From NCBI RefSeq assembly GCF_007655135.1, contig NW_022204091.1, positions 60,711-124,710 of the forward strand: a stretch of 64,000 nucleotides of DNA, given 5' to 3'. The position numbers and the translations under genes are program-made. Shown here one piece after another: positions 1 to 64,000 of the stretch; the first letter of the stretch is position 1, and each line of letters opens with the position of its first letter. Source of the DNA: Punica granatum (Eukaryota > Streptophyta > Magnoliopsida > Myrtales > Lythraceae). The notes under the pieces are model-generated. The model saw only the letters and a program-made list of their open reading frames with translations, was not told the DNA's origin and did no database searches.

Positions 1-3000
1 CTTAAGGATCACCCCTATACCGGCTGTTTTTTCACATGGAGCAACAAAAGACAGGAGGGGTTTCAAGCTAGGAAGATTGACAGAGCGTTGGTTAATGACT
101 TATGGTTTCAACGGGATATTGCCTCAACAGTGGAATTTCTTTCTCCCGGAATTTCTGATCATAGCCCTATCATGTTGAGATTTGGTGCCAAAGAGAATGC
201 GGGCCCAAAGCCTTTTAAGTTTTTCCATTTCTGGACTGAGCATCCAGAGTACTTGAAACTTGTGGAACGTGTGTGGATGGAGGTCCAGGAAGGTAATCCT
301 ATGGCAGTGCTTTACAAGAAATTGAGGAATCTAAAGAGACATCTGAAAGATTTCAATAGATCTTACTTTGGGGATGTGCATGCTAAAGTTGACGCCTTGC
401 AAACTCAACTCGCTCAGATCCAAACTGAAATTCTTGAAAGTAATTGCATGTCTTCTGAAATTATGGAAAAGGAAATCGCTATAAGGGTTGAGCTATTAGA
501 AGCCATGGATAAAGAGGAGAAGCTACTGAGACAAAAGTCAAGGGTGGCATGGTTAAAAGCGGGGGATCAGAACACTTCTTTCTTTCATAAGGCAGTGAAG
601 ATAAGAAATGCAAGAACCTCCATTCGAGTACTCTACACTAACTCAGGTTCCAAGCTGGAAGATATACATCAAATAAAAGCGGAAGCAGTCAACTTTTACC
701 AAAGCCTTCTAGGAGAAAAGGATGCAAGCGTAGCGGGCACCTCTGCGACGCAACTTTCTTCTATTCTCAAAAAGAAGATCTCTCAGGCTCAACAACAACT
801 GCTTGTGTCTCCTATCACAGAAGAGGAAATCAAATCAGCTCTGTTCTCAATGGGAAATGATAAATCACCTGGCCCAGACGGCTTCACGGTGTATTTTTAT
901 AAGCATGCTTGGAGAATTGTTCATAAAGACTTCTTTGCTGCTGTACAACATTACTTTTCGACAGGCGAGCTGCGCAGAGAGGTGAATTCTACAATATTAG
1001 CACTTGTCCCTAAGAAGGAGAAAGCTGATCGCATGAAGGACTTCCGCCCTATCTCATGCTGCAATGTGGTGTATAAATGCATTACCAAGGTGATCACCAA
1101 CAGAATGAAAGGGGTCCTTCCTGATGTTATAAGCCTAAACCAGACAGCTTTTGTGCAGGGCAGGAGAATATCTGACAATGTCTTGCTTGCTCATGAGCTT
1201 GTAAGAAACTACCATAGACAAGGAATAACCCCCCGTTGTGCTATCAAAATTGACCTAATGAAAGCCTTTGACTCCTTGAACTGGGATTTTATTCTTAACT
1301 GTTTGAAGGTCATGGGATTTCCCCTATCATTTCTCAGATGGATCAAGGGATGTATTACCTCTCCTTACTTTTCAGTGGCTGTCAATGGCTCCTTATGTGG
1401 TTACTTTGCCGGCCAAAGGGGATTGCGACAAGGTGACCCCCTATCACCCTATTTGTTTGTTATTGCCATGGAGGTCTTCTCAAAGCTTTTGGACACTGCT
1501 GCAGACGAAGGCAGAATCGGCTTCCATCCTAGATGTAAGTCTATCAAGCTCACCCATCTCTGCTTTGCTGATGATCTATTCTTGTTCACAAACGGGTCCA
1601 AAGAGTCTCTTGTTGCCATTCTGGAAGTGTTGAACACCTTTTACAACTGGTCTGGGCTCAAGCTGAACCCTGAGAAATCTGAAATCTTCACGGGAGGCAT
1701 CACTGAGGAAGGCATCTCTATATTGGTGAATAGCTCGGGTTTTAAGAAAGGTACTCTTCCTGTGAGATACTTGGGGCTCCCTCTTGTCTCGGGCAAGCTT
1801 TCCACGAAGAACTGCGAGGCTCTTACTGAGAGAATCCTAAAGCGTATAAGGAGTTGGTCTGTGAAACACTTGTCTTACGCGGGACGAGTACAGTTGATCA
1901 ATTCAGTACTTTTCAGCATGGCCAGCTACTGGTGTATCCACTTCATTCTTCCCAAGAAAGTCATAAAGTTGGTGCAGCAGAAGTGCAGATCCTTCCTCTG
2001 GAAAGGCCTTGAGCAGCATATAGGAGGAGGAAAGCTCGGCTGGGAAACTCTATGTCTTCCAAAGTCTGATGGAGGACTCGGTATCAAGGACCTAACCCTG
2101 TGGAATAAGGTATGCGTACTCAAAAACCTTTGGTCTCTCCTCGTGCGTTCAGGGTCTCTTTGGGTGGCCTGGGTTGCTAAATATTTAATCAAAGACCGAA
2201 GTATTTGGTCTTTAAGGATACCTGGTGATTGTTCTTGGAACTGGAGAAAACTTTTGCAGCTGAGGACTTTGATGTCTCCCTATATCCGCTATTGTGTTGG
2301 CCCTGGTACGAATGTATCTTTCTGGTATGACAAGTGGTTACCGGTCGGTTCTTTAATAAACTATTGCACCAGGGGGCTCCAGTGCTTTCCGTCGATTAGG
2401 GAGCACGCAACAGTTAGTTCGATTCTGGTTGATGGATGCTGGCATTGGCCTAGAAGCTCGGATCTGCAAGCTGGCCTGCTCCGTGATCTCGCTAATGCAA
2501 TTCAACTCTCTGATCGTGATAGGGTCACATGGACGGCTCACAAATCCGAGACATTTTCTGTTGCTAGTGCGTGGAAATGCTTTAGTCCCAGAAGCCAGAA
2601 GATGGAATGGAGGAACGCAATCTGGTTTGAGGGGCAGTTTCCTCGATCCTCTTTCATTAGCTGGCTTTGTATTCATAATAGATTGAGTACAAAAGATAGG
2701 CTTATGAGTTGGAGAATCTCGATTACTGCACCCGAATGCGAATTCTGTAGTTTGGAATTGGAGACCCGAAATCACCTCTTTTTTGAATGCCCTATCACCC
2801 AAGGGATTTGGAGAAGTTTATTAGACCGTGTTGGAATGAACAAACACAATGTCGACTGGAATACGGAACTTTGCTGGGTCTCCTCTCTCCGTGGAAAGAA
2901 GCTGGATATTATTTGTCTTAAACTTCTCTGGACTCACTACATTTACTGCATCTGGAGGGAGAGGAACGACAGGCTCTACCGGAATCAAGTCTCGCCTCCA

Positions 3001-3132
3001 ACAATTATAATACGAAGGATCTTCTCGGATGTGAAAGCAAAGTTGTCTGTTCTCCCTCGATTCTCATGCAAAATTGCACACTCTATCATTGCGAGGCATA
3101 TGTTTCACCATTTTGATACTGCAACTAGTTGA
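1..3132 (+). CDS. LINE ORF2: endonuclease C-terminus, reverse transcriptase, zf-RVT (5' partial)
   Basis: This is the polyprotein that nicks target DNA and reverse-transcribes the LINE RNA. The frame has no start here; it runs in from upstream. Nucleotides 1-180 encode the end of the AP-endonuclease domain, with the SDHSP motif near 155-170. A basic linker with a WLKAGDQNTSFFH motif (about 550-590) precedes the reverse transcriptase at about 800-1700. The RT has NDKSPGPDGF, RPISCCNVVYK, an RQGDPLSPYLF block and the catalytic FADD at 1564-1575. The zinc-binding RT-associated domain (zf-RVT) lies at about 2600-2820, with a CEFC...H...C pattern. The frame is uninterrupted over 1,044 codons, so the copy is fairly young or constrained. 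No RNase H domain is evident before the stop. Confidence 0.93.
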   Translation, partial: LKDHPYTGCFFTWSNKRQEGFQARKIDRALVNDLWFQRDIASTVEFLSPGISDHSPIMLRFGAKENAGPKPFKFFHFWTEHPEYLKLVERVWMEVQEGNPMAVLYKKLRNLKRHLKDFNRSYFGDVHAKVDALQTQLAQIQTEILESNCMSSEIMEKEIAIRVELLEAMDKEEKLLRQKSRVAWLKAGDQNTSFFHKAVKIRNARTSIRVLYTNSGSKLEDIHQIKAEAVNFYQSLLGEKDASVAGTSATQLSSILKKKISQAQQQLLVSPITEEEIKSALFSMGNDKSPGPDGFTVYFYKHAWRIVHKDFFAAVQHYFSTGELRREVNSTILALVPKKEKADRMKDFRPISCCNVVYKCITKVITNRMKGVLPDVISLNQTAFVQGRRISDNVLLAHELVRNYHRQGITPRCAIKIDLMKAFDSLNWDFILNCLKVMGFPLSFLRWIKGCITSPYFSVAVNGSLCGYFAGQRGLRQGDPLSPYLFVIAMEVFSKLLDTAADEGRIGFHPRCKSIKLTHLCFADDLFLFTNGSKESLVAILEVLNTFYNWSGLKLNPEKSEIFTGGITEEGISILVNSSGFKKGTLPVRYLGLPLVSGKLSTKNCEALTERILKRIRSWSVKHLSYAGRVQLINSVLFSMASYWCIHFILPKKVIKLVQQKCRSFLWKGLEQHIGGGKLGWETLCLPKSDGGLGIKDLTLWNKVCVLKNLWSLLVRSGSLWVAWVAKYLIKDRSIWSLRIPGDCSWNWRKLLQLRTLMSPYIRYCVGPGTNVSFWYDKWLPVGSLINYCTRGLQCFPSIREHATVSSILVDGCWHWPRSSDLQAGLLRDLANAIQLSDRDRVTWTAHKSETFSVASAWKCFSPRSQKMEWRNAIWFEGQFPRSSFISWLCIHNRLSTKDRLMSWRISITAPECEFCSLELETRNHLFFECPITQGIWRSLLDRVGMNKHNVDWNTELCWVSSLRGKKLDIICLKLLWTHYIYCIWRERNDRLYRNQVSPPTIIIRRIFSDVKAKLSVLPRFSCKIAHSIIARHMFHHFDTATS

Positions 3133-3248
3133 CTTGGGAGTAGCTCTTGGGTATTTTTTATTTTACTCCGTATAGAGGAAAATGGTATTGGTTTCTGATG
3201 TAAATTCATCTGTTATCAATGAAGTTTCATCATTTATCCAAAAAAAAA
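1..3248 (+). mobile_element. LINE (L1-like non-LTR retrotransposon), 3' half
   Basis: The reading frame is open from the first base of the window and encodes an L1-type polyprotein (separate entry). It is followed by a 105-bp 3' untranslated stretch and a run of nine A at 3240-3248, the usual 3' end of a target-primed LINE. The final stretch before the A run (an AATGAAGTTTCATCATTTAT-type end) is typical of plant LINEs. The 5' part (ORF1 and most of the endonuclease) lies outside the window, so the target-site duplication cannot be checked. The element sits about 340 bp beyond the stop codon of the minus-strand host gene. Confidence 0.93.
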
Positions 3249-3591
3249 GATTAGTCAATCGGTCATGTTCGTTATCATGGAATGGAAATGGAATAAACTT
3301 ATAAACTGCGATAACTTTGTACGCGGACTCCAATTCATTCGGTTTTGATTCCTTCGAACCTAACCTGACATATCTGTGATTATTTGCTGCATTAATTCCC
3401 CCAACCACAGGGCACAACCGGGAATTGAATTGCGGGCTCTTCGGATTAAAGGAATTGCGGACTCTTTTAGCAACATGAAGGAAAAATTATGCATCTATCA
3501 TTAGAAATTTTATTTCCTGTTAAAGAAAAAAAAGACCCAAACAGCCCTCAACACGACAAATCTCCCATTCCTTCTTGCCTTTGCTAATCCA
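3249..3591. other. AT-rich spacer; probable 3' UTR or downstream flank of the host gene
   Basis: No coding potential or repeat was recognised. It lies directly beyond the stop codon of the minus-strand gene and before the LINE poly(A) tail, so part of it may be that gene's 3' UTR. Confidence 0.4.
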
Positions 3592-4805
3592 TCAATCATA
3601 GAAGCCCTCCTGCTTCCACACATCAACAAGGAAATCTACCATTTCCTGGCATTTCCCATTCACAAATACATTTCAGAACCGATTTATTACTTTTACTATC
3701 TTAGTAAGAGGAATAGTAAGAGGAATAGACTGCAATCAAAGTTCACAACTTACTGAGAGCGGGATAGGCTGAGGAAAAGGCTTGTTCGTGCCGAGCAGGC
3801 CCTCGTAAGTTGCATTCCAACTGCAGTAAAGTCATATAAATGGGAAAATGACAATGCTCAGCAATCAAACTCTTGTATTTACGTGAGTCCATATGGGACC
3901 CGCATCCTGATATAACTGAGATTCACAATTAATGACAACTGCAGAATAGCAAGAGATCCTAAGGGATTGGAAGGAAAATAACTGACTTCTAAGAAAAGGA
4001 GGCACCTTATATTTTCAAAATTGAAAGAGTACTAGCACAATTAACCATTTAAATAAAGAGGACCTAAGCTTTCAATGAGAACTACGATCAAAGAACTGAA
4101 TGAATTAGTTTGATTAAAAGTTTCGATCATGTGATTCCTTGGAGTTAGTTACAAATAAGTGTGGCAAATGATCAAAGGCAACACAGCATAGCTAAAGCAA
4201 ACATTGCTGGATCTCTAAGATCAAAGGCAACACACCATAGCTAAATCAAATATATTCACCTTATTCTCGGTTCTCTAACTTGTTTTTCATTCTGAGTACT
4301 CTTATTTGCAGTCCACTGTTCCCTCATCTGGTTCCAGAGAATAAGACCTGCATCCCGGTAAAACTCTTTTCGTCACACAAAATACAACTGAAAAAAGTGT
4401 ACGAAATGATTGTCGATAGTAGAGCTCCAGGATTCAGTTCACACTTCATGATATCACACGCTATAGAACTGATGAAGTTTAAGTAAATAAAAAATGAAGT
4501 GAAAGAATTGATACTTCAATCAGAAGAAAACTTCAGATAAACAAGTACTTGCCAGGGTTAACGAACTCAGGTGAATTGCTTGTGGAACCTGCATTATGCT
4601 GAGAATCAAGGGTCTGACTTGATGTGTTTCCTGATGACAAGCTTCTGTGAGACAAATCCATTTCATGGGCGCTAGTGCTCCAAAAATCATCTGCAATGCC
4701 AGGTTTCTTCACGGTTTCACTTTGGTTTTTTCTCACTTCCTTTAGAGGCCTGTCCTCACCAAGGATCAATGGGTATTCAGAACAGCATCCAAGGCAACCT
4801 CTGCT
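3592..4805 (-). CDS. Gag1-like clamp domain (DUF4050) protein, last four coding exons
   Basis: Four minus-strand exons join in frame: 4805 (or 4800) to 4553, 4347-4260, 3820-3754 and 3645-3592 (stop TGA). They encode about 153 residues. The order matches the plant DUF4050 / Gag1-like clamp family: a cysteine-rich RGCLGCC segment, an ISDDFWSTS-like segment (here IADDFWSTSAHEMD), a LILWNQMREQW block, WNATYEGLLGTNKPFPQPIP, and the C-terminal MVDFLVDVWKQEGFYD. All splice phases agree. The first visible donor is GC rather than GT (CCCTG/GCAAGT); the others are GT, and acceptors end in CAG. The N-terminal exon was not found; it may lie beyond the MITE or the solo LTR. Members known to me are about 150-190 residues, so little is missing. 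No stop codon or frameshift was seen in the exons. The function in plants is not known to me. Confidence 0.85.
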
Positions 4806-5526
4806 CTGTTACAAAAATAAGGTCTATGCTATAAAAATGATCGTACCAAAAAATAAATAAATAACAAAACAGATCACTAAATATATACATGCCTATACAA
4901 GTAAAAATTTCATCAGAAACGACCTAAGTTGTAGTCATCCTTCTATCCCTGTCTTTACTTATTTCTTTTTTTGGGTAATTTTACCCAAGTTTTATAACGA
5001 CGAATGACAAAAGACCAAGTAGTCATTTCCAATTCTGCAGTAATAATCCCACGGAAACAAAATATCATACACAATGATCATGAAACTTCTATTCAAAGGA
5101 TTTAACATTGTACGCTCAATTATGCTACAAATTACCAAATTGTAAGTTGAACATGCTTTTAGGAAAAAATGCAATACCATTGTTCCCGGCTGTAATTCCA
5201 CTCATCAACCAAAAGAATAAAAAAGAGTCTTACACTGAAAAGGGCCCCGCATTTTTCCTTTAATTTCTCCATCATGAAGCGGACGATAACACGAATATAA
5301 ACCCACGAGAACCCAAGAAATGAACAAAAAGGTTCCCTTCCAAGGCATCCCTTGAACTGAGTTAAAATACAGAGCCTAGAAGACATAGTTAAAAAGAGAA
5401 TCCTACGTCAAACTCAACAGCCTGAGCTATCAAGGAAAGGATAGCAGCAGAAGAAGGTCCTGCTCTAATGCCAACTCTCTCTTTGAACCAAAGCTCTTGC
5501 TTGCAGAACAAGCAAATGCAGATACT
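4806..5526. other. Probable intron / 5' region of the host gene
   Basis: This AT-rich stretch is upstream of the first recognised exon of the minus-strand DUF4050 gene. Short open frames exist, for example around 5400-5520 on the minus strand, but none has a family match that I recognise, so no exon is called. Confidence 0.4.
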
Positions 5527-5535
5527 TAAAATAAA
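5527..5535. repeat. 9-bp target-site duplication TAAAATAAA (left)
   Basis: TAAAATAAA directly precedes the MITE and is repeated exactly at 5881-5889. A 9-bp duplication is characteristic of Mutator-superfamily insertions. Confidence 0.85.
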
Positions 5536-5880
5536 GGGGTTTTACCCTAAATGGCGCATGGTTTACCTATTTTGTCAAATTTATCCTATACTTTTTTTTA
5601 TCATATATATCCCATGGTTTACTTTTTGCATCAAATCTATCCCGACATTATCTTTTCCGTCGACATATAACGGTCGTACTGACGTGGCACGTGGAGAGAT
5701 AGTGGGCCCCCACTTGCCACGTGGGTACCATGTCAGCACGGCCGTTAGATGGCGATGGAAAAGATAATGGCGGGATAGATTTGAAGCAAAATATAACCAT
5801 GAAATATAGCTGACAAAAAAAAAACATATGATAGATTTGACAAAACGTGTAAACCATTGGTCATTTTAAGTAAAAACCCC
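5536..5880. mobile_element. Mutator-like MITE, 345 bp, long terminal inverted repeats
   Basis: The element begins GGGGTTTTACCCTAAATGGC and ends with the imperfect inverse, ...TAAAAACCCC. The inverted arms extend over roughly 130-170 bp each: blocks such as ATGGTTTAC, TTTTGTCAAATCTATC and CAAATCTATCCCG recur in reverse on the other side. They meet near a GC-rich centre with CCACGTG motifs at about 5690-5740. It has no coding capacity. The flanking 9-bp duplication is intact, so the ends are assigned with confidence. It lies in the presumed intron or 5' region of the DUF4050 gene. Confidence 0.88.
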
Positions 5881-5889
5881 TAAAATAAA
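5881..5889. repeat. 9-bp target-site duplication TAAAATAAA (right)
   Basis: Exact copy of 5527-5535, flanking the MITE. Confidence 0.85.
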
Positions 5890-6179
5890 ACCAAAAGGCT
5901 AATCCTGGACTAAATTAAAATAAAACCATTAGACATATTCTGATACTTAGTTAACCTAGGAAGTTAAGAATTCATGTTTAAAGTATTGATAGCCTTTTTG
6001 AGATATAAACATGATCACCTTATTCTTCAGCTCCGGCTTCAGAAAGAATAATGATCATGACATATCTGACAGAATATTTGAAACACAAGATGACTTTAAA
6101 GGTAGACAAACAAGAAAGAAACACTACAGAAGAGATGAAAAATTAATGCCAAGAACAGATAATCTCGATACTTTCTTCG
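5890..6179. other. Host sequence between MITE and solo LTR
   Basis: AT-rich; no gene or repeat recognised. It continues on the far side of the solo LTR at 11482. Confidence 0.4.
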
Positions 6180-6184
6180 GTTAG
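6180..6184. repeat. 5-bp target-site duplication GTTAG (left)
   Basis: GTTAG immediately before the LTR start, repeated at 11477-11481. Confidence 0.9.
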
Positions 6185-7481
6185 TGTCAGCACCCCATTT
6201 TGGTCTACCGGCTCCAACAGAGGACTTCCAACCAAAGCTCGGAACACTATTCATAACCGGGAAAACCAGAGGCAAACATGCGGGCACAGAGTCATGGGTT
6301 GAGGGAGAAAAGCATGGTCCACCGAGAAAAGCGGAGGAGAGCCGTCAGAAGAACGGACGAACAAGGAATCCCGAAAACGGCGGAGCTGGCACTGTGGTAC
6401 TATTCATCACCGAATCGCCGAAGCATCGAAAGGTGCCCAATATGGGACTCTAAAAATCCCCCTCGGTGCCAAGGTGACCAATGACACATCCGAGCGCGCT
6501 CGGAGACATCCTGCTTAAGCCGGGACACCCCGATCCCTCACAGACGCCTTTTCCAACGGGGCTTCGGGAGACCCGACCCACTGACAAATAAACGGCACCC
6601 GGAAACGGGCCTACATGCACCAGGGACCACCGGGGTCGGGAAACGAGCTTCAGATGACCTCCCGAAACTCAACTTGGTCTCCCGAGGGACGTTTCAGTGG
6701 TCACGAACGTCTCCCGGCGAGCCTTCGGGGCACGTCCACGGAAAACAGAGACCACAGCGATCCCCGAGCACCTCAAGACGTTCAGGGAACACTAGGAAAA
6801 CCCCGGTCAAAAATCCATAGGTCTTCCCGGGCCAACGGTCTTCGGCCGAGGGCGACGAGCCAACGATCTCCCACGAGGCAAAAAGGTCATCGAGACGAAT
6901 ACTAAGATGCACAAAGAGCAATCGAGGACCGGGGGCATCCAACTCCACTCCGAACGTCCGAACAGGGCGAAACCGGCTCTCGAGGCGCCGAGTCGCCCAA
7001 CACTCGTTCACACGACGTATGGCGATATTAGGTTCATTCCAATCCTCTTCGTTCAAGCATTCCAAATCTATAAATTAATTGGACATCGGAGATCGGACGA
7101 GCGTTCAATCAAGACTCAAGCTTTTTCCGGCTTTTCTCTTAATCGAATGGGGCCCACAGCTCAGCCAAGCCGAGCCATCAAGCCACGACTCAACCCCATG
7201 CCACGGCTCAACCCTTCAAGCCTCGGCTCACCCGCAATCAGCCGCGGCTCCCCCCATGGCCGGCGGCTCCACCCTTCTCCTCTTTCCTCCACCACACAAT
7301 TCAAATTCTTCTTACACACTTACATCCATCACCTCCCATCACTCCCCATCACTCAACCTCTTGCTTCCCCTACACTCCATTTGACATTTTCCCCACACTA
7401 ATCCCCCTCCAATTTTCGGCAGCCCACATCTAGCTCCCTTAACCACACTTAGCTTGCCCTAATTGTTTCATTAAGCTCCCC

Positions 7482-7489
7482 TTTATAAG
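7482..7489 (+). promoter_or_regulatory. TATA-like box of the solo LTR
   Basis: TTTATAAG lies about 1.3 kb into the LTR, before a pyrimidine-rich stretch with CTTCTCC and TCTCTC. The related LTRs of C and E have CTATATATTGC or a similar sequence about 1.6 kb into the LTR. If it is used, the U3 region is about 1.3 kb and R-U5 about 4 kb. Confidence 0.4.
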
Positions 7490-8691
7490 CCCTTGCACCA
7501 TTAAGCTTAATCACTTCTCCATTCTCCTTCTCTCTCAAGCCAATCTCTCTCCAAAATCCTCTTAAACTCCAGCCCACTCCCACGTTTCCGTCCAGCCCTT
7601 GCCAAGGCCGAAATCGGCCAAGATCATCGGAAAACCACCCGGTATTCCGGAAACCACCCGACCCCACTTAAACCAAAAATCACCAAACTCCCTAGCCTAC
7701 ATATTTTCCATCCCCTAAGTCCATTTCGGGCTTAGATTTTTCATTCGAAGCCTCTAACGTCAGGTTCCAGCCGAAAGGAGAATCGGGTCCCGTGGGTCAC
7801 CCGAGTGCACGCCGGACCTCTACGCGTGCCATTTCGCCCCACGACCTTGGCGAGTCGTGCCATCACGTTAAAAGGGTTCCTCACAACCCTCACCGTCCCC
7901 CGTGAAGAGGTGGTCACCGTTCGAGGGCCGATCCACCGCGCACAACCTCCGTTCCACCCCTTTCCTTTTATCGGGTTCCGTTGGTTTCCCCGGGTTTCTT
8001 CTCACTGTTTCGGGTGTGTTCAGGCCTTGGCACGTTCGGAGTTGTTCGTGAACGTCTAGGTCTGCCCCTTAGGAGTCCAAGGAGCCCGATCTCGCACCGT
8101 GCCGTGGCCGGAGCTAGCGTGCCGACCTCATTCTTCCCTTGTTGCCGCGGCTGTCTTTCTCTTGGGTCACTCACCCGTAGCTCCTAGCCGAGTCTCGCGA
8201 CTCCCACGACCGCTTCCCCGACTCTTCTCCTCGTGCAACGAGGCTAGGTAACATCTATTTACAACTTAGATACGCTAGAACCCTTAACCTTTGCTTGCAT
8301 GAAGTGTTTATATGGTTTAAAGGTTCGGGATGCATGAAAGCTCACGTTTTTCTTTCGGATCTATGCCTCCCATGCATTTTCATGCAACGTGCGTACGTTA
8401 TATCTACTTGTATGATCGTGCCATGTCCATATGATGTGTGAGCTTGCGTGCCACGGTGGAAAAGGGCTCGGTTCCGGACGGGAGAGGTTCCCTTGGCCAC
8501 GGTTGAGCCACGGGACTCACGGCCTAGTCTCTAGGGAGAGACCCGTGAGCTCCATTGGCTTGCCCGGGGCTAGGGTGCTCTCTCTTTTCCCGAAAAGAGT
8601 TGATTCCTACGTCTCTTCACCGTTAATCGCATATAGCATGATGGCATGACGGGAAAAGACCCGAATCGGGGCCGGAGAAACTCTCTCGACC

Positions 8692-8759
8692 CGTGTGAGC
8701 CATGGAAGCTCACAGCCTTCCTTGAAGGAATGTGGCCGAGAGCTTCCTTGGACCACACG
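8692..8759 (+). other. Long hairpin in the presumed R-U5 of the solo LTR
   Basis: The left arm (8692-8717) contains GTGTGAGCCATGGAAGCTC. The right arm (8734-8759) contains GAGCTTCCTTGGACCACAC. The apex TTCCTTGAAGGAA is itself self-complementary. This is one of at least four hairpins in 8460-9400. Confidence 0.65.
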
Positions 8760-8969
8760 AGGCCGGGAAGTCTTCTTCCACCCCGAGTCGGGCCGATTCC
8801 CGTGTTTTCATCCATTTCGTTATTAGTTGAATCGATGCCGTGTTTGTTGTTTCCATTCAAACGTGTCGTTCGTGCGTGTTTTGTATGATTTCATGCGATT
8901 ATGACCATGGCTAAACGTGATTAAATGAAGGGAATAATACGGGATCAAGGAAAAAGAGCTTGAGAAGGG

Positions 8970-9042
8970 TTCGGCCATGCCAAGGAACCCACGGCCATCC
9001 CCTTTGCAATAGGGGCCGTGAGGCTCCTTGGTGTGCCCGAAG
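8970..9042 (+). other. Long hairpin in the presumed R-U5 of the solo LTR
   Basis: The left arm (8970-8996, TTCGGCCATGCCAAGG...ACGGCC) pairs with the right arm (9014-9042, GGCCGTGAGG...CCTTGGTGTGCCCGAAG) with few mismatches. A further, smaller one with core CGGCCATTCACCC / GGGGTGGCCG lies near 9308-9335. Confidence 0.65.
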
Positions 9043-11476
9043 CCTTCGGGCTCTCCTTTCCTCGAGGCCGCATGATTCCCGCGCACCACCCTTAATCCTA
9101 TCGTGAAATTGGATAAAATTGTTTGTTGATTTTGTGAATACGATGTTTTGAATGTCTTGTGTGTTTATTTGTGTAAATCGGTGTTACGTTAATGTCAATC
9201 TAATAAAACATATGTCATCCTCATGTGTATGTCGTTCGTTGCATGCAAGGGCTGATTAGGAACGACATGAAAGACCCACCAAAACTCGAATCGGGTCAAG
9301 GAGTATTCGGCCATTCACCCTCAAAGGGGTGGCCGAGTCATCCGTGACCTCCTCGGAGTCTCGGTTGGTCTCTCCTTCGTTCCAAAACCGATCCTTGGAA
9401 TTGTTCGTGATTACACTTCCTTTTAATCGTTGCCTACGCGTTCATTACTTGTTAGACATGTTATAATCCGGATGTCAACCGTCAAAATCGTAATCGCAAC
9501 ATGGTATAATAAATGTTGAAGAATCTCACAAATGGGCAAAGGGAACGTACCACTCGGCTAATAAAATCACTTGGGCTAAACAATTGGGCAAATCGATTGA
9601 TAAATTGATGAACGCATCGATGATTTACGGAATGGCGAGAATGCCCTTTTCCATTAAAAGCTCACAATTTCAAAATACCGGGACACGTAACACGAATAGA
9701 GTTCATGTCTAACGAGTACTCACATGCTGTGACTCGAGTTGGGGCCCGATTTGAGGCGGCTAGAGTCAAGGCGCGCGAGTCCTTCTTAGACTCCTTCGTG
9801 TGACGCGATCTCCAATTTATATCCGAATAATCGCAATTTTATCATCCAAGGGCATAATCGTCATTCTGCGATTCACCGATACCCTAGGCGTTAGGGAGTC
9901 GGAAACACCTCGATCCATGAACGAAAAAGGGCAACCCGTTCGGGTGCAAGTTTCATTTGCACGGCCCATTTCATTCACTTTCGGTGTTTCTATCTTCCTA
10001 TCGTAGATTCAGTGGTGAACATTTTATTTCAGTTGTAAAACGTGAAGGACCGGATTAATCACGCACCCGACCTAAATAAACATCCGATAATGGATAGGCG
10101 GAATATTAGATTCCAATTTAGAGTCAAAACACAAGTTTGGTTAATTCGGTGAAACCACAGTGACGCTCAACCGAATGAAAGCTCTAAAACAAATCCACCC
10201 ATGTAATCGGCTTAGAACCATACTCTAGTCCACCACCTATGTTTGCCTAGGATAGACACATTGTTTGCTAATCAACCCCGGTTAATAACCGATTAAATCA
10301 CGTACATTCGGCTTAATATACAACTTGTCTGTATTTATCTGTATTTGTCAGTTCTTGTCTGTCTTTCATCAGTTTTATCAGTTTTCTTCTGTTTTCCTTT
10401 TGTTTTTGCTGATTTGTTGCGGTTCGGGTCCGAGCCCATAGATTACGTGTTGCACGGGGTCCAACGCCCCAAATCACCAAACACGAGGTCCAACGCCTCC
10501 TGATTCACTGAGCGCGTGCAACCCGAGTGCGGAATGGGATCTAGCCTCGAGTCACCATCACACTCAAAATATGGCCTATGTGGAAGGCAATTTGGATTGG
10601 ATGTGTGAAACGTGTTTAGATATCACCCGGGAGCTCGATCGGTCCAACGGTTACAGTGGGAACTAATCGGTTCTCCTGCAAACCGTCGATTCGATTGGAC
10701 CTGACCCCTGGCTCTCTGAGCCCGCGTTGCCTTAATTTATTTATCGGTCATTCAAAACACACGGTGAGCCGAAGCGGAATATTGGCCCAATGCAAACCGA
10801 TCGGGATCCATTTACTTTATTCAGTTGTATTATGTAATTATTTGAGTGTATATTGTGAGGACCTTATTTGCACATCTATTCATTCATTTGTAAGGATCCC
10901 CGATCGGCAAGCGAGAGGTCCGAGTGTCCAATTGGTTAAGTTGGTCTATCATCACCGAAGGATGAGCAAGCTTGAACAATCGTGGTCTCGGTTCGCGCAG
11001 GGAATCGACCGCCTTGGTCCGATGAACTGTAACGATAAGATAGTGAACCGATCCCTCGACATGCGAGCCTAGTCACCTTTCGGGTTCTTGGCCCAACTCA
11101 ATCAATTCATCGATTTTACGGTGTCAAAACGGGCGAGTCAACTGCAACCCTGAATCACGCGGTAAATGAATAAAATGGCAAGCCTAGCAAGCTAGAGTAC
11201 CGAAAGGGCGTGCGGGATATAGGCCTGCACGTAATAGAACCCCCGAATTCGGAATTTTCGGTTCCGTACGACCATTGCCTTAGCATTTAGGTGTACTCCG
11301 TACCCCTAGACCCGGGTAACTTGCCAGGCCCTCGACTTTCGGGTCGTAAAATGGCAAGTGGCGACTCCTTCTCACGTGCGTCCATCGCGCGTCCCCGGGA
11401 AGGTGGACCCTCCCAAGCCACGTTGCATAGGCTTCGCGCATGCGTGCCCCGATGAGATGAAATTCGGGTGCGCACA

Positions 11477-11481
11477 GTTAG
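11477..11481. repeat. 5-bp target-site duplication GTTAG (right)
   Basis: Exact copy of 6180-6184. Confidence 0.9.
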
Positions 11482-12238
11482 GATGAAGTATTAGCATCAA
11501 ATCTTATGATAAACATAGCTTCAGATAAATTTATAATCGAGATTCATTTACAGCATCTCCGCTATCAAAACAGACTACCAAGAAATCAAGAAATATAGGG
11601 GAGATTCCGGATGATATTCAGAGCATCCTCCCTGCCCAATCCACTTATTAAAGGAAGCGCATACGACGCAATCAAACCATACGATGAACAAAGCAAACAC
11701 AAGAATGTCTCACCCCATGAATACAAGCATCTGATGGGCCCAAGAAGGAACGAATCTGCAGAACTGCATCCAGAAGAGATTAACAAGAAACCAATTCAGC
11801 ACTTGGTGAAAGGAGAGCTAGATCTCACAACGTTACAGAAATCAGTCATACCACGAGTCAGCCGCAACAACCCAGAATCATTTTCTCTAGTACAAAGTAA
11901 AAGTAAAAAGCTTGAGCTTAGTTGTTCAAGTGTGAAAGCATAATCATACAAGAGATGGCAAATCAATCAAAGGTTCCTCTTTTCTTCTTGGGATACCTCA
12001 ACAACGCAGACATTTTTATTTTTTCATCCCGGGGACTTCGGTGGGTTCCTCTGAATCTGTTGGCCCTTTGTCGGATTACTGATCAAAAGGGCAAAATCTA
12101 AGAGCCTCCTTTACCTTCTTTGGTTTCGTCTTACTGCACGTCTTTCCCTCCCCTTTCTTTTTTATTTTCTTTTCTTTTCTTTTGGGTGAATTTTAGCACA
12201 GTATCAGAAGCTGTGGAAGACGCAGCATTTTTTGTTTG
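11482..12238. other. Host single-copy-like sequence between solo LTR and Pack-MULE
   Basis: This was contiguous with 5890-6179 before the LTR inserted. A 110-codon plus-strand open frame (11611-11943) has no recognisable domain. A pyrimidine-rich tract lies at 12100-12185. It may contain the missing 5' exon or promoter of the DUF4050 gene, but nothing decisive is visible. Confidence 0.4.
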
Positions 12239-12305
12239 GGTTAATTGCACTGGTGGTCCAAAAAGTTTCATGAATGTTTCAAGTTGGTTCAAATTTTTTT
12301 TTTTG

Positions 12306-12590
12306 TAATTTGTTGGTACATTAAGTTTCAAAACATTTTCGATATAATACATTCCGTCAATTCATGATTGACGCCGTTAGCAAAATGCTGATGTGACAAG
12401 AATATTATAAGAAAAAATATTTTTAAATTTTAATTAAAACTCCAAACTTTTTAAAATTTCAAAACGACCTAAATTTTTTGAACTTTTTCAATTTTACCCC
12501 AATCCCTCTCTTTCCTCAACTGTTCATCGTCCCCGTACCCCCCTCTCCTTCGAATCGGCGAGTTCCTTGTCCCTCTAATGCAAGGATCTT
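12306..12590. repeat. Left terminal inverted repeat arm of the Pack-MULE
   Basis: Imperfect reverse complement of about 12965-13281. Shared blocks include TTGGTACATTAAGTTTCAAAA and TTCATGATTGACGCCGTTAG (each 20 bases or slightly more in the DNA). Confidence 0.75.
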
Positions 12591-12627
12591 CGAGGTGTAC
12601 TGCTTGTTGCTTTCAAACTACTTTGCC

Positions 12628-12945
12628 CTAATCGTGGTTGAGGAGGCCGAGGATGGAGGGGACGGCGTTGAGGGCGACCAGGTCAAGGTAGAGCTCGGGG
12701 GATCCGGATAAGACTTTGAGATTTTGAATCTCCTCGTGGAGCTCAACCTCGAAGTTCGCAAAACGGTTGGGCTGGTCGGGATACTTGAGGCGAGCCTCGA
12801 TGTTCTCCTTGAGGCGTTGCTCGAAGGAGAAGACCAGCTTCTTAAGGGTCTTGAGGTCAAGCACTTCTACGGTGTTGTGGGATCTCTCTACGGCTTCCAG
12901 GAGAGAGATATCGATGTCGCCGTCGTCGCCCCTCTTCCACTTTGG
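12628..12945 (-). pseudogene. CTNNBL1: Captured fragment of CTNNBL1 (beta-catenin-like protein 1)
   Basis: A minus-strand open frame encodes an N-terminal piece of the spliceosome-associated armadillo protein CTNNBL1. It includes a DISLLEAVERS segment, VEVLDLKTLKKL, FEQRLKENIEARLKYPDQP, then VELHEEIQNLKVL and LNAVPSILGLLNHD. The family continues NTDIAIDV after NHD, but here a stop (TAG) follows at once, where the inverted-repeat arm begins. Only about 100 residues of a roughly 530-residue protein are present, with no intron inside. The fragment is sandwiched between Mutator-type arms, so it is transposon-borne. Antisense open frames over the same DNA are shadows. Confidence 0.85.
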
Positions 12946-12964
12946 GTAGAACAACCTTTTATCA

Positions 12965-13281
12965 GTATCACTCTCGACGTTGAAGGGACGAGGAACTCGC
13001 CGGTTCGAAGGAGAGGGGGGTCTGAGGACGATGAACAGTGGAGGGGGAGGAGGAAGACGATGAACAGTGGAAGAGGAGAGGGATAGGAGCAAGATTGAAA
13101 AAGTTCAAAAAATTTAAGTCGTTTTGAAATTTTAAAATTTTAGAGTTTTAATTAAAATTAAAAAAAATATTTTTTATTATATTTTTCTTGCCACATTAGT
13201 ATTTGCTAACGGCGTCAATCATGAATTGAGCGAATGTACTATATCAAAATGGTTTTGAAACTTAATGTACCAACAAGTTAC
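12965..13281. repeat. Right terminal inverted repeat arm of the Pack-MULE (truncated)
   Basis: Imperfect reverse complement of 12306-12590. It stops at CAACAAGTTAC, where retroelement A sequence begins. Confidence 0.75.
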
Positions 13282-13689
13282 TAAAGGAAGGCTTGAGGAG
13301 TCGGGTCCCACGGGGACATATGGGTCGAATAGGCCCCACAGAACCGATAGGGTATCTTGGGGACTGTCCTAATGCTCTTTTCGAAGGGTTTGCTCTAGTC
13401 GGGAGCCCGCTCGGGAATGTAATGAAGTAAGCAAAAATAAAGAGGGAGTTTAAGAAGGAATGTGTGTTTGCGAGGTGCGTGTTGTTTCGACTGCTGGTTA
13501 GTAGCCACTGCGATGGGTGGGCTGCGCCTCTCCGAAGTGTTGCTCAGAGTGATACGAGTCACTTGTGTTGATTGGTTGTGCTTGAGTGGAAACTAGCATT
13601 GAAAATGATTCTCTTCAGGATGCGAAAGTGCTGGGAATAAGTGAAGAAAACAATGGTATGGATGCAAGAAACTTCAAAAATATGTAAAG

Positions 13690-13765
13690 GGATTTCATTG
13701 AGATTGGTGTTAGTGCTACAACAAAAAGGTCCATCTTCTGTCGTGTGGCTTATAGTTTCGCCTAC
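13690..13765 (-). other. Relic of the Ogre protease-RT intron in element A
   Basis: On the minus strand this aligns with the start of E's intron (44065-44165). Shared words include ATAAGCCACA, GACAGAAGA and TTTTTGTT, followed by AATCCC. It comes right after the gag remnant, so the protease (about 1.1 kb) was deleted up to the intron start. Confidence 0.65.
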
Positions 13766-13799
13766 ACGCGGGGAACATTATATACATAGATAGCATCAT

Positions 13800-15987
13800 G
13801 GGGAGGCCAGCTCTTCCTCTTTGGCTTTGTCCTTGCCCCGAGGACAAATGCCGATCAGGTTGATAGCTGGAGTTGAGCTCGATCCGTGGTCGGGGAGGGG
13901 TTGGCTTGGACATTCGGTGGCTTGACCTCATTGAAAGAGAGTTATTTCCTCTCGATCATCTCCTGCAGTTTGCCTCGGAGGGTATAACATCATTATCCGT
14001 TGTATGCCGCGGAGCACCCATGTGGTACTCACAACTGAGATTCTGATTTTGGTTCACCAGGTTGAATTAAGGGTGAGGGGCCTCAGGTGCAAACCTTCTA
14101 GCCACCAGAAGTTCGCAATAGACTTGTGACTGGGGAATCGACAGAGGCGGGTACTGAGGTCGCGGCCTGCCCTGCCCTGCCCCCTGTCGCCTTGATGAAG
14201 TTGCGGGGTTGGGGCCCGTTGAACCGGTAAAGGTGCTCTTAAAATCAAGGGCATGTCGGAGGTGCCTGAGGATGGGTTAGAGTATAACGAAAGGCGTATG
14301 ACTATAGGGCCTGCGACGGAGGATAAGCCGGTGGGGCCATGTAATAAACTGGCTAGGCGGGATAATGATGCTACTATAAGTGTAGAGGAGCCGGAGCCTG
14401 CGTCTGGACAACCGGTGATGCAGGCGGGAAGTTCAGGGAGTACTGTTGGGAGCCTTGATACCCGGGGTTAATTGCATTGACAGTGGTGTCTTTGCTTTTC
14501 CTCTGGCAGGTGGAGGGCGTAGCAATAGTGGCCTTATTTGAAGATTCCTCCTCCTTCTTTTTGACCGGGTCCTCGATCCTACCGAGCTTGATTTTGAGAT
14601 CAACCTTTTTATCGGCCATGATCATCTTGGAGAATGAGGTCTTGTGGGCCAAGAGATGCAAATAGTATGCACCTTTCAAGGTCCCGTGGAACATCTGGAT
14701 CTACTGGGACTCACAGATTGAGGGGAAGTGCTTTGCCACTTGAGCGCGCCAATGGACAATGTAATCCTCAAACTTCTACCCGTTCATCATTTCCATTGTG
14801 CTCAAATCTAGCAAAGATGGGGGCTCGGTCCAAGTAGAGATGTCCTCAGCTCGGAGCGACATGAACCAATTAAGGGCCGGTGCAGTCAGACTCTCTTGGA
14901 ATGTGGTGATGACAAAATGTTCATACTCCTAATACTGGAACATCTTCCCTTGATAATGACGAAGGTGGTGCCGCAGATTTGACGTGTCATCGTACTTCTT
15001 TAAGTTCATGACATTGATTTGCAGGAGCAGCCGCATGCTCGAAAAAAGATTCAGGTCCAAGTAACTGGTGTCATATCAGGAATCACCAGCCTTAATGGCC
15101 CTCATCATCTCATCCATCTTCCTTAGCCAGTGCTCCTGCTCGGTCTTCGCTTCAGTGAGATCATATATGGGTGGAACTTGGGGGGGGCGCATGAGTAGGC
15201 GTGCCCAGTTCAGGGAGAGGGTTGTTTCTGGGAGTTGGAGCTTAGTAAGAGGGGCTAATGTTAGGTAGTAGAGTTGGGAAGGTGAACGGCTTAGTAGTGT
15301 GAGCAGGATTGTGTGCGCTTGATGCTGGGAGGACCATCAGCGGAGGAACTACGTAGATAGGGCTGGGACCGGCATGGATACCAGAGGCGGCACAAATATG
15401 GCTAGGTCCGATGTTAGGATCGTCATCAGTGGAGGAGGGACAGCTGCTGGAAGAGTCAGTAGCGGCGGAGGGATGTTGACCGAGTGGACCGCCAGTACGT
15501 GCATTGTCGGTGGAGTGGGTGCATCACCGCTCTTCGGAATATAGGTCGGCAGGACCCAAGGGTTCGGATCAACCGTTGGCCCCTGCCCTAGAGGGGAAGT
15601 AGAGCTCGATGAGGTACGATTTGGACCTTTGAACAGGGCCATGAGCTCAACCACATCGGCTATCATTTGACTGAACGCACTATCGAGCGCTGCAATGCGC
15701 GCAGGTTCGCCGGAGGTAGGTGGTGCTTGAGCTACTGGTGGTGGGACTTGTGCTAGAGGCGTCCCTAAGTATGCTGGAGGTATGCTTGAAGAAGCCAGTG
15801 ACAAGAGATGTACCGAGGGGGCCCTAGAATGTGTTGACGGTACACCCGTTGAGGTCAGCTGTGGTGGCGCGTGTGCCGTGTGTGGCTGAGAATAGGCCGA
15901 CGCTAGTGGGGCGGTTTCCTCAGGGACGATAGGCTGGTTTTCTTCTGCCATCCTTAATCGTAGGCGAGTGGGATAAGGGTGCAACAC
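13800..15987 (-). pseudogene. Gag remnant of element A
   Basis: Degenerate minus-strand homologue of E's gag. The N-terminus (MAEENQPIVPEE, at about 15950) parallels MAEEQQPVISER in E. A proline-rich linker follows (to 15349). The core at 14694-14374 has FHGTLKGAYYLHLLAHKTSF and LGRIEDPVKK. The zinc-knuckle-like region and the SFNEVKPPNVQANP stretch follow near 14050-13870. Reading-frame breaks occur between these blocks, so no functional protein is expected. Part of the region (about 14700-15340) is recognisable only patchily. Confidence 0.8.
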
Positions 15988-16149
15988 CGCTAGTTATAAG
16001 TACCTACATCCCATAGGTGTGTGAATTATAGTGCGAGAAAATTTCGTTTGAAGAGTAAACATGCAAAACAATAAATAAAAAGATAGAATGCATGAGATGC
16101 GTGAATTTTCGAAAGCTAATGCTGTCATTCACATTGACTCGGAGTATTC

Positions 16150-16960
16150 AAAGTACAATGCAAATTTTCTAAAAAGCAAAGCCCTAAGTCGGTCTTTCAC
16201 CACGCTCAGGGCGCGATCGACCGCTGCCTTGAAAAGCATCGATTCCAAGTGAGAGCCTGGCGGAGGAATCTATCCTAAAGTGCGTGGGTCCATAGGCCTT
16301 ATTCCTGGATTTCTCCAAAGCAGCGTTCGCCCGAGCCAACTCCTAATTGCGTCTCGATAGCTCGGCGCGGGTCCCTGCGAGCTCCCTCGAAGTTGACGCT
16401 GGTTAGTGAGCTCTTCGTCCTTTTTGGCTCTCTCCCGGTGAAGAGGATCCCTTTTTATTCTAGCGCCGACTAGTTCGAGGAGGAATATGTCCCAACAGGT
16501 GTGCCGGCCTTGGCTTATGGTGGCTCAGTGGGATTCTCGTGCGATGGTAGATGAGGGTTCAGTACTCCTCGATGGAAAGTGTGGGTTTGGTGCTTGAATG
16601 CTGTAGACAGCATGGACTGGACCTTTGAATGTAACAGCTTCAAGGAAGCTTCACTCTACCCGGTGAGGGACTAACAAAAGTGATGGCTTTGATGGAGGCA
16701 GTGACATAGTTATGGTCGAACGTGCGCCGACTAGTTTAGATGTAGGTGACGTTGTCTAGCGTCGGTATGGCGTGATAGAGGCGCGAACAAGAGGCCGAGC
16801 ACAATATCCCTTACCAAGATAACAGGAAACCGATTTAGGACTCGTTAATGTGGATGACAACCTAAATTTTAAAAAACATATGATGCATGTTTGTGGAAAA
16901 GTAAATGCCTACAACTTAATATACAAGGTACAAGGTACATGTACATCTCTCTAAAAACAA
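16150..16960 (-). pseudogene. ORF1 remnant of element A
   Basis: The minus strand encodes an interrupted coiled-coil piece (ELARANAALEKSRNKA and surroundings, about 16400-16300) that resembles the C-terminal coiled coil of Ogre ORF1. A matching piece occurs in D (63190-63480). The N-terminal part is deleted or unrecognisable, and stop codons are present. Confidence 0.5.
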
Positions 16961-17374
16961 AAACAACTTAACAACCCGTAGGCAAACTCGATGGATTGTC
17001 GATGAAGCTTGTAGGAGGCTGGCATGGAAGCATAGCACGATGCAGGGTTTTGTCCTACAGGAATCGTGCTATCTATGGATGGGGGTCTTTAATCAGGGAT
17101 AGCGACGTCCCCAAAACCGAGCGAGGATCTTTGGGGGCCGGAGTAGTCGACGAGCCACTCAGTCCGTTCCTCTACTCGAAACCTCTTTCTAATACTAACT
17201 CCTATTGGCACCAGTGGGATTTTGGGCATGGTGCCTAATTACAACTAGGATGATGCGTAATGCATCCATGTATGTAAATGTGGAAATAAAGTGCGAAATC
17301 TAAATGAAAGTGGTAAACAGATAATAATAACAGTAAATGCCAGACAAACGAATCGAGCCCGAACCCTCTAAGTG

Positions 17375-17392
17375 TCCCCAGCAGAGTAGCCA
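17375..17392 (-). promoter_or_regulatory. Primer-binding site of element A (mutated)
   Basis: On the minus strand TGGCTACTCTGCTGGGGA lies three bases after the LTR end TGCACA. It differs from the E site TGGCGACTCCACTGGGGA at three positions, consistent with age. Confidence 0.8.
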
Positions 17393-17395
17393 AGC

Positions 17396-20300
17396 TGTGC
17401 AGACCCCGAATTTCGTCTTGTCGGGGCCCACATGCGTGTGCATTGATCTCACGGTTTAGGAGTGTCCACCTTACTGGGGGATGCGGGACGGACACGCGTG
17501 AGAAGGAGTCGCCACTAATTGTTTAAGATCCGGAGGTCGAGGGCCGGTGAGTTGCTCGGGTCTAGAGAGTAATGGATGCACCTAGTTTGCTAAGGCATAT
17601 GATCTGCGAAACTAGGAGTTCCAAATTCGGGAGATCTGTTACATGCGGGCCTATATCTCGCACGCCCTATCGGTACTCTAGTTTGTCTAGGGTTTGCCGT
17701 TTTTAATTTATTTACCGCGTGAATTAAGTTTCATTCGTCTTGCTTGGTTTGACAGCGCAAATTTGTGGAAGCAATTGATTCGAGTTAAGTGACCAAAAGA
17801 AGACCGAATCCTCAGGTCAGGGGGCTAGTCCACCGTACTGCGTTCCGACTAACCGAATCATGATAGTCGGCTCATCGTGTGGACCGGGCCCGTGACTTGT
17901 GAGGTCCCACTCATCTCGGGGACCCTCAAACCGATTCGACCAATCCTAACGCTCAGATTGTTCGGTCGTCGACCGGGATCATTACAAGACTGAATATACA
18001 AATAAATCTCTCACAATGTGCTCTCAAATAATAATTACAGATTACAACAGATGGATCCCGATTAACTCTCGTTCGGCCATATTTTCACTCATGCTCTCCA
18101 CCTGATTCGAAAGACCGAAACATAAATTAAGACGACGCGGGCTCATGAGGGCCGGAGGTCGCTCACACCGAACTGACGGGTTCGAGGAGGACTGGATGGT
18201 CCTTGAGATAACCATAAGATCAGTTGAGCTTCTGAGTGATTGTCTAGCCCCTTTCACACGACCCAACCCGATCCTCCACATGGATGCTACACGGGTAAGA
18301 ACGGTGACTCGAGGCTAGACCCCATTCCCCACTCGGGTCGCGCGCGCTCGAGTGTATGGGGGGCGTTAGACTCCGTGATTGATGATTATGGCATTGGACC
18401 CTATGTGTATCGTGTCCCAATAGAGTCGGGCTCGATCCGCAAGAAGACAAAGGAAAACATATAAAAACAGACAAAAACATAAAAGTTGTGTGTTATCACT
18501 GGATTTACGTGATTTATCAAGTTATGAACCAGGGTTGTTTGGCAAACAAATTTCTACTCTAATCAGACAAAAAGAGGTCGCACATGGTGAAGGTCGGCCC
18601 AGGGGCCACCCTAGGTTGCTTAACTGAACTTGACAGACATGATGCATACAGTCAAGTCTCAAATGTGTGGATGGCTTTTAGGTTGTTCTGTTTCGTGACA
18701 CCAAGGGCTTAACAGATTATGATAGAGGTGTATTTTAGCCTGAAACCCAAAACCTGACGTTTTGCCTAACTGTTTACCAATGTTTGACTATGCCGGGTTC
18801 AAAGTTAATTTATTTTTCATGTTTTGACCCATTCTAAGCACGAACTTAGGGAAATCGGGGCACGAAACACCACGGGGTGCCAAGGTCAATACACATATCC
18901 CATGAGGGATCGGACAACCTTTCGTAAGCTGTCCTCGCTCGTGCCTCTAGTCTAATTCCCTAAGCGCCCGAATCAACGCTAAGGTGACAAAAACATTACG
19001 GACAGGAAAAGGGAGGGTAAACGAATGCCAATCGCACCTTGACAGACGCTCGCCCCTTTCTTTATTCGATATGTTTTCGTCATCCTAACGTCTAGGGTGT
19101 TGGTGGATCATGAACCAGTGGTGATGCCCTTAAACCGAAACTATGTGTAAGTGTGAGTATGAAAAATCAAGACCACGTGACACGGACTATCGAAAGTTAG
19201 TAGCCTTTCGTCGTCTGATTCCTTGGATCTACTAGGGTCGTAAGGACCTTGAAAGAGCATAGAAACCAATCGCTCCGCCCATAAGTGGTCTAGGAAGAAC
19301 TCATGCATCTCGATTCGAGCCGCCTCAAATCCAGCCCGGACTCGAGTCAAGACACATGAGTGCTCCCTAGATGTCCATCTACGCGTGTCACGTGTCTTAG
19401 TGCTTTTGTGAAATTGTGAGTTTTAAAAGGGCGTGGCCATCGGTTCTTGAATCGTAGTAAAAGCCAAGTGGATAAATTAGTCGAGTCCTGATTACCCCGT
19501 GTGTAGAATTATTAGATTAAGTAAGATCTTATTGAATGCTTTAATTTTGTTGGTTTTAGACCGTCAGACTAATCATGAATTGACTGCCTGAATATAATCC
19601 TAATCCCCAATTGTTTTAATTAACGAGAACAACTCATGACACGGGGATCGAGACGAGTCCAACCAAGAGGGCCTAGTCAACGATGGCCAAAATACCCTTG
19701 GACCCTTATGGGCTCGAGATAGTCACCAATACACAAATCCATGCAAAATACTTTATATTAACGCTTTAAAAGTGTGATTAATCATAAGACTAGTGTCGGT
19801 ATGGGAACATAATCACATACAATTCGATAAACGAGTTTAAATTGAGAAATGAAAGCCACCCTTGACCCGAGATGGGTCGAGGAGCATTCGACCACTCCTT
19901 CTTGGGGATGGCCAAGAATCCCTTGACCCGACTCGGATCTCATGTGGTCTCTTCTCCCCGATTTTAATCGCTTCTCGCATGCTCAAGTCATCAAACACGA
20001 TAATAACAAGCATATAACCGGTGCCGCCATGATATCAGGAAATACAGGCAAACACTCAAACATGCATAAAAACACGATATTAATCGGAATCGATAAAACA
20101 ACACCAGCACATGAAATGAGAAATTGTAAAAACACAAGAAATGACTAAAGTAGATGAGAAGGAGGCTACATGGGCCCAAGAGAGCCAAAGGAGCTCTCGG
20201 CCACCTCCTCTTGAGGTGTGGTCGTGAGCTCCAATGGGTCCTTTTGGCCATAGTGGTCTCCCCGACTCCGACTTTAGCTGCCTCCCGTCATGCTAACTTG

Positions 20301-22341
20301 CAACACATCGTTAAACAAACATGTAAGTGAAGTAGAAATGTATTAAGAAAAATGTGCATATAACTAGTCAGGGACCGCCTTATCACTCTACAAAATTTGG
20401 AAATTAAAAGTTCTAACTCCTCTAAGGATTTAAAGGGTATTATACCTACACTTTGGGGGTGGAAACGAGTTGGGAAGAGTCTTGAAAGAAGGAGCAACAA
20501 TTTTAGACAGTCTGGTGCACTAGAGAACCCGAGATGGCTTGGATGGCAACTTGAGTTGTTGAGGCTGGTTGGGTCAGTGGGGGTGGTTCTAGCGATTTGG
20601 CACGATGGTCCTTGACTCCTAAGGGACCTTTGGACACGGCTATGGGTGGCGCTCAGCAAGGCAAAGCCTAGTTGACCCGCCTACAAGGGATAAACCGTGA
20701 AAGGGAGAAAGAAGACTCGGGTGAGGAAACTGGCTGGAGAGGCCGGCTGGATGTAGAATCGATGGTTGGGCACGATGGTTCACTACCCTTGGGAGGTCCC
20801 TGGAGGGTGCTGGAGGTAGGTCACGGGTCAGAGCTACTTGGGTTGACCCTTCTGCAACAAGAAATTGAAAGCAAAGAAAAAGCAACCCGAGAGGGAGAAA
20901 GGGAGCCCGGGAAGTGACTTTCTTGGTGGGACGGCTCTCGGGACGTGATCTCCTTGTCACGGAGAGAGTGAGGGTCTTGGGTGACCCTTCAAGGGGTGTT
21001 GGCATGACTCACTTTAGTCGTGGGAGGTGCAAACTCGCTTAGAAACCGGGAAAGAGCTTGGAGACCCGAATCTGGAGCAGGCTGGAACGGTATGCTGGAG
21101 GCTTCAAACGACGAAACTAACACCACTAATGGATTTGGGAGATCGAGAACAAGGGGGGTATATAGTTTGTTTGAGGCTCGATTTAAGTCGGGTAGTGGTC
21201 GTCGGAAAATCGGGTGATTTTCTAGCAAAATTGGCCTTGCTCGGCCTTGTTATGGGTTTCTGGAATGCTGAACGGTAGAGAGGAGTTGAGGGAGAGTTGA
21301 GAGAATTTCTTGAGTGAGAAAGGCTAGAGTGAGATCGGAGGAAGCAAAGTGATTAGTTTGTCTTGGACTTAAGGCTATATAGGTGGACTAATGAGCAAAC
21401 TAAGCACAATTAAGGGGATATTAGTGAAATGTGATGGCACTTAGGGAGTGGCCGGTCCTCATTAAAGAAATGGGGCATGGGAGGCAAGATCCACCATTCA
21501 AGGAAGTTGATGGCAGAGATGGATGTGAGTTGTACTAAAATATTAAAGAATGGGGGCTAGAATGAATACGAAATAAAAAGGGGGATATTTGCAAAATAAA
21601 AAATTCAAGTGGAGAGGACCTGCCATGGGGGATAGCCGTGTGTCCCACATGGTCTCAAGCTCAAGGAAGGTCAGGGAAGCTCGAGTCCGGGTCGATTGCA
21701 AGTTCGATTTTTGTGACTCGAATGGACGACGCATTGTCGATGCACGCGAAGAGACGATTCCGACTAACCCAATATCGACATATTTTGCCTTTGTGGATGA
21801 CTTGATGGCCTAGAGGCTCGGGAGTTGGTTTTGCTCAATTGGGGTGATCGGAGCAAAGTTAATCGTTTTTGTCGCCCATTCATGTGTTTGCGTGTTGCAC
21901 TCGCCGTGTTGATGTACTTTCTCGCTCAGGTGGAATGGTTGACTTCGTGACCTCCGTCACAAATCGGAACCAAAGACGTCCCGAGAATCTATATTCGGAG
22001 TTTTCTCACTGTTTTCCAAGTGTCTTGATGTGCCCGAAGACCACTGTGTTCTTTGTTTGTCGAAAACGGATCCCGAAGATTTGTTGGGGGACGTTTGAGA
22101 CCCTTCTAGAGCCACTCGGGAAACCTAGATGATTTGTGCTGTCCGAATTGAAATGATATCCTTGGCTCTTTAGGTCGTTAGGATTGATTAGTGTACATCT
22201 CGGGCGTTAACATTTCGCTAGACGAGCTCCCAACATGAGAATTTGCCAGAAATGGGCCCTTTTTTTCGCCTGAAAGGCACTTGGAAGACCTAAACGACTT
22301 GTACAGTGTGATCAGGCATAACCTTCCTGATCTTCGGGGTC
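17396..22341 (-). mobile_element. 5' LTR of element A (truncated by insertion of C)
   Basis: It shares with the other LTRs of this window the terminal block before the primer site (GGCGACTCCTTCTC-like, GGGCGTGCGGGATATAGG-like) in diverged form. It also shares the order of internal landmarks and R-U5 hairpins such as 20190-20232. At least 4,946 bp. It is non-coding. Confidence 0.85.
20190..20232 (-). other. Hairpin in the LTR of element A
   Basis: GGAGCTCTCGGCCAC and GTGGTCGTGAGCTCC pair around a CTCCTCTTGAGG apex. This is the counterpart of the R-U5 hairpins in the other LTRs, with different stem sequence. A second candidate lies at about 19868-19948. Confidence 0.6.
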
Positions 22342-23916
22342 TGTCAGCACCCCATTTTGGCTCACCGATTTAAATTACATCATTAGCAATGATCCAAGCC
22401 ATGACTTGAGCAGAATACAGAAAAACGGCTCAACAGAGCAGGAAATCACTATTCATCCTTAAGTCGGCAAAATCAAGCATATGACATGTACACACGACAG
22501 AAGGACTCCAGGGGTCATCAAGGAGCAACAGAGTGACTAGAGAGCTCAACAATGTCTAAAATCGGCATTTTCAATATATCACACGAACAGATCTATTTTC
22601 CGATAGTTTGCTCGACCGTCGGAAGATAGCCAATATTGGACTTCAAAAATCCACATCAACGCCAAACAGATGAAAAGTGTCTTCAAACGCATTTCGCAAA
22701 TCATCCGTTCTATACAGAACAACTTTCTGTATATAGACAACTTTTCAGTGGAAGTCCAAAAATGTCGGTTTCTCGGAGAAAAGTTAATTCCAAATATCAG
22801 ATGCGGCCATGCCCCACAATCATACAGAGTACGAGCAGTACTTCAGATTGTCTTTTGAAAGCCATGCAGACACCCTGAATGACTTTCGAGTGACAAAACG
22901 GGCATACCCTTCTTCGGAGGAGCATAACCGGAGACTGATATGATGGAATTACGGCAAACGAAGGTCATACTGCATTGCCCTGAAAACTCTAGCGGACAGA
23001 CGCAATTGGGCAAATCAGACAGCAAAACCATTTTCAGTTTCCCGAGTAACCTCTGAAGAGCATAAATGGCCATTTTCAGTGGAAATGCATATCTGGAGGT
23101 CGTTTTTACGGAAACTTGACGCTAGGTGCCTACTTTACACAGTGCTAGCCTTCCCAAGGCTCAACGTGGAATCGTCGGAATGAATCACACAACTCATCTA
23201 GACCTCCTAAGTAGTGCTTTAGAGGTTTAAGGTACACTTTTCAAGTCCTTAGAGATCCAATCTCGACAAACGGAGATCACAGTGATTTCCGGAGCGCCCA
23301 AGCAACTCAAAAAACAATATGAGAAATCCAGTTTCGACCTCCTAAGACATCTTCGGCTCCACGTTTGCGTTATCGGCTTAAGAATCAATAGTTCACGTTG
23401 TCTAACAATTCATGTCAAAATAACCAATGTGAGATGCAGACACAAGATATGCTGTCAGAAGCGGACAACTTTGCTCTGGTCACCTATAATGAGCAAAATC
23501 GACTTTCGAGCCTCATACGGACCCGAGGCATTTTTCCACGAAAAGTGCCAATCTTGGGCTCATTAAATCCGTTTTCTCGCGTATATCGACAATTAGATGT
23601 TCAATTTGAACCACGAGTTTCGAATGCGCGATCAATCGAGATTCGAGCTTTCCTCCCGACTCAACTCTAACCCAAGCGGGACCCACGACATTTTCTTCCC
23701 TTTGGCTCAAGACAAAGCTAGCCAAGTTGCATGCAAAATATCTAGCTTTCTCCTTCTTGCACTCAACCATCACCATCCATGCATTCAATGCTCTTAACTC
23801 TTCTTCATGAAGAATACTTGGATGACATTCATCCTTATCTTGCTTAGAAAATTCGGATCTCCCTAAGCCTTGCCTTAATCAAGCTTTTCTTCACTTAATT
23901 GCTCATTAACTTTGCC

Positions 23917-23924
23917 TATATATT
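23917..23924 (+). promoter_or_regulatory. TATA-like box in the LTR of C
   Basis: TATATATT occurs in the context GCCTATATATTGCTCC, about 1.58 kb into the LTR. E has CATATATATTGCC at the same relative place (34431-34438), so the position is conserved. Confidence 0.5.
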
Positions 23925-25091
23925 GCTCCAAAGTAATTAAGCTAAGGATTCACCTTCAAGCACTCTCTCTCTAGCATTTTCTCGCTCAAACAAAAGCTCT
24001 CAAACTCTCAAGGAGTTCAGCAAAATCGCAGCTCAGCAAGAACAAGCAAAACCAAGCAAAACCGGGCAAAGTCTTAAGTCGGAATCCATCCCAGCTTATA
24101 TCCAAACTTTACCAAACTTCATATCCCACATGTTTTTGACCCCCTCTATCCATTTCTGAGCTTAGATTTTAAGTTTGAAGCCTCTAAGCCATAGAACCAG
24201 CCTTGAACAAAATCTGGACAGATTTGGTCCTTCTCGGGTCAAAAATGTCAAACCGGGTTTCAAGCCATTCCAAGTCGGTTTGAGCTACCAAAACCCATCA
24301 AACACCTCCCCACACAACCCTAGGGTGTCAAGGAGTCAAGAAATCCAAGAAAAACCCATCGGTTTAACCCCAGGAAGAAGAAACAGCCCAACTGCCCAGT
24401 CGAGTCGAAATTTCTGACTGTTTGTACGGTTTTCTTGCAGATCGGGTCGATCGAGGACTCTTTTCGGAAAACGACCACCACAGCCACCTCCGGAGGTGAG
24501 TTAGAAGTCGGGAGTCGTTGGCCTTGCTCAAAAATTCCATCGGGAGCCTCCGTGGCGACGTCCGACCCAACTTGTGCCTTGCTTTGTTTTGGGTGATTTT
24601 TGCAGGACTGCACGGGTCGACCCGACAACTCTGGGAACAAACGACCACCACGGTCACCTAGAGGGATCCCTTGGCTACCCAAGGCCGCCGACCTTGCCTC
24701 AAAATTCCATCGTGAGCCTCCGTGGCGACGTCCAACCCGACTTGTGCCAGTCGGGTCTGTCCAGTATTCCAGCCGGGTCTGTTTGGTGCCATTCGGGTCT
24801 GTTCAACGGAAAACAGCCCAAACCCGACCCATCAACGGTCCAACCCGACTCTTGAAGGTACCATCCCGCATCTCGGGACTAGGTATGACCATTCCTGACT
24901 TAGAGGAGCTATGACTTTTACATTCTCGTTGCGTTTATGGAGTTATAAGGGGTTTTATGTATGTTTTATCTTCAAGTTTTAATCTTTATGCATTTTCCAT
25001 GTTATATCATGCATATTTATCCTTGATTTATATGCTAGCATGTTGGGAAACACTTGGATTGTAATCAAGAAGAACATCCCGACCCGGAAAA

Positions 25092-25144
25092 GGCAAAGAG
25101 CTCACGGGTTTCCCTTCAAGGGAGGTGACCGAATGCTCTCTTGC
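25092..25144 (+). other. Hairpin 1 in the R-U5 of the C LTR
   Basis: GGCAAAGAGC pairs with GCTCTCTTGC, with inner pairs CACGGGT / GTGACCG and an apex CCCTTCAAGGG. Confidence 0.6.
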
Positions 25145-25412
25145 TCCTTTCGGGCAAGGAACGATCTTCTTGACCCAATCCAAGTTCGATTCCCGAGTTT
25201 CATCATATTTTCTCACGTGCATGAAGTCGGTATTGTTTTATCGATTCCTTAAATAACTTGTTTGTGTATGTTTCCATGTTCGAATGCGTTATTCAAATTA
25301 TGGCAATACCGACTTTCGTTTAATCGTGTCATTTATAATGTTTGTCGTTTAAGCATGCGAGAAATGATTCGAAACGAGACGGGGAAACCTCGTGGAACCC
25401 CATTCGGGCCAT

Positions 25413-25455
25413 GGGACCTCTCGGCTATCTCCAAGGAGAAGTAACCGAGAGCCTC
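25413..25455 (+). other. Hairpin 2 in the R-U5 of the C LTR
   Basis: CCTCTCGGCTA pairs with TAACCGAGAG around the self-complementary apex TCTCCAAGGAGA. Confidence 0.65.
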
Positions 25456-27590
25456 TTAGACTCGTACAGGTTGCATGAGGCTTCCTCTTCCCGTTTTGAG
25501 TTCGTTCTCGGCTTTCGTGTAATTTGCAATTTACATTATCGTCACAATATCGCATGAAAATGTCTTTTCAAAACAAAGCATGCATGGATTCGAGTATCGA
25601 TGACTCATTCGGGTTCATTCGGTTACGAGGGTAGTTTCGGTCATTTGATCAAATTATCCTCGATCCTTATGGAATTGTCTTGGTCATCGAGTCGCGAATC
25701 GTTCTCACAATTAATGCATCCGGCACAACCCTTAAGCATTAATTTCACGAACGGGTTAATCGGGACGCTCACATGATTAAACCCATTTCACAATGATAAA
25801 GTTTACACGAATCGACCATTAACTGATAACTCGCGTCGATGAGTTGTCAAATGATGTTGGTGCCCTTTTCAAACTTATCAATTTCAAAACCCGAAACGCG
25901 CGGTCCGATGTAGCATTGACGTCTGAAAAGGGCTTATGTGTCTCAACTTGAGTTTTTACCTGATTCCAAGTAACTCAGGTCAGGATACAAAAGATCTTTC
26001 TAGATCACTTCCGGGCAGATCGACCGGTTCTTTGGCATTTTCGGGGTTCTTGCACAACCCTGGACGATCCAGGGAATCGGTCGACACCGGCTACAGGCCG
26101 AGGTGGCCCGCACTGCGATGTTTCCCCTTTTCTGAAAATAATTTTCAAATAAAGGGCAAAATCGTCTTTTCACAATTCAGTGACACCCTTAGGGTTAGCA
26201 TGACAGAAACACTACAGTACGGGATAAGAATAGGCTACCTGTTCAGGTGCAGGTTCATCTGCATAGCCTTTTCTTATCTAACTGAGAGTTTCTGTCATCC
26301 TAACATAGACTCGGGTAACTAGAACGGTTATCTCTGTCAGAAAACATGCAAAATGCTGATTAACCTTTCACTCGACCAAACCAAACACTAGATAATGGTT
26401 AGGAGGAATTCTAGATTCCAAATTTAGAGTCAAAACACGAGTTTGGCTAATTCAGTGAAAATTCAGCGTCACAATACAGAACAACTGTAAAAGCAATCAA
26501 CACACACGAAACTTGACTACGGACACCCGACATGTCAGGTTCTCAAACCAAAGCCGAATGCTAAAACATTGGCACGCATTTGTTTGTCTAGGGTAGGATT
26601 TGCATGCCAAAATACCTTGGATTAATAAACTTGTTAATCCACGTACATTCGGTGAATACAAACACATTGTCTGTTATTTACCTGCTGCTTGTAATCTTTC
26701 CGCACCTGTTTGCCATGCGGGTCGAGCCTGATCCCCAGGCCGAATAATATTAGTGTTAAACGCCCTAATCATCGAGCACAGGGTTCAACGCCCTAATCAA
26801 CACTCACAGGGTTCAACGCGCTATTCAGTGAGAGCGTACCTTGAATTTTAGTTCTTCGATTTTTCCCTAAACTCACGGTAAGTTAGAGCGGAATAATAAC
26901 CGAACGCGAATCGATTGGAATTCGATCATTTGTAATTTATATTTTATTGTATTTCTGAGAGCATTGTAAGGATTTTATTTTGTACATTCATTCTGTAAGA
27001 ATTCCAGTCGGTGAGCGAACGGTCCGAGAGTCGAATTAATCGAATCGGTCTAATGCTTGCCCAGATACAAGTAAATCCAAGAACTCGCGGTTCTGGTTCA
27101 CGCAGGGTAGAACCTCCATGATTCGATGAACTGTAACTCAAGATTGTGAACCAACTCCCCGACATACGGGTTTACTTCTCCCTCGGCTTCTCAACCAACA
27201 TCGTTTGGTTCATCGAATCTCCGGTGTCAAAACGTGCGAGCCGAGTGCAACTTAATTCATGTGGTAAATCATAAAACATGCAAGCCTAGCAAACCAAAGT
27301 ACCGAAAGGGCGTGCGGGATATAGGCCCGCACGTAACATGAACCCCCGAACACGGATTTTCCAGTTCCGCACAGACCAATGCCTTAACAACAAACTGTGT
27401 GTTCCATACCCCTAGACCCGGGTAACTTGTCCGCCCTCGACCTTCGAGTCGTAAAATGATAAGTGGCGACTCCTTCTCTCACGTGTGTCCGTCACACGTC
27501 CCCACGGGAAGGTGGACACTCCCAAGCCGCGCGATCTAAAAGCGCGCAATGCGGGCCCCGACGAGAGTCCACATTCGGGTTCGTACAGCT

Positions 27591-27608
27591 TGGTGACTCC
27601 ACTGGGGA
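27591..27608 (+). promoter_or_regulatory. Primer-binding site of element C
   Basis: TGGTGACTCCACTGGGGA lies three bases after the LTR end. It differs by one base from the E site. It is the type reported for Ogre elements (complementary to a tRNA-Arg 3' end); the tRNA identity is recalled, not computed. Confidence 0.85.
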
Positions 27609-30446
27609 CACACTTAGTGGGTTCAGGCTCGATTCGTTTGCTTTGCTTGCATGTTCATTTACTGCTTTCCGCAATTTTTCGCTTATCTATTTTACGCACA
27701 TTTACTTTTCTGCACTTGCATTGCTTCATCCTAGTGGAATTCTAAGTACCTCGCCTGAAATCCCATGGGCGCCAATTTAGGAAGCTAGGTTAGTCAGAGG
27801 TTCCGAGTAAGGGAACGGGTCGAGTCGGCTCTGCCACCGAACCGGCCCCCAAAGATCCTCGCTCGATTTCAAGGAATTGACACCCTTGAATCGGGAGCCC
27901 CCATCCCTAGTTAGTGGTTGTTTCAGTAGAACACTGAAACCATGCATAAACAGGGACCGTCATGCTGGACCAAAATTTGCCTTCATGCCGCCAACCGACC
28001 CAAAAGTTGAGTCTTTGAGTCGGCTCGTAGTTTTTCTTTTAGGCGAGCCTTTTGTTGTTTTCACTGAATGAGTGTTGTACAATGTAAAGAACTCGTGTTA
28101 TAGTTTATTTTTCTACACCTGCATGCATGTTTTCAAAACAACCTAAGACATTGTATCAGTTTAATGTTTAAGCTCCCCTGCTCAAACTATCTTTGTAAAT
28201 TAAGGAACTTGAACCAAATCGATGCAATGGCATTAGCTTTTGAAAACTTATACACTGCATGCATTCTATCTATTTCTATGTTTGCACAGCAGCTGCCATG
28301 TCTCGCACGACAGGCGAGTTGTGCCAACATTCGCGGGTAGACCACTTGCGGTCTTCACTTCTCCATAGCGAGATGTGCTATGACCAGAAGCCGAGTCCAT
28401 CCCGGCCACCCACCTCGCACGACAGGGGAGTCGTGCCCACTTTCGCGGGCAGGCCACTTGCGGCCTTCACCCTTCCTCCACGGCAAGACGAGCCTTGGCC
28501 CGAGGGCCGACCCACCTTCCCAGGTGAGACTAACCGACACTAACTTCTTACTAACAGAGAACATCACCGTGTGATTAGACGCACATCCCTCCGCGTGACC
28601 CCACGCATCTACCAATGATCAAGCATGCCTCACACATGTCCAAGCATGTTTACACCAACTCATACAGGCATGCTCAACGTATCAATGCATGTCTCTCGGT
28701 GTGCTCGCACGACGCCTACCAGGCCAGTTCGCTTCCCTACACTCTTGCATTGAAATCCTGAACAGTTCATGCTCCTTCATTGTTTTCTTTTCCCATTGCA
28801 GGAAATTCCCAACAAGAAGGCAGCCTGAATACTGAACCACCACAATTGAGGCAACAAACGTCTCTCATCCAGCTCATTGGGATTTCAACACTGAGTTCCC
28901 ACCCTCCCTCCACAAAGAATGCGAGAAAATCAAAGCTCATCTGAAATCCAAAATTGTCTTGGATTTAAATTCATCCAAGCAATACTCCAAGGAGCAAGTC
29001 TAATCCTTCAACTGCAAAGACCGGAAGTGACAGCTCCACAAACAGAGCATGACCCAACTCTCGATCGCAGGAGATACCAGCACGGTCATGCCTCCGATCA
29101 AAGAATGGATCTCACTCGTCCTCTGTCGTCGCCGCCGACTAAGCACTGGAACAACATACCCAGTCTTTTTTAAACTCTCTTTTGCTTTAATTTAAATGCA
29201 TTCCCACAAATGGGCTCCCGACATGAACAAATCCTTCAACGGAGTATTAGGACGGTCTTTGCGACGCCCTATTAGTTCTGTTGGACCTATTCGACTCGCC
29301 AGTCCTCATGAGACCCGGCTCCTCGAGCCCTCCGTAGGACGGTTGAGCAAGCCTACTCGCAACAGGGAAAATATGCTTATGTGACCTCGGTCACGGTCTA
29401 ACCACTCTAGAGTGGTGATGACCAGATTCTCGGAAACAAATGTCGTCTGCACGGGGCACCCCTTGGGTCGCGGAAGGGACAAAAAGGGATTTTCCCATGG
29501 GACCACCTCATATTTCTTACCACATATCCCCCGCATAATCGCCTAATGCATTGTCTTCTTTGTCATCCTTCACAGGGGCACATTGACCACAGGTGAAGAG
29601 CGATGCACGAGTTCACGCTTCCTCGAGAACTTGTCTCGGACCCTTTCCTTATACTTTGACAAGGGAGGTGTTCGACGATGAGGCACCCCCCTATGAAGCC
29701 AAAGACAGGGACAATTGAGTGAATCACTCAGCATCGATACAACAGTCTTCCTCGAACATCCATTGCCTTCAACAGCGTGCACCCTCCAAGAGGCAGACAC
29801 TGTAAAGAACAGCAAGAGATGATCGGAGATATCGCACAAGGCGCCTACCACGGGCCACTTCAACAAATGAAGACCGGGGCATCCCCGTTCAAAATTCGCA
29901 CCAGGGCAACCTCGTTTCCCTATTCACGGGGCAATTCTACATTTTCTTTCTAGTCAACAGGGGAAATTCACATGCAATGCTTGTAAGGGCAAATGACACG
30001 GAGTTCGGCTCCCGAGTGCACAAGAGTCAAATTTCCAAGAGAGCCGGCCCTCACAAAATAGAGCTAGCAACATGCAATGAGTCTCCACGAGGCGAAGTGC
30101 ACCAAAGCGGCATCGACGATGCAAAGTCGAGGAGTTTCAATCAAAGACACGTGGCACAAAACAAACCCCGGCTGCAAGAAAAAAACAGAGCGGAAAGAAG
30201 CGAGAAAAACCCGCCAATGAAGAGAGAGAGAAAAGAAGCGGGAAAAACCCGCCAACCAACAAAAGAAAGGCAATGCCGAGGTTCATCAAAAGCACCGGCG
30301 CCGCCAATCCAGAGAAATCAACAAACCCCGACAAAAGGGGAGCAGCAGACAAAACTCCTCGACGGAGATAGAAAACAATGTACTCGGAGGTTGAATCCTT
30401 CAAAACCTTCGCCCTTGCAAACTCAAGAGATAAAGAATCGAGCTCG
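27609..30446 (+). other. Non-coding internal region of element C
   Basis: The leader (to about 28155) matches E's leader (38074-38625). At a GTTT microhomology it joins sequence that in E follows ORF1 (about 40240). A duplicated hairpin unit follows (28302-28495). From about 28740 to 30440 the sequence is the reverse-complement relative of D 60400-62770 and includes perfect hairpins GTGACC-TC-GGTCAC (29381-29394) and ACCACTCTAGAGTGGT (29401-29416). Short open frames here have no homology to gag or pol and are not called. Confidence 0.75.
28302..28495 (+). repeat. Two diverged copies of a 112-bp unit, each with three hairpins
   Basis: The copies start at 28302 and 28414 (CTCGCACGACAGG). The first hairpin is GCACGAC/GTTGTGC in copy 1 and GCACGAC/GTCGTGC in copy 2. 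The second is GACC-ACTTGC-GGTC in copy 1 and GGCC-ACTTGC-GGCC in copy 2. The third is CATAGC/GCTATG in copy 1 and CCACGGC/GCCTTGG in copy 2. Stems differ between copies but stay paired. Confidence 0.7.
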
Positions 30447-30600
30447 CTAGGTCGAAAACCCCTTTTGGGGCGGCCTAAGCAAAAGCTAGGGTAAAAGAGA
30501 GGCACGACCGGAAATCCTTTGGGGCGGTCGTGGCAAAAGGAGAGCTCTTCCCCTTTAGGTTGAGAGGTGCGGCCCCGAGGTAGGTGACCGTAGCAAAAGG
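30447..30600 (+). other. GCAAAAG hairpin array in element C (three stem-loops)
   Basis: Stem-loops are CTAGGTCG/CGGCCTAA (30447-30478, inner CCCC-TTTT-GGGG), CACGACC/GGTCGTG (30503-30532) and TGCGG/CCGTA (30568-30592). Each is followed within 1-2 bases by GCAAAAG. The same series occurs in D and, expanded, in E. Confidence 0.75.
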
Positions 30601-30649
30601 AGAGCAAAACGAGAGATAGATAAAATTGCCCCCTAGTCTCTCACACATC

Positions 30650-30654
30650 GTGTG
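30650..30654. repeat. Putative target-site duplication of element D (GTGTG), one copy
   Basis: The five bases adjacent to the end of D's LTR. The partner copy is beyond 64000, so this is unconfirmed. Confidence 0.4.
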
Positions 30655-32825
30655 TGTGCGCACCCGAATTTCATCTCGTCGGGGCACGCATGCGCGCGCC
30701 TAAGCAAACGCGGCTTGGGAGTGTCCACCTTCCCGGGGATGCGCGACGGACGCGCGTGAGAAGGAGTCGCCACTTGCCATTTTACGACCCGAAGGTCGAG
30801 GGCCGGCAAGTTACCCGGGTCTAGGGGTACGGGGTACTCCTAAATGCTAAGGCAATGGTCGTACGGAACCGGAAGTTCCGAATTCGGGGGTTCTATTACG
30901 TGCGGGCCTATATCCCGCACGCCCTTTCGGTACTCTAGCTTGCTAGGCTTGCCATTTTGTTTATTTACCGCGTGATTTAGAGTTGTACTCGACTCGCCCG
31001 TTTTGACACCGTAAATTCAATGAATTGATCAAGTTGGGCCAAGAGTCCGAAAGATGAGTAGGCTTGTGCATCGAAGAGTCGGTTCACTATCTTAGCGTTA
31101 CAGTTCATCGAACCGTGATGGTCGAATCTCTGCGTGAACCGAAGCCACGAGTATCCGAGCTTACTCACCCTTTGGTGGCGATAGACCAACTTGACCAATC
31201 CGGCACTCGGACCTCTCGCTCACCGATCGGGGATCCTTACAAGTAAATGGACATACAAATAGAATCCTCACAATGTTCTCTCGTATAATTACAAAATGCA
31301 ACTGAATAAGTAAATGGATCCCGATCGGTTTGCATTGGGCCAATATTCCGCTTCGGCTCACCGAGTATTTTGAATAGCCGATAAACAAATTAAGGCAACG
31401 CGGGCTCAAGGAGCCGGGGGTCGGGTCCGATCGATCCAACGGTCTTTGGGAGAACCGGTCGGTTCCCACTGTGTCCGATGGGCCGATCGAGCTCCCGGGT
31501 GATATCTAAACCCGTTTCACACGCTCGATCCAAATCTACCTTCCACATAGGCCGCATTCGGAGTGTGACAGTGAATCGAGGCTAGATCCCATTCCGCACT
31601 CGGGTTGCACGCGCTCGGTGAATTAGGAGGCGTTGGACCTCGTGTTCGGTAGTTTGGGGCATTGGACCCCGTGTAACACGTAGCCTATGGGCTCGGGGCC
31701 GAATCGCGATAAATCATCAAAAGCAAGAACAAAACAGAAGAAAACTGATATAACTGACACGTTATAGAAAGCAACTGACAACTATCAGTGAATACAGACA
31801 AATGGTGTATTAAGTCAAATGTACGTGACTTAATCAGTTATTACCCGTGGTTGATTGGCAAAAAATGCATCTAACCTAGGCAAACATAGAGGGCGGGCTA
31901 GGATAAGGTTCTAAGCCAATTACATATGTGTGTTTGTTTTATGACTCTTATTCAGTTAAGTGTCACTGTGATTTCACCGAATTAGCCAAACTCGTGTTTT
32001 GACTCTAGATTGGAATCTACCATTCCGCCTATTCATTATCTAGTGTTTGATTAGGCCAAATGCATGATTAATCCGGTTGTTCGTGTTTTGTAACTGAAAT
32101 AAAATGATCCCCACTGAATCTACAATAGGAAGAAGGAAACACCGAAGACGAACGAAATGGGCCACACGAATGAAACTCGTACCCGAACGGGTTGCCCTTT
32201 TTCATTCATAGTTCTAGGTGTTTCCAACTCCCTAAACCTAAGGTATCGGTGAATCACGGAATGACGATTATGCCCTTGGATGATAAAATCGTGGTGTTCG
32301 TATACAAATTGGAGATCGTGTTGCACGAAGGAGTCTAAGGAGGACTCTCGTGCCCCGACTCGGGCCGCCTCAAATTGGGCCCGGACTCGAGTCACGGCAC
32401 GTGAGTATTCCCTAGACATCAATTCTATTCGTGTTACGCATCTCGGTATTTTGAAATTGTGAATTTTATTGGAAAAGGGCATTCACGCCGTTCCGTAAAT
32501 CATCGATGCGTTTTACCAATTAAGGATCAATTAACCCGATTATTTAGTCCATGTGACTTAGTTAACCGAATGGTGCGCATCCCGTTTTCCCATTTTTGAA
32601 ATCCTTCAATATTTATTATACCATGTTGCAACTACGATTTTGACGGTTGACATCCGAATTATAACGTGTCTAATAAGTAATGAATGCGTAGGCAACGATT
32701 AAAAGGAAGTGTAATCACAAACAATTCCAAGGATCGGTTTTGGAACGAAGGAGAGACCAACCGAGACTCCAAGGAGGTCACGGATGACTCGGCCACCCCT
32801 TTTAGGGTGAATGGCCGAATACTCC
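30655..32825 (-). mobile_element. 3' LTR of element D, terminal (3') part
   Basis: The reverse complement of the second part of the solo LTR 6185-11476. Its end, GGTGCGCACA on the minus strand, is at 30655. It stops at ACTCC (32821-32825), the insertion point of E, and resumes at 54895. Confidence 0.92.
32821..32825. repeat. 5-bp target-site duplication ACTCC (left) of element E
   Basis: ACTCC directly precedes TGTCAGCACC and is repeated at 54895-54899. Without E the flanks rejoin to match the uninterrupted solo LTR (near 9290). Confidence 0.95.
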
Positions 32826-34430
32826 TGTCAGCACCCCATTTTGGCTCACCATTCCAAACAATGATATTAGCAATGACCCAAGCCACGACTTGAGCAGAAT
32901 ACAGAAAACGGCTCGGCAGAGCAAGAAATCACTATTCATCCTCAAGTTGGCAAAATTGAGCAAATGGCCCATGGACATGACAGAAGGACTCTAGGGGTCA
33001 CCAAAGGGGAACAGAGCGACCAAAGAACTCAACAATGTCCAAAACCGGCGTTTTCAGTGTATTACACGGACGGCACTATTTTCCGATAGTTCGCTCGGTC
33101 ATCGGAAGATAGTGAATATTGGACTCCAAAAATCCACACCAGTGCCAAATAGATGAAAAGTGTCCCCAAAGGCATTTTGCAAATCATCTGTTCTATACAG
33201 AACAACTTTCTGTATACAGACAACTTTTCAGTGGAAGTCCAAAAATGCCGGTTTCCTGGAGAAAAGTTAATTCCAAATATCAGACGCGGCCATGCCCCAT
33301 CAGCACACAGAGTAGGAACAACGCTTCAGATTGTCTTTTGGAAGTCACACAGACACTTCAAATGACTTCCGAACGGCAAAACAAGCATACCCCTCTTCAG
33401 AAGAGCATAGCCGGAGAAGGGTCTGATGGAATTACGGCAAACGAAGTTCATACTGCATTGCCCAGAAAACTCTAGCAGACATTCACAATTGGGCAAAACA
33501 GACAGCAAAACCCTTCGCGGTTTCCCGAGTAACCTCCGAAGAGCGGAAATGACCATTTTCAGTGGAAATCCATATCCGGAGGTCCTCTTTGGGGAAATTT
33601 GACGCCGAATGCTTACGTTACACAATGCTAGCCTTCTCAAGGCTCAATGTGGAGTCGTCGGAATAATTCACACAACTCATCTAGATCTCTCAAACAGTGC
33701 TTTAGAGGTCTCAGATACACTCTTCAAGTCCTTGGAGGTCTAATCTTGACAAACAGAGATTACAGTAATCTCCGGAGTGCCCAAGCAACTCAGAAGTCAC
33801 CTTGAGAAAACCAGTCTCGGCCTCCTAGGACGTCTCCGGCCCCACGTTAGCATTACCGGCTTAAGGGATGATTGTTCACGTGGTTTGACAACTTATGCCA
33901 AAATGACCAACATGAGATGCAGACACGGGATATGCTGTCAGAAGCGGACAACTTCGCCCCGATCACTTGCAATGGGCAAAATCGGCTCCCGAGCCCCACA
34001 CACATCCGGGACATTTCTCAATAGAAAATGTCAATCTTGGGCTCATTAACTCCGTTTTCACGCGTATACCGACAATTCGACGTTCAATTCGAACCACGAA
34101 CTTCGAATACGCGACCAATCGAGACCCGAGTCTTTTCCCGGTTTCTCCTCACAAGCCGTGGGACCCACGGGCTGCCCAAGGGCAACCGCCCTTTGCCCCA
34201 AACTTTTCGGCCTTTTCCCCTTTCCTCTCTTGCCCTCACCTAGCCCAAAATATCTTTGGTCTTCCAAGTCAACACTCAAGCCATTAACTCCACCTCCATT
34301 AATGCTTCTTGGCTCTTCCTCATCAAGATACTTGGATGACATTCATCCTCATCTCCATTAGGGCAACCGACCTTCATTAATGAGGCCCTTAATGGTGCTT
34401 TGTTTTGCTTAATTGCTCATTAGCTTCACA

Positions 34431-34438
34431 TATATATT
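34431..34438 (+). promoter_or_regulatory. TATA-like box of the E 5' LTR
   Basis: TATATATT in the context CACATATATATTGCC, 1.6 kb into the LTR, at the place conserved in C (23917). It predicts a U3 of about 1.6 kb and an R-U5 of about 3.6 kb. The same box in the 3' LTR is at 51323-51330. Confidence 0.5.
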
Positions 34439-34759
34439 GCCTATTTGTGATTAAGCTAATCATTCATGAAGCACACCTCATCTTGCTAGTTTCTCCCTCT
34501 AGAAAATGCTCTCAACTCCTTAGGAACCAGCAGCAAGCAAAGAACTTCATGAAAATCAAGAATCAAGCCAAATAGCTTTGGAGTTTAGGTCGGGATCCAT
34601 AGCGGGCACTATTCCGACTTATATCCAAAATTCTTCAAACTTCATAGACGACATGTTTCGGACCCAAGGATTCCATTTCTGAACCCAGTTTTTTAGTTTG
34701 GAGTCGTTTGCTTATCATTTTGGATCATTTCGGGTGAAGTTGGAGCTCTCGGGTGAACA

Positions 34760-35225
34760 GTGCCCGTCACCAGGCGTCACCGAGCGCAGCCAGGCGTCAC
34801 CGAGCGCAGCCAGGCGTCACCGAGCGCAGCCAGCATCCGCAGCCAGGCGTCACCGAGCGCAGCCAGCATCCGCAGCCAGGCGTCACCCGCGCACGCCCGC
34901 GCCCGTCACCAGCGCACGCCCGCGCCCGTCACCAGCGCACGCCGCGCCCGTCACCAGCGCACGCCCGCGCCCGTCACCGCGCACGCCCGCGCCCGTCACC
35001 AGCGCACGCCCGCGCCCGTCACCAGCGCACGCGCGCCCGTCACCAGCGCACGCGCCCGTCACCCGCGCACGCCGCGCCCGTCACCAGCGCACGCCGCGCC
35101 CGTCACCCGCGCACGCCGCCCGTCATCCGCACGCACGCGCACGCCGCGCCCGTCACCGCGCACGCCCGCGCCCGTCACCTCACCAGCGCACGCCCGCGCC
35201 CGTCACCAGCGCACGTCCGTGCCCA
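34760..35225 (+). repeat. GC-rich minisatellite in the E 5' LTR
   Basis: It starts with units of GGCGTCACCGAGCGCAGCCA type and continues with about 16-20 imperfect copies of a 20-24-bp unit built from GCGCACGCCCGCGCCCGTCA. Long alanine/arginine/proline-rich open frames in all three plus frames are a by-product of the repeat. The 3' LTR copy is shorter and rearranged. Confidence 0.9.
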
Positions 35226-35577
35226 CTAGCTCCCGTCACCGTGCTCGACCGTGCCCGTGCACGTCCATCCTTGCACCCGAATACCCTTTTAAGGGTTCCA
35301 CCGAGTCACCCGACTCTCAAACACTTCCCCGACTCTTTCCTCGTATTCCGAGGCTAGGTAAAACACTTCGACTTAGAGGAGTTAGGACTTTTTATATTTT
35401 TGCATGGCTATGGAGTATTATGGTGTTTTCATGCATGTTTCATTCACAAGATTTAATTTTTATGCAATTTTATGTTATATTATACACGTACACTATCTTA
35501 GGACTTGCTACCATGTCGGAAAGGGGCTTGGATCATCATAAAGAAGACTATCCCGACCCTATTATGGCACATTAAGT

Positions 35578-35608
35578 CTCGGCCAATTCTCTAAAGGAGA
35601 GGGTTGAG
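35578..35608 (+). other. Hairpin 1 in the R-U5 of the E LTR
   Basis: CTCGGCCAATTCTCT pairs with AGAGGGTTGAG across AAAGG, with small bulges. The equivalent in the 3' LTR begins at about 52399. Confidence 0.55.
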
Positions 35609-35880
35609 ATTTAAATTGCTCTTTTCGGGTTAAGATCGGTCTCCTTAGCCTATTCAAGTTAATTTCCGAGTTTGTTTATCATTATTGCATGCATGAAGCC
35701 GGTGTTATGTTATCCTTTTCCTTAATTAACACGTTTGTGAATGTTTGTATGTTTGAATGAGCTAAACAAATCGTGATAACGCCGGCTTTTGTTAAAAAAG
35801 GGTGCTATTTATCACGGTCGATGTTTGAGCATGCGAGAAATAATTAAACCACGATTAGGAAATCGTTCGTGACTCGGATA

Positions 35881-35935
35881 GAGCCATGAGAACCTTCGGC
35901 CACCCTTCACAAGATGAAGCCGAGGGCTTCTTGGC
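35881..35935 (+). other. Hairpin 2 in the R-U5 of the E LTR
   Basis: GCCATGAGAACCTTCGGC pairs with GCCGAGGGCTTCTTGGC. Confidence 0.6.
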
Positions 35936-38055
35936 CTTCCTTGAGTCAAGAATGAATTCCTTATCTCAAGTTTAATTTGTTGATCGGATGATGTGAAGTT
36001 TTACTTCAATGTCTTTACGATTCCCATATTAAAATATCATGTAAAGACTCTTTTAAACAAAGCATGCATGGATTCGAGTATCGATGACTCATTCGGGTCC
36101 ATTTGGTTATGAGGATAGTTTCGGTCATTAGACCAAATTATCCTCGATCCTTATGGAATCGTCTTGGTCGTCGAGTCGCGAATCGTTTTCACAATTAATG
36201 CATTCGGCACAACCCTTAAGCATTAATGCCACAAACTGGTTAATCGGGACGCTCACACGATTAAACTCACTTCACACTGATAAAGTTTACCCGAATTGGA
36301 CATTAACTGATAACTCGCGTCGACGAGTCGTCAAAGGATGTTGGTGCCCTTTTTAAACTTATCAATTTCAAAACCCGAAACGCGCGGTCCGATGTAGCAT
36401 GGACGTCTAAAAAGGGCTTTTGTGTCTCAACTTGAGTTTTCACTTGATTCCAGGTAACTCATGTCAAGATACGGAAGATCTTTCTGGATCACTTCCGGAC
36501 AGATCAACCGATTCTTTGGCTTTTTCAGGGTTCTTGCACAACCCTGGATGATCCAGGGAATCGGTCGACACCGGCTACAGGCCGAGGTGGCCCGCACTGT
36601 GATGTTTCCCCTTTTTTCTGAAAACAATTTTCAAATAAAGGGCAAAATCGTCTTTTCACAATCCAGCGACATCCTTAGGGTTAGCATAACAGAAACACTA
36701 CAGTACGGGATAAGAACGGGCTACCTGTTCAGGTGCAGGTTCATCTGCATAGCCTTTTCTTATCTAACTGATGAGTTTCTGCTATCCTAACATAGACTCG
36801 GGTAACTAGAACAGTTGATCCTTGTCAGAAAACCTGTGAAATGTTGATTAACCTTTCACTCGACCTAACCAAACACTAGATAATGGTTAGGAGGAATTCT
36901 AGATTCCAAATCTAGAGTCAAAACACGAGTTTGGTTAATTCAGTGGTAATTCAGTGTCACAATACAGAACAACTGTAAAAGCGATTCACACACCTGAGAT
37001 TTGACTCTCTTTGTCAAGTTCTCAAAACAAAGCCGAATGCTGAAACATTGGCATATGTTTGATTGTTTAGCATATGGCATTTGCTTGCAAAAACACCCCT
37101 GGGTTAATAATCTGTTAATTCACGTAAACAAGACAATAACAAACACTTTGTCTGTTATTAACCTGTTGCTTGTTATCTTTCTACACCTGTTTGCCATGCG
37201 GGTCGGGCCTGACCCCTAGGCCGAATAATATTAGGGTTCAACGCCCTAATCATCGAGCACAGGGTCCAATACCCTAATCAACACTCACAGGGTCCAACGC
37301 CCTATTCAGTGAGAGCGTTCATTGAATTTCAGTTCTTCGGTCTTTTCCCTAAACTCACGGTGAGTTAGAGTGGAATAATAACCGAACGCGAAACGACTGG
37401 AATTCGACCCTTTTGCAATTTGTATTTATTGTTTTTGAGAGCATTGTAAGGATTCTATTTGGTGCATTTTATTCTGTAAGAATTCCAGTCGGTGAGCGAA
37501 CGGTCCGAGAGTCGAATTAATCGAATCGGTCTAATGCTTGCCCAGACACAAGTGAATCCAAGATATCGCGGTTCTGGTTCACGCAGGGATTCAACCTCCA
37601 TGGTTCGATGAACTGTAATGCAAGATTGTGAACCAATTCCCCGACATATAGATTTACTTCTTTCCCGGCTTCTCAACCGACATCGTTTGGTTCATCGAAT
37701 ATCCGGTGTCAAAACGTGCGAGCCGAGTGCAGCTTAATTCACGCGGTAAATAATAAAACATGCAAGCCTAGCAAACCAGAGTACCGAAAGGGCGTGCGGG
37801 ATATAGGCCCGCACGTAACATGAACCCCCGAACACGGATTTTCCGGTTCCGCACAGATCAATGCCTTAACAACAAACTAGGTGTTCCATACCCCTAGACC
37901 CAGGGTAACTTATCCGCCCTCGACCTTCGGGTCGTAAAATGATAAGTGGCGACTCCTTCTCTCACGCGGGAAGGTGGACGTTCCGACCAAGCCGCGCGAT
38001 CGAAAAGCGCGCGATGCGGGCCCCGACGAGAGTCCACATTCGGGTCCGTACAGCT

Positions 38056-38073
38056 TGGCGACTCCACTGGGGA
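38056..38073 (+). promoter_or_regulatory. Primer-binding site of element E
   Basis: TGGCGACTCCACTGGGGA, three bases after the LTR. It matches the site type of Ogre elements, described as complementary to tRNA-Arg. This is where minus-strand DNA synthesis would start. Confidence 0.9.
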
Positions 38074-38666
38074 CATACTTAGTGGGTTTAGGCTCGATCC
38101 CGTTTGTTTGCTTGCATGTTCATTTACCGCTTTCTGCAATTTTCCGCTTATCTACTTTATGCACCTTTACTTTCCGCACTTGCATTGCATCATACTAGTG
38201 GATTTAGGTACCTCGCCTGAAATCCCACGGGCGCCAATTTAGGAAGCTAGGTTAGTCAGAGGTTCCGAGTAAGGGAACGGATCGAGTCGGCTCCGCCACC
38301 GAACCGGCCCCCAAAGATCCTCGCTCGATTTCAAGGAATTGACACCCTTGAATCGAGGGCCCCCATCCCTAGTTAGTGGTTTTCCCAGTAGAGCACTGAA
38401 ACCATGCATAAACAGGGACCGTCATGCTGGGCCAAAAATAACCTTCACGCAGCCTACCGACCCAAAAGTTGAGTCTTTGAGTCGGCTCGTAGTTTTCTTT
38501 TTTAGGCGAGCCTTTTGTTGTTTTCACTAAGAGAGTGTTGTATAATGTAAAGAACTCGTGCTATAATTTATTTTCTGTACCTGCATGCATATTTCCAAAA
38601 CAAACTAGGACATTACATCAGTTTGTTTATAAACATTAAACCAATATCTTATCCATTTAGGTAAGA
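38074..38666 (+). other. 5' untranslated leader of element E
   Basis: Non-coding. Closely related to C 27609-28155 and to the end of D (63690-64000, reverse strand). It ends TTTAGGTAAGA just before the ORF1 ATG. Confidence 0.75.
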
Positions 38667-40163
38667 ATGGATCGCCCGCGTCCCTGTCCTAGGCTGGATG
38701 TCATCATCACACCGTCAGCGGACATTACTCGCCTTTGGAACATATTCCGCCCAGTAGACCGCGCATTCCTCCGGCTCTTCATAGGAGACCTACCATTGCT
38801 CGCCGATTCTCCCATTGATTGGACCCTACTCAGAACTGCCATTAGTTTTTGGGATACTCAGCGAGCCGTTTTCAGCTTCCATGGGACAGAGTTAGCACCT
38901 ACAGTAGAGGAATATGCGACGCTTCTTCAGCTGTCTACACCGGTTCATGACATCGTGGTGCCCAACCCGTTTGCCACGATACAGAAAAGACTAGCCGTCC
39001 TTTTAGGTCTCCGCAACGAAGAAGTTTATTGCGAGCTTCAGTATGGAGGGGAGCACAGCATTAGGACCACATGGCTCATAGACTTCATACAGACCAGTGC
39101 TTTGAATGCCACAGGAGAGTCTTATCAGCGCGACGCTTGTCACGGATTTCTTTTACTCATCTTCGGAACCATGCTATTCCCGTACTCGTCGAACCTCACA
39201 GACGGGGCACTTGCTCAAGTCATCCTCCAAGTGGTAGGAGGCCATAGTTATGTGGAAGCCGTTTTGGCTGAGACCATTCGGTCTCTTGACTATGTACGAG
39301 AGAATCGACGGGGCAGGATGAGAGGATCTCCACATTTGCTTCAGATTTGGCTTCTCGCACACCTCAGGCCGTTCGGCTTATCTCATCCTTTTTCATGTAT
39401 CACCGACGAGCGATCACTCATCGCTCGCTTACTTCATGTGTTTCGACCTTCCGACCGTAACTACACCGACTGGATGCAGTTTATGGAGGAGCTCACCCCA
39501 GCACAGTTTTTATGGACTACACGTTGGAATCCTGGCGGTCCCATGATCATGGGATGTCCTTCGATTATAGGACTTCCCTTAATCAGTCATTTGGGGAGCA
39601 CACTTATCTTTCCATCCCGAGTCATCAGACAACTCGGCGGGCTACAAGATATGCCTATAGAAGCAGATCGCACTTCACACTGCTTCAGATGGTCAAACAC
39701 CACAATTTCACTCCCGGATAGGATTCTACGAGTTAGAGAGGTCCGACGCTTATGGAGCACGCGCATCGTCCAGCAATTGTACTTTCCAGAACATCCCACT
39801 GACGAGGAGCGAGCTTTTGCAGCTACAGCAGCGTATGTGATGCAGTTCCATCCATATGGATTCGCACCTGTTCGTCGACTACGCATGCCACGGATACTGC
39901 CAACATCGCACGCAGACATTTCGGATGCAGAGAGCTCAAGTCAAGGAGTCGCACGCACAGAGCTGCAGGTTATTAGGGCAGAACGAGATCGTCTTCGCTG
40001 TGAGCTAGTGGATATTCGCGCAGAACTCACTGATCACAGAGAGCTTCAGAGCGAGTTGGTTCAAACTCGTGCACGCGTAGCCGGCCAAGACAGGGAGATA
40101 GCGCGTTTGAACGCTACGCTGGATCTAGCGCAGGCAAGAGCGCGCAGGATCTCCCACCCTTGA
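38667..40163 (+). CDS. Ogre ORF1 protein (DUF7745-like), 498 residues
   Basis: This is the extra protein encoded upstream of gag in Ogre elements; its function is unknown. The ATG at 38667 is the first in frame. Residues about 1-390 form an all-helical-looking domain with an FWDTQRAVFSFHGTELAPTVEEY-type block near residues 60-90, which resembles the DUF7745 family of plant retroelement proteins and more distantly plant mobile domains. The last 80 or so residues (from about 415) are a coiled coil rich in E, R, L and Q heptads. No transmembrane segment or signal peptide was seen. Interrupted relatives of the coiled coil persist in A and D, while C has lost the ORF entirely. The family name is from memory and should be treated as likely. 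Confidence 0.85.
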   Translation: MDRPRPCPRLDVIITPSADITRLWNIFRPVDRAFLRLFIGDLPLLADSPIDWTLLRTAISFWDTQRAVFSFHGTELAPTVEEYATLLQLSTPVHDIVVPNPFATIQKRLAVLLGLRNEEVYCELQYGGEHSIRTTWLIDFIQTSALNATGESYQRDACHGFLLLIFGTMLFPYSSNLTDGALAQVILQVVGGHSYVEAVLAETIRSLDYVRENRRGRMRGSPHLLQIWLLAHLRPFGLSHPFSCITDERSLIARLLHVFRPSDRNYTDWMQFMEELTPAQFLWTTRWNPGGPMIMGCPSIIGLPLISHLGSTLIFPSRVIRQLGGLQDMPIEADRTSHCFRWSNTTISLPDRILRVREVRRLWSTRIVQQLYFPEHPTDEERAFAATAAYVMQFHPYGFAPVRRLRMPRILPTSHADISDAESSSQGVARTELQVIRAERDRLRCELVDIRAELTDHRELQSELVQTRARVAGQDREIARLNATLDLAQARARRISHP

Positions 40164-40468
40164 GCTCATTTACTGAGCGTTTTTGCCTGTACAGAATTCG
40201 CGTAGCGCTCACTCAGCTACGGGTCGTAACAGTTGGCGGTTTAATGTTTATGTTTCCTTTTGAACAGACTGCCTTTGTAAATTATGAAACGCGAATCAAG
40301 CTGATGTAATGGCATTAGTGTTTTTAAACTCATACATCTCATGCATTTATATACTGTCATTTACATCTAGAAGATGGTTAACACATAACAATTGCACTTA
40401 TACACTTACACATATATAGGTATTAACAACTGGCGTCGCATCGATACCCTACTCGGGCACGCGGAAAA
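40164..40468 (+). other. Spacer between ORF1 and gag in element E
   Basis: AT-rich, non-coding. C retains a diverged copy of it (from about 28150) despite having lost ORF1. It holds several candidate splice acceptors (for example ATATATAG near 40418), so gag might be expressed by splicing, but no clear donor-acceptor pair is called. Confidence 0.5.
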
Positions 40469-43400
40469 ATGGCTGAAGAGCAACAACCTGTTATCTCGGA
40501 GCGAGACGCGCCACCGATGCCTGCACAGTCCATCCCGGAAGATACACGTGTGATATCATCTCCAGCACCTACAACGTATTCCGGTGCTATTCCAACGCAC
40601 TTCCCTTCTCCTGCACAAGTGTCACCCAATGTTGTCGATCCCGTGCGCTTTGCCGCACTTGAAGGGATCGTTAATCAGTTGGCTGCCAATATGAACACCA
40701 ATATGACAGAGCTCATGGCAATGCTTCGGGATCAAAACCGAGCTTCCTCAAGCCATACTCCGTCTCCTGAACGCAGGACAACTGTTCATCGGAATCCGAT
40801 TGACCCTCCTATTTATGTGACTGATAGCGAAGATATGTCTTTTCCAGCAACGACATATGTGCCGACAATCACTCCAGTCAGTGATCCTATGCCACCACCA
40901 CCGGCTCCGACATCAGTGCCATTTCCACCCGCGGCGTTCCTATCAACAGATCCCGCAATGATCACTTTGCCGCCGCTCACCATACCTACTCAATCCCCCA
41001 TTTACACCGTTCCACCACCGACGGTTCCTCCAGTCGCGATCACACAAGTCCCTGCTCCCACTATGGAACCTTTTTCATTCCAAGCTCCACAAACCCAAAT
41101 GAGCTTCTCCTACCAAACTCCACCGCCTCTAAATATTCCTCCCACTGAGCCTGGCACACCTACTCATGCCGCACCTGCAATTCTACCGACGAACATTCCT
41201 CCTGAAAATGAACAGGAGAAAAGAATGAAGAGAATGGAGGAAACCATTCGAACCCTCCAAGCAGGCACGTCCCGTCATGACTTCAGCGACAGTGACTGGA
41301 ATCTCTTTCCAGGCATGTTGTTACCCCCTAAGATCAAAATTCCAGATTTCAAGAGGTACGACGGGACCAAAGACCCTCGGCATCATCTCCGTCACTACCA
41401 TAGCAAAATGCTTCCGTATTGGGATTATGAGGAATTTGTCGTCCAGACTTTCCAAGACAGTCTTACGGGATCAGCGCTAGATTGGTTTATGACCCTGAAA
41501 GCCGGCGACATCTCTACATGGACAGATCTCTCTCAGAAATTCCTCGACCAATACCGATTCTGTGCAGAGACACCTCCTACTCTTCTTGATCTTAGCATGG
41601 CAGAGATGAAAGAAAGTCAAACTTTCGAAGCATACGCAACGGAATGGAGGGGAAAAGCGGCAAAGCATATACCTCCAATCACTGAGCGTCAGCAAGTTCA
41701 ACTGTTTCATTCTACGCTCAGAGGCGCGTATTATTCACATCTCCTGGCTCATACTTCCTCTTTCTCAGACCTGATTGAGGCAGGAAAGAAGTTGGATATG
41801 GGAGTTAAGTTAGGAAGAATTGAAGATCCGGCAAGGAATAAAGACAGAGAGACACCGAAGAAACAAACTGCCGGAACATCCAGAAGAGGCAAAAACGCGA
41901 CTATCGGCATCGTCAATCCTGGACATCAAGCTCCACACCCAATGTCGGTGGACTACGCCCCTGCATTACCGATTTCTCAGCCATATGCGCATCCCGTGCA
42001 GTATATGCAACCTCATCAAACGCCGCAAGCTTACTTCTCAACCCCGCCCACTGTTATCCAGTCGCAACCTCCGCAACCGTACCCTTCTGTTCAAGTTCAA
42101 CCAGTTAGACCCCCGACTTCGAGGCCTCCTCAGCCGGCTCAACGTGTCCCAGCTCCTAGAACTCAACAAGACAATACTGCTCAACCGCGTTCACGCAAGC
42201 AATACACCAATTTGCCGGCTCCTCCCTCTTACATATTCAGACAGCTCCTTGCAGGCGACAAGATCAAAACGGAAGCACCAAATCCTCGTTTCGATCCGTC
42301 CATGCAGAACCAGAATCTTCGATGCGAATTTCATCGGGGTGCTCCTGGTCATACCCTGGACACTTGTTGGAGACTCCGGGATAAAATTCAGGAGATGATT
42401 GATGCAAGACAAATCTCCTTTAATGAGGTGAAGCCGCCAAATGTCCGTGCAAATCCTCTTCCGGATCATGGATCAGGTGCAGGACCTTCTGTGAACATGA
42501 TTAGCATTGCTGCTATTGAGGAGGAAGAAGATGCGCGAAAGCCCTCAATTCCATTTGCTATTAACTATGCTCCAGTAGAACTCGCATTCGCTCCCGCCCC
42601 GTTCGTTATAGAAGTTCCTGCAAAGGAGCCTTATCACGATAGTCGAGTTCCCTGGACATACGAGAGCGAGGTTGCCAGTGCAGAATTGAAGATGAGCACG
42701 ATGGGAATCACGCGTTCGGGACGAGTATATCAGGGTCCAGAGCATATTGACAAAGGAAAGGCTCTTGCTACTGAATCCTCAATCGCTCCAAAAGCCGTGT
42801 CATTCTCTACAAAGAAGGTCACCGATCAAGAAGCCGAAGACTTCATGAAGGTGATCAAAGCAAGCGAGTACAAAGTGATCGAGCAAATGAGCAAGTCACC
42901 AGCTCATATATCATTGCTCGCATTGCTTTTGAACTCCGAACCTCATCGGAACGCTTTGCTGAAAGTTCTCACCGCGGCACAAGTCCCGAAAGATACTGCA
43001 CCGAATAGAATTGAGGAGACGGTGAATTCTATTTTCTCAAATCAGATTTCCTTTTCGGAAGACGAAATTCCCACGGAAGGACAAGCACATTTGCGGGCGT
43101 TGCACATAGTTTGCAAGTGCAACAACCACATCGTTGGTCGAGTCATGATCGACAACGGCTCTGCTCTTAACGTTTGCCCCGTCTCCACGTTGAAACAGAT
43201 GAACGTGGACATGAGTCACATTCGTGCAAGCAAGACCACCGTTCGAGCCTTTGACGGCTCTAAGAGAGTGGTGAACGGTGAAATTGATCTCCTAATCGAG
43301 GTGGGTCCTTGCTCATTCTCTATTACCTTCCAGATCTTGGAAATACCCAATGCTTTTAGTCTCCTACTTGGAAGACCATGGATTCACGCCGCCGGCGCCG

Positions 43401-44068
43401 TTCCTTCATCATTGCACCAGAAGTTAAAATTCTTTGCCGAAGGCAAACTCATCACTGTCAACGGCGAGGAAGATTACGCGGTCTATAAAGAAACGGCCAT
43501 CCCTTATATCAGCATTGGAGAAGATCAGAATCTCCCTTTCCATTCTTTTGACATGATCTCCGTAATTCGAGACTACGGAGAGGTTAGTCCATCGCGAACT
43601 GATCGCATGATTGGAAAGGTTCTCTTGAAGAACAATTATGTCCCTGGAACTGGACTCGGGGCACGCGCACAGGGAATCCTTCGACCAATCGAAATGGAGG
43701 AATACCGCAATAGGAGGGGACTCGGCTTTCGCCCTTCCTGCCATGAGGTCACACAAGCCCGTCGCGGAAAACATCTACACCACCTTGCTGCACATTATGG
43801 GAAGCTCTATAGGGGCATGCCATTTCCACCACTCTCACAGTTTTTTGCAGCACCACCACAAATCATGGGAGACACCTCAGAGAACCCAATCACTGAAACA
43901 GATGACTTCTCTTCGGATGCGGTTGAAGCGTTTTTGGCTTTGCCAGCCATACATGCCGTCATTGAGGAGACATCTTCTAAGGTTCATATCCGTCCTGCAC
44001 AGGAGGATGAGGAGCTTACCAACTGGACTTCAATCCCGCTCTACTCGGCCATAGTTGCCGATGTGTAA
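40469..44068 (+). CDS. gag-pro: Gag-protease polyprotein of element E, 1,199 residues
   Basis: This provides the nucleocapsid and the maturation protease. The start is AAAATGGCTG at 40469. Residues about 1-250 are proline-rich. The retrotransposon gag core is at about 290-455 (DPRHHLRHYHSKM, ALDWFMTLK, LFHSTLRGAYYSHLL). A second proline/glutamine-rich linker follows. A zinc-knuckle-like CEFHRGAPGHTLDTC (C-x2-H-x5-H-x4-C) is at about 614-628. The aspartic protease is at about 870-1000, with active site IDNGSALN (about residues 893-900, Asn where many proteases have Thr or Ser) and flap and LLGRPW motifs. A G-patch-like glycine segment (PGTGLGARAQG) is at about 1058. If the intron at 44065 is spliced, translation continues into pol instead of stopping at TAA (44066-44068). 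Confidence 0.95.
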   Translation: MAEEQQPVISERDAPPMPAQSIPEDTRVISSPAPTTYSGAIPTHFPSPAQVSPNVVDPVRFAALEGIVNQLAANMNTNMTELMAMLRDQNRASSSHTPSPERRTTVHRNPIDPPIYVTDSEDMSFPATTYVPTITPVSDPMPPPPAPTSVPFPPAAFLSTDPAMITLPPLTIPTQSPIYTVPPPTVPPVAITQVPAPTMEPFSFQAPQTQMSFSYQTPPPLNIPPTEPGTPTHAAPAILPTNIPPENEQEKRMKRMEETIRTLQAGTSRHDFSDSDWNLFPGMLLPPKIKIPDFKRYDGTKDPRHHLRHYHSKMLPYWDYEEFVVQTFQDSLTGSALDWFMTLKAGDISTWTDLSQKFLDQYRFCAETPPTLLDLSMAEMKESQTFEAYATEWRGKAAKHIPPITERQQVQLFHSTLRGAYYSHLLAHTSSFSDLIEAGKKLDMGVKLGRIEDPARNKDRETPKKQTAGTSRRGKNATIGIVNPGHQAPHPMSVDYAPALPISQPYAHPVQYMQPHQTPQAYFSTPPTVIQSQPPQPYPSVQVQPVRPPTSRPPQPAQRVPAPRTQQDNTAQPRSRKQYTNLPAPPSYIFRQLLAGDKIKTEAPNPRFDPSMQNQNLRCEFHRGAPGHTLDTCWRLRDKIQEMIDARQISFNEVKPPNVRANPLPDHGSGAGPSVNMISIAAIEEEEDARKPSIPFAINYAPVELAFAPAPFVIEVPAKEPYHDSRVPWTYESEVASAELKMSTMGITRSGRVYQGPEHIDKGKALATESSIAPKAVSFSTKKVTDQEAEDFMKVIKASEYKVIEQMSKSPAHISLLALLLNSEPHRNALLKVLTAAQVPKDTAPNRIEETVNSIFSNQISFSEDEIPTEGQAHLRALHIVCKCNNHIVGRVMIDNGSALNVCPVSTLKQMNVDMSHIRASKTTVRAFDGSKRVVNGEIDLLIEVGPCSFSITFQILEIPNAFSLLLGRPWIHAAGAVPSSLHQKLKFFAEGKLITVNGEEDYAVYKETAIPYISIGEDQNLPFHSFDMISVIRDYGEVSPSRTDRMIGKVLLKNNYVPGTGLGARAQGILRPIEMEEYRNRRGLGFRPSCHEVTQARRGKHLHHLAAHYGKLYRGMPFPPLSQFFAAPPQIMGDTSENPITETDDFSSDAVEAFLALPAIHAVIEETSSKVHIRPAQEDEELTNWTSIPLYSAIVADV

Positions 44069-44252
44069 GACGGTCTTTATACATAATGCTACCTGCATGT
44101 CGGCAATGCCATAAGCCACATGACAGAAGAGGGGTTTTTGTTATGGCTTGTTAATAGAATCCCTGCATGTTTTTGATTTCCTGTCCCTAAATTCTCTCTT
44201 GCACTCGCTTCTAACATCTTTAATTTCTAAGACAATTCACTTTCATGTCCAG
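44065..44252 (+). other. Intron between protease and RT in element E, 188 bp
   Basis: The donor is GATGT/GTAAGA and the acceptor ATGTCCAG/GCTCC. Joining gives the codon GT+G and continues CTC CAA TCG in exactly the frame of pol, removing the gag stop codon. A possible branch point CTAAC lies near 44211. An intron at this place is a published hallmark of Ogre elements. The unspliced RNA would give gag-protease only, so the splicing ratio would set the gag to pol ratio. Relics of this intron remain in element A. Confidence 0.85.
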
Positions 44253-47200
44253 GCTCCAATCGAATCCAAATCATGGATATAACGATTCGGATTCACTCGA
44301 AACACATCTCGGAAAGTCCCTACCCATATACTTCGGGGAAGGACTTGACGAGGATGGTCGCGTGCCCGAGATAGAAGAGAGTTTGCATCGTCTCGAAAAC
44401 CACCAACTCACTTCCGTTGAGCCAACCGAAGACATCAACGTAGGCAATGCAGACGAACCACGCACCCTTAGAATCGGAATAGGACTCGACTCTGCACAGA
44501 GGACCCGAATGATCGACTTCTTGACAGAGTACCAGGAGGTCTTCGCTTGGTCCTACGCCGATATGCCAGGCCTAGACCCCTCAATCGTAAAGCATTTCCT
44601 CCCACTCGATACTGAAAGATTCCCACCCAAACGCCAACACTTGCGACGTCAAAGAGCTGACCTTCTCTTACGCATTAAGGAAGAAGTCATCAAGCAAGTA
44701 GACGCGGGATTCCTGGAGGTATGCAATTACTCTGAATGGGTAGCGAACATTGTTCCAGTGGAAAAGAAAAATGGGAAAGTCAGAGTCTGCATCGACTACC
44801 GAGATCTCAATAGGGCTAGCCCAAAGGATAATTTTCCGCTGCCACACATCGATGTCTTGGTGGACAATACAGCACGCCACTCACAATTCTCCTTCATGGA
44901 CGGTTTCTCTGGATACAATCAGATTCAGATGGCCGAAGAAGACAAAGTCAAGACCACATTCATCACGATGTGGGGTACATTTTGCTACAAGGTCATGCCT
45001 TTCGGTCTCAAAAATGCCGGGGCAACCTATCAACGAGCAATGGTCACTCTCTTTCATGACATGATGCATAAAGAGATCGAGGTCTATGTAGACGACATGA
45101 TCGCGAAGTCCAAAGAAGGAGAAGATCATTTGGTTAACCTCAAACGATTGTTCGACCGCCTCAAGAAATACAAACTCCGACTTAACCCAACAAAATGCAC
45201 ATTTGGCGTCAAGTCAGGGAAATTGTTAGGGTTTATAGTCAGTGAGGAAGGCATCAAGGTCGACCCTGACAAAGTTAAAGCGATCATGGAATTGCCCCCT
45301 CCATCGACAGTGCGCGAAGTGAGGAGCTTCTTAGGACGGCTGAATTACATCGCGCGTTTCATCGCAAATTTGACAGACAAGTGCCAACCACTCTTCCGTT
45401 TGCTTCGCAAGAATGCAGCGGTCGAATGGGATGATGAGTGTCAGAAAGCTTTTGATACCATCAAGGCATATTTAAGTCAGCCGCCGGTGTTAGTTCCACC
45501 TTCACCTGATCGTCCTCTCATTTTGTACTTGACGGTGCGCCGACAATCCATCGGATGCATGTTAGGACAAAAGGACGAGTCCTCTCACGCAGAGCGAGCC
45601 ATTTATTATTTGAGCAAAAAGTTCACTGAAGGGGAGTCCAACTACCCTGAGATAGAGAAAATGTGTTGCGCACTTGTGTGGGTCATGCAGAGACTCCGGC
45701 AATACACTCTCTACCATACTGTTCGCCTGCTGTCGAAGACAGATCCTTTGAAATATCTGCTTAGTACTCCGTCCTCCATGAGGAACATAGCAAAATGGCG
45801 TTGCCAACTGACGGAGTACGACATCGAATATGTGTCGCGCACATCAGTCAAGGGCCAAGCGATAGCAGATCATTTAGCAGAATTCCCGATTGTCGATGAC
45901 ACACCGATCGACTCTGATTTCCCCGACGAAAAAATCCTCCAAATGAGTGGTGAGGAGGAAACCACCAGATGGAAGATGTACTTCGATGGTGCAGTTAATT
46001 CCACCGGATCAGGGATTGGCGCAGTGCTGATATCCCCGGAAGGGCGCCATTTTCCTGTTGCAGCGAAGATTGATTTCCCCTGCACCAACAACATAGCCGA
46101 ATATGAGGCATGTATCCTCGGCTTGCAGGCGGCAATCGACCTCAAAGTCAAGGAGCTTGAAGTGTTTGGAGATTCCATGCTCACAATCTTTCAGACACTC
46201 AAACAATGGAAGACGAAAGATCCAAAACTGGTGCCATATCATGAGTACCTTGAAGACTTGACAGAAAACTTCAAGGACATCTCATTTACATACACACCAC
46301 GCATGAAGAACCAGTTCGCTGATGCACTCGCAACACTCGCTTCCATGGTTAGCATTACAAAAGAGAATCTCATCGAGCCCCTCGAATTTGAGATTGCTCA
46401 GGGTCCTGCCCATTGCGATGTAATCGACGCTATCGACGGCAAGCCGTGGTACGCAGACATTAAACACTTGCTACAAACGGGTCAGTTCCCAGCATTCACC
46501 GATCGACATGACCGGAGGACTCTTCGGCGCATTGCAGCAAATTTCTTCCTGAGCGGTGAAATCCTTTACCGCCGTTCTTTCGATGCCACACTGCTTCGGT
46601 GTGTTGATGAGAATGAGGCACAACGCCTCATGGAAGAAGTGCACGAGGGAAATTGCGGACCTCATATGAACGGGCTCATGCTAGCAAAGAAGCTCATGCG
46701 ACTTGGGTACTTCTGGTCCACCATGGAGACTGACTGCGTCAAACATGTCAGGCACTGTCACTTGTGTCAAGTTTACGCAAATCAGATCAGAGCACCACCC
46801 AATGAGCTGCATCCAATGGCTGCTCCGTGGCCCTTTTCAATGTGGGGCATGGACGTGATTGGTCCTATTAACCCCAAAGCATCCAATGGGCACTTGTACA
46901 TATTGGTAGCTATCGACTACTTCACCAAATGGATCGAAGCTATCACTCTTGCATCAGTCACTGCAAAGACCGTGGCACGCTTCCTCAGACGTGACATCAT
47001 TGCACGTTACGGGGTCCCTGCGACACTTGTCACAGACAACGCCAAGAATTTGAACAATAAGCTCATCGATGAGCTCTGTGCACAGTTCAAGATTCTACAC
47101 CGCAACTCCTCTCCGTATCGTCCACAAATGAACGGTGCAGTAGAGGCAGCAAACAAGAACATAAAGAAGATCATCGAAAAGATGACAGTTAATTACAGAG

Positions 47201-47694
47201 ACTGGCACGAGATGCTCCCATTCGCACTCTTGGCGTATCGGACTTCTATCCGCTCGTCCACTGGATCAACCCCATACTCTTTGGTCTACGGCATGGAAGC
47301 AGTTCTTCCAATCGAAGTAGAGATTCCCTCTATGAGGATCCTTGCCGAGTCCAAGCTCAAGGAAGCAGAGTGGGCAAAGCAACGCTACGAACAGCTCAAT
47401 CTCATTGATGAGAAGCGGCTAACAGCACTTTGCCACGGTCAGTGCTATCAGCAAAGAATGGCCCGAGCTTTTAACAAGAAAGTTCGTCCCCGCGAGTTCA
47501 GCCCCGGCGACCTCGTCCTGCGAAAGGTTCTGCATATTGCCCCTGATTCCAGGGGCAAATTCGCTTACAAATACGACGGTCCCTTCATTGTTAAAGAAGT
47601 CTTTGACGGTGGGGCAATCATTCTCAATGATATGGATGGGAACGAGAATGCTCTTCCGGTCAATGCTGATACACTCAAGAAATACTATCCATGA
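44253..47694 (+). CDS. pol: Pol of element E: RT, RNase H, second RNase H, integrase
   Basis: This is the open frame from the intron acceptor; a lone ATG at 44245 lies inside the intron. Residue numbers count from that ATG. Reverse transcriptase is at about 135-330, with VRVCIDYRDLNRASPKD, MPFGLKNAGATYQR and catalytic YVDD at 45085-45096. The first RNase H (about 390-545) has YLTVRRQSIGCML where the catalytic Asp is expected, so it looks inactive. A second, archaeal-type RNase H (about 575-700) has intact YFDGAV, EYEACILGL, GDSML and FADALA. Integrase has its HHCC zinc finger ending CHLC (about residue 848) and a D-D-E core in GMDVIGP (869), VTDNAKN (about 930) and GAVEAANKN (about 966). The dual RNase H is characteristic of the Tat lineage. 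No stop or frameshift was seen. Confidence 0.96.
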
Positions 47695-47869
47695 TAGTGT
47701 TTCTCTCATTCCACGTGGATGTTTTCCTCAAATGCACATTTACATTTCTTTACTTTCTTCGCATGTACAATCTCCCAGCATTTTCATTTCCGCTTATTAA
47801 TACACTCCCCGCTTCTGCCTTTTTCCCTTTCTCTGAACTTGTCCTGAGAGAAAAATAGTAAATCTCCCG

Positions 47870-48143
47870 CTAGGTTGAAAACCTCTTTGAGGCGGCCTAG
47901 GCAAAAATTAGGGAATGAGGGGCACGGTTTAAAATCCCGAAAAAGGGGAATCGTGGCAAAAGGAGAGTACAAAGCGAAATCCTCGCTAGAGTGAAAACCC
48001 GAAAAGGCGCTCTAGGCAAAAGTTAGAGGAACCGAGAGGTATGACCAAATCCAATTGGGACGGTCATAGCAAAAGGTGAGCTCTAAATGAGAAAAGAGTC
48101 TAAAAGAATACCCCGCTAGGTCGTCACGCATCTTGCGACCTAG
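47870..48143 (+). other. GCAAAAG hairpin array in element E (five stem-loops)
   Basis: Stem-loops in order: CTAGGTTG/CGGCCTAG (47870-47900, inner CCTC-TTT-GAGG), CACGGTT/AATCGTG (47923-47955), CTAGAGTG/CGCTCTAG (47986-48015), TATGACC/GGTCATA (48040-48068), CTAGGTCG/CGACCTAG (48116-48143). Each 3' arm is followed at once by GGCAAAA or GCAAAAG, then TTAG or GGAGAG/GGTGAG. Two types alternate. Stem sequences differ but pairing is kept, with G-T wobble. Confidence 0.8.
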
Positions 48144-48799
48144 GCAAAAGTTAGGGGCCTTCGGCAGCTCGACTATGAAGTAACAACTACACTCAGTGTG
48201 AAGCGACAACAAGTAGTAGTTTGGCAGTCTCCGATGCAAGCAAACTCTCTTTGACTCTCACAGCACAAGACACGTTTCGACATGCAGTCGAATCGTCGTA
48301 TCCTTGATATGGAGGATCCCAAAATCCCTCCATTTTCCTTAATGCAAATTCTACGGGTCAAGCCCATTCTGTAAATATAAGCCTTTTGTCGAGTCACAAT
48401 CTAGTGGGAGACGACCACCCCTTTAAATGGTCATCATGTTCAAATCCCCAAAGCATTATTATTCAGACTTCTTGATACATCTTCATTATGGCTATAGAGT
48501 AGGATTGACAACCACTATTAGCCCTTTTGATTCTAGTTGCAGGAAGCAGGATTTGAACCCCGAAAAGAGTTTCTTTTTGACGAATGCATGTCTGTCTTAT
48601 GCCAAAGGCTACAGTCTAAATCCGAAGAGAGACCTTCAGGACAACACTCCAGGCACTCAGTTACATCGCAATCAGTTGGCGAGCAATGAAACGTCCCACC
48701 ACAGCATTGATTGCGACATGGACGAAATCAACGAGGGAAGGAACACAATGATTCCTTCCACACCTCACACCACTCCCCAGTGTTTGCATTTACTTCTCA

Positions 48800-49247
48800 C
48801 ACATTTATTTCTGCAATGCACTTTCATTAGCGTGCACCCTCTCAGGACTGCAGTGCACATTTATTTCCGCAATGCACTTTCATTAGCGTGCACCCTCTCA
48901 GGACCGCAGTGCACATTTATTTCCGCAATGCACTTTCATTAGCGTGCACCCTCTCAGGACTGCAGTGCACATTTATTTCCGCAATGCACTTTCATTAGCG
49001 TGCACCCTCTCAGGACCGCAGTGCACATTTATTTCCGCAATGCATTTTCATTAGCGTGCACCCTCTCAGGACTGCAGTGCACATTTATTTCCGCAATGCA
49101 TTTTCATTAGCGTGCACCCTCTCAGGACTGCAGTGCACATTTATTTCCGCAATGCACTTTCATTAGCGTGCACCCTCTCAGGACTGCAGTGCACATTTAT
49201 TTCCGCAATGCAGTTTCATTAGCGTGCACCCTCTCAGGACGCAGTGC
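48800..49247 (+). repeat. 56-bp tandem repeat, 8 copies
   Basis: The unit runs CACATTTATTTCCGCAATGC ... TTCATTAGCGTGCACCCTC ... GGACYGCAGTG. Period is exactly 56 bp at 48856, 48912, 48968 and so on to 49192; the last unit has a 1-bp deletion. Copies differ at a few positions only (ACTGC/ACCGC, GCAC/GCAT). Each unit contains GTGCAC words that can pair with each other. Confidence 0.93.
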
Positions 49248-49265
49248 ACATTCGCAACATGCGGC

Positions 49266-49505
49266 ACCCTTCGGGTCAGTCCCGACTACTTTCCTGCATT
49301 TCAGTCCCCTTCGGGTCAGTCCCGACTACTTTTCCTGCATTGGGGTCAGTCCCCTTCGGGTCAGTCCCGACTACTTTTCCTGCATTGGGGTCAGTCCCCT
49401 TCGGGTCAGTCCCGATTACTTTTCGTGCATATTGCAAACCCTTCGGGTCAGTCCCGATTACTTTTCTTGCATTGGGGTCAATCCCCGTCGGGTCAGTCCC
49501 GACTT
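49266..49505 (+). repeat. ~45-bp tandem repeat, about 6 copies, made of UCAGU-loop hairpins
   Basis: The unit is CTTCGGGTCAGTCCCGACTA followed by CTTTTCCTGCATTGGGGTCA and GTCCC. It alternates the hairpins CGGG-TCAGT-CCCG and GGGG-TCAGT-CCCC. The loop is constant (one TCAAT variant near 49480) while the stem alternates. Confidence 0.85.
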
Positions 49506-49704
49506 TAATTGCCTGTTTCAGCTTTGTTCCGAACTCTACATGTTATTGTGCACATCTCACCATATTCCCTCTTATTAGGTACAACATCCTACATATCCAA
49601 AACAAAAAGGAGAGGGCCATATAGGAAATTCCATTTTGATCATTGCTATCAAACTGGGGTGCTTTTGAAATCTTTGATTGCATCCTCTACTCGAGCAAGC
49701 AGTC

Positions 49705-49718
49705 AAAGAGGGGCAAGC
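49705..49718 (+). promoter_or_regulatory. Polypurine tract of element E
   Basis: AAAGAGGGGCAAGC lies directly before the 3' LTR; the same sequence precedes D's 3' LTR. It would prime plus-strand synthesis. Confidence 0.88.
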
Positions 49719-52700
49719 TGTCAGCACCCCATTTTGGCTCACCATTCCAAACAATGATATTAGCAATGACCCAAGCCACGACTTGAGCAGAATACAGAAA
49801 ACGGCTCGGCAGAGCAAGAAATCACTATTCATCCTCAAGTTGGCAAAATTGAGCAAATGGCCCATGGACATGACAGAAGGACTCTAGGGGTCACCAAAGG
49901 GGAACAGAGCGACCAAAGAACTCAACAATGTCCAAAACCGGCGTTTTCAGTGTATTACACGGACGGCACTATTTTCCGATAGTTCGCTCGGTCATCGGAA
50001 GATAGTGAATATTGGACTCCAAAAATCCACACCAGTGCCAAATAGATGAAAGTGTCCCCAAAGGCATTTTGCAAATCATCTGTTCTATACAGAACAACTT
50101 TCTGTATACAGACAACTTTTCAGTGGAAGTCCAAAAATGCCGGTTTCCTGGAGAAAAGTTAATTCCAAATATCAGACGCGGCCATGCCCCATCAGCACAC
50201 AGAGTAGGAACAACGCTTCAGATTGTCTTTTGGAAGTCACACAGACACTTCAAATGACTTCCGAACGGCAAAACAAGCATACCCCTCTTCAGAAGAGCAT
50301 AGCCGGAGAAGGGTCTGATGGAATTACGGCAAACGAAGTTCATACTGCATTGCCCAGAAAACTCTAGCAGACATTCACAATTGGGCAAAACAGACAGCAA
50401 AACCCTTCGCGGTTTCCCGAGTAACCTCCGAAGAGCGGAAATGACCATTTTCAGTGGAAATCCATATCCGGAGGTCCTCTTTGGGGAAATTTGACGCCGA
50501 ATGCTTACGTTACACAATGCTAGCCTTCTTAAGGCTCAATGTGGAGTCGTCGGAATAATTCACACAACTCATCTAGATCTCTCAAACAGTGCTTTAGAGG
50601 TCTCAGATACACTCTTCAAGTCCTTGGAGGTCTAATCTTGACAAACAGAGATTACAGTAATCTCCGGAGTGCCCAAGCAACTCAGAAGTCATCTTGAGAA
50701 AACCAGTCTCGGCCTCCTAGGACGTCTCCGGCCCCACGTTAGCATTACCGGCTTAAGGGATGATTGTTCACGTGGTTTGACAACTTATGCCAAAATGACC
50801 AACATGAGATGCAGACACGGGATATGCTGTCAGAAGCGGACAACTTCGCCCCGATCACTTGCAATGGGCAAAATCGGCTCCCGAGCCCCACACACATCCG
50901 GGACATTTCTCAATAGAAAATGTCAATCTTGGGCTCATTAACTCCGTTTTCACGCGTATACCGACAATTCGACGTTCAATTCGAACCACGAACTTCGAAT
51001 ACGCGACCAATCGAGACCCGAGTCTTTTCCCGGTTTCTCCTCACAAGCCGTGGGACCCACGGGCTGCCCAAGGGCAACCGCCCTTTGCCCCAAACTTTTC
51101 GGCCTTTTCCCCTTTCCTCTCTTGCCCTCACCTAGCCCAAAATATCTTTGGTCTTCCAAGTCAACACTCAAGCCATTAACTCCACCTCCATTAATGCTTC
51201 TTGGCTCTTCCTCATCAAGATACTTGGATGACATTCATCCTCATCTCCATTAGGGCAACCGACCTTCATTAATGAGGCCCTTAATGGTGCTTTGTTTTGC
51301 TTAATTGCTCATTAGCTTCACATATATATTGCCTATTTGTGATTAAGCTAATCATTCATGAAGCACACCTCATCTTGCTAGTTTCTCCCTCTAGAAAATG
51401 CTCTCAACTCCTTAGGAACCAGCAGCAAGCAAAGAACTTCATGAAAATCAAGAATCAAGCCAAATAGCTTTGGAGTTTAGGTCGGGATCCATAGCGGGCA
51501 CTATTCCGACTTATATCCAAAATTCTTCAAACTTCATAGACGACATGTTTCGGACCCAAGGATTCCATTTCTGAACCCAGTTTTTTAGTTTGGAGTCGTT
51601 TGCTTATCATTTTGGATCATTTCGGGTGAAGTTGGAGCTCTCGGGTGAACAGTGCCCGTCACCAGGCGTCACCGAGCGCAGCCAGGCGTCACCGAGCGCA
51701 GCCAGCATCCGCAGCCAGGCAGCCAGGCGTCGAGCGCAGCCAGCATCCGCAGCCAGGCGTCACCCGCGCACGCCCGCGCCCGTCACCAGCGCACGCCGCG
51801 CCCGTCACCAGCGCACGCCGCGCCCGTCACCAGCACGCCCGCGCCCGTCACCCGCGCACGCCGCGCCCGTCACCAGCGCACGCCGAGCCCGTCACCCGCG
51901 CACGCCGCGCCCGTCACAGCACGCCGCGCCCGTCACCCGCGCACGCCGCGCCCGTCACGCCGCGCACGCCCGCGCCGTCACCCGCGCACGCCGCGCCCGT
52001 CACCAGCGCACGCCCGCGCCCGTCACCAGCGCACGTCCGTGCCCACTAGCTCCCGTCACCGTGCTCGACCGTGCCCGTGCACGTCCATCCTTGCACCCGA
52101 ATACCCTTTTAAGGGTTCCACCGAGTCACCCGACTCTCAAACACTTCCCCGACTCTTTCCTCGTATTCCGAGGCTAGGTAAAACACTTTCGACTTAGAGG
52201 AGTTAGGACTTTTTATATTTTTGCATGGCTATGGAGTATTATGGTGTTTTCATGCATGTTTCATTCACAAGATTTAATTTTTATGCAATTTTATGTTATA
52301 TTATACACGTACACTATCTTAGGACTTGCTACCATGTCGGAAAGGGGCTTGGATCATCATAAAGAAGACTATCCCGACCCTATTATGGCACATTAAGTCT
52401 CGGCCAATTCTCTAAAGGAGAGGGTTGAGATTTAAATTGCTCTTTTCGGGTTAAGATCGGTCTCCTTAGCCTATTCAAGTTAATTTCCGAGTTTGTTTAT
52501 CATTATTGCATGCATGAAGCCGGTGTTATGTTATCCTTTTCCTTAATTAACACGTTTGTGAATGTTTGTATGTTTGAATGAGCTAAACAAATCGTGATAA
52601 CGCCGGCTTTTGTTAAAAAAGGGTGCTATTTATCACGGTCGATGTTTGAGCATGCGAGAAATAATTAAACCACGATTAGGAAATCGTTCGTGACTCGGAT

Positions 52701-54894
52701 AGAGCCATGAGAACCTTCGGCCACCCTTCACAAGATGAAGCCGAGGGCTTCTTGGCCTTCCTTGAGTCAAGAATGAATTCCTTATCTCAAGTTTAATTTG
52801 TTGATCGGATGATGTGAAGTTTTACTTCAATGTCTTTACGATTCCCATATTAAAATATCATGTAAAGACTCTTTTAAACAAAGCATGCATGGATTCGAGT
52901 ATCGATGACTCATTCGGGTCCATTTGGTTATGAGGATAGTTTCGGTCATTAGACCAAATTATCCTCGATCCTTATGGAATCGTCTTGGTCGTCGAGTCGC
53001 GAATCGTTTTCACAATTAATGCATTCGGCACAACCCTTAAGCATTAATGCCACAAACTGGTTAATCGGGACGCTCACACGATTAAACTCACTTCACACTG
53101 ATAAAGTTTACCCGAATTGGACATTAACTGATAACTCGCGTCGACGAGTCGTCAAAGGATGTTGGTGCCCTTTTTAAACTTATCAATTTCAAAACCCGAA
53201 ACGCGCGGTCCGATGTAGCATGGACGTCTAAAAAGGGCTTTTGTGTCTCAACTTGAGTTTTCACTTGATTCCAGGTAACTCATGTCAAGATACAGAAGAT
53301 CTTTCTGGATCACTTCCGGACAGATCAACCGATTCTTTGGCTTTTTCAGGGTTCTTGCACAACCCTGGATGATCCAGGGAATCGGTCGACACCGGCTACA
53401 GGCCGAGGTGGCCCGCACTGTGATGTTTCCCCTTTTTTCTGAAAACAATTTTCAAATAAAGGGCAAAATCGTCTTTTCACAATCCAGCGACATCCTTAGG
53501 GTTAGCATAACAGAAACACTACAGTACGGGATAAGAACGGGCTACCTGTTCAGGTGCAGGTTCATCTGCATAGCCTTTTCTTATCTAACTGATGAGTTTC
53601 TGCTATCCTAACATAGACTCGGGTAACTAGAACAGTTGATCCTTGTCAGAAAACCTGTGAAATGTTGATTAACCTTTCACTCGACCTAACCAAACACTAG
53701 ATAATGGTTAGGAGGAATTCTAGATTCCAAATCTAGAGTCAAAACACGAGTTTGGTTAATTCAGTGGTAATTCAGTGTCACAATACAGAACAACTGTAAA
53801 AGCGATTCACACACCTGAGATTTGACTCTCTTTGTCAAGTTCTCAAAACAAAGCCGAATGCTGAAACATTGGCATATGTTTGATTGTTTAGCATATGGCA
53901 TTTGCTTGCAAAAACACCCCTGGGTTAATAATCTGTTAATTCACGTAAACAAGACAATAACAAACACTTTGTCTGTTATTAACCTGTTGCTTGTTATCTT
54001 TCTACACCTGTTTGCCATGCGGGTCGGGCCTGACCCCTAGGCCGAATAATATTAGGGTTCAACGCCCTAATCATCGAGCACAGGGTCCAACACCCTAATC
54101 AACACTCACAGGGTCCAACGCCCTATTCAGTGAGAGCGTTCATTGAATTTCAGTTCTTCGGTCTTTTCCCTAAACTCACGGTGAGTTAGAGTGGAATAAT
54201 AACCGAACGCGAAACGACTGGAATTCGACCCTTTTGCAATTTGTATTTATTGTTTTTGAGAGCATTGTAAGGATTCTATTTGGTGCATTTTATTCTGTAA
54301 GAATTCCAGTCGGTGAGCGAACGGTCCGAGAGTCGAATTAATCGAATCGGTCTAATGCTTGCCCAGACACAAGTGAATCCAAGATATCGCGGTTCTGGTT
54401 CACGCAGGGATTCAACCTCCATGGTTCGATGAACTGTAATGCAAGATTGTGAACCAATTCCCCGACATATAGATTTACTTCTTTCCCGGCTTCTCAACCG
54501 ACATCGTTTGGTTCATCGAATATCCGGTGTCAAAACGTGCGAGCCGAGTGCAGCTTAATTCACGCGGTAAATAATAAAACATGCAAGCCTAGCAAACCAG
54601 AGTACCGAAAGGGCGTGCGGGATATAGGCCCGCACGTAACATGAACCCCCGAACACGGATTTTCCGGTTCCGCACAGATCAATGCCTTAACAACAAACTA
54701 GGTGTTCCATACCCCTAGACCCAGGGTAACTTATCCGCCCTCGACCTTCGGGTCGTAAAATGATAAGTGGCGACTCCTTCTCTCACGCGTGTCCGACGCG
54801 CGTCCCCGCGGGAAGGTGGACGTTCCGACCAAGCCGCGCGATCCAAAAGCGCGCGATGCGGGCCCCGACGAGAGTCCACATTCGGGTCCGTACA
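49719..54894 (+). mobile_element. 3' LTR of element E, 5,176 bp
   Basis: Near-identical to 32826-38052. The main differences are the shorter GC minisatellite, an extra 21 bp near 54790, and about five substitutions (for example at 50527, 50689, 53290, 54090 and 54843). It ends GGGTCCGTACA followed by ACTCC. Confidence 0.95.
51660..52035 (+). repeat. GC-rich minisatellite in the E 3' LTR
   Basis: Counterpart of 34760-35225, about 80-90 bp shorter and with a different unit order, in LTRs that are otherwise nearly identical. Confidence 0.9.
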
Positions 54895-54899
54895 ACTCC
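54895..54899. repeat. 5-bp target-site duplication ACTCC (right) of element E
   Basis: Exact copy of 32821-32825. Confidence 0.95.
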
Positions 54900-57800
54900 T
54901 TGACCCGATCGAGTTTCGGTGGGTCTCTCGTGTCGTTCCTAAACAACCCTTGCATTCAACGAACGACATACACGTGAGGATGACATATGTTTTATTAGTT
55001 TGACATTAACATAACGCCGATTTACACAAAATAAACACCAAGACATTCAACATCGTATTCACGAAATCAAAAAACGATTTTTCCAACTTCACGATGGGAT
55101 TAAGGGGGTGCGCGGGGGGGAATAGCGCCTCGAGGAGGAAAGGAGAGCCCGAAGGCTTCGGGCACGCCAAGGAGCCTCACGGCCTCTATTGCAACGAGGA
55201 TGGCCGTGGGTCCTTGGCATGGCCGAACCCTCCTCAAGCTCTTCACCCTTGACCCCGTATTGTTCCCTTCATTTAATCACGTTTAGCCATGGTCATAATC
55301 ACATGAAATCATACAAATCACACACGAACGACACGTTTAAATGGAAACAAACAACACGAGGTCGATTCAACTAATAACGAAGGATGAAAACACGGGAATC
55401 GGCCCGAATCGGGGTGGAAGAGGCTTCCCGGACTCGTGTGACCCAAGGAAGCTCTCGGCCACATTCCTTCAAGGAAGCCGTGAGCTTCCACGGCTCACAC
55501 GGGTCGGGAGGTTTCTCCGGCCCCGATTCTGGTCTTTTCCCGTCATGCCATCGTGTTACGTGCGATTATTAAACATTAAAAAAGGACATAGGAACCGACC
55601 CTTTTCGGGAAGGGGGAGACCGTCCTAGCCTCGGATGGATCAAGGGGACTCACGGGTCTCCCTAGAGTTGGCGTGAGTCCCATGGCCCAATCCAGGCCAA
55701 GGAAGCCTCTCCGTTCGGATCCGAGTCGTTTCCCATCATGGCACGCAAGGTTAAACATCATATGGACACGGCACGGTCATGTGGACGAGTATAACAACGC
55801 ACGTTGCATGGAAATGCATGGGAGATGAGGATCCGAAAGAGAAAAACGTCAACTTTCATGTATTCCGGTTCTCTAAAGCACATAAACACTTCACATACAT
55901 AAAGATCGGAGATCCTAGCTCTTCTAAGTTGTGAGTAGGGATGTTACCTAGCCTCGTGCACGAGGAAAAGAGTCAGGGAAGTGGTCTTTGAGAGTCGGAA
56001 GACTCGGTTAGGGCGAAGGGCAGTAGGCGACCCGGGTAGGCGCGGCTGCGGCAACCGCGGGAAAACGGCTTGGCACGCTCGCTCCGACCACGGAACGGTG
56101 CAAGGTCGGGCTCGTTGGACTCCTAAGAGGCAGATCTAGGTGTGCACGGGCAGACCCGATCGTGCCGAACCCTGAACAAGTCGGAAATAATGAGAGAAGT
56201 TCCAGTGAAAAACAGAAACCCCGGTTAGTGAAAATGGGCAAAACGGAGGTCGTGCACGGGTGGTCGGCCCTCGGATCGTGACCACCTCTTCACGAGAGAG
56301 GGTGAGGTGGGTTGTGAGGAGCCCTTTGAACGTGATGGCACGACTCGCCGAAGTCGTGGGAAGAAATGGCACGTGGCTTGCTCGGTGTGCGCGGCTAGGG
56401 AAGTCTCGGAACCCGAAAGTTCTCACGGCTGGAACGGGGTGGTTGGAGGCCTCAAATCGAAAATATAAGCCCGGAAATGGACTTAGGGGGTGGGAAATAT
56501 GTAGGCTAGGAAGTTTGATGATTTTTGGCTTAAGTCGGTCGGGTGGTTGGTTACCGGAATATCGGGTGGTTTTCCGGCGATTTTAGCCGGTTTCGGCCTT
56601 GGCACGGGGAACGAAAGTGGGGGGAGGGGCTGGAGTGGAGGGGCTGGAGTTTGAGAGGATTTTAGAGGGAGATTGGCTTGAGAGAGAAGGAGAATGAAGA
56701 AGTCATTAAGTCTAATGATCAATGGGAACTTATAGGATGTGTTGAATGGCTTGATTAAGGGGAGTTGATTGCGGTTTAATGGGCTAATGGGCTGCCGAAT
56801 CTAACTTAGAGGGTTGCTGAAAAATTAGAGAAGCATTGATGAGGGGAAAATGTCACATAGTGTGTAGGGAAAGCAAGAAAGAAGTGATAGCAAGTGATGG
56901 AGTGTGATGGATGTGATGGATGGAGTGTGTAAGAAGATTTGAAATGGGTGGTGGAGGGAGCTTCTTGGGTTTGAGCCACCGAATTGAGCCGTTTGAGCCG
57001 CGCTTGGGCTGCTGTCATGTCATTCGGAGCCGAGGGTTGAGCCGTGGCTTGGGGTTGAGCCGCGGCTTGACGGCTTGGCTTGGCTGAGCTGTGGGTCAAT
57101 TCGATTGAGAGAAAAGCCGGAAAAATGCTTGAAACCCGATTGAGCTTGCATCCGACCTCCGATGTCCAATTAATTTGAAGATTTGGAATGCTTGAATGAC
57201 GAGGATTTGGATGAGCCTAATATCACCATGCGTCGTGTGGGCGAGCGTTCGGGCGACTCGGCGCCTCGGGAGTCGGTTTTGCCCTGTTCGGACGTTCGGA
57301 GTGGAATTTAGCGTCCCTTGGCCCTCAATTGATCTTTGCGCATTCTTGCATTCGTTTTGGCGATCCTTTTGCCCCGTGGGGGATCATTGGCTCGTCGTCC
57401 TCGGGGGGGCCCGTTGGCCCGGGAAGACCTAGGGGCCTTGACCGGGATTTTCTCATTGCGCCCTGGATGCCTTGAGGTGCTTGGAGATTATTGTGAGGTA
57501 CTCAGAGATCGTTGTGGTCTCTGCCCTCCGTGGAAATACCCGAAGGTTCGCCGGGAGGGGTTCGTGACCATTGAAACGTCCTTCGGGAAATCGAATCGAG
57601 TTCCGAAAGGTTATCTGAAGCTTGTTCCCCGACCCTGGTGGTCCCTGGGTGCCTGTAGGCCCGCTTAGAAGGGCCATTTGTGTGTCAGTGGAGCGAGCCC
57701 CGGGAGCTCTGAAAAAGGCGTCCGTGGGGGATCGGGGGTCCCGGCTCAAGCAGGATGTCCCGGAAATGCGCCCGGACGCGTCTTTGGTCACTTTGGCACT

Positions 57801-58082
57801 GAGGGGGATTTTGAAGTCCCATATTGGGCACCTTTCGGTGCTTCGGTGACTCAGTGATGAATAGTGCCACAGTGCCAGCTCCGTGGTTTTAGGAGTTTTT
57901 GTCCGTCTGTCCTTCTGACTGTTCTCTTCCGTCTCTCTCGGTGGATTGTGCTCTTCTCTTACTGTCCATGACCTTGTGCCTGCCCATTGGCTTCTTCTGA
58001 TTGCCGGGTGATGAATAATGCCCCGGGCTTCGGTTGGGGATCCTCGCATGGGGAGCCGGTGGGCCAAAATGGGGTGCTGACG
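54900..58082 (-). mobile_element. 3' LTR of element D, initial (5') part
   Basis: Reverse complement of the first part of the solo LTR 6185-11476. On the minus strand it starts CGTCAGCACCCC at 58082, with the expected first T changed to C. It contains the counterparts of the solo-LTR hairpins (for example near 55130-55210 and 55410-55530). Confidence 0.9.
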
Positions 58083-58096
58083 GCTTGCCCCTCTTT
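58083..58096 (-). promoter_or_regulatory. Polypurine tract of element D
   Basis: The minus strand reads AAAGAGGGGCAAGC, identical to E's tract, directly before the LTR. Confidence 0.85.
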
Positions 58097-58289
58097 GGTT
58101 GCATGCTCGTTTAGAGGATGGAGCCGAAGATCATGAGAGGCACCCCCTTTTCGGTCCCGGCGACCGCTTCTATTGTTGTTCTCTGTGACAGGGGGGATGT
58201 GCGAAGGTGTCCGAACCTGTCGTAGGACAACCACTTGATTAAGAAGCGATCGTTATGAAATGCAGGAGTGGGGTCTAAGCCCGCGCGAC

Positions 58290-58855
58290 AGCATGCGCAG
58301 GGCCAAGGCCCGTGGAAAGCAGTAAAGTTACTAGGCCGAGGCCCATGGAAAGCAGTAAAGTGGGACGCGAAGTCCGTGGACGCGAAGTCCGGAAAGCAAT
58401 AAAGTTACTAGCCGAAGCCCATGGAAAGCAGTAAAGTTACTAGGCCGAAGCCGTCGAAAGCAGTAAAGAGGACGCGAAGTCCGTGGACGCGAAGTCCGGA
58501 AAGCAATAAGTTACTAGGCCGAAGCCCGTGGAAAGCAGTAAAGTTACTAGGCCGAAGCCCGTGGAAAGCAGTAAAGTTACTAGGCCGAGGCCCGTGGACG
58601 CGAAGTCCGGAAAGCAATGAAGTTACTAGGCCGAAGCCCGTGGAAAGAAAACAGTAAAGTACTAGGCCGAAGCCCGTGGAAAGCAGTAAAGTGGACGCGA
58701 AGTCCGTGGACGCGAAGTCCGGAAAGCAATAAGTTACTAGGCCGAAAGCCCGGGGAAAGCAGTAAAGTTACTAGGCCGAAGCCCGTGGAAAGCGGTAAAG
58801 TGGACGCGAAGTCCGTGGACGCGAAGTCCGGAAAGCAATAAAATTACTAAAGTGT
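58290..58855 (-). repeat. Composite tandem repeat of short UUCG-type hairpins in element D
   Basis: On the plus strand two modules alternate: GTTACTAGGCCGAAGCCCGT plus GGAAAGCAGTAAA, and GGACGCGAAGTCC (usually twice) plus GGAAAGCAATAA. On the transcribed (minus) strand these read GGGCTTCGGCC (a C-UUCG-G tetraloop hairpin) and GGACTTCGCGTCC (GGAC/GTCC around TTCGC). Confidence 0.85.
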
Positions 58856-60227
58856 AGGGGAGGCAGAAGTAGAGATCGATGCCAGGTGGCATCTCAGAGG
58901 TGTCGGCAGAAGCGAATCGTTCGGTTTGGAGCGAAGTCGTGCTCGTGCGACGCCAGGCATCATTTGTTGCGGCTTGAGCAGGAGTCGGGTGGCTTTTCCC
59001 CCATAGGGCCCTCCACTCGGCTCGAGGTTGCGATCTGCTGCATGAGTCAATCGCGTGTCTGTCAAGGAGGAGATGCCCCTTGGGGTTCCATGCGTATCTG
59101 CAGAGAGGAGCATAACTCTTCGTTAGTCATGTGGACAGTAGTGCGCGCCAAGTGTATAGGGCTGATGTGTCCCGAAGGTATTGATCTGCTGTAGATTGGC
59201 GTTGCTTGCTGCGATGAAGTTGCTTCGTCGATGCTTTGCCCTTGGGGTGGCTGTGTGTTTGATCTGCGGAAGCCGCTTTGCTGCTGGGCGGTTACTCGTT
59301 ACTCTGCGGATGTCAGCTCGTCGCAGTGGCGATTGTAGTTCGCTAGGGAAGCCCGGTCTTGCGATGTGGGACTTGAACTCTGGGGTAGAGTGCCTACGTA
59401 TCCCGAGGAGTCGGGAATCAAAGTCTGCCGTAGTTCCCGCGTTTGTACCTGTGATCCTAACATCATTAGTAAGTCATGGGATTACTAGTGATTTGTAAGC
59501 ACAGGTAAAAGGAAGTGTTTGTAACGCATGCTCTTCAGTTTCGGGTCGCTTGGGCGATCCGTGGAGAGGTTTGCTTTGGTGATGCCAATGGGGGTCCCGC
59601 TTTCAGAGGCCCGATGTGAGGCCTCGGGGCTCCTGTTGGCCTTGCATGGGCATATCGAGACGTCCTCAAAGGTGCCCAAGTGGCTCTATCGGTTGTTCGA
59701 CGCGCCCGTGAACTTAGGACCCTTCTCATCAGGGTACCGTAGGGTGGCTGCATTGTAACCCGCATGCTGAATTTTGTTCAAATTTGGTCAGACCTCGGTC
59801 TAGTCATTTCCAGAGTGTTATGACTAGACTCCGGGAAGAAATGTCTAGGATTTGGCTTTGCGGTAGCCGATTGAAGGGTGGCCGTGACCCATTTTGGAGT
59901 TGTGCAATGACAAAGAGAAAAAGAGAAAGCTTGGGGAGACGTTGCCCAAGGCTAAAAGGATACACGAGTTCACGCTTGCCGTGAGATGTACCCCTTCTCT
60001 TCCGTCCTTCGTTGGTGTTGGCTGTTGGATTGTTTGGATTGCGTGCTTGGTCGCCCGCTGTGCTTGAAGAAGAATCCGCCTTGGACGGTTGAGTTCGGTA
60101 GGAGAGCCGATCGGGGATCGTGTTGGAGTAGATAACCTGGCCATTTCCCTTGGGGATCCCTGGTCCGCGCAGTGTGCAAAGGCCCAGGGGACTATTTTGT
60201 TTATCTCTCATTTTACTCTCCTTTTGC

Positions 60228-60369
60228 TACGGTCACCCGCTCAGGGCCGTACCTCTAACCTAAAGGGGATGAAACTCCTTTTGCCACGACCGCCCGCCTC
60301 GGGATTTTCAGTCGTGCCTCTCTTTTGCCCTAACTTTTGCCTAGATCGCCCCATGGGTTTTCAACCTAG
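60228..60369 (-). other. GCAAAAG hairpin array in element D (three stem-loops)
   Basis: Given as plus-strand arms: CTAGATCG/CAACCTAG (60341-60369), CACGACC/AGTCGTG (60285-60316), TACGG/CCGTA (60228-60251). On the minus strand each is followed by GCAAAAG, in the same order as in C. Confidence 0.75.
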
Positions 60370-61884
60370 CAGGCTTGATTCTTTTGTCTCGAGTTTGCAA
60401 CGGCGAAGGTTTCGAATAATTCGACCTCCGAGTGCGTTACGTTCTGTCTCCGTCGAGGAGTTGCGACTGCTGCTTCCCTTTTTGTCGGGATTCATTCATT
60501 TCTTTTGGATTGGGGGTGCCGGTGCTTTTGGTGAACTCGGCATTGCCCCATTTTTTATTGGCGGTTTTTCCCGCTTCTTTTCTCTCTCTTCATTGGCGTG
60601 TTATCCCGCTTCTTTTCGCTCTGTTTTTTTTTTCTCGCAGCTGGGGTCTGTATTGTGCCCCTTATATTTGTTTGAAAACTCCTCGACTTTGCATCATCGA
60701 GGCTGCTTTTGTTTGCTTTGCCCCATGGAGACTTGATGTACTTTGTAGTCTTAGCCCAATTTTGTGAGGGTTGGTTTTCCCAGAAGTCTGATGCTTGTGC
60801 ACTCAAAAGCCGAACTTCGCGTCTTTTGTCCTTGCAAACTTTACAAGTCCTTTCCCCTATTGTCTAAAAAGAAAACAAAATTTCCCCAGGAGTGTGGGTG
60901 ACCAAGGTTGCTTCGCGGGAATGTTGGACAGGGATGCCCCGGTCTTTGTGATTTGTGTCGGGCGTCTTGTACAATCATCGTCCCCGATCGTGCTTGTGGC
61001 TCCAGCATCAGTTGTACGCCGGAAGGGTGTCTCTCGAAGCCGATAGGCATGTTTGTTTGTCGATTGAGACGGTTGCGCTGAAGGCATGCGGCTCGTTCGG
61101 ATGCTTCCGTTGTCGGCTTCATAGGGGGTACCTCCTTGTCGGCCCTTCCTTACTAAAGTATAGGAAGAAAGACCGATAGGAGTTCTCGAGGAGGTGTGAA
61201 CCGCGCATCGCTCTTCGCCCGCGACTAGCGTGTCCCTATGAAGGATGACAAAGAGGATGATGCATTAGGCGATTATGCGGTGGAATATGTGGTAAGAAAT
61301 GTAAGGTGGACCCATGGGAAATTCCTTCGTCCAGCGCGCGACCATGGGGTGCCGCACGTGGGGGACACTCAATTCGGGAGTCTAATCATCACTACCCTGG
61401 GGTGGTCAGACTGTGATCGTGAGCCGTATAGGCGTACTTTCCCAATTGCTGGTTGGCATGCACAGCCGTCCTAGGAAAGGCTCGAGAAGCCGGATCCCAG
61501 GAGGACAGACGAATCGAACAATTCGACAAAACCAATAGGGCGTCCTGAGAACTGTCCTAATGCCCCTTTCTGTCCGGAGTCCGCTTGGGAATGTATTAAG
61601 ATAAATGTAAAAAGAGAGTTTAGGGAAAAGTGCATGTTGCCCTAGTGGTGGTGATGGCCACAGTGGAGGGTGGGCAGGGATCATTCTCCGGTCGGAGATG
61701 TGACCGTGCTAGTGACTCTCGCGGCGGGTGGGCGGGAGGGCCATGCTCTGTTCGTCAGAGCCGTTGCTTGTGATCTTTTGCGGTTGAAGGATTAGACTTG
61801 CTCCTCGGAGTATCGCTTGGATGAATTTGAATCCAAGTCGATTTTTGACTTTAGATGAGCCTGAAAGCAGGAGTAGATGCGAGG

Positions 61885-62505
61885 TGTCAAAACCTGAAAG
61901 CAATAAATACTGGGCCGGGCCCGAAAGCAGAGTAAATGTAGACCAAGGCACGAAAGCAGAGTAAATGCAAGATCGAGGCCCGATGCGGGGCCGAAGCCCA
62001 AAAATGGGGCCGGAGCCCGCTGCAGGGCCGAAACCCAAAAGTAAATGCAGGGCCAGAGGCCGATGTATGGTCGAAGCCTAATGCAGTAAATGCGGGGTCG
62101 AAGCCCGATGCAAGGTCGGAGCCGATGCAGTAAATGCAGGGCGGAGCTCGATGCAGGGGTCGGAGCCCGATGCGGGGCCGAAGGCCAATGCTATAAATGC
62201 GAGGCCGGAGCCCGATGTAGGGCTGGAGCCCGATGCGGGGCTGAAGCCCAATGCAGTAATGCAAGGCCGGAGCCCGATGCGGGCCGAAGCCCGATGCAGT
62301 AAATGCGGGGCGGAGCCCGATGCAGGGCGGAGCCCGATGCGGGGCCGAGGCCGATGCAATAAATGCGGGGCCGGAGCCCGATGCAGGGCCGGAGCTCGAT
62401 GCGAGGCCGAGGCCCGATGCGGGGCCGAAGCCCGATGCAATAAATGCGGGGCGGAGCTCGATGCGGGGGCCGAAACCCGATGCAATAAATGCGAGGTTGA
62501 TAGGA
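61885..62505 (-). repeat. Tandem repeat of UNCG-loop hairpins in element D
   Basis: About 20 or more GC-rich words of the type GGGGCCGAAGCCC or GGGGCCGGAGCCC are separated by GATGC and AATAAATGC. On the minus strand these are GGGC-TTCG-GCCC and GGGC-TCCG-GCCC. Loops TTCG and TCCG dominate; CTCG, TTCA and TCCA variants also occur. C lacks this block at the equivalent place (about 28950). Confidence 0.85.
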
Positions 62506-63189
62506 AAGTGCAAGAAATGCGAAAGCAAGGTCAATGCTGAGGAATAGCGCAAGGCGCTGCAATGCGGTGACGCTGATTTGCTTGCGGTCTTGCTTTGTGG
62601 GGCAGGGAGGATAGGGACTTGGTGTTGAAACCCGAGGAGCTGAATGGATGGGGGACGTTTATTGTCTCAATTGTGATCGATCAGTATTCAGGCTGTCTTC
62701 TTGTGTAGAATTTCCTACAATGGGAAAAGAAAACAATGAAGGAGCAAACTATATTCGCGATTTCAGCGTAAGGGCACAGGGGATTGAACTAGCCTGGTAG
62801 GCGTCATGCAAGCACACCGAGGACATGCACAAGGTGTGTCGAGGATGCATGCATGGGCAAGGTAGGGGGTGTACTCGCACGACGCGGAAAGGGCACGCTC
62901 AGTTGTGCTGATGGAAGCATTTGTAGCATGGAGGGACGTGTGCTCAACCATGCAATGACGTAGTTGATTGCGCGGGATTAATGGGAGCTGGTGGTGCTTG
63001 GATGGTTGGCCCTTGAGCTACTGATCGTCTCGCCGTGGAGGAAGGGTGAGGACCATGAGAGGTCCACCACAAAAAGCGGTCATAACTTTGTCTACCGTGT
63101 GGTAGTGTTAATTATGTGTAAAACAGTAAATGAATAGGATGCATGCAATGCATGAGTTTCAAAAGCTAATGTTGTCGTTCACATTGACT

Positions 63190-63480
63190 CAAAAGGTTCA
63201 AAGTACAATGCAAATTTTTGTAAAATAGAGCCTTAAGCTGATTGCCACCACAATCGGGGTTTGAGCGAGCGCGGCCTCGGAAAGCACCGGATCTAGGCGA
63301 GGGCCTTGCGGAGACATCCATCCTAGAGTGCATGTGTGGGTCTTCATGAGGCCCCTTCCTAGACCTCTCCAAGGCGGCGTTCGCTTAAGCGAGCTCCTGA
63401 CCGCATCTCTGCATCTTGGTACGAGTTGGGAGAGCTCCTCTGAGGTGGTTGGCCGGCGAGGTCTTCGTTTCTCAGTGACC
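63190..63480 (-). pseudogene. ORF1 relic of element D
   Basis: The minus strand encodes QELA-stop-ANAALERSRKGP and nearby residues, matching the coiled-coil relic of element A (16300-16400). An in-frame stop interrupts it. Confidence 0.5.
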
Positions 63481-63689
63481 TCTTGGTGATCGAACCTAGT
63501 GTTGATGAGGTCGATCATGTTGTCCCAGAGTATACGCCATCTGCATTTCGTGGCGGGTCGGTGAGGTCCTTGTGTGCTGGTGGACTCTGTCGAGGCGCGG
63601 GCAGGAGGAGGCGAGCGAGGCGTCCCTTACAAGACGACAGGAAAATCCGCTTAGGACTCGTCAACATGAATGACATCCTATTTTTTGAA

Positions 63690-64000
63690 AATTGCATGAT
63701 GCATGTGTGCGACGAGAGTAATTGCCCACGGCTTAATAGAAATTACATGTACACGCTCTTGAAATGGAAAAGACTCAAGTGGCACGCAGGCCGACTCTAT
63801 GGACTGTTGTCGGCGCGTCGGGTTGAAGGCTTGCATGGAGGCATAGCACGATGCATGGTTCGGTGCTACAGGGACCGTGCTATCTATGGATGGGGGCTCC
63901 CGACTCAAGGGTGTGAATTCTTGAAATCGAGCGAGGATCTTTGGGGGCCAGTTCGGTGGCATAGCCGACTCGATCCGTTCCTTTACTCGGAACCTCTGAC
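63690..64000 (-). other. Leader of element D, close to its 5' LTR
   Basis: The reverse complement matches C 27790-28080 (CCAAAGATCCTCGCTCGATT, CATCCATAGATAGCACGGTC-like). By comparison with C, the primer-binding site should lie about 200 bp beyond the window end. Confidence 0.75.

Follow-up and report, generated by a model that had tools for sequence, protein, structure and literature searches.

Directly downstream of the pol gene of a long LTR retrotransposon, here termed E, lies an array of five stem-loops, and comparison of its genomic copies shows that the RNA shape of the array is preserved while its letters change. The initial annotation of this DNA had proposed that selection maintains an RNA structure here and that the inverted repeats do not owe their presence to chance, and this reading is supported both by covariation in 14 arrays and by the occurrence of the array at the same place in copies picked through their integrase. 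We judge that there is about an even chance that the array acts as a cis-acting replication signal of this Ogre/Tat-type family and of its coding-less relatives, most likely as a packaging array bound by Gag. All evidence for its role and for covariation comes from one genome. To our knowledge, it has not been established how the very long Ogre RNAs are exported and packaged. Being compact, covarying, present in many copies and nearly invariant in its unpaired letters, the array is a testable candidate for a cis signal through which autonomous elements would share a single machinery with their coding-less relatives.

Stem-loop arrays in a nest of LTR elements

The window, that is, the whole 64,000-nt stretch of DNA that was analysed, holds a nest of LTR elements in which E is inserted within an LTR of element D (minus strand), and D lies within element C (plus strand). 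E occupies positions 32826-54894, on the plus strand and inside D's LTR, and ACTCC is present on both of its flanks (at 32821-32825 and directly after the 3' LTR). Its 5.2-kb LTRs (32826-38052, with TGTCAGC...GTACA ends, and 49719-54894) are 98% identical to each other, and TGGCGACTCCACTGGGGAC, a candidate primer binding site, stands 3' of E's LTR. The 5' leader (38056-38624) is followed by ORF1 (38661-40163), which lies upstream of gag and carries a DUF7745/plant mobile domain (PMD), by a 109-nt block (40239-40347), and then by a gag-pro ORF (40427-44068) with a G-patch domain at amino acids 1063-1100 and a Retrotrans_gag score slightly under the cut-off. G-patch domains are present in some retroviral proteases. 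The pol ORF (44224-47694) encodes reverse transcriptase, RNase H (RT_RNaseH, 428-532), a second RNase H (RVT_3, 587-705) and integrase (rve, 870-967), and is separated from gag-pro by a stop codon and an intron-like stretch, read from the sequence alone. Hairpin 1 of the array starts approximately 175 nt past the pol stop codon. Between the array and the 3' LTR lie tandem repeats (48800-49504) and a tract that directly precedes the LTR (49656-49718) and is also found in D and in a C-type copy (L091).

Ogre elements are known for very long LTRs, an extra ORF1 upstream of gag and tandem repeats between integrase and the 3' LTR; further features are a second (archaeal-type) RNase H before the integrase, an intron between protease and reverse transcriptase, and a tRNA-Arg primer binding site. 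E displays the very long LTRs, ORF1 before gag, the second RNase H before integrase and the tandem repeats, and we take it to be an Ogre of the Tat lineage of Ty3/gypsy. An open frame with RVT_1 and zf-RVT at 1-3132 (plus strand) is presumably a LINE-type reverse transcriptase. The window also contains a solo LTR of the same superfamily (6186-11476, plus strand) with GTTAG on each side, an inverted repeat in the B region (12301-13285) whose arms of approximately 300 bp are 80% identical, and a very GC-rich minisatellite of approximately 22 bp in both LTRs of E (34881-35224 and 51758-52044). Ogre elements, which can be the dominant component of a plant genome, make up 45% of that of Lathyrus sativus; hypervariability and an abundance of repeats have been reported for their 3' regions (PMC7004042).

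All 11 stem-loops listed in the initial annotation could be located: five in E (about 47870-48143), three in C (about 30447-30592) and three in D (about 60228-60369, minus strand). In a regular unit the main stem is 8 bp long and its 5' arm leads into an A-rich bulge of 4 nt; a short C-rich/G-rich inner stem and a loop that varies cap the unit, and the 3' arm runs directly into GCAAAA. Both arms of the main helix are thus succeeded by a run of A, which is the AAAA bulge for the 5' arm and part of GCAAAA for the 3' arm. The alternation of CTAG-type and CACG/TATG-type stems was confirmed in E. There, hairpin 1 (47870-47907) is of the CTAG type, with an 8-bp stem, an AAAA bulge, a CCTC/GAGG inner stem and GCAAAAA as its linker; hairpin 2 (47923-47962) is of the CACG type, its linker GCAAAAG being followed by GAGAG; hairpin 3 (47986-48022) is of the CTAG type (CTAGAGTG/CGCTCTAG), hairpin 4 (48040-48075) of the TATG type, and hairpin 5 (48116-48150) of the CTAG type without an A-bulge. 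C carries, on the plus strand, a CTAG-type hairpin whose outermost pair is broken (C·A; 30447-30485), a CACG-type hairpin (30503-30539) and a short one with TGCGG/CCGTA (30568-30599). The corresponding hairpins of D, on the minus strand, are located at 60334-60369 (CTAG type), 60278-60316 (CACG type) and 60221-60251 (short, TACGG/CCGTA). The third hairpins of C and D belong to the second type, with 5-bp stems and no 5' A-bulge, and they are irregular units, with another bulge or none, as are hairpins 4 and 5 of E.

GCAAAAG had been described as a constant, single-stranded linker after every stem. It does follow 10 of the 11 stems, the exception being hairpin 1 of E; after CTAG-type stems it is more than a mere free strand, as an outer helix (TCCC/GGGA in hairpin 1 of E, TCCTC/GAGGA in hairpin 3, CCCC/GGGG in hairpin 5) encloses GCAAAAGTTA. 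In nine coding-copy arrays the cells of this outer helix are paired in 36/36 cases for hairpin 1, 42/45 for hairpin 3 and 35/36 for hairpin 5, and RNAalifold, with no structure supplied, recovers all five hairpins and, for hairpins 1, 3 and 5, the outer helix as well. CACG-type units carry purine runs on their flanks (for example GAGAGG ... GCAAAAGGAGAG), and the A/purine runs of E are spaced by 53-76 nt. The outer helix around the linker in CTAG-type units is new with respect to the earlier description, as is the near-invariance, in coding copies, of the 5' A-bulge and GCAAAA.

Taken by itself, the linker shows no enrichment: the window contains 18 copies of GCAAAAG, with 12.9 expected. In a strict search for uninterrupted pairing that stops at GCAAAA, 8 of the 11 hairpins scored at least 7, the failures being the first and third of C and the third of D; this score is reached at 2.4% of random positions, and seven GCAAAA sites outside the arrays also pass. 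Rfam 15 covariance models gave no hit at gathering threshold over the window, and none at E<=1 over 47700-48300.

Covariation in the window and across genomic copies

The stems of the 11 hairpins comprise 78 pairs, which are Watson-Crick in 68 cases, G·U in nine and A·C in one, with no other combination. In an 11-row alignment built from sequence only, 93.5% of cells are paired, as against 75.2% after shuffling, and 25 cells are changed on both sides, as against 9.8, with neither value reached in 500 shuffles; the change of stems in both arms that had been pointed out by eye is thus confirmed. When the structures are slid along this alignment, pairing falls to 32-51%. A covariance model, which the initial annotation had suggested building from the 11 stem-loops, recovers all of them from the window and adds a single weak match, at 11.1 bits. 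A leader hairpin at 38421-38473 (11.1 bits) was considered as a relative of the array and rejected; the leader of C offers no match above 6.6 bits, and the sequences of D and B have diverged at this place. B retains gag-like sequence (35% amino acid identity), and the covariance model detects no array in it.

Genome-scale searches covered the window's own genome, of 320,430,517 bases in 474 contigs. The pattern for the CTAG type (CTAG..CTAGGCAAAAGNTAG) matched 1,933 times and that for the CACG type (CACG..CGTGGCAAAAGGNGAG) 1,101 times, with no match for either reversed control; these figures are not element counts, because the array of a coding copy can contain two or more CTAG-type matches. 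A pattern in which the linker was unconstrained gave 2,575 matches, and its control 51. The matches listed, on which the analyses of individual strings below are based, are 100 of the 1,933, 100 of the 1,101 and 100 of the 2,575, all on one contig (C1); GCAAAA is found in 88 of the 100 matches listed for the last of these patterns, and four of the other 12 are chance matches as judged by eye. When the array of E was compared to the genome, 40 matches were scored of 1,738 candidates, and 36 of these, the window's own included, are at the top score with 100% identity. There are therefore at least 36 places with an array identical to that of E, indicating a recent burst of this element.

The covariation claim holds in a larger alignment. 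In 14 coding copies, 661 of 686 cells are paired, compared to 623.8±10.4 (maximum 649) in tree-aware simulations, a value reached in none of 1000; the same test counts 12 pairs whose types differ on both sides, compared to 5.6 (maximum 11), again reached in 0/1000. The tree was derived from non-stem columns, and the 49 pairs tested are those of hairpins 1-4 and of the outer helices of hairpins 1 and 3. The 14 arrays consist of that of E, eight from the pattern that fixes one CTAG-type hairpin, and five chosen by integrase alone, and include two sets of near copies (L063/L068 and L094/L095). Orthologous hairpins change stepwise through G·U; one pair of hairpin 4, for example, is A-U in four arrays, G·U in eight and G-C in two. 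In the five integrase-picked copies, 145 of 155 arm pairs are formed. An alignment of nine arrays (A3) exceeds all 500 shuffles in three of five measures, and all but one in a fourth, and yields no excess of further pair types (31 versus 31.0; 334/500 shuffles).

Single hairpins carry less signal. Among the matches listed, 260 of the 280 cells at free pairs 5-8 of 70 distinct CTAG-type strings are paired (187 Watson-Crick and 73 G·U, with 13 A·C and 7 other), as against 249.9±2.3 when arms are re-dealt (0/5000), and 255 of 276 cells are paired in 69 CACG-type strings, as against 199.0±6.1 (maximum 223 in 10,000); both shuffles ignore relatedness. When relatedness is accounted for with two trees, simulations attain the paired-cell count of strings among the matches listed 1 and 8 times in 1000 with the pooled set, and 15 and 42 times with the CACG type; the CTAG type alone fails (86 and 182 of 1000). 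Leaving out four CTAG-type strings that differ only after the linker changes these figures to 6/13 (pooled), 15/42 (CACG) and 82/171 (CTAG) of 1000. The expectation of significant covariation was not borne out at the level of single hairpins by R-scape-like per-pair G-tests with tree-simulated nulls, whose E-values are 0.307 for the 66 CTAG-type rows that remain without those four strings, 0.545 for 62 CACG-type rows and 0.095 for 119 pooled rows, all from the matches listed. In each of these three tests a structural pair ranks at the top, and the lack of significance follows from the few independent changes that short hairpins carry. The array-wide test with flanks is the only decisive test of covariation.

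Near-constant A-runs and the strand on which selection acts

In the 14 coding copies, mean pairwise identity is 0.988 in the bulge of hairpins 1-3 and 0.976 in the linker, as against 0.835 in the arms, 0.811 between hairpins, 0.755 in inner stem and loop, and 0.592 upstream of the array. For E and the five integrase-picked copies the values are 1.00 for both bulge and linker, 0.822 for the arms and 0.686 upstream. In coding copies, the 5' bulge of hairpins 1-3 thus varies as little as the linker does. Since bulge and linker are more conserved than arms whose pairing is kept, the arms of coding copies appear free to change as long as they remain paired, and the A-runs are nearly fixed. Among the matches listed, the bulge reads AAAA in 66 of 70 distinct CTAG-type strings, and AAAA in 47 and GAAA in 18 of 69 CACG-type strings.

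The array of E folds unusually well in the sense strand (z of -2.55) and not in the antisense strand (z of -0.46), which points to RNA; on their own, the arrays of C and D are equalled in folding by many shuffled sequences (z of -1.43 and -0.95). It could be argued that the constraint acts on DNA, where, in the chromosome or as cDNA, the inverted repeats would form cruciforms or be recognised by proteins. The stems are indeed near-perfect inverted repeats, and among strings of the matches listed the share of G·U relative to A·C stays within the tree-aware null, being reached by 308 and 521 (CTAG), 85 and 220 (CACG), and 147 and 191 (pooled) of 1000 simulations. The strand argument thus rests on the folding of E's array, on the counts in the 11 hairpins, and on the changes in the 14 arrays. 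G·U exceeds A·C nine to one in the 11 hairpins, and in the 14 arrays 26 of the inferred single changes from a pair lead to G·U and 9 to A·C. Moreover, a DNA constraint should be strand-neutral, unlike the folding of E's array, and we consider this explanation very unlikely.

Coding and coding-less carriers, and the candidate role of the array

The initial annotation had made its case conditional on finding the array at the same position in other copies. Within this genome, this is so in all five 400-nt pieces that were chosen only by the integrase end (five examined of 128 scored candidates, from 256 matching pieces); each contains hairpins 1-4, the fifth falling beyond the cut. The array also occurs in loci of another kind. 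Of 30 loci found by pattern (L061-L090), 13 have integrase just upstream (8 distinct arrays) and 17 have none within 1.5 kb, and integrase lies within this distance in 30/30 E-type loci and 0/30 C-type loci. In 39 loci examined of 90 (L091 apart; 138 hits), the covariance model detects five units in 10/10 loci with integrase and three in 29/29 loci without integrase within 1.5 kb; the fifth unit of L077 is weak (13.6 bits), as is a hit of 12.8 bits in L050 that lies outside the array. This split between five and three units constitutes a natural experiment on the amount of signal required.

The idea that the array has no function, having arisen by tandem duplication of a hairpin and persisting as a passenger of the family in the same way as the tandem repeats next to it, draws on the hypervariable, repeat-rich nature reported for Ogre 3' regions (PMC7004042). 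It is hard to reconcile with a bulge and linker that are 98-100% identical, against 59-69% upstream, with paired cells above all 1000 null simulations, and with unit numbers of five or three in the 39 loci examined, and is extremely unlikely. E's own tandem repeats share the same stretch of the element with the array; the repeats of Ogre/Tat 3' regions vary and seed satellites (PMC7004042), whereas the array is conserved and in E lies upstream of them.

No match to ORF1, gag-pro or pol of E was found in C or D by tblastn (E<=0.001). Between the LTRs, C has in common with E (blastn, E<=0.001) the leader (27591-28162, 91% identity), the 109-nt block before gag (28159-28265, 74%) and the array; D shares the array, the tract that precedes the 3' LTR, and part of the leader, at which the window ends. 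Retention without gag-pol, a mark by which a packaging signal may be recognised, is thus found in C and D, further loci being judged by integrase within 1.5 kb. This retention argues for a replication signal and against a role in translation, for instance as a 3' cap-independent enhancer, to which the location of the array soon after the last stop codon of E could otherwise point. The 3' processing role that had been listed among the options is disfavoured as well, whether as a poly(A) or as a terminator hairpin, because the 3' LTR, where the RNA is expected to end, lies further downstream of the array by 1.6 kb in E, 2.1 kb in D and 3.3 kb in the C-type copy L091. We thus regard a translation or 3'-processing element as scarcely probable. 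Judged from the sequences, loss of genes with the array kept is the best argument for a putative cis-acting replication signal.

For the packaging reading, we propose that the stems would hold unpaired A/purine runs in place on the genomic RNA, where the runs would serve as repeated binding sites and form a multi-site landing place, most likely for the Gag of the family. Full-length RNA of autonomous and parasitic elements alike would thereby be selected and packaged. The usual RNA-binding part of Gag is a CCHC zinc knuckle; none was found in ORF1, gag-pro or pol of E, and binding may therefore be performed by the ORF1 protein or by a basic stretch of Gag. The 3' position of the array, between pol and the 3' LTR, speaks against packaging, known packaging signals of retroelements being mainly near the 5' end. 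The Gag protein of MMTV picks its RNA via an unpaired purine loop, and SL4/ssPurines of this virus resemble the array in that stem-loops present purine runs, GCAAAAG here often being followed by GAGAG (PMC8096270). The MMTV sites adjoin the dimer site and the primer binding site, whereas the array lies 3' and its binding by Gag is putative. A precedent for parasitism comes from BARE elements of barley, which belong to Ty1/copia. BARE2 cannot make Gag, keeps its packaging signals and is packaged by BARE1 in trans, and is thus, like C and D, a non-autonomous plant element that has kept cis signals and lacks a needed gene product; no hairpin array is mentioned for BARE2 in the excerpt of that report (PMC3735527).

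The main rival to packaging is a signal for export or stability, which would account just as well for the presence of the array in coding-less elements. The A-bulged array would in that case resemble a constitutive transport element (CTE), and would recruit an export or anti-decay factor to a very long, possibly intron-bearing RNA. The CTE is a bulged helix that separates the last gene from the 3' LTR. The array is likewise a bulged helix located after pol and before the 3' LTR, and the A-run after each strand of its main helix gives it a rough two-fold look; it differs from the CTE in having no match in Rfam. The retroviral CTE is named in a report according to which LTR elements have to export genomic RNA that contains introns (PMC10309623), and coding-less elements would require export or stability too. 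Plant LTR retrotransposons such as Evade/Copia93 contain an element for nuclear expression (ENE), a structured RNA motif that lies, like the array, downstream of the coding region and ahead of the 3' LTR, serves multiplication of the element, and is reported to raise RNA stability and the mobility of Evade (PMC12501189). The ENE uses U-rich internal loops, flanked by stems, that bind the poly(A) tail; the array is unlike it, since it has no U-rich loops and instead carries A-rich unpaired runs (among the matches listed, AAAA in 66/70 CTAG-type strings and AAAA or GAAA in 65/69 CACG-type strings) in three or five units. C and D, having no match to gag-pro or pol, would have no pro-pol intron from which to escape, the array is similar to no Rfam family, and five or three units with purine-run flanks fit Gag binding at least as well. 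We thus hold an export or stability element to be possible, if on the unlikely side.

The hairpins could also promote dimerisation or circularisation of the genome by pairing with a second RNA copy or with the 5' leader. The self-complementary CTAG begins 5 of the 11 stems, there are several units, and the array is retained together with the leader. CTAG sits, however, in the stem and not in the loop, the loop varies in sequence and length in strings among the matches listed, and the leader contains no convincing relative of the hairpins; we consider this role unlikely.

If the packaging reading is correct, the array could represent an undescribed class of retroelement RNA signal, namely a 3' array of spaced stem-loops with two near-invariant A-runs, one on each strand, per freely covarying helix that would act as a multi-site packaging platform, and of which coding-less parasites would keep a three-unit version to hijack Ogre particles. 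We give this extended proposal somewhat less than an even chance. No description of such an array was found in the open-licence PMC literature, most of the original Ogre work being in subscription papers. The hairpin pattern has no match in viral or prokaryote contigs, nor has the integrase C-terminus of E in viral contigs; these are non-plant collections and uninformative on other plants. The integrase of E has a 66% identical counterpart on a 2,975-bp contig recorded as Salmonella enterica, probably a plant contamination of a bacterial assembly.

A block of the leader is common to E (38255-38376, plus strand), C (27793-27914, plus strand) and D (63880-64000, minus strand), and less closely to B. 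In E it contains a long inverted repeat, CTCGATTTCAAGG...CCTTGAATCGAG, which is a candidate for a second cis signal, at the 5' end of the element.
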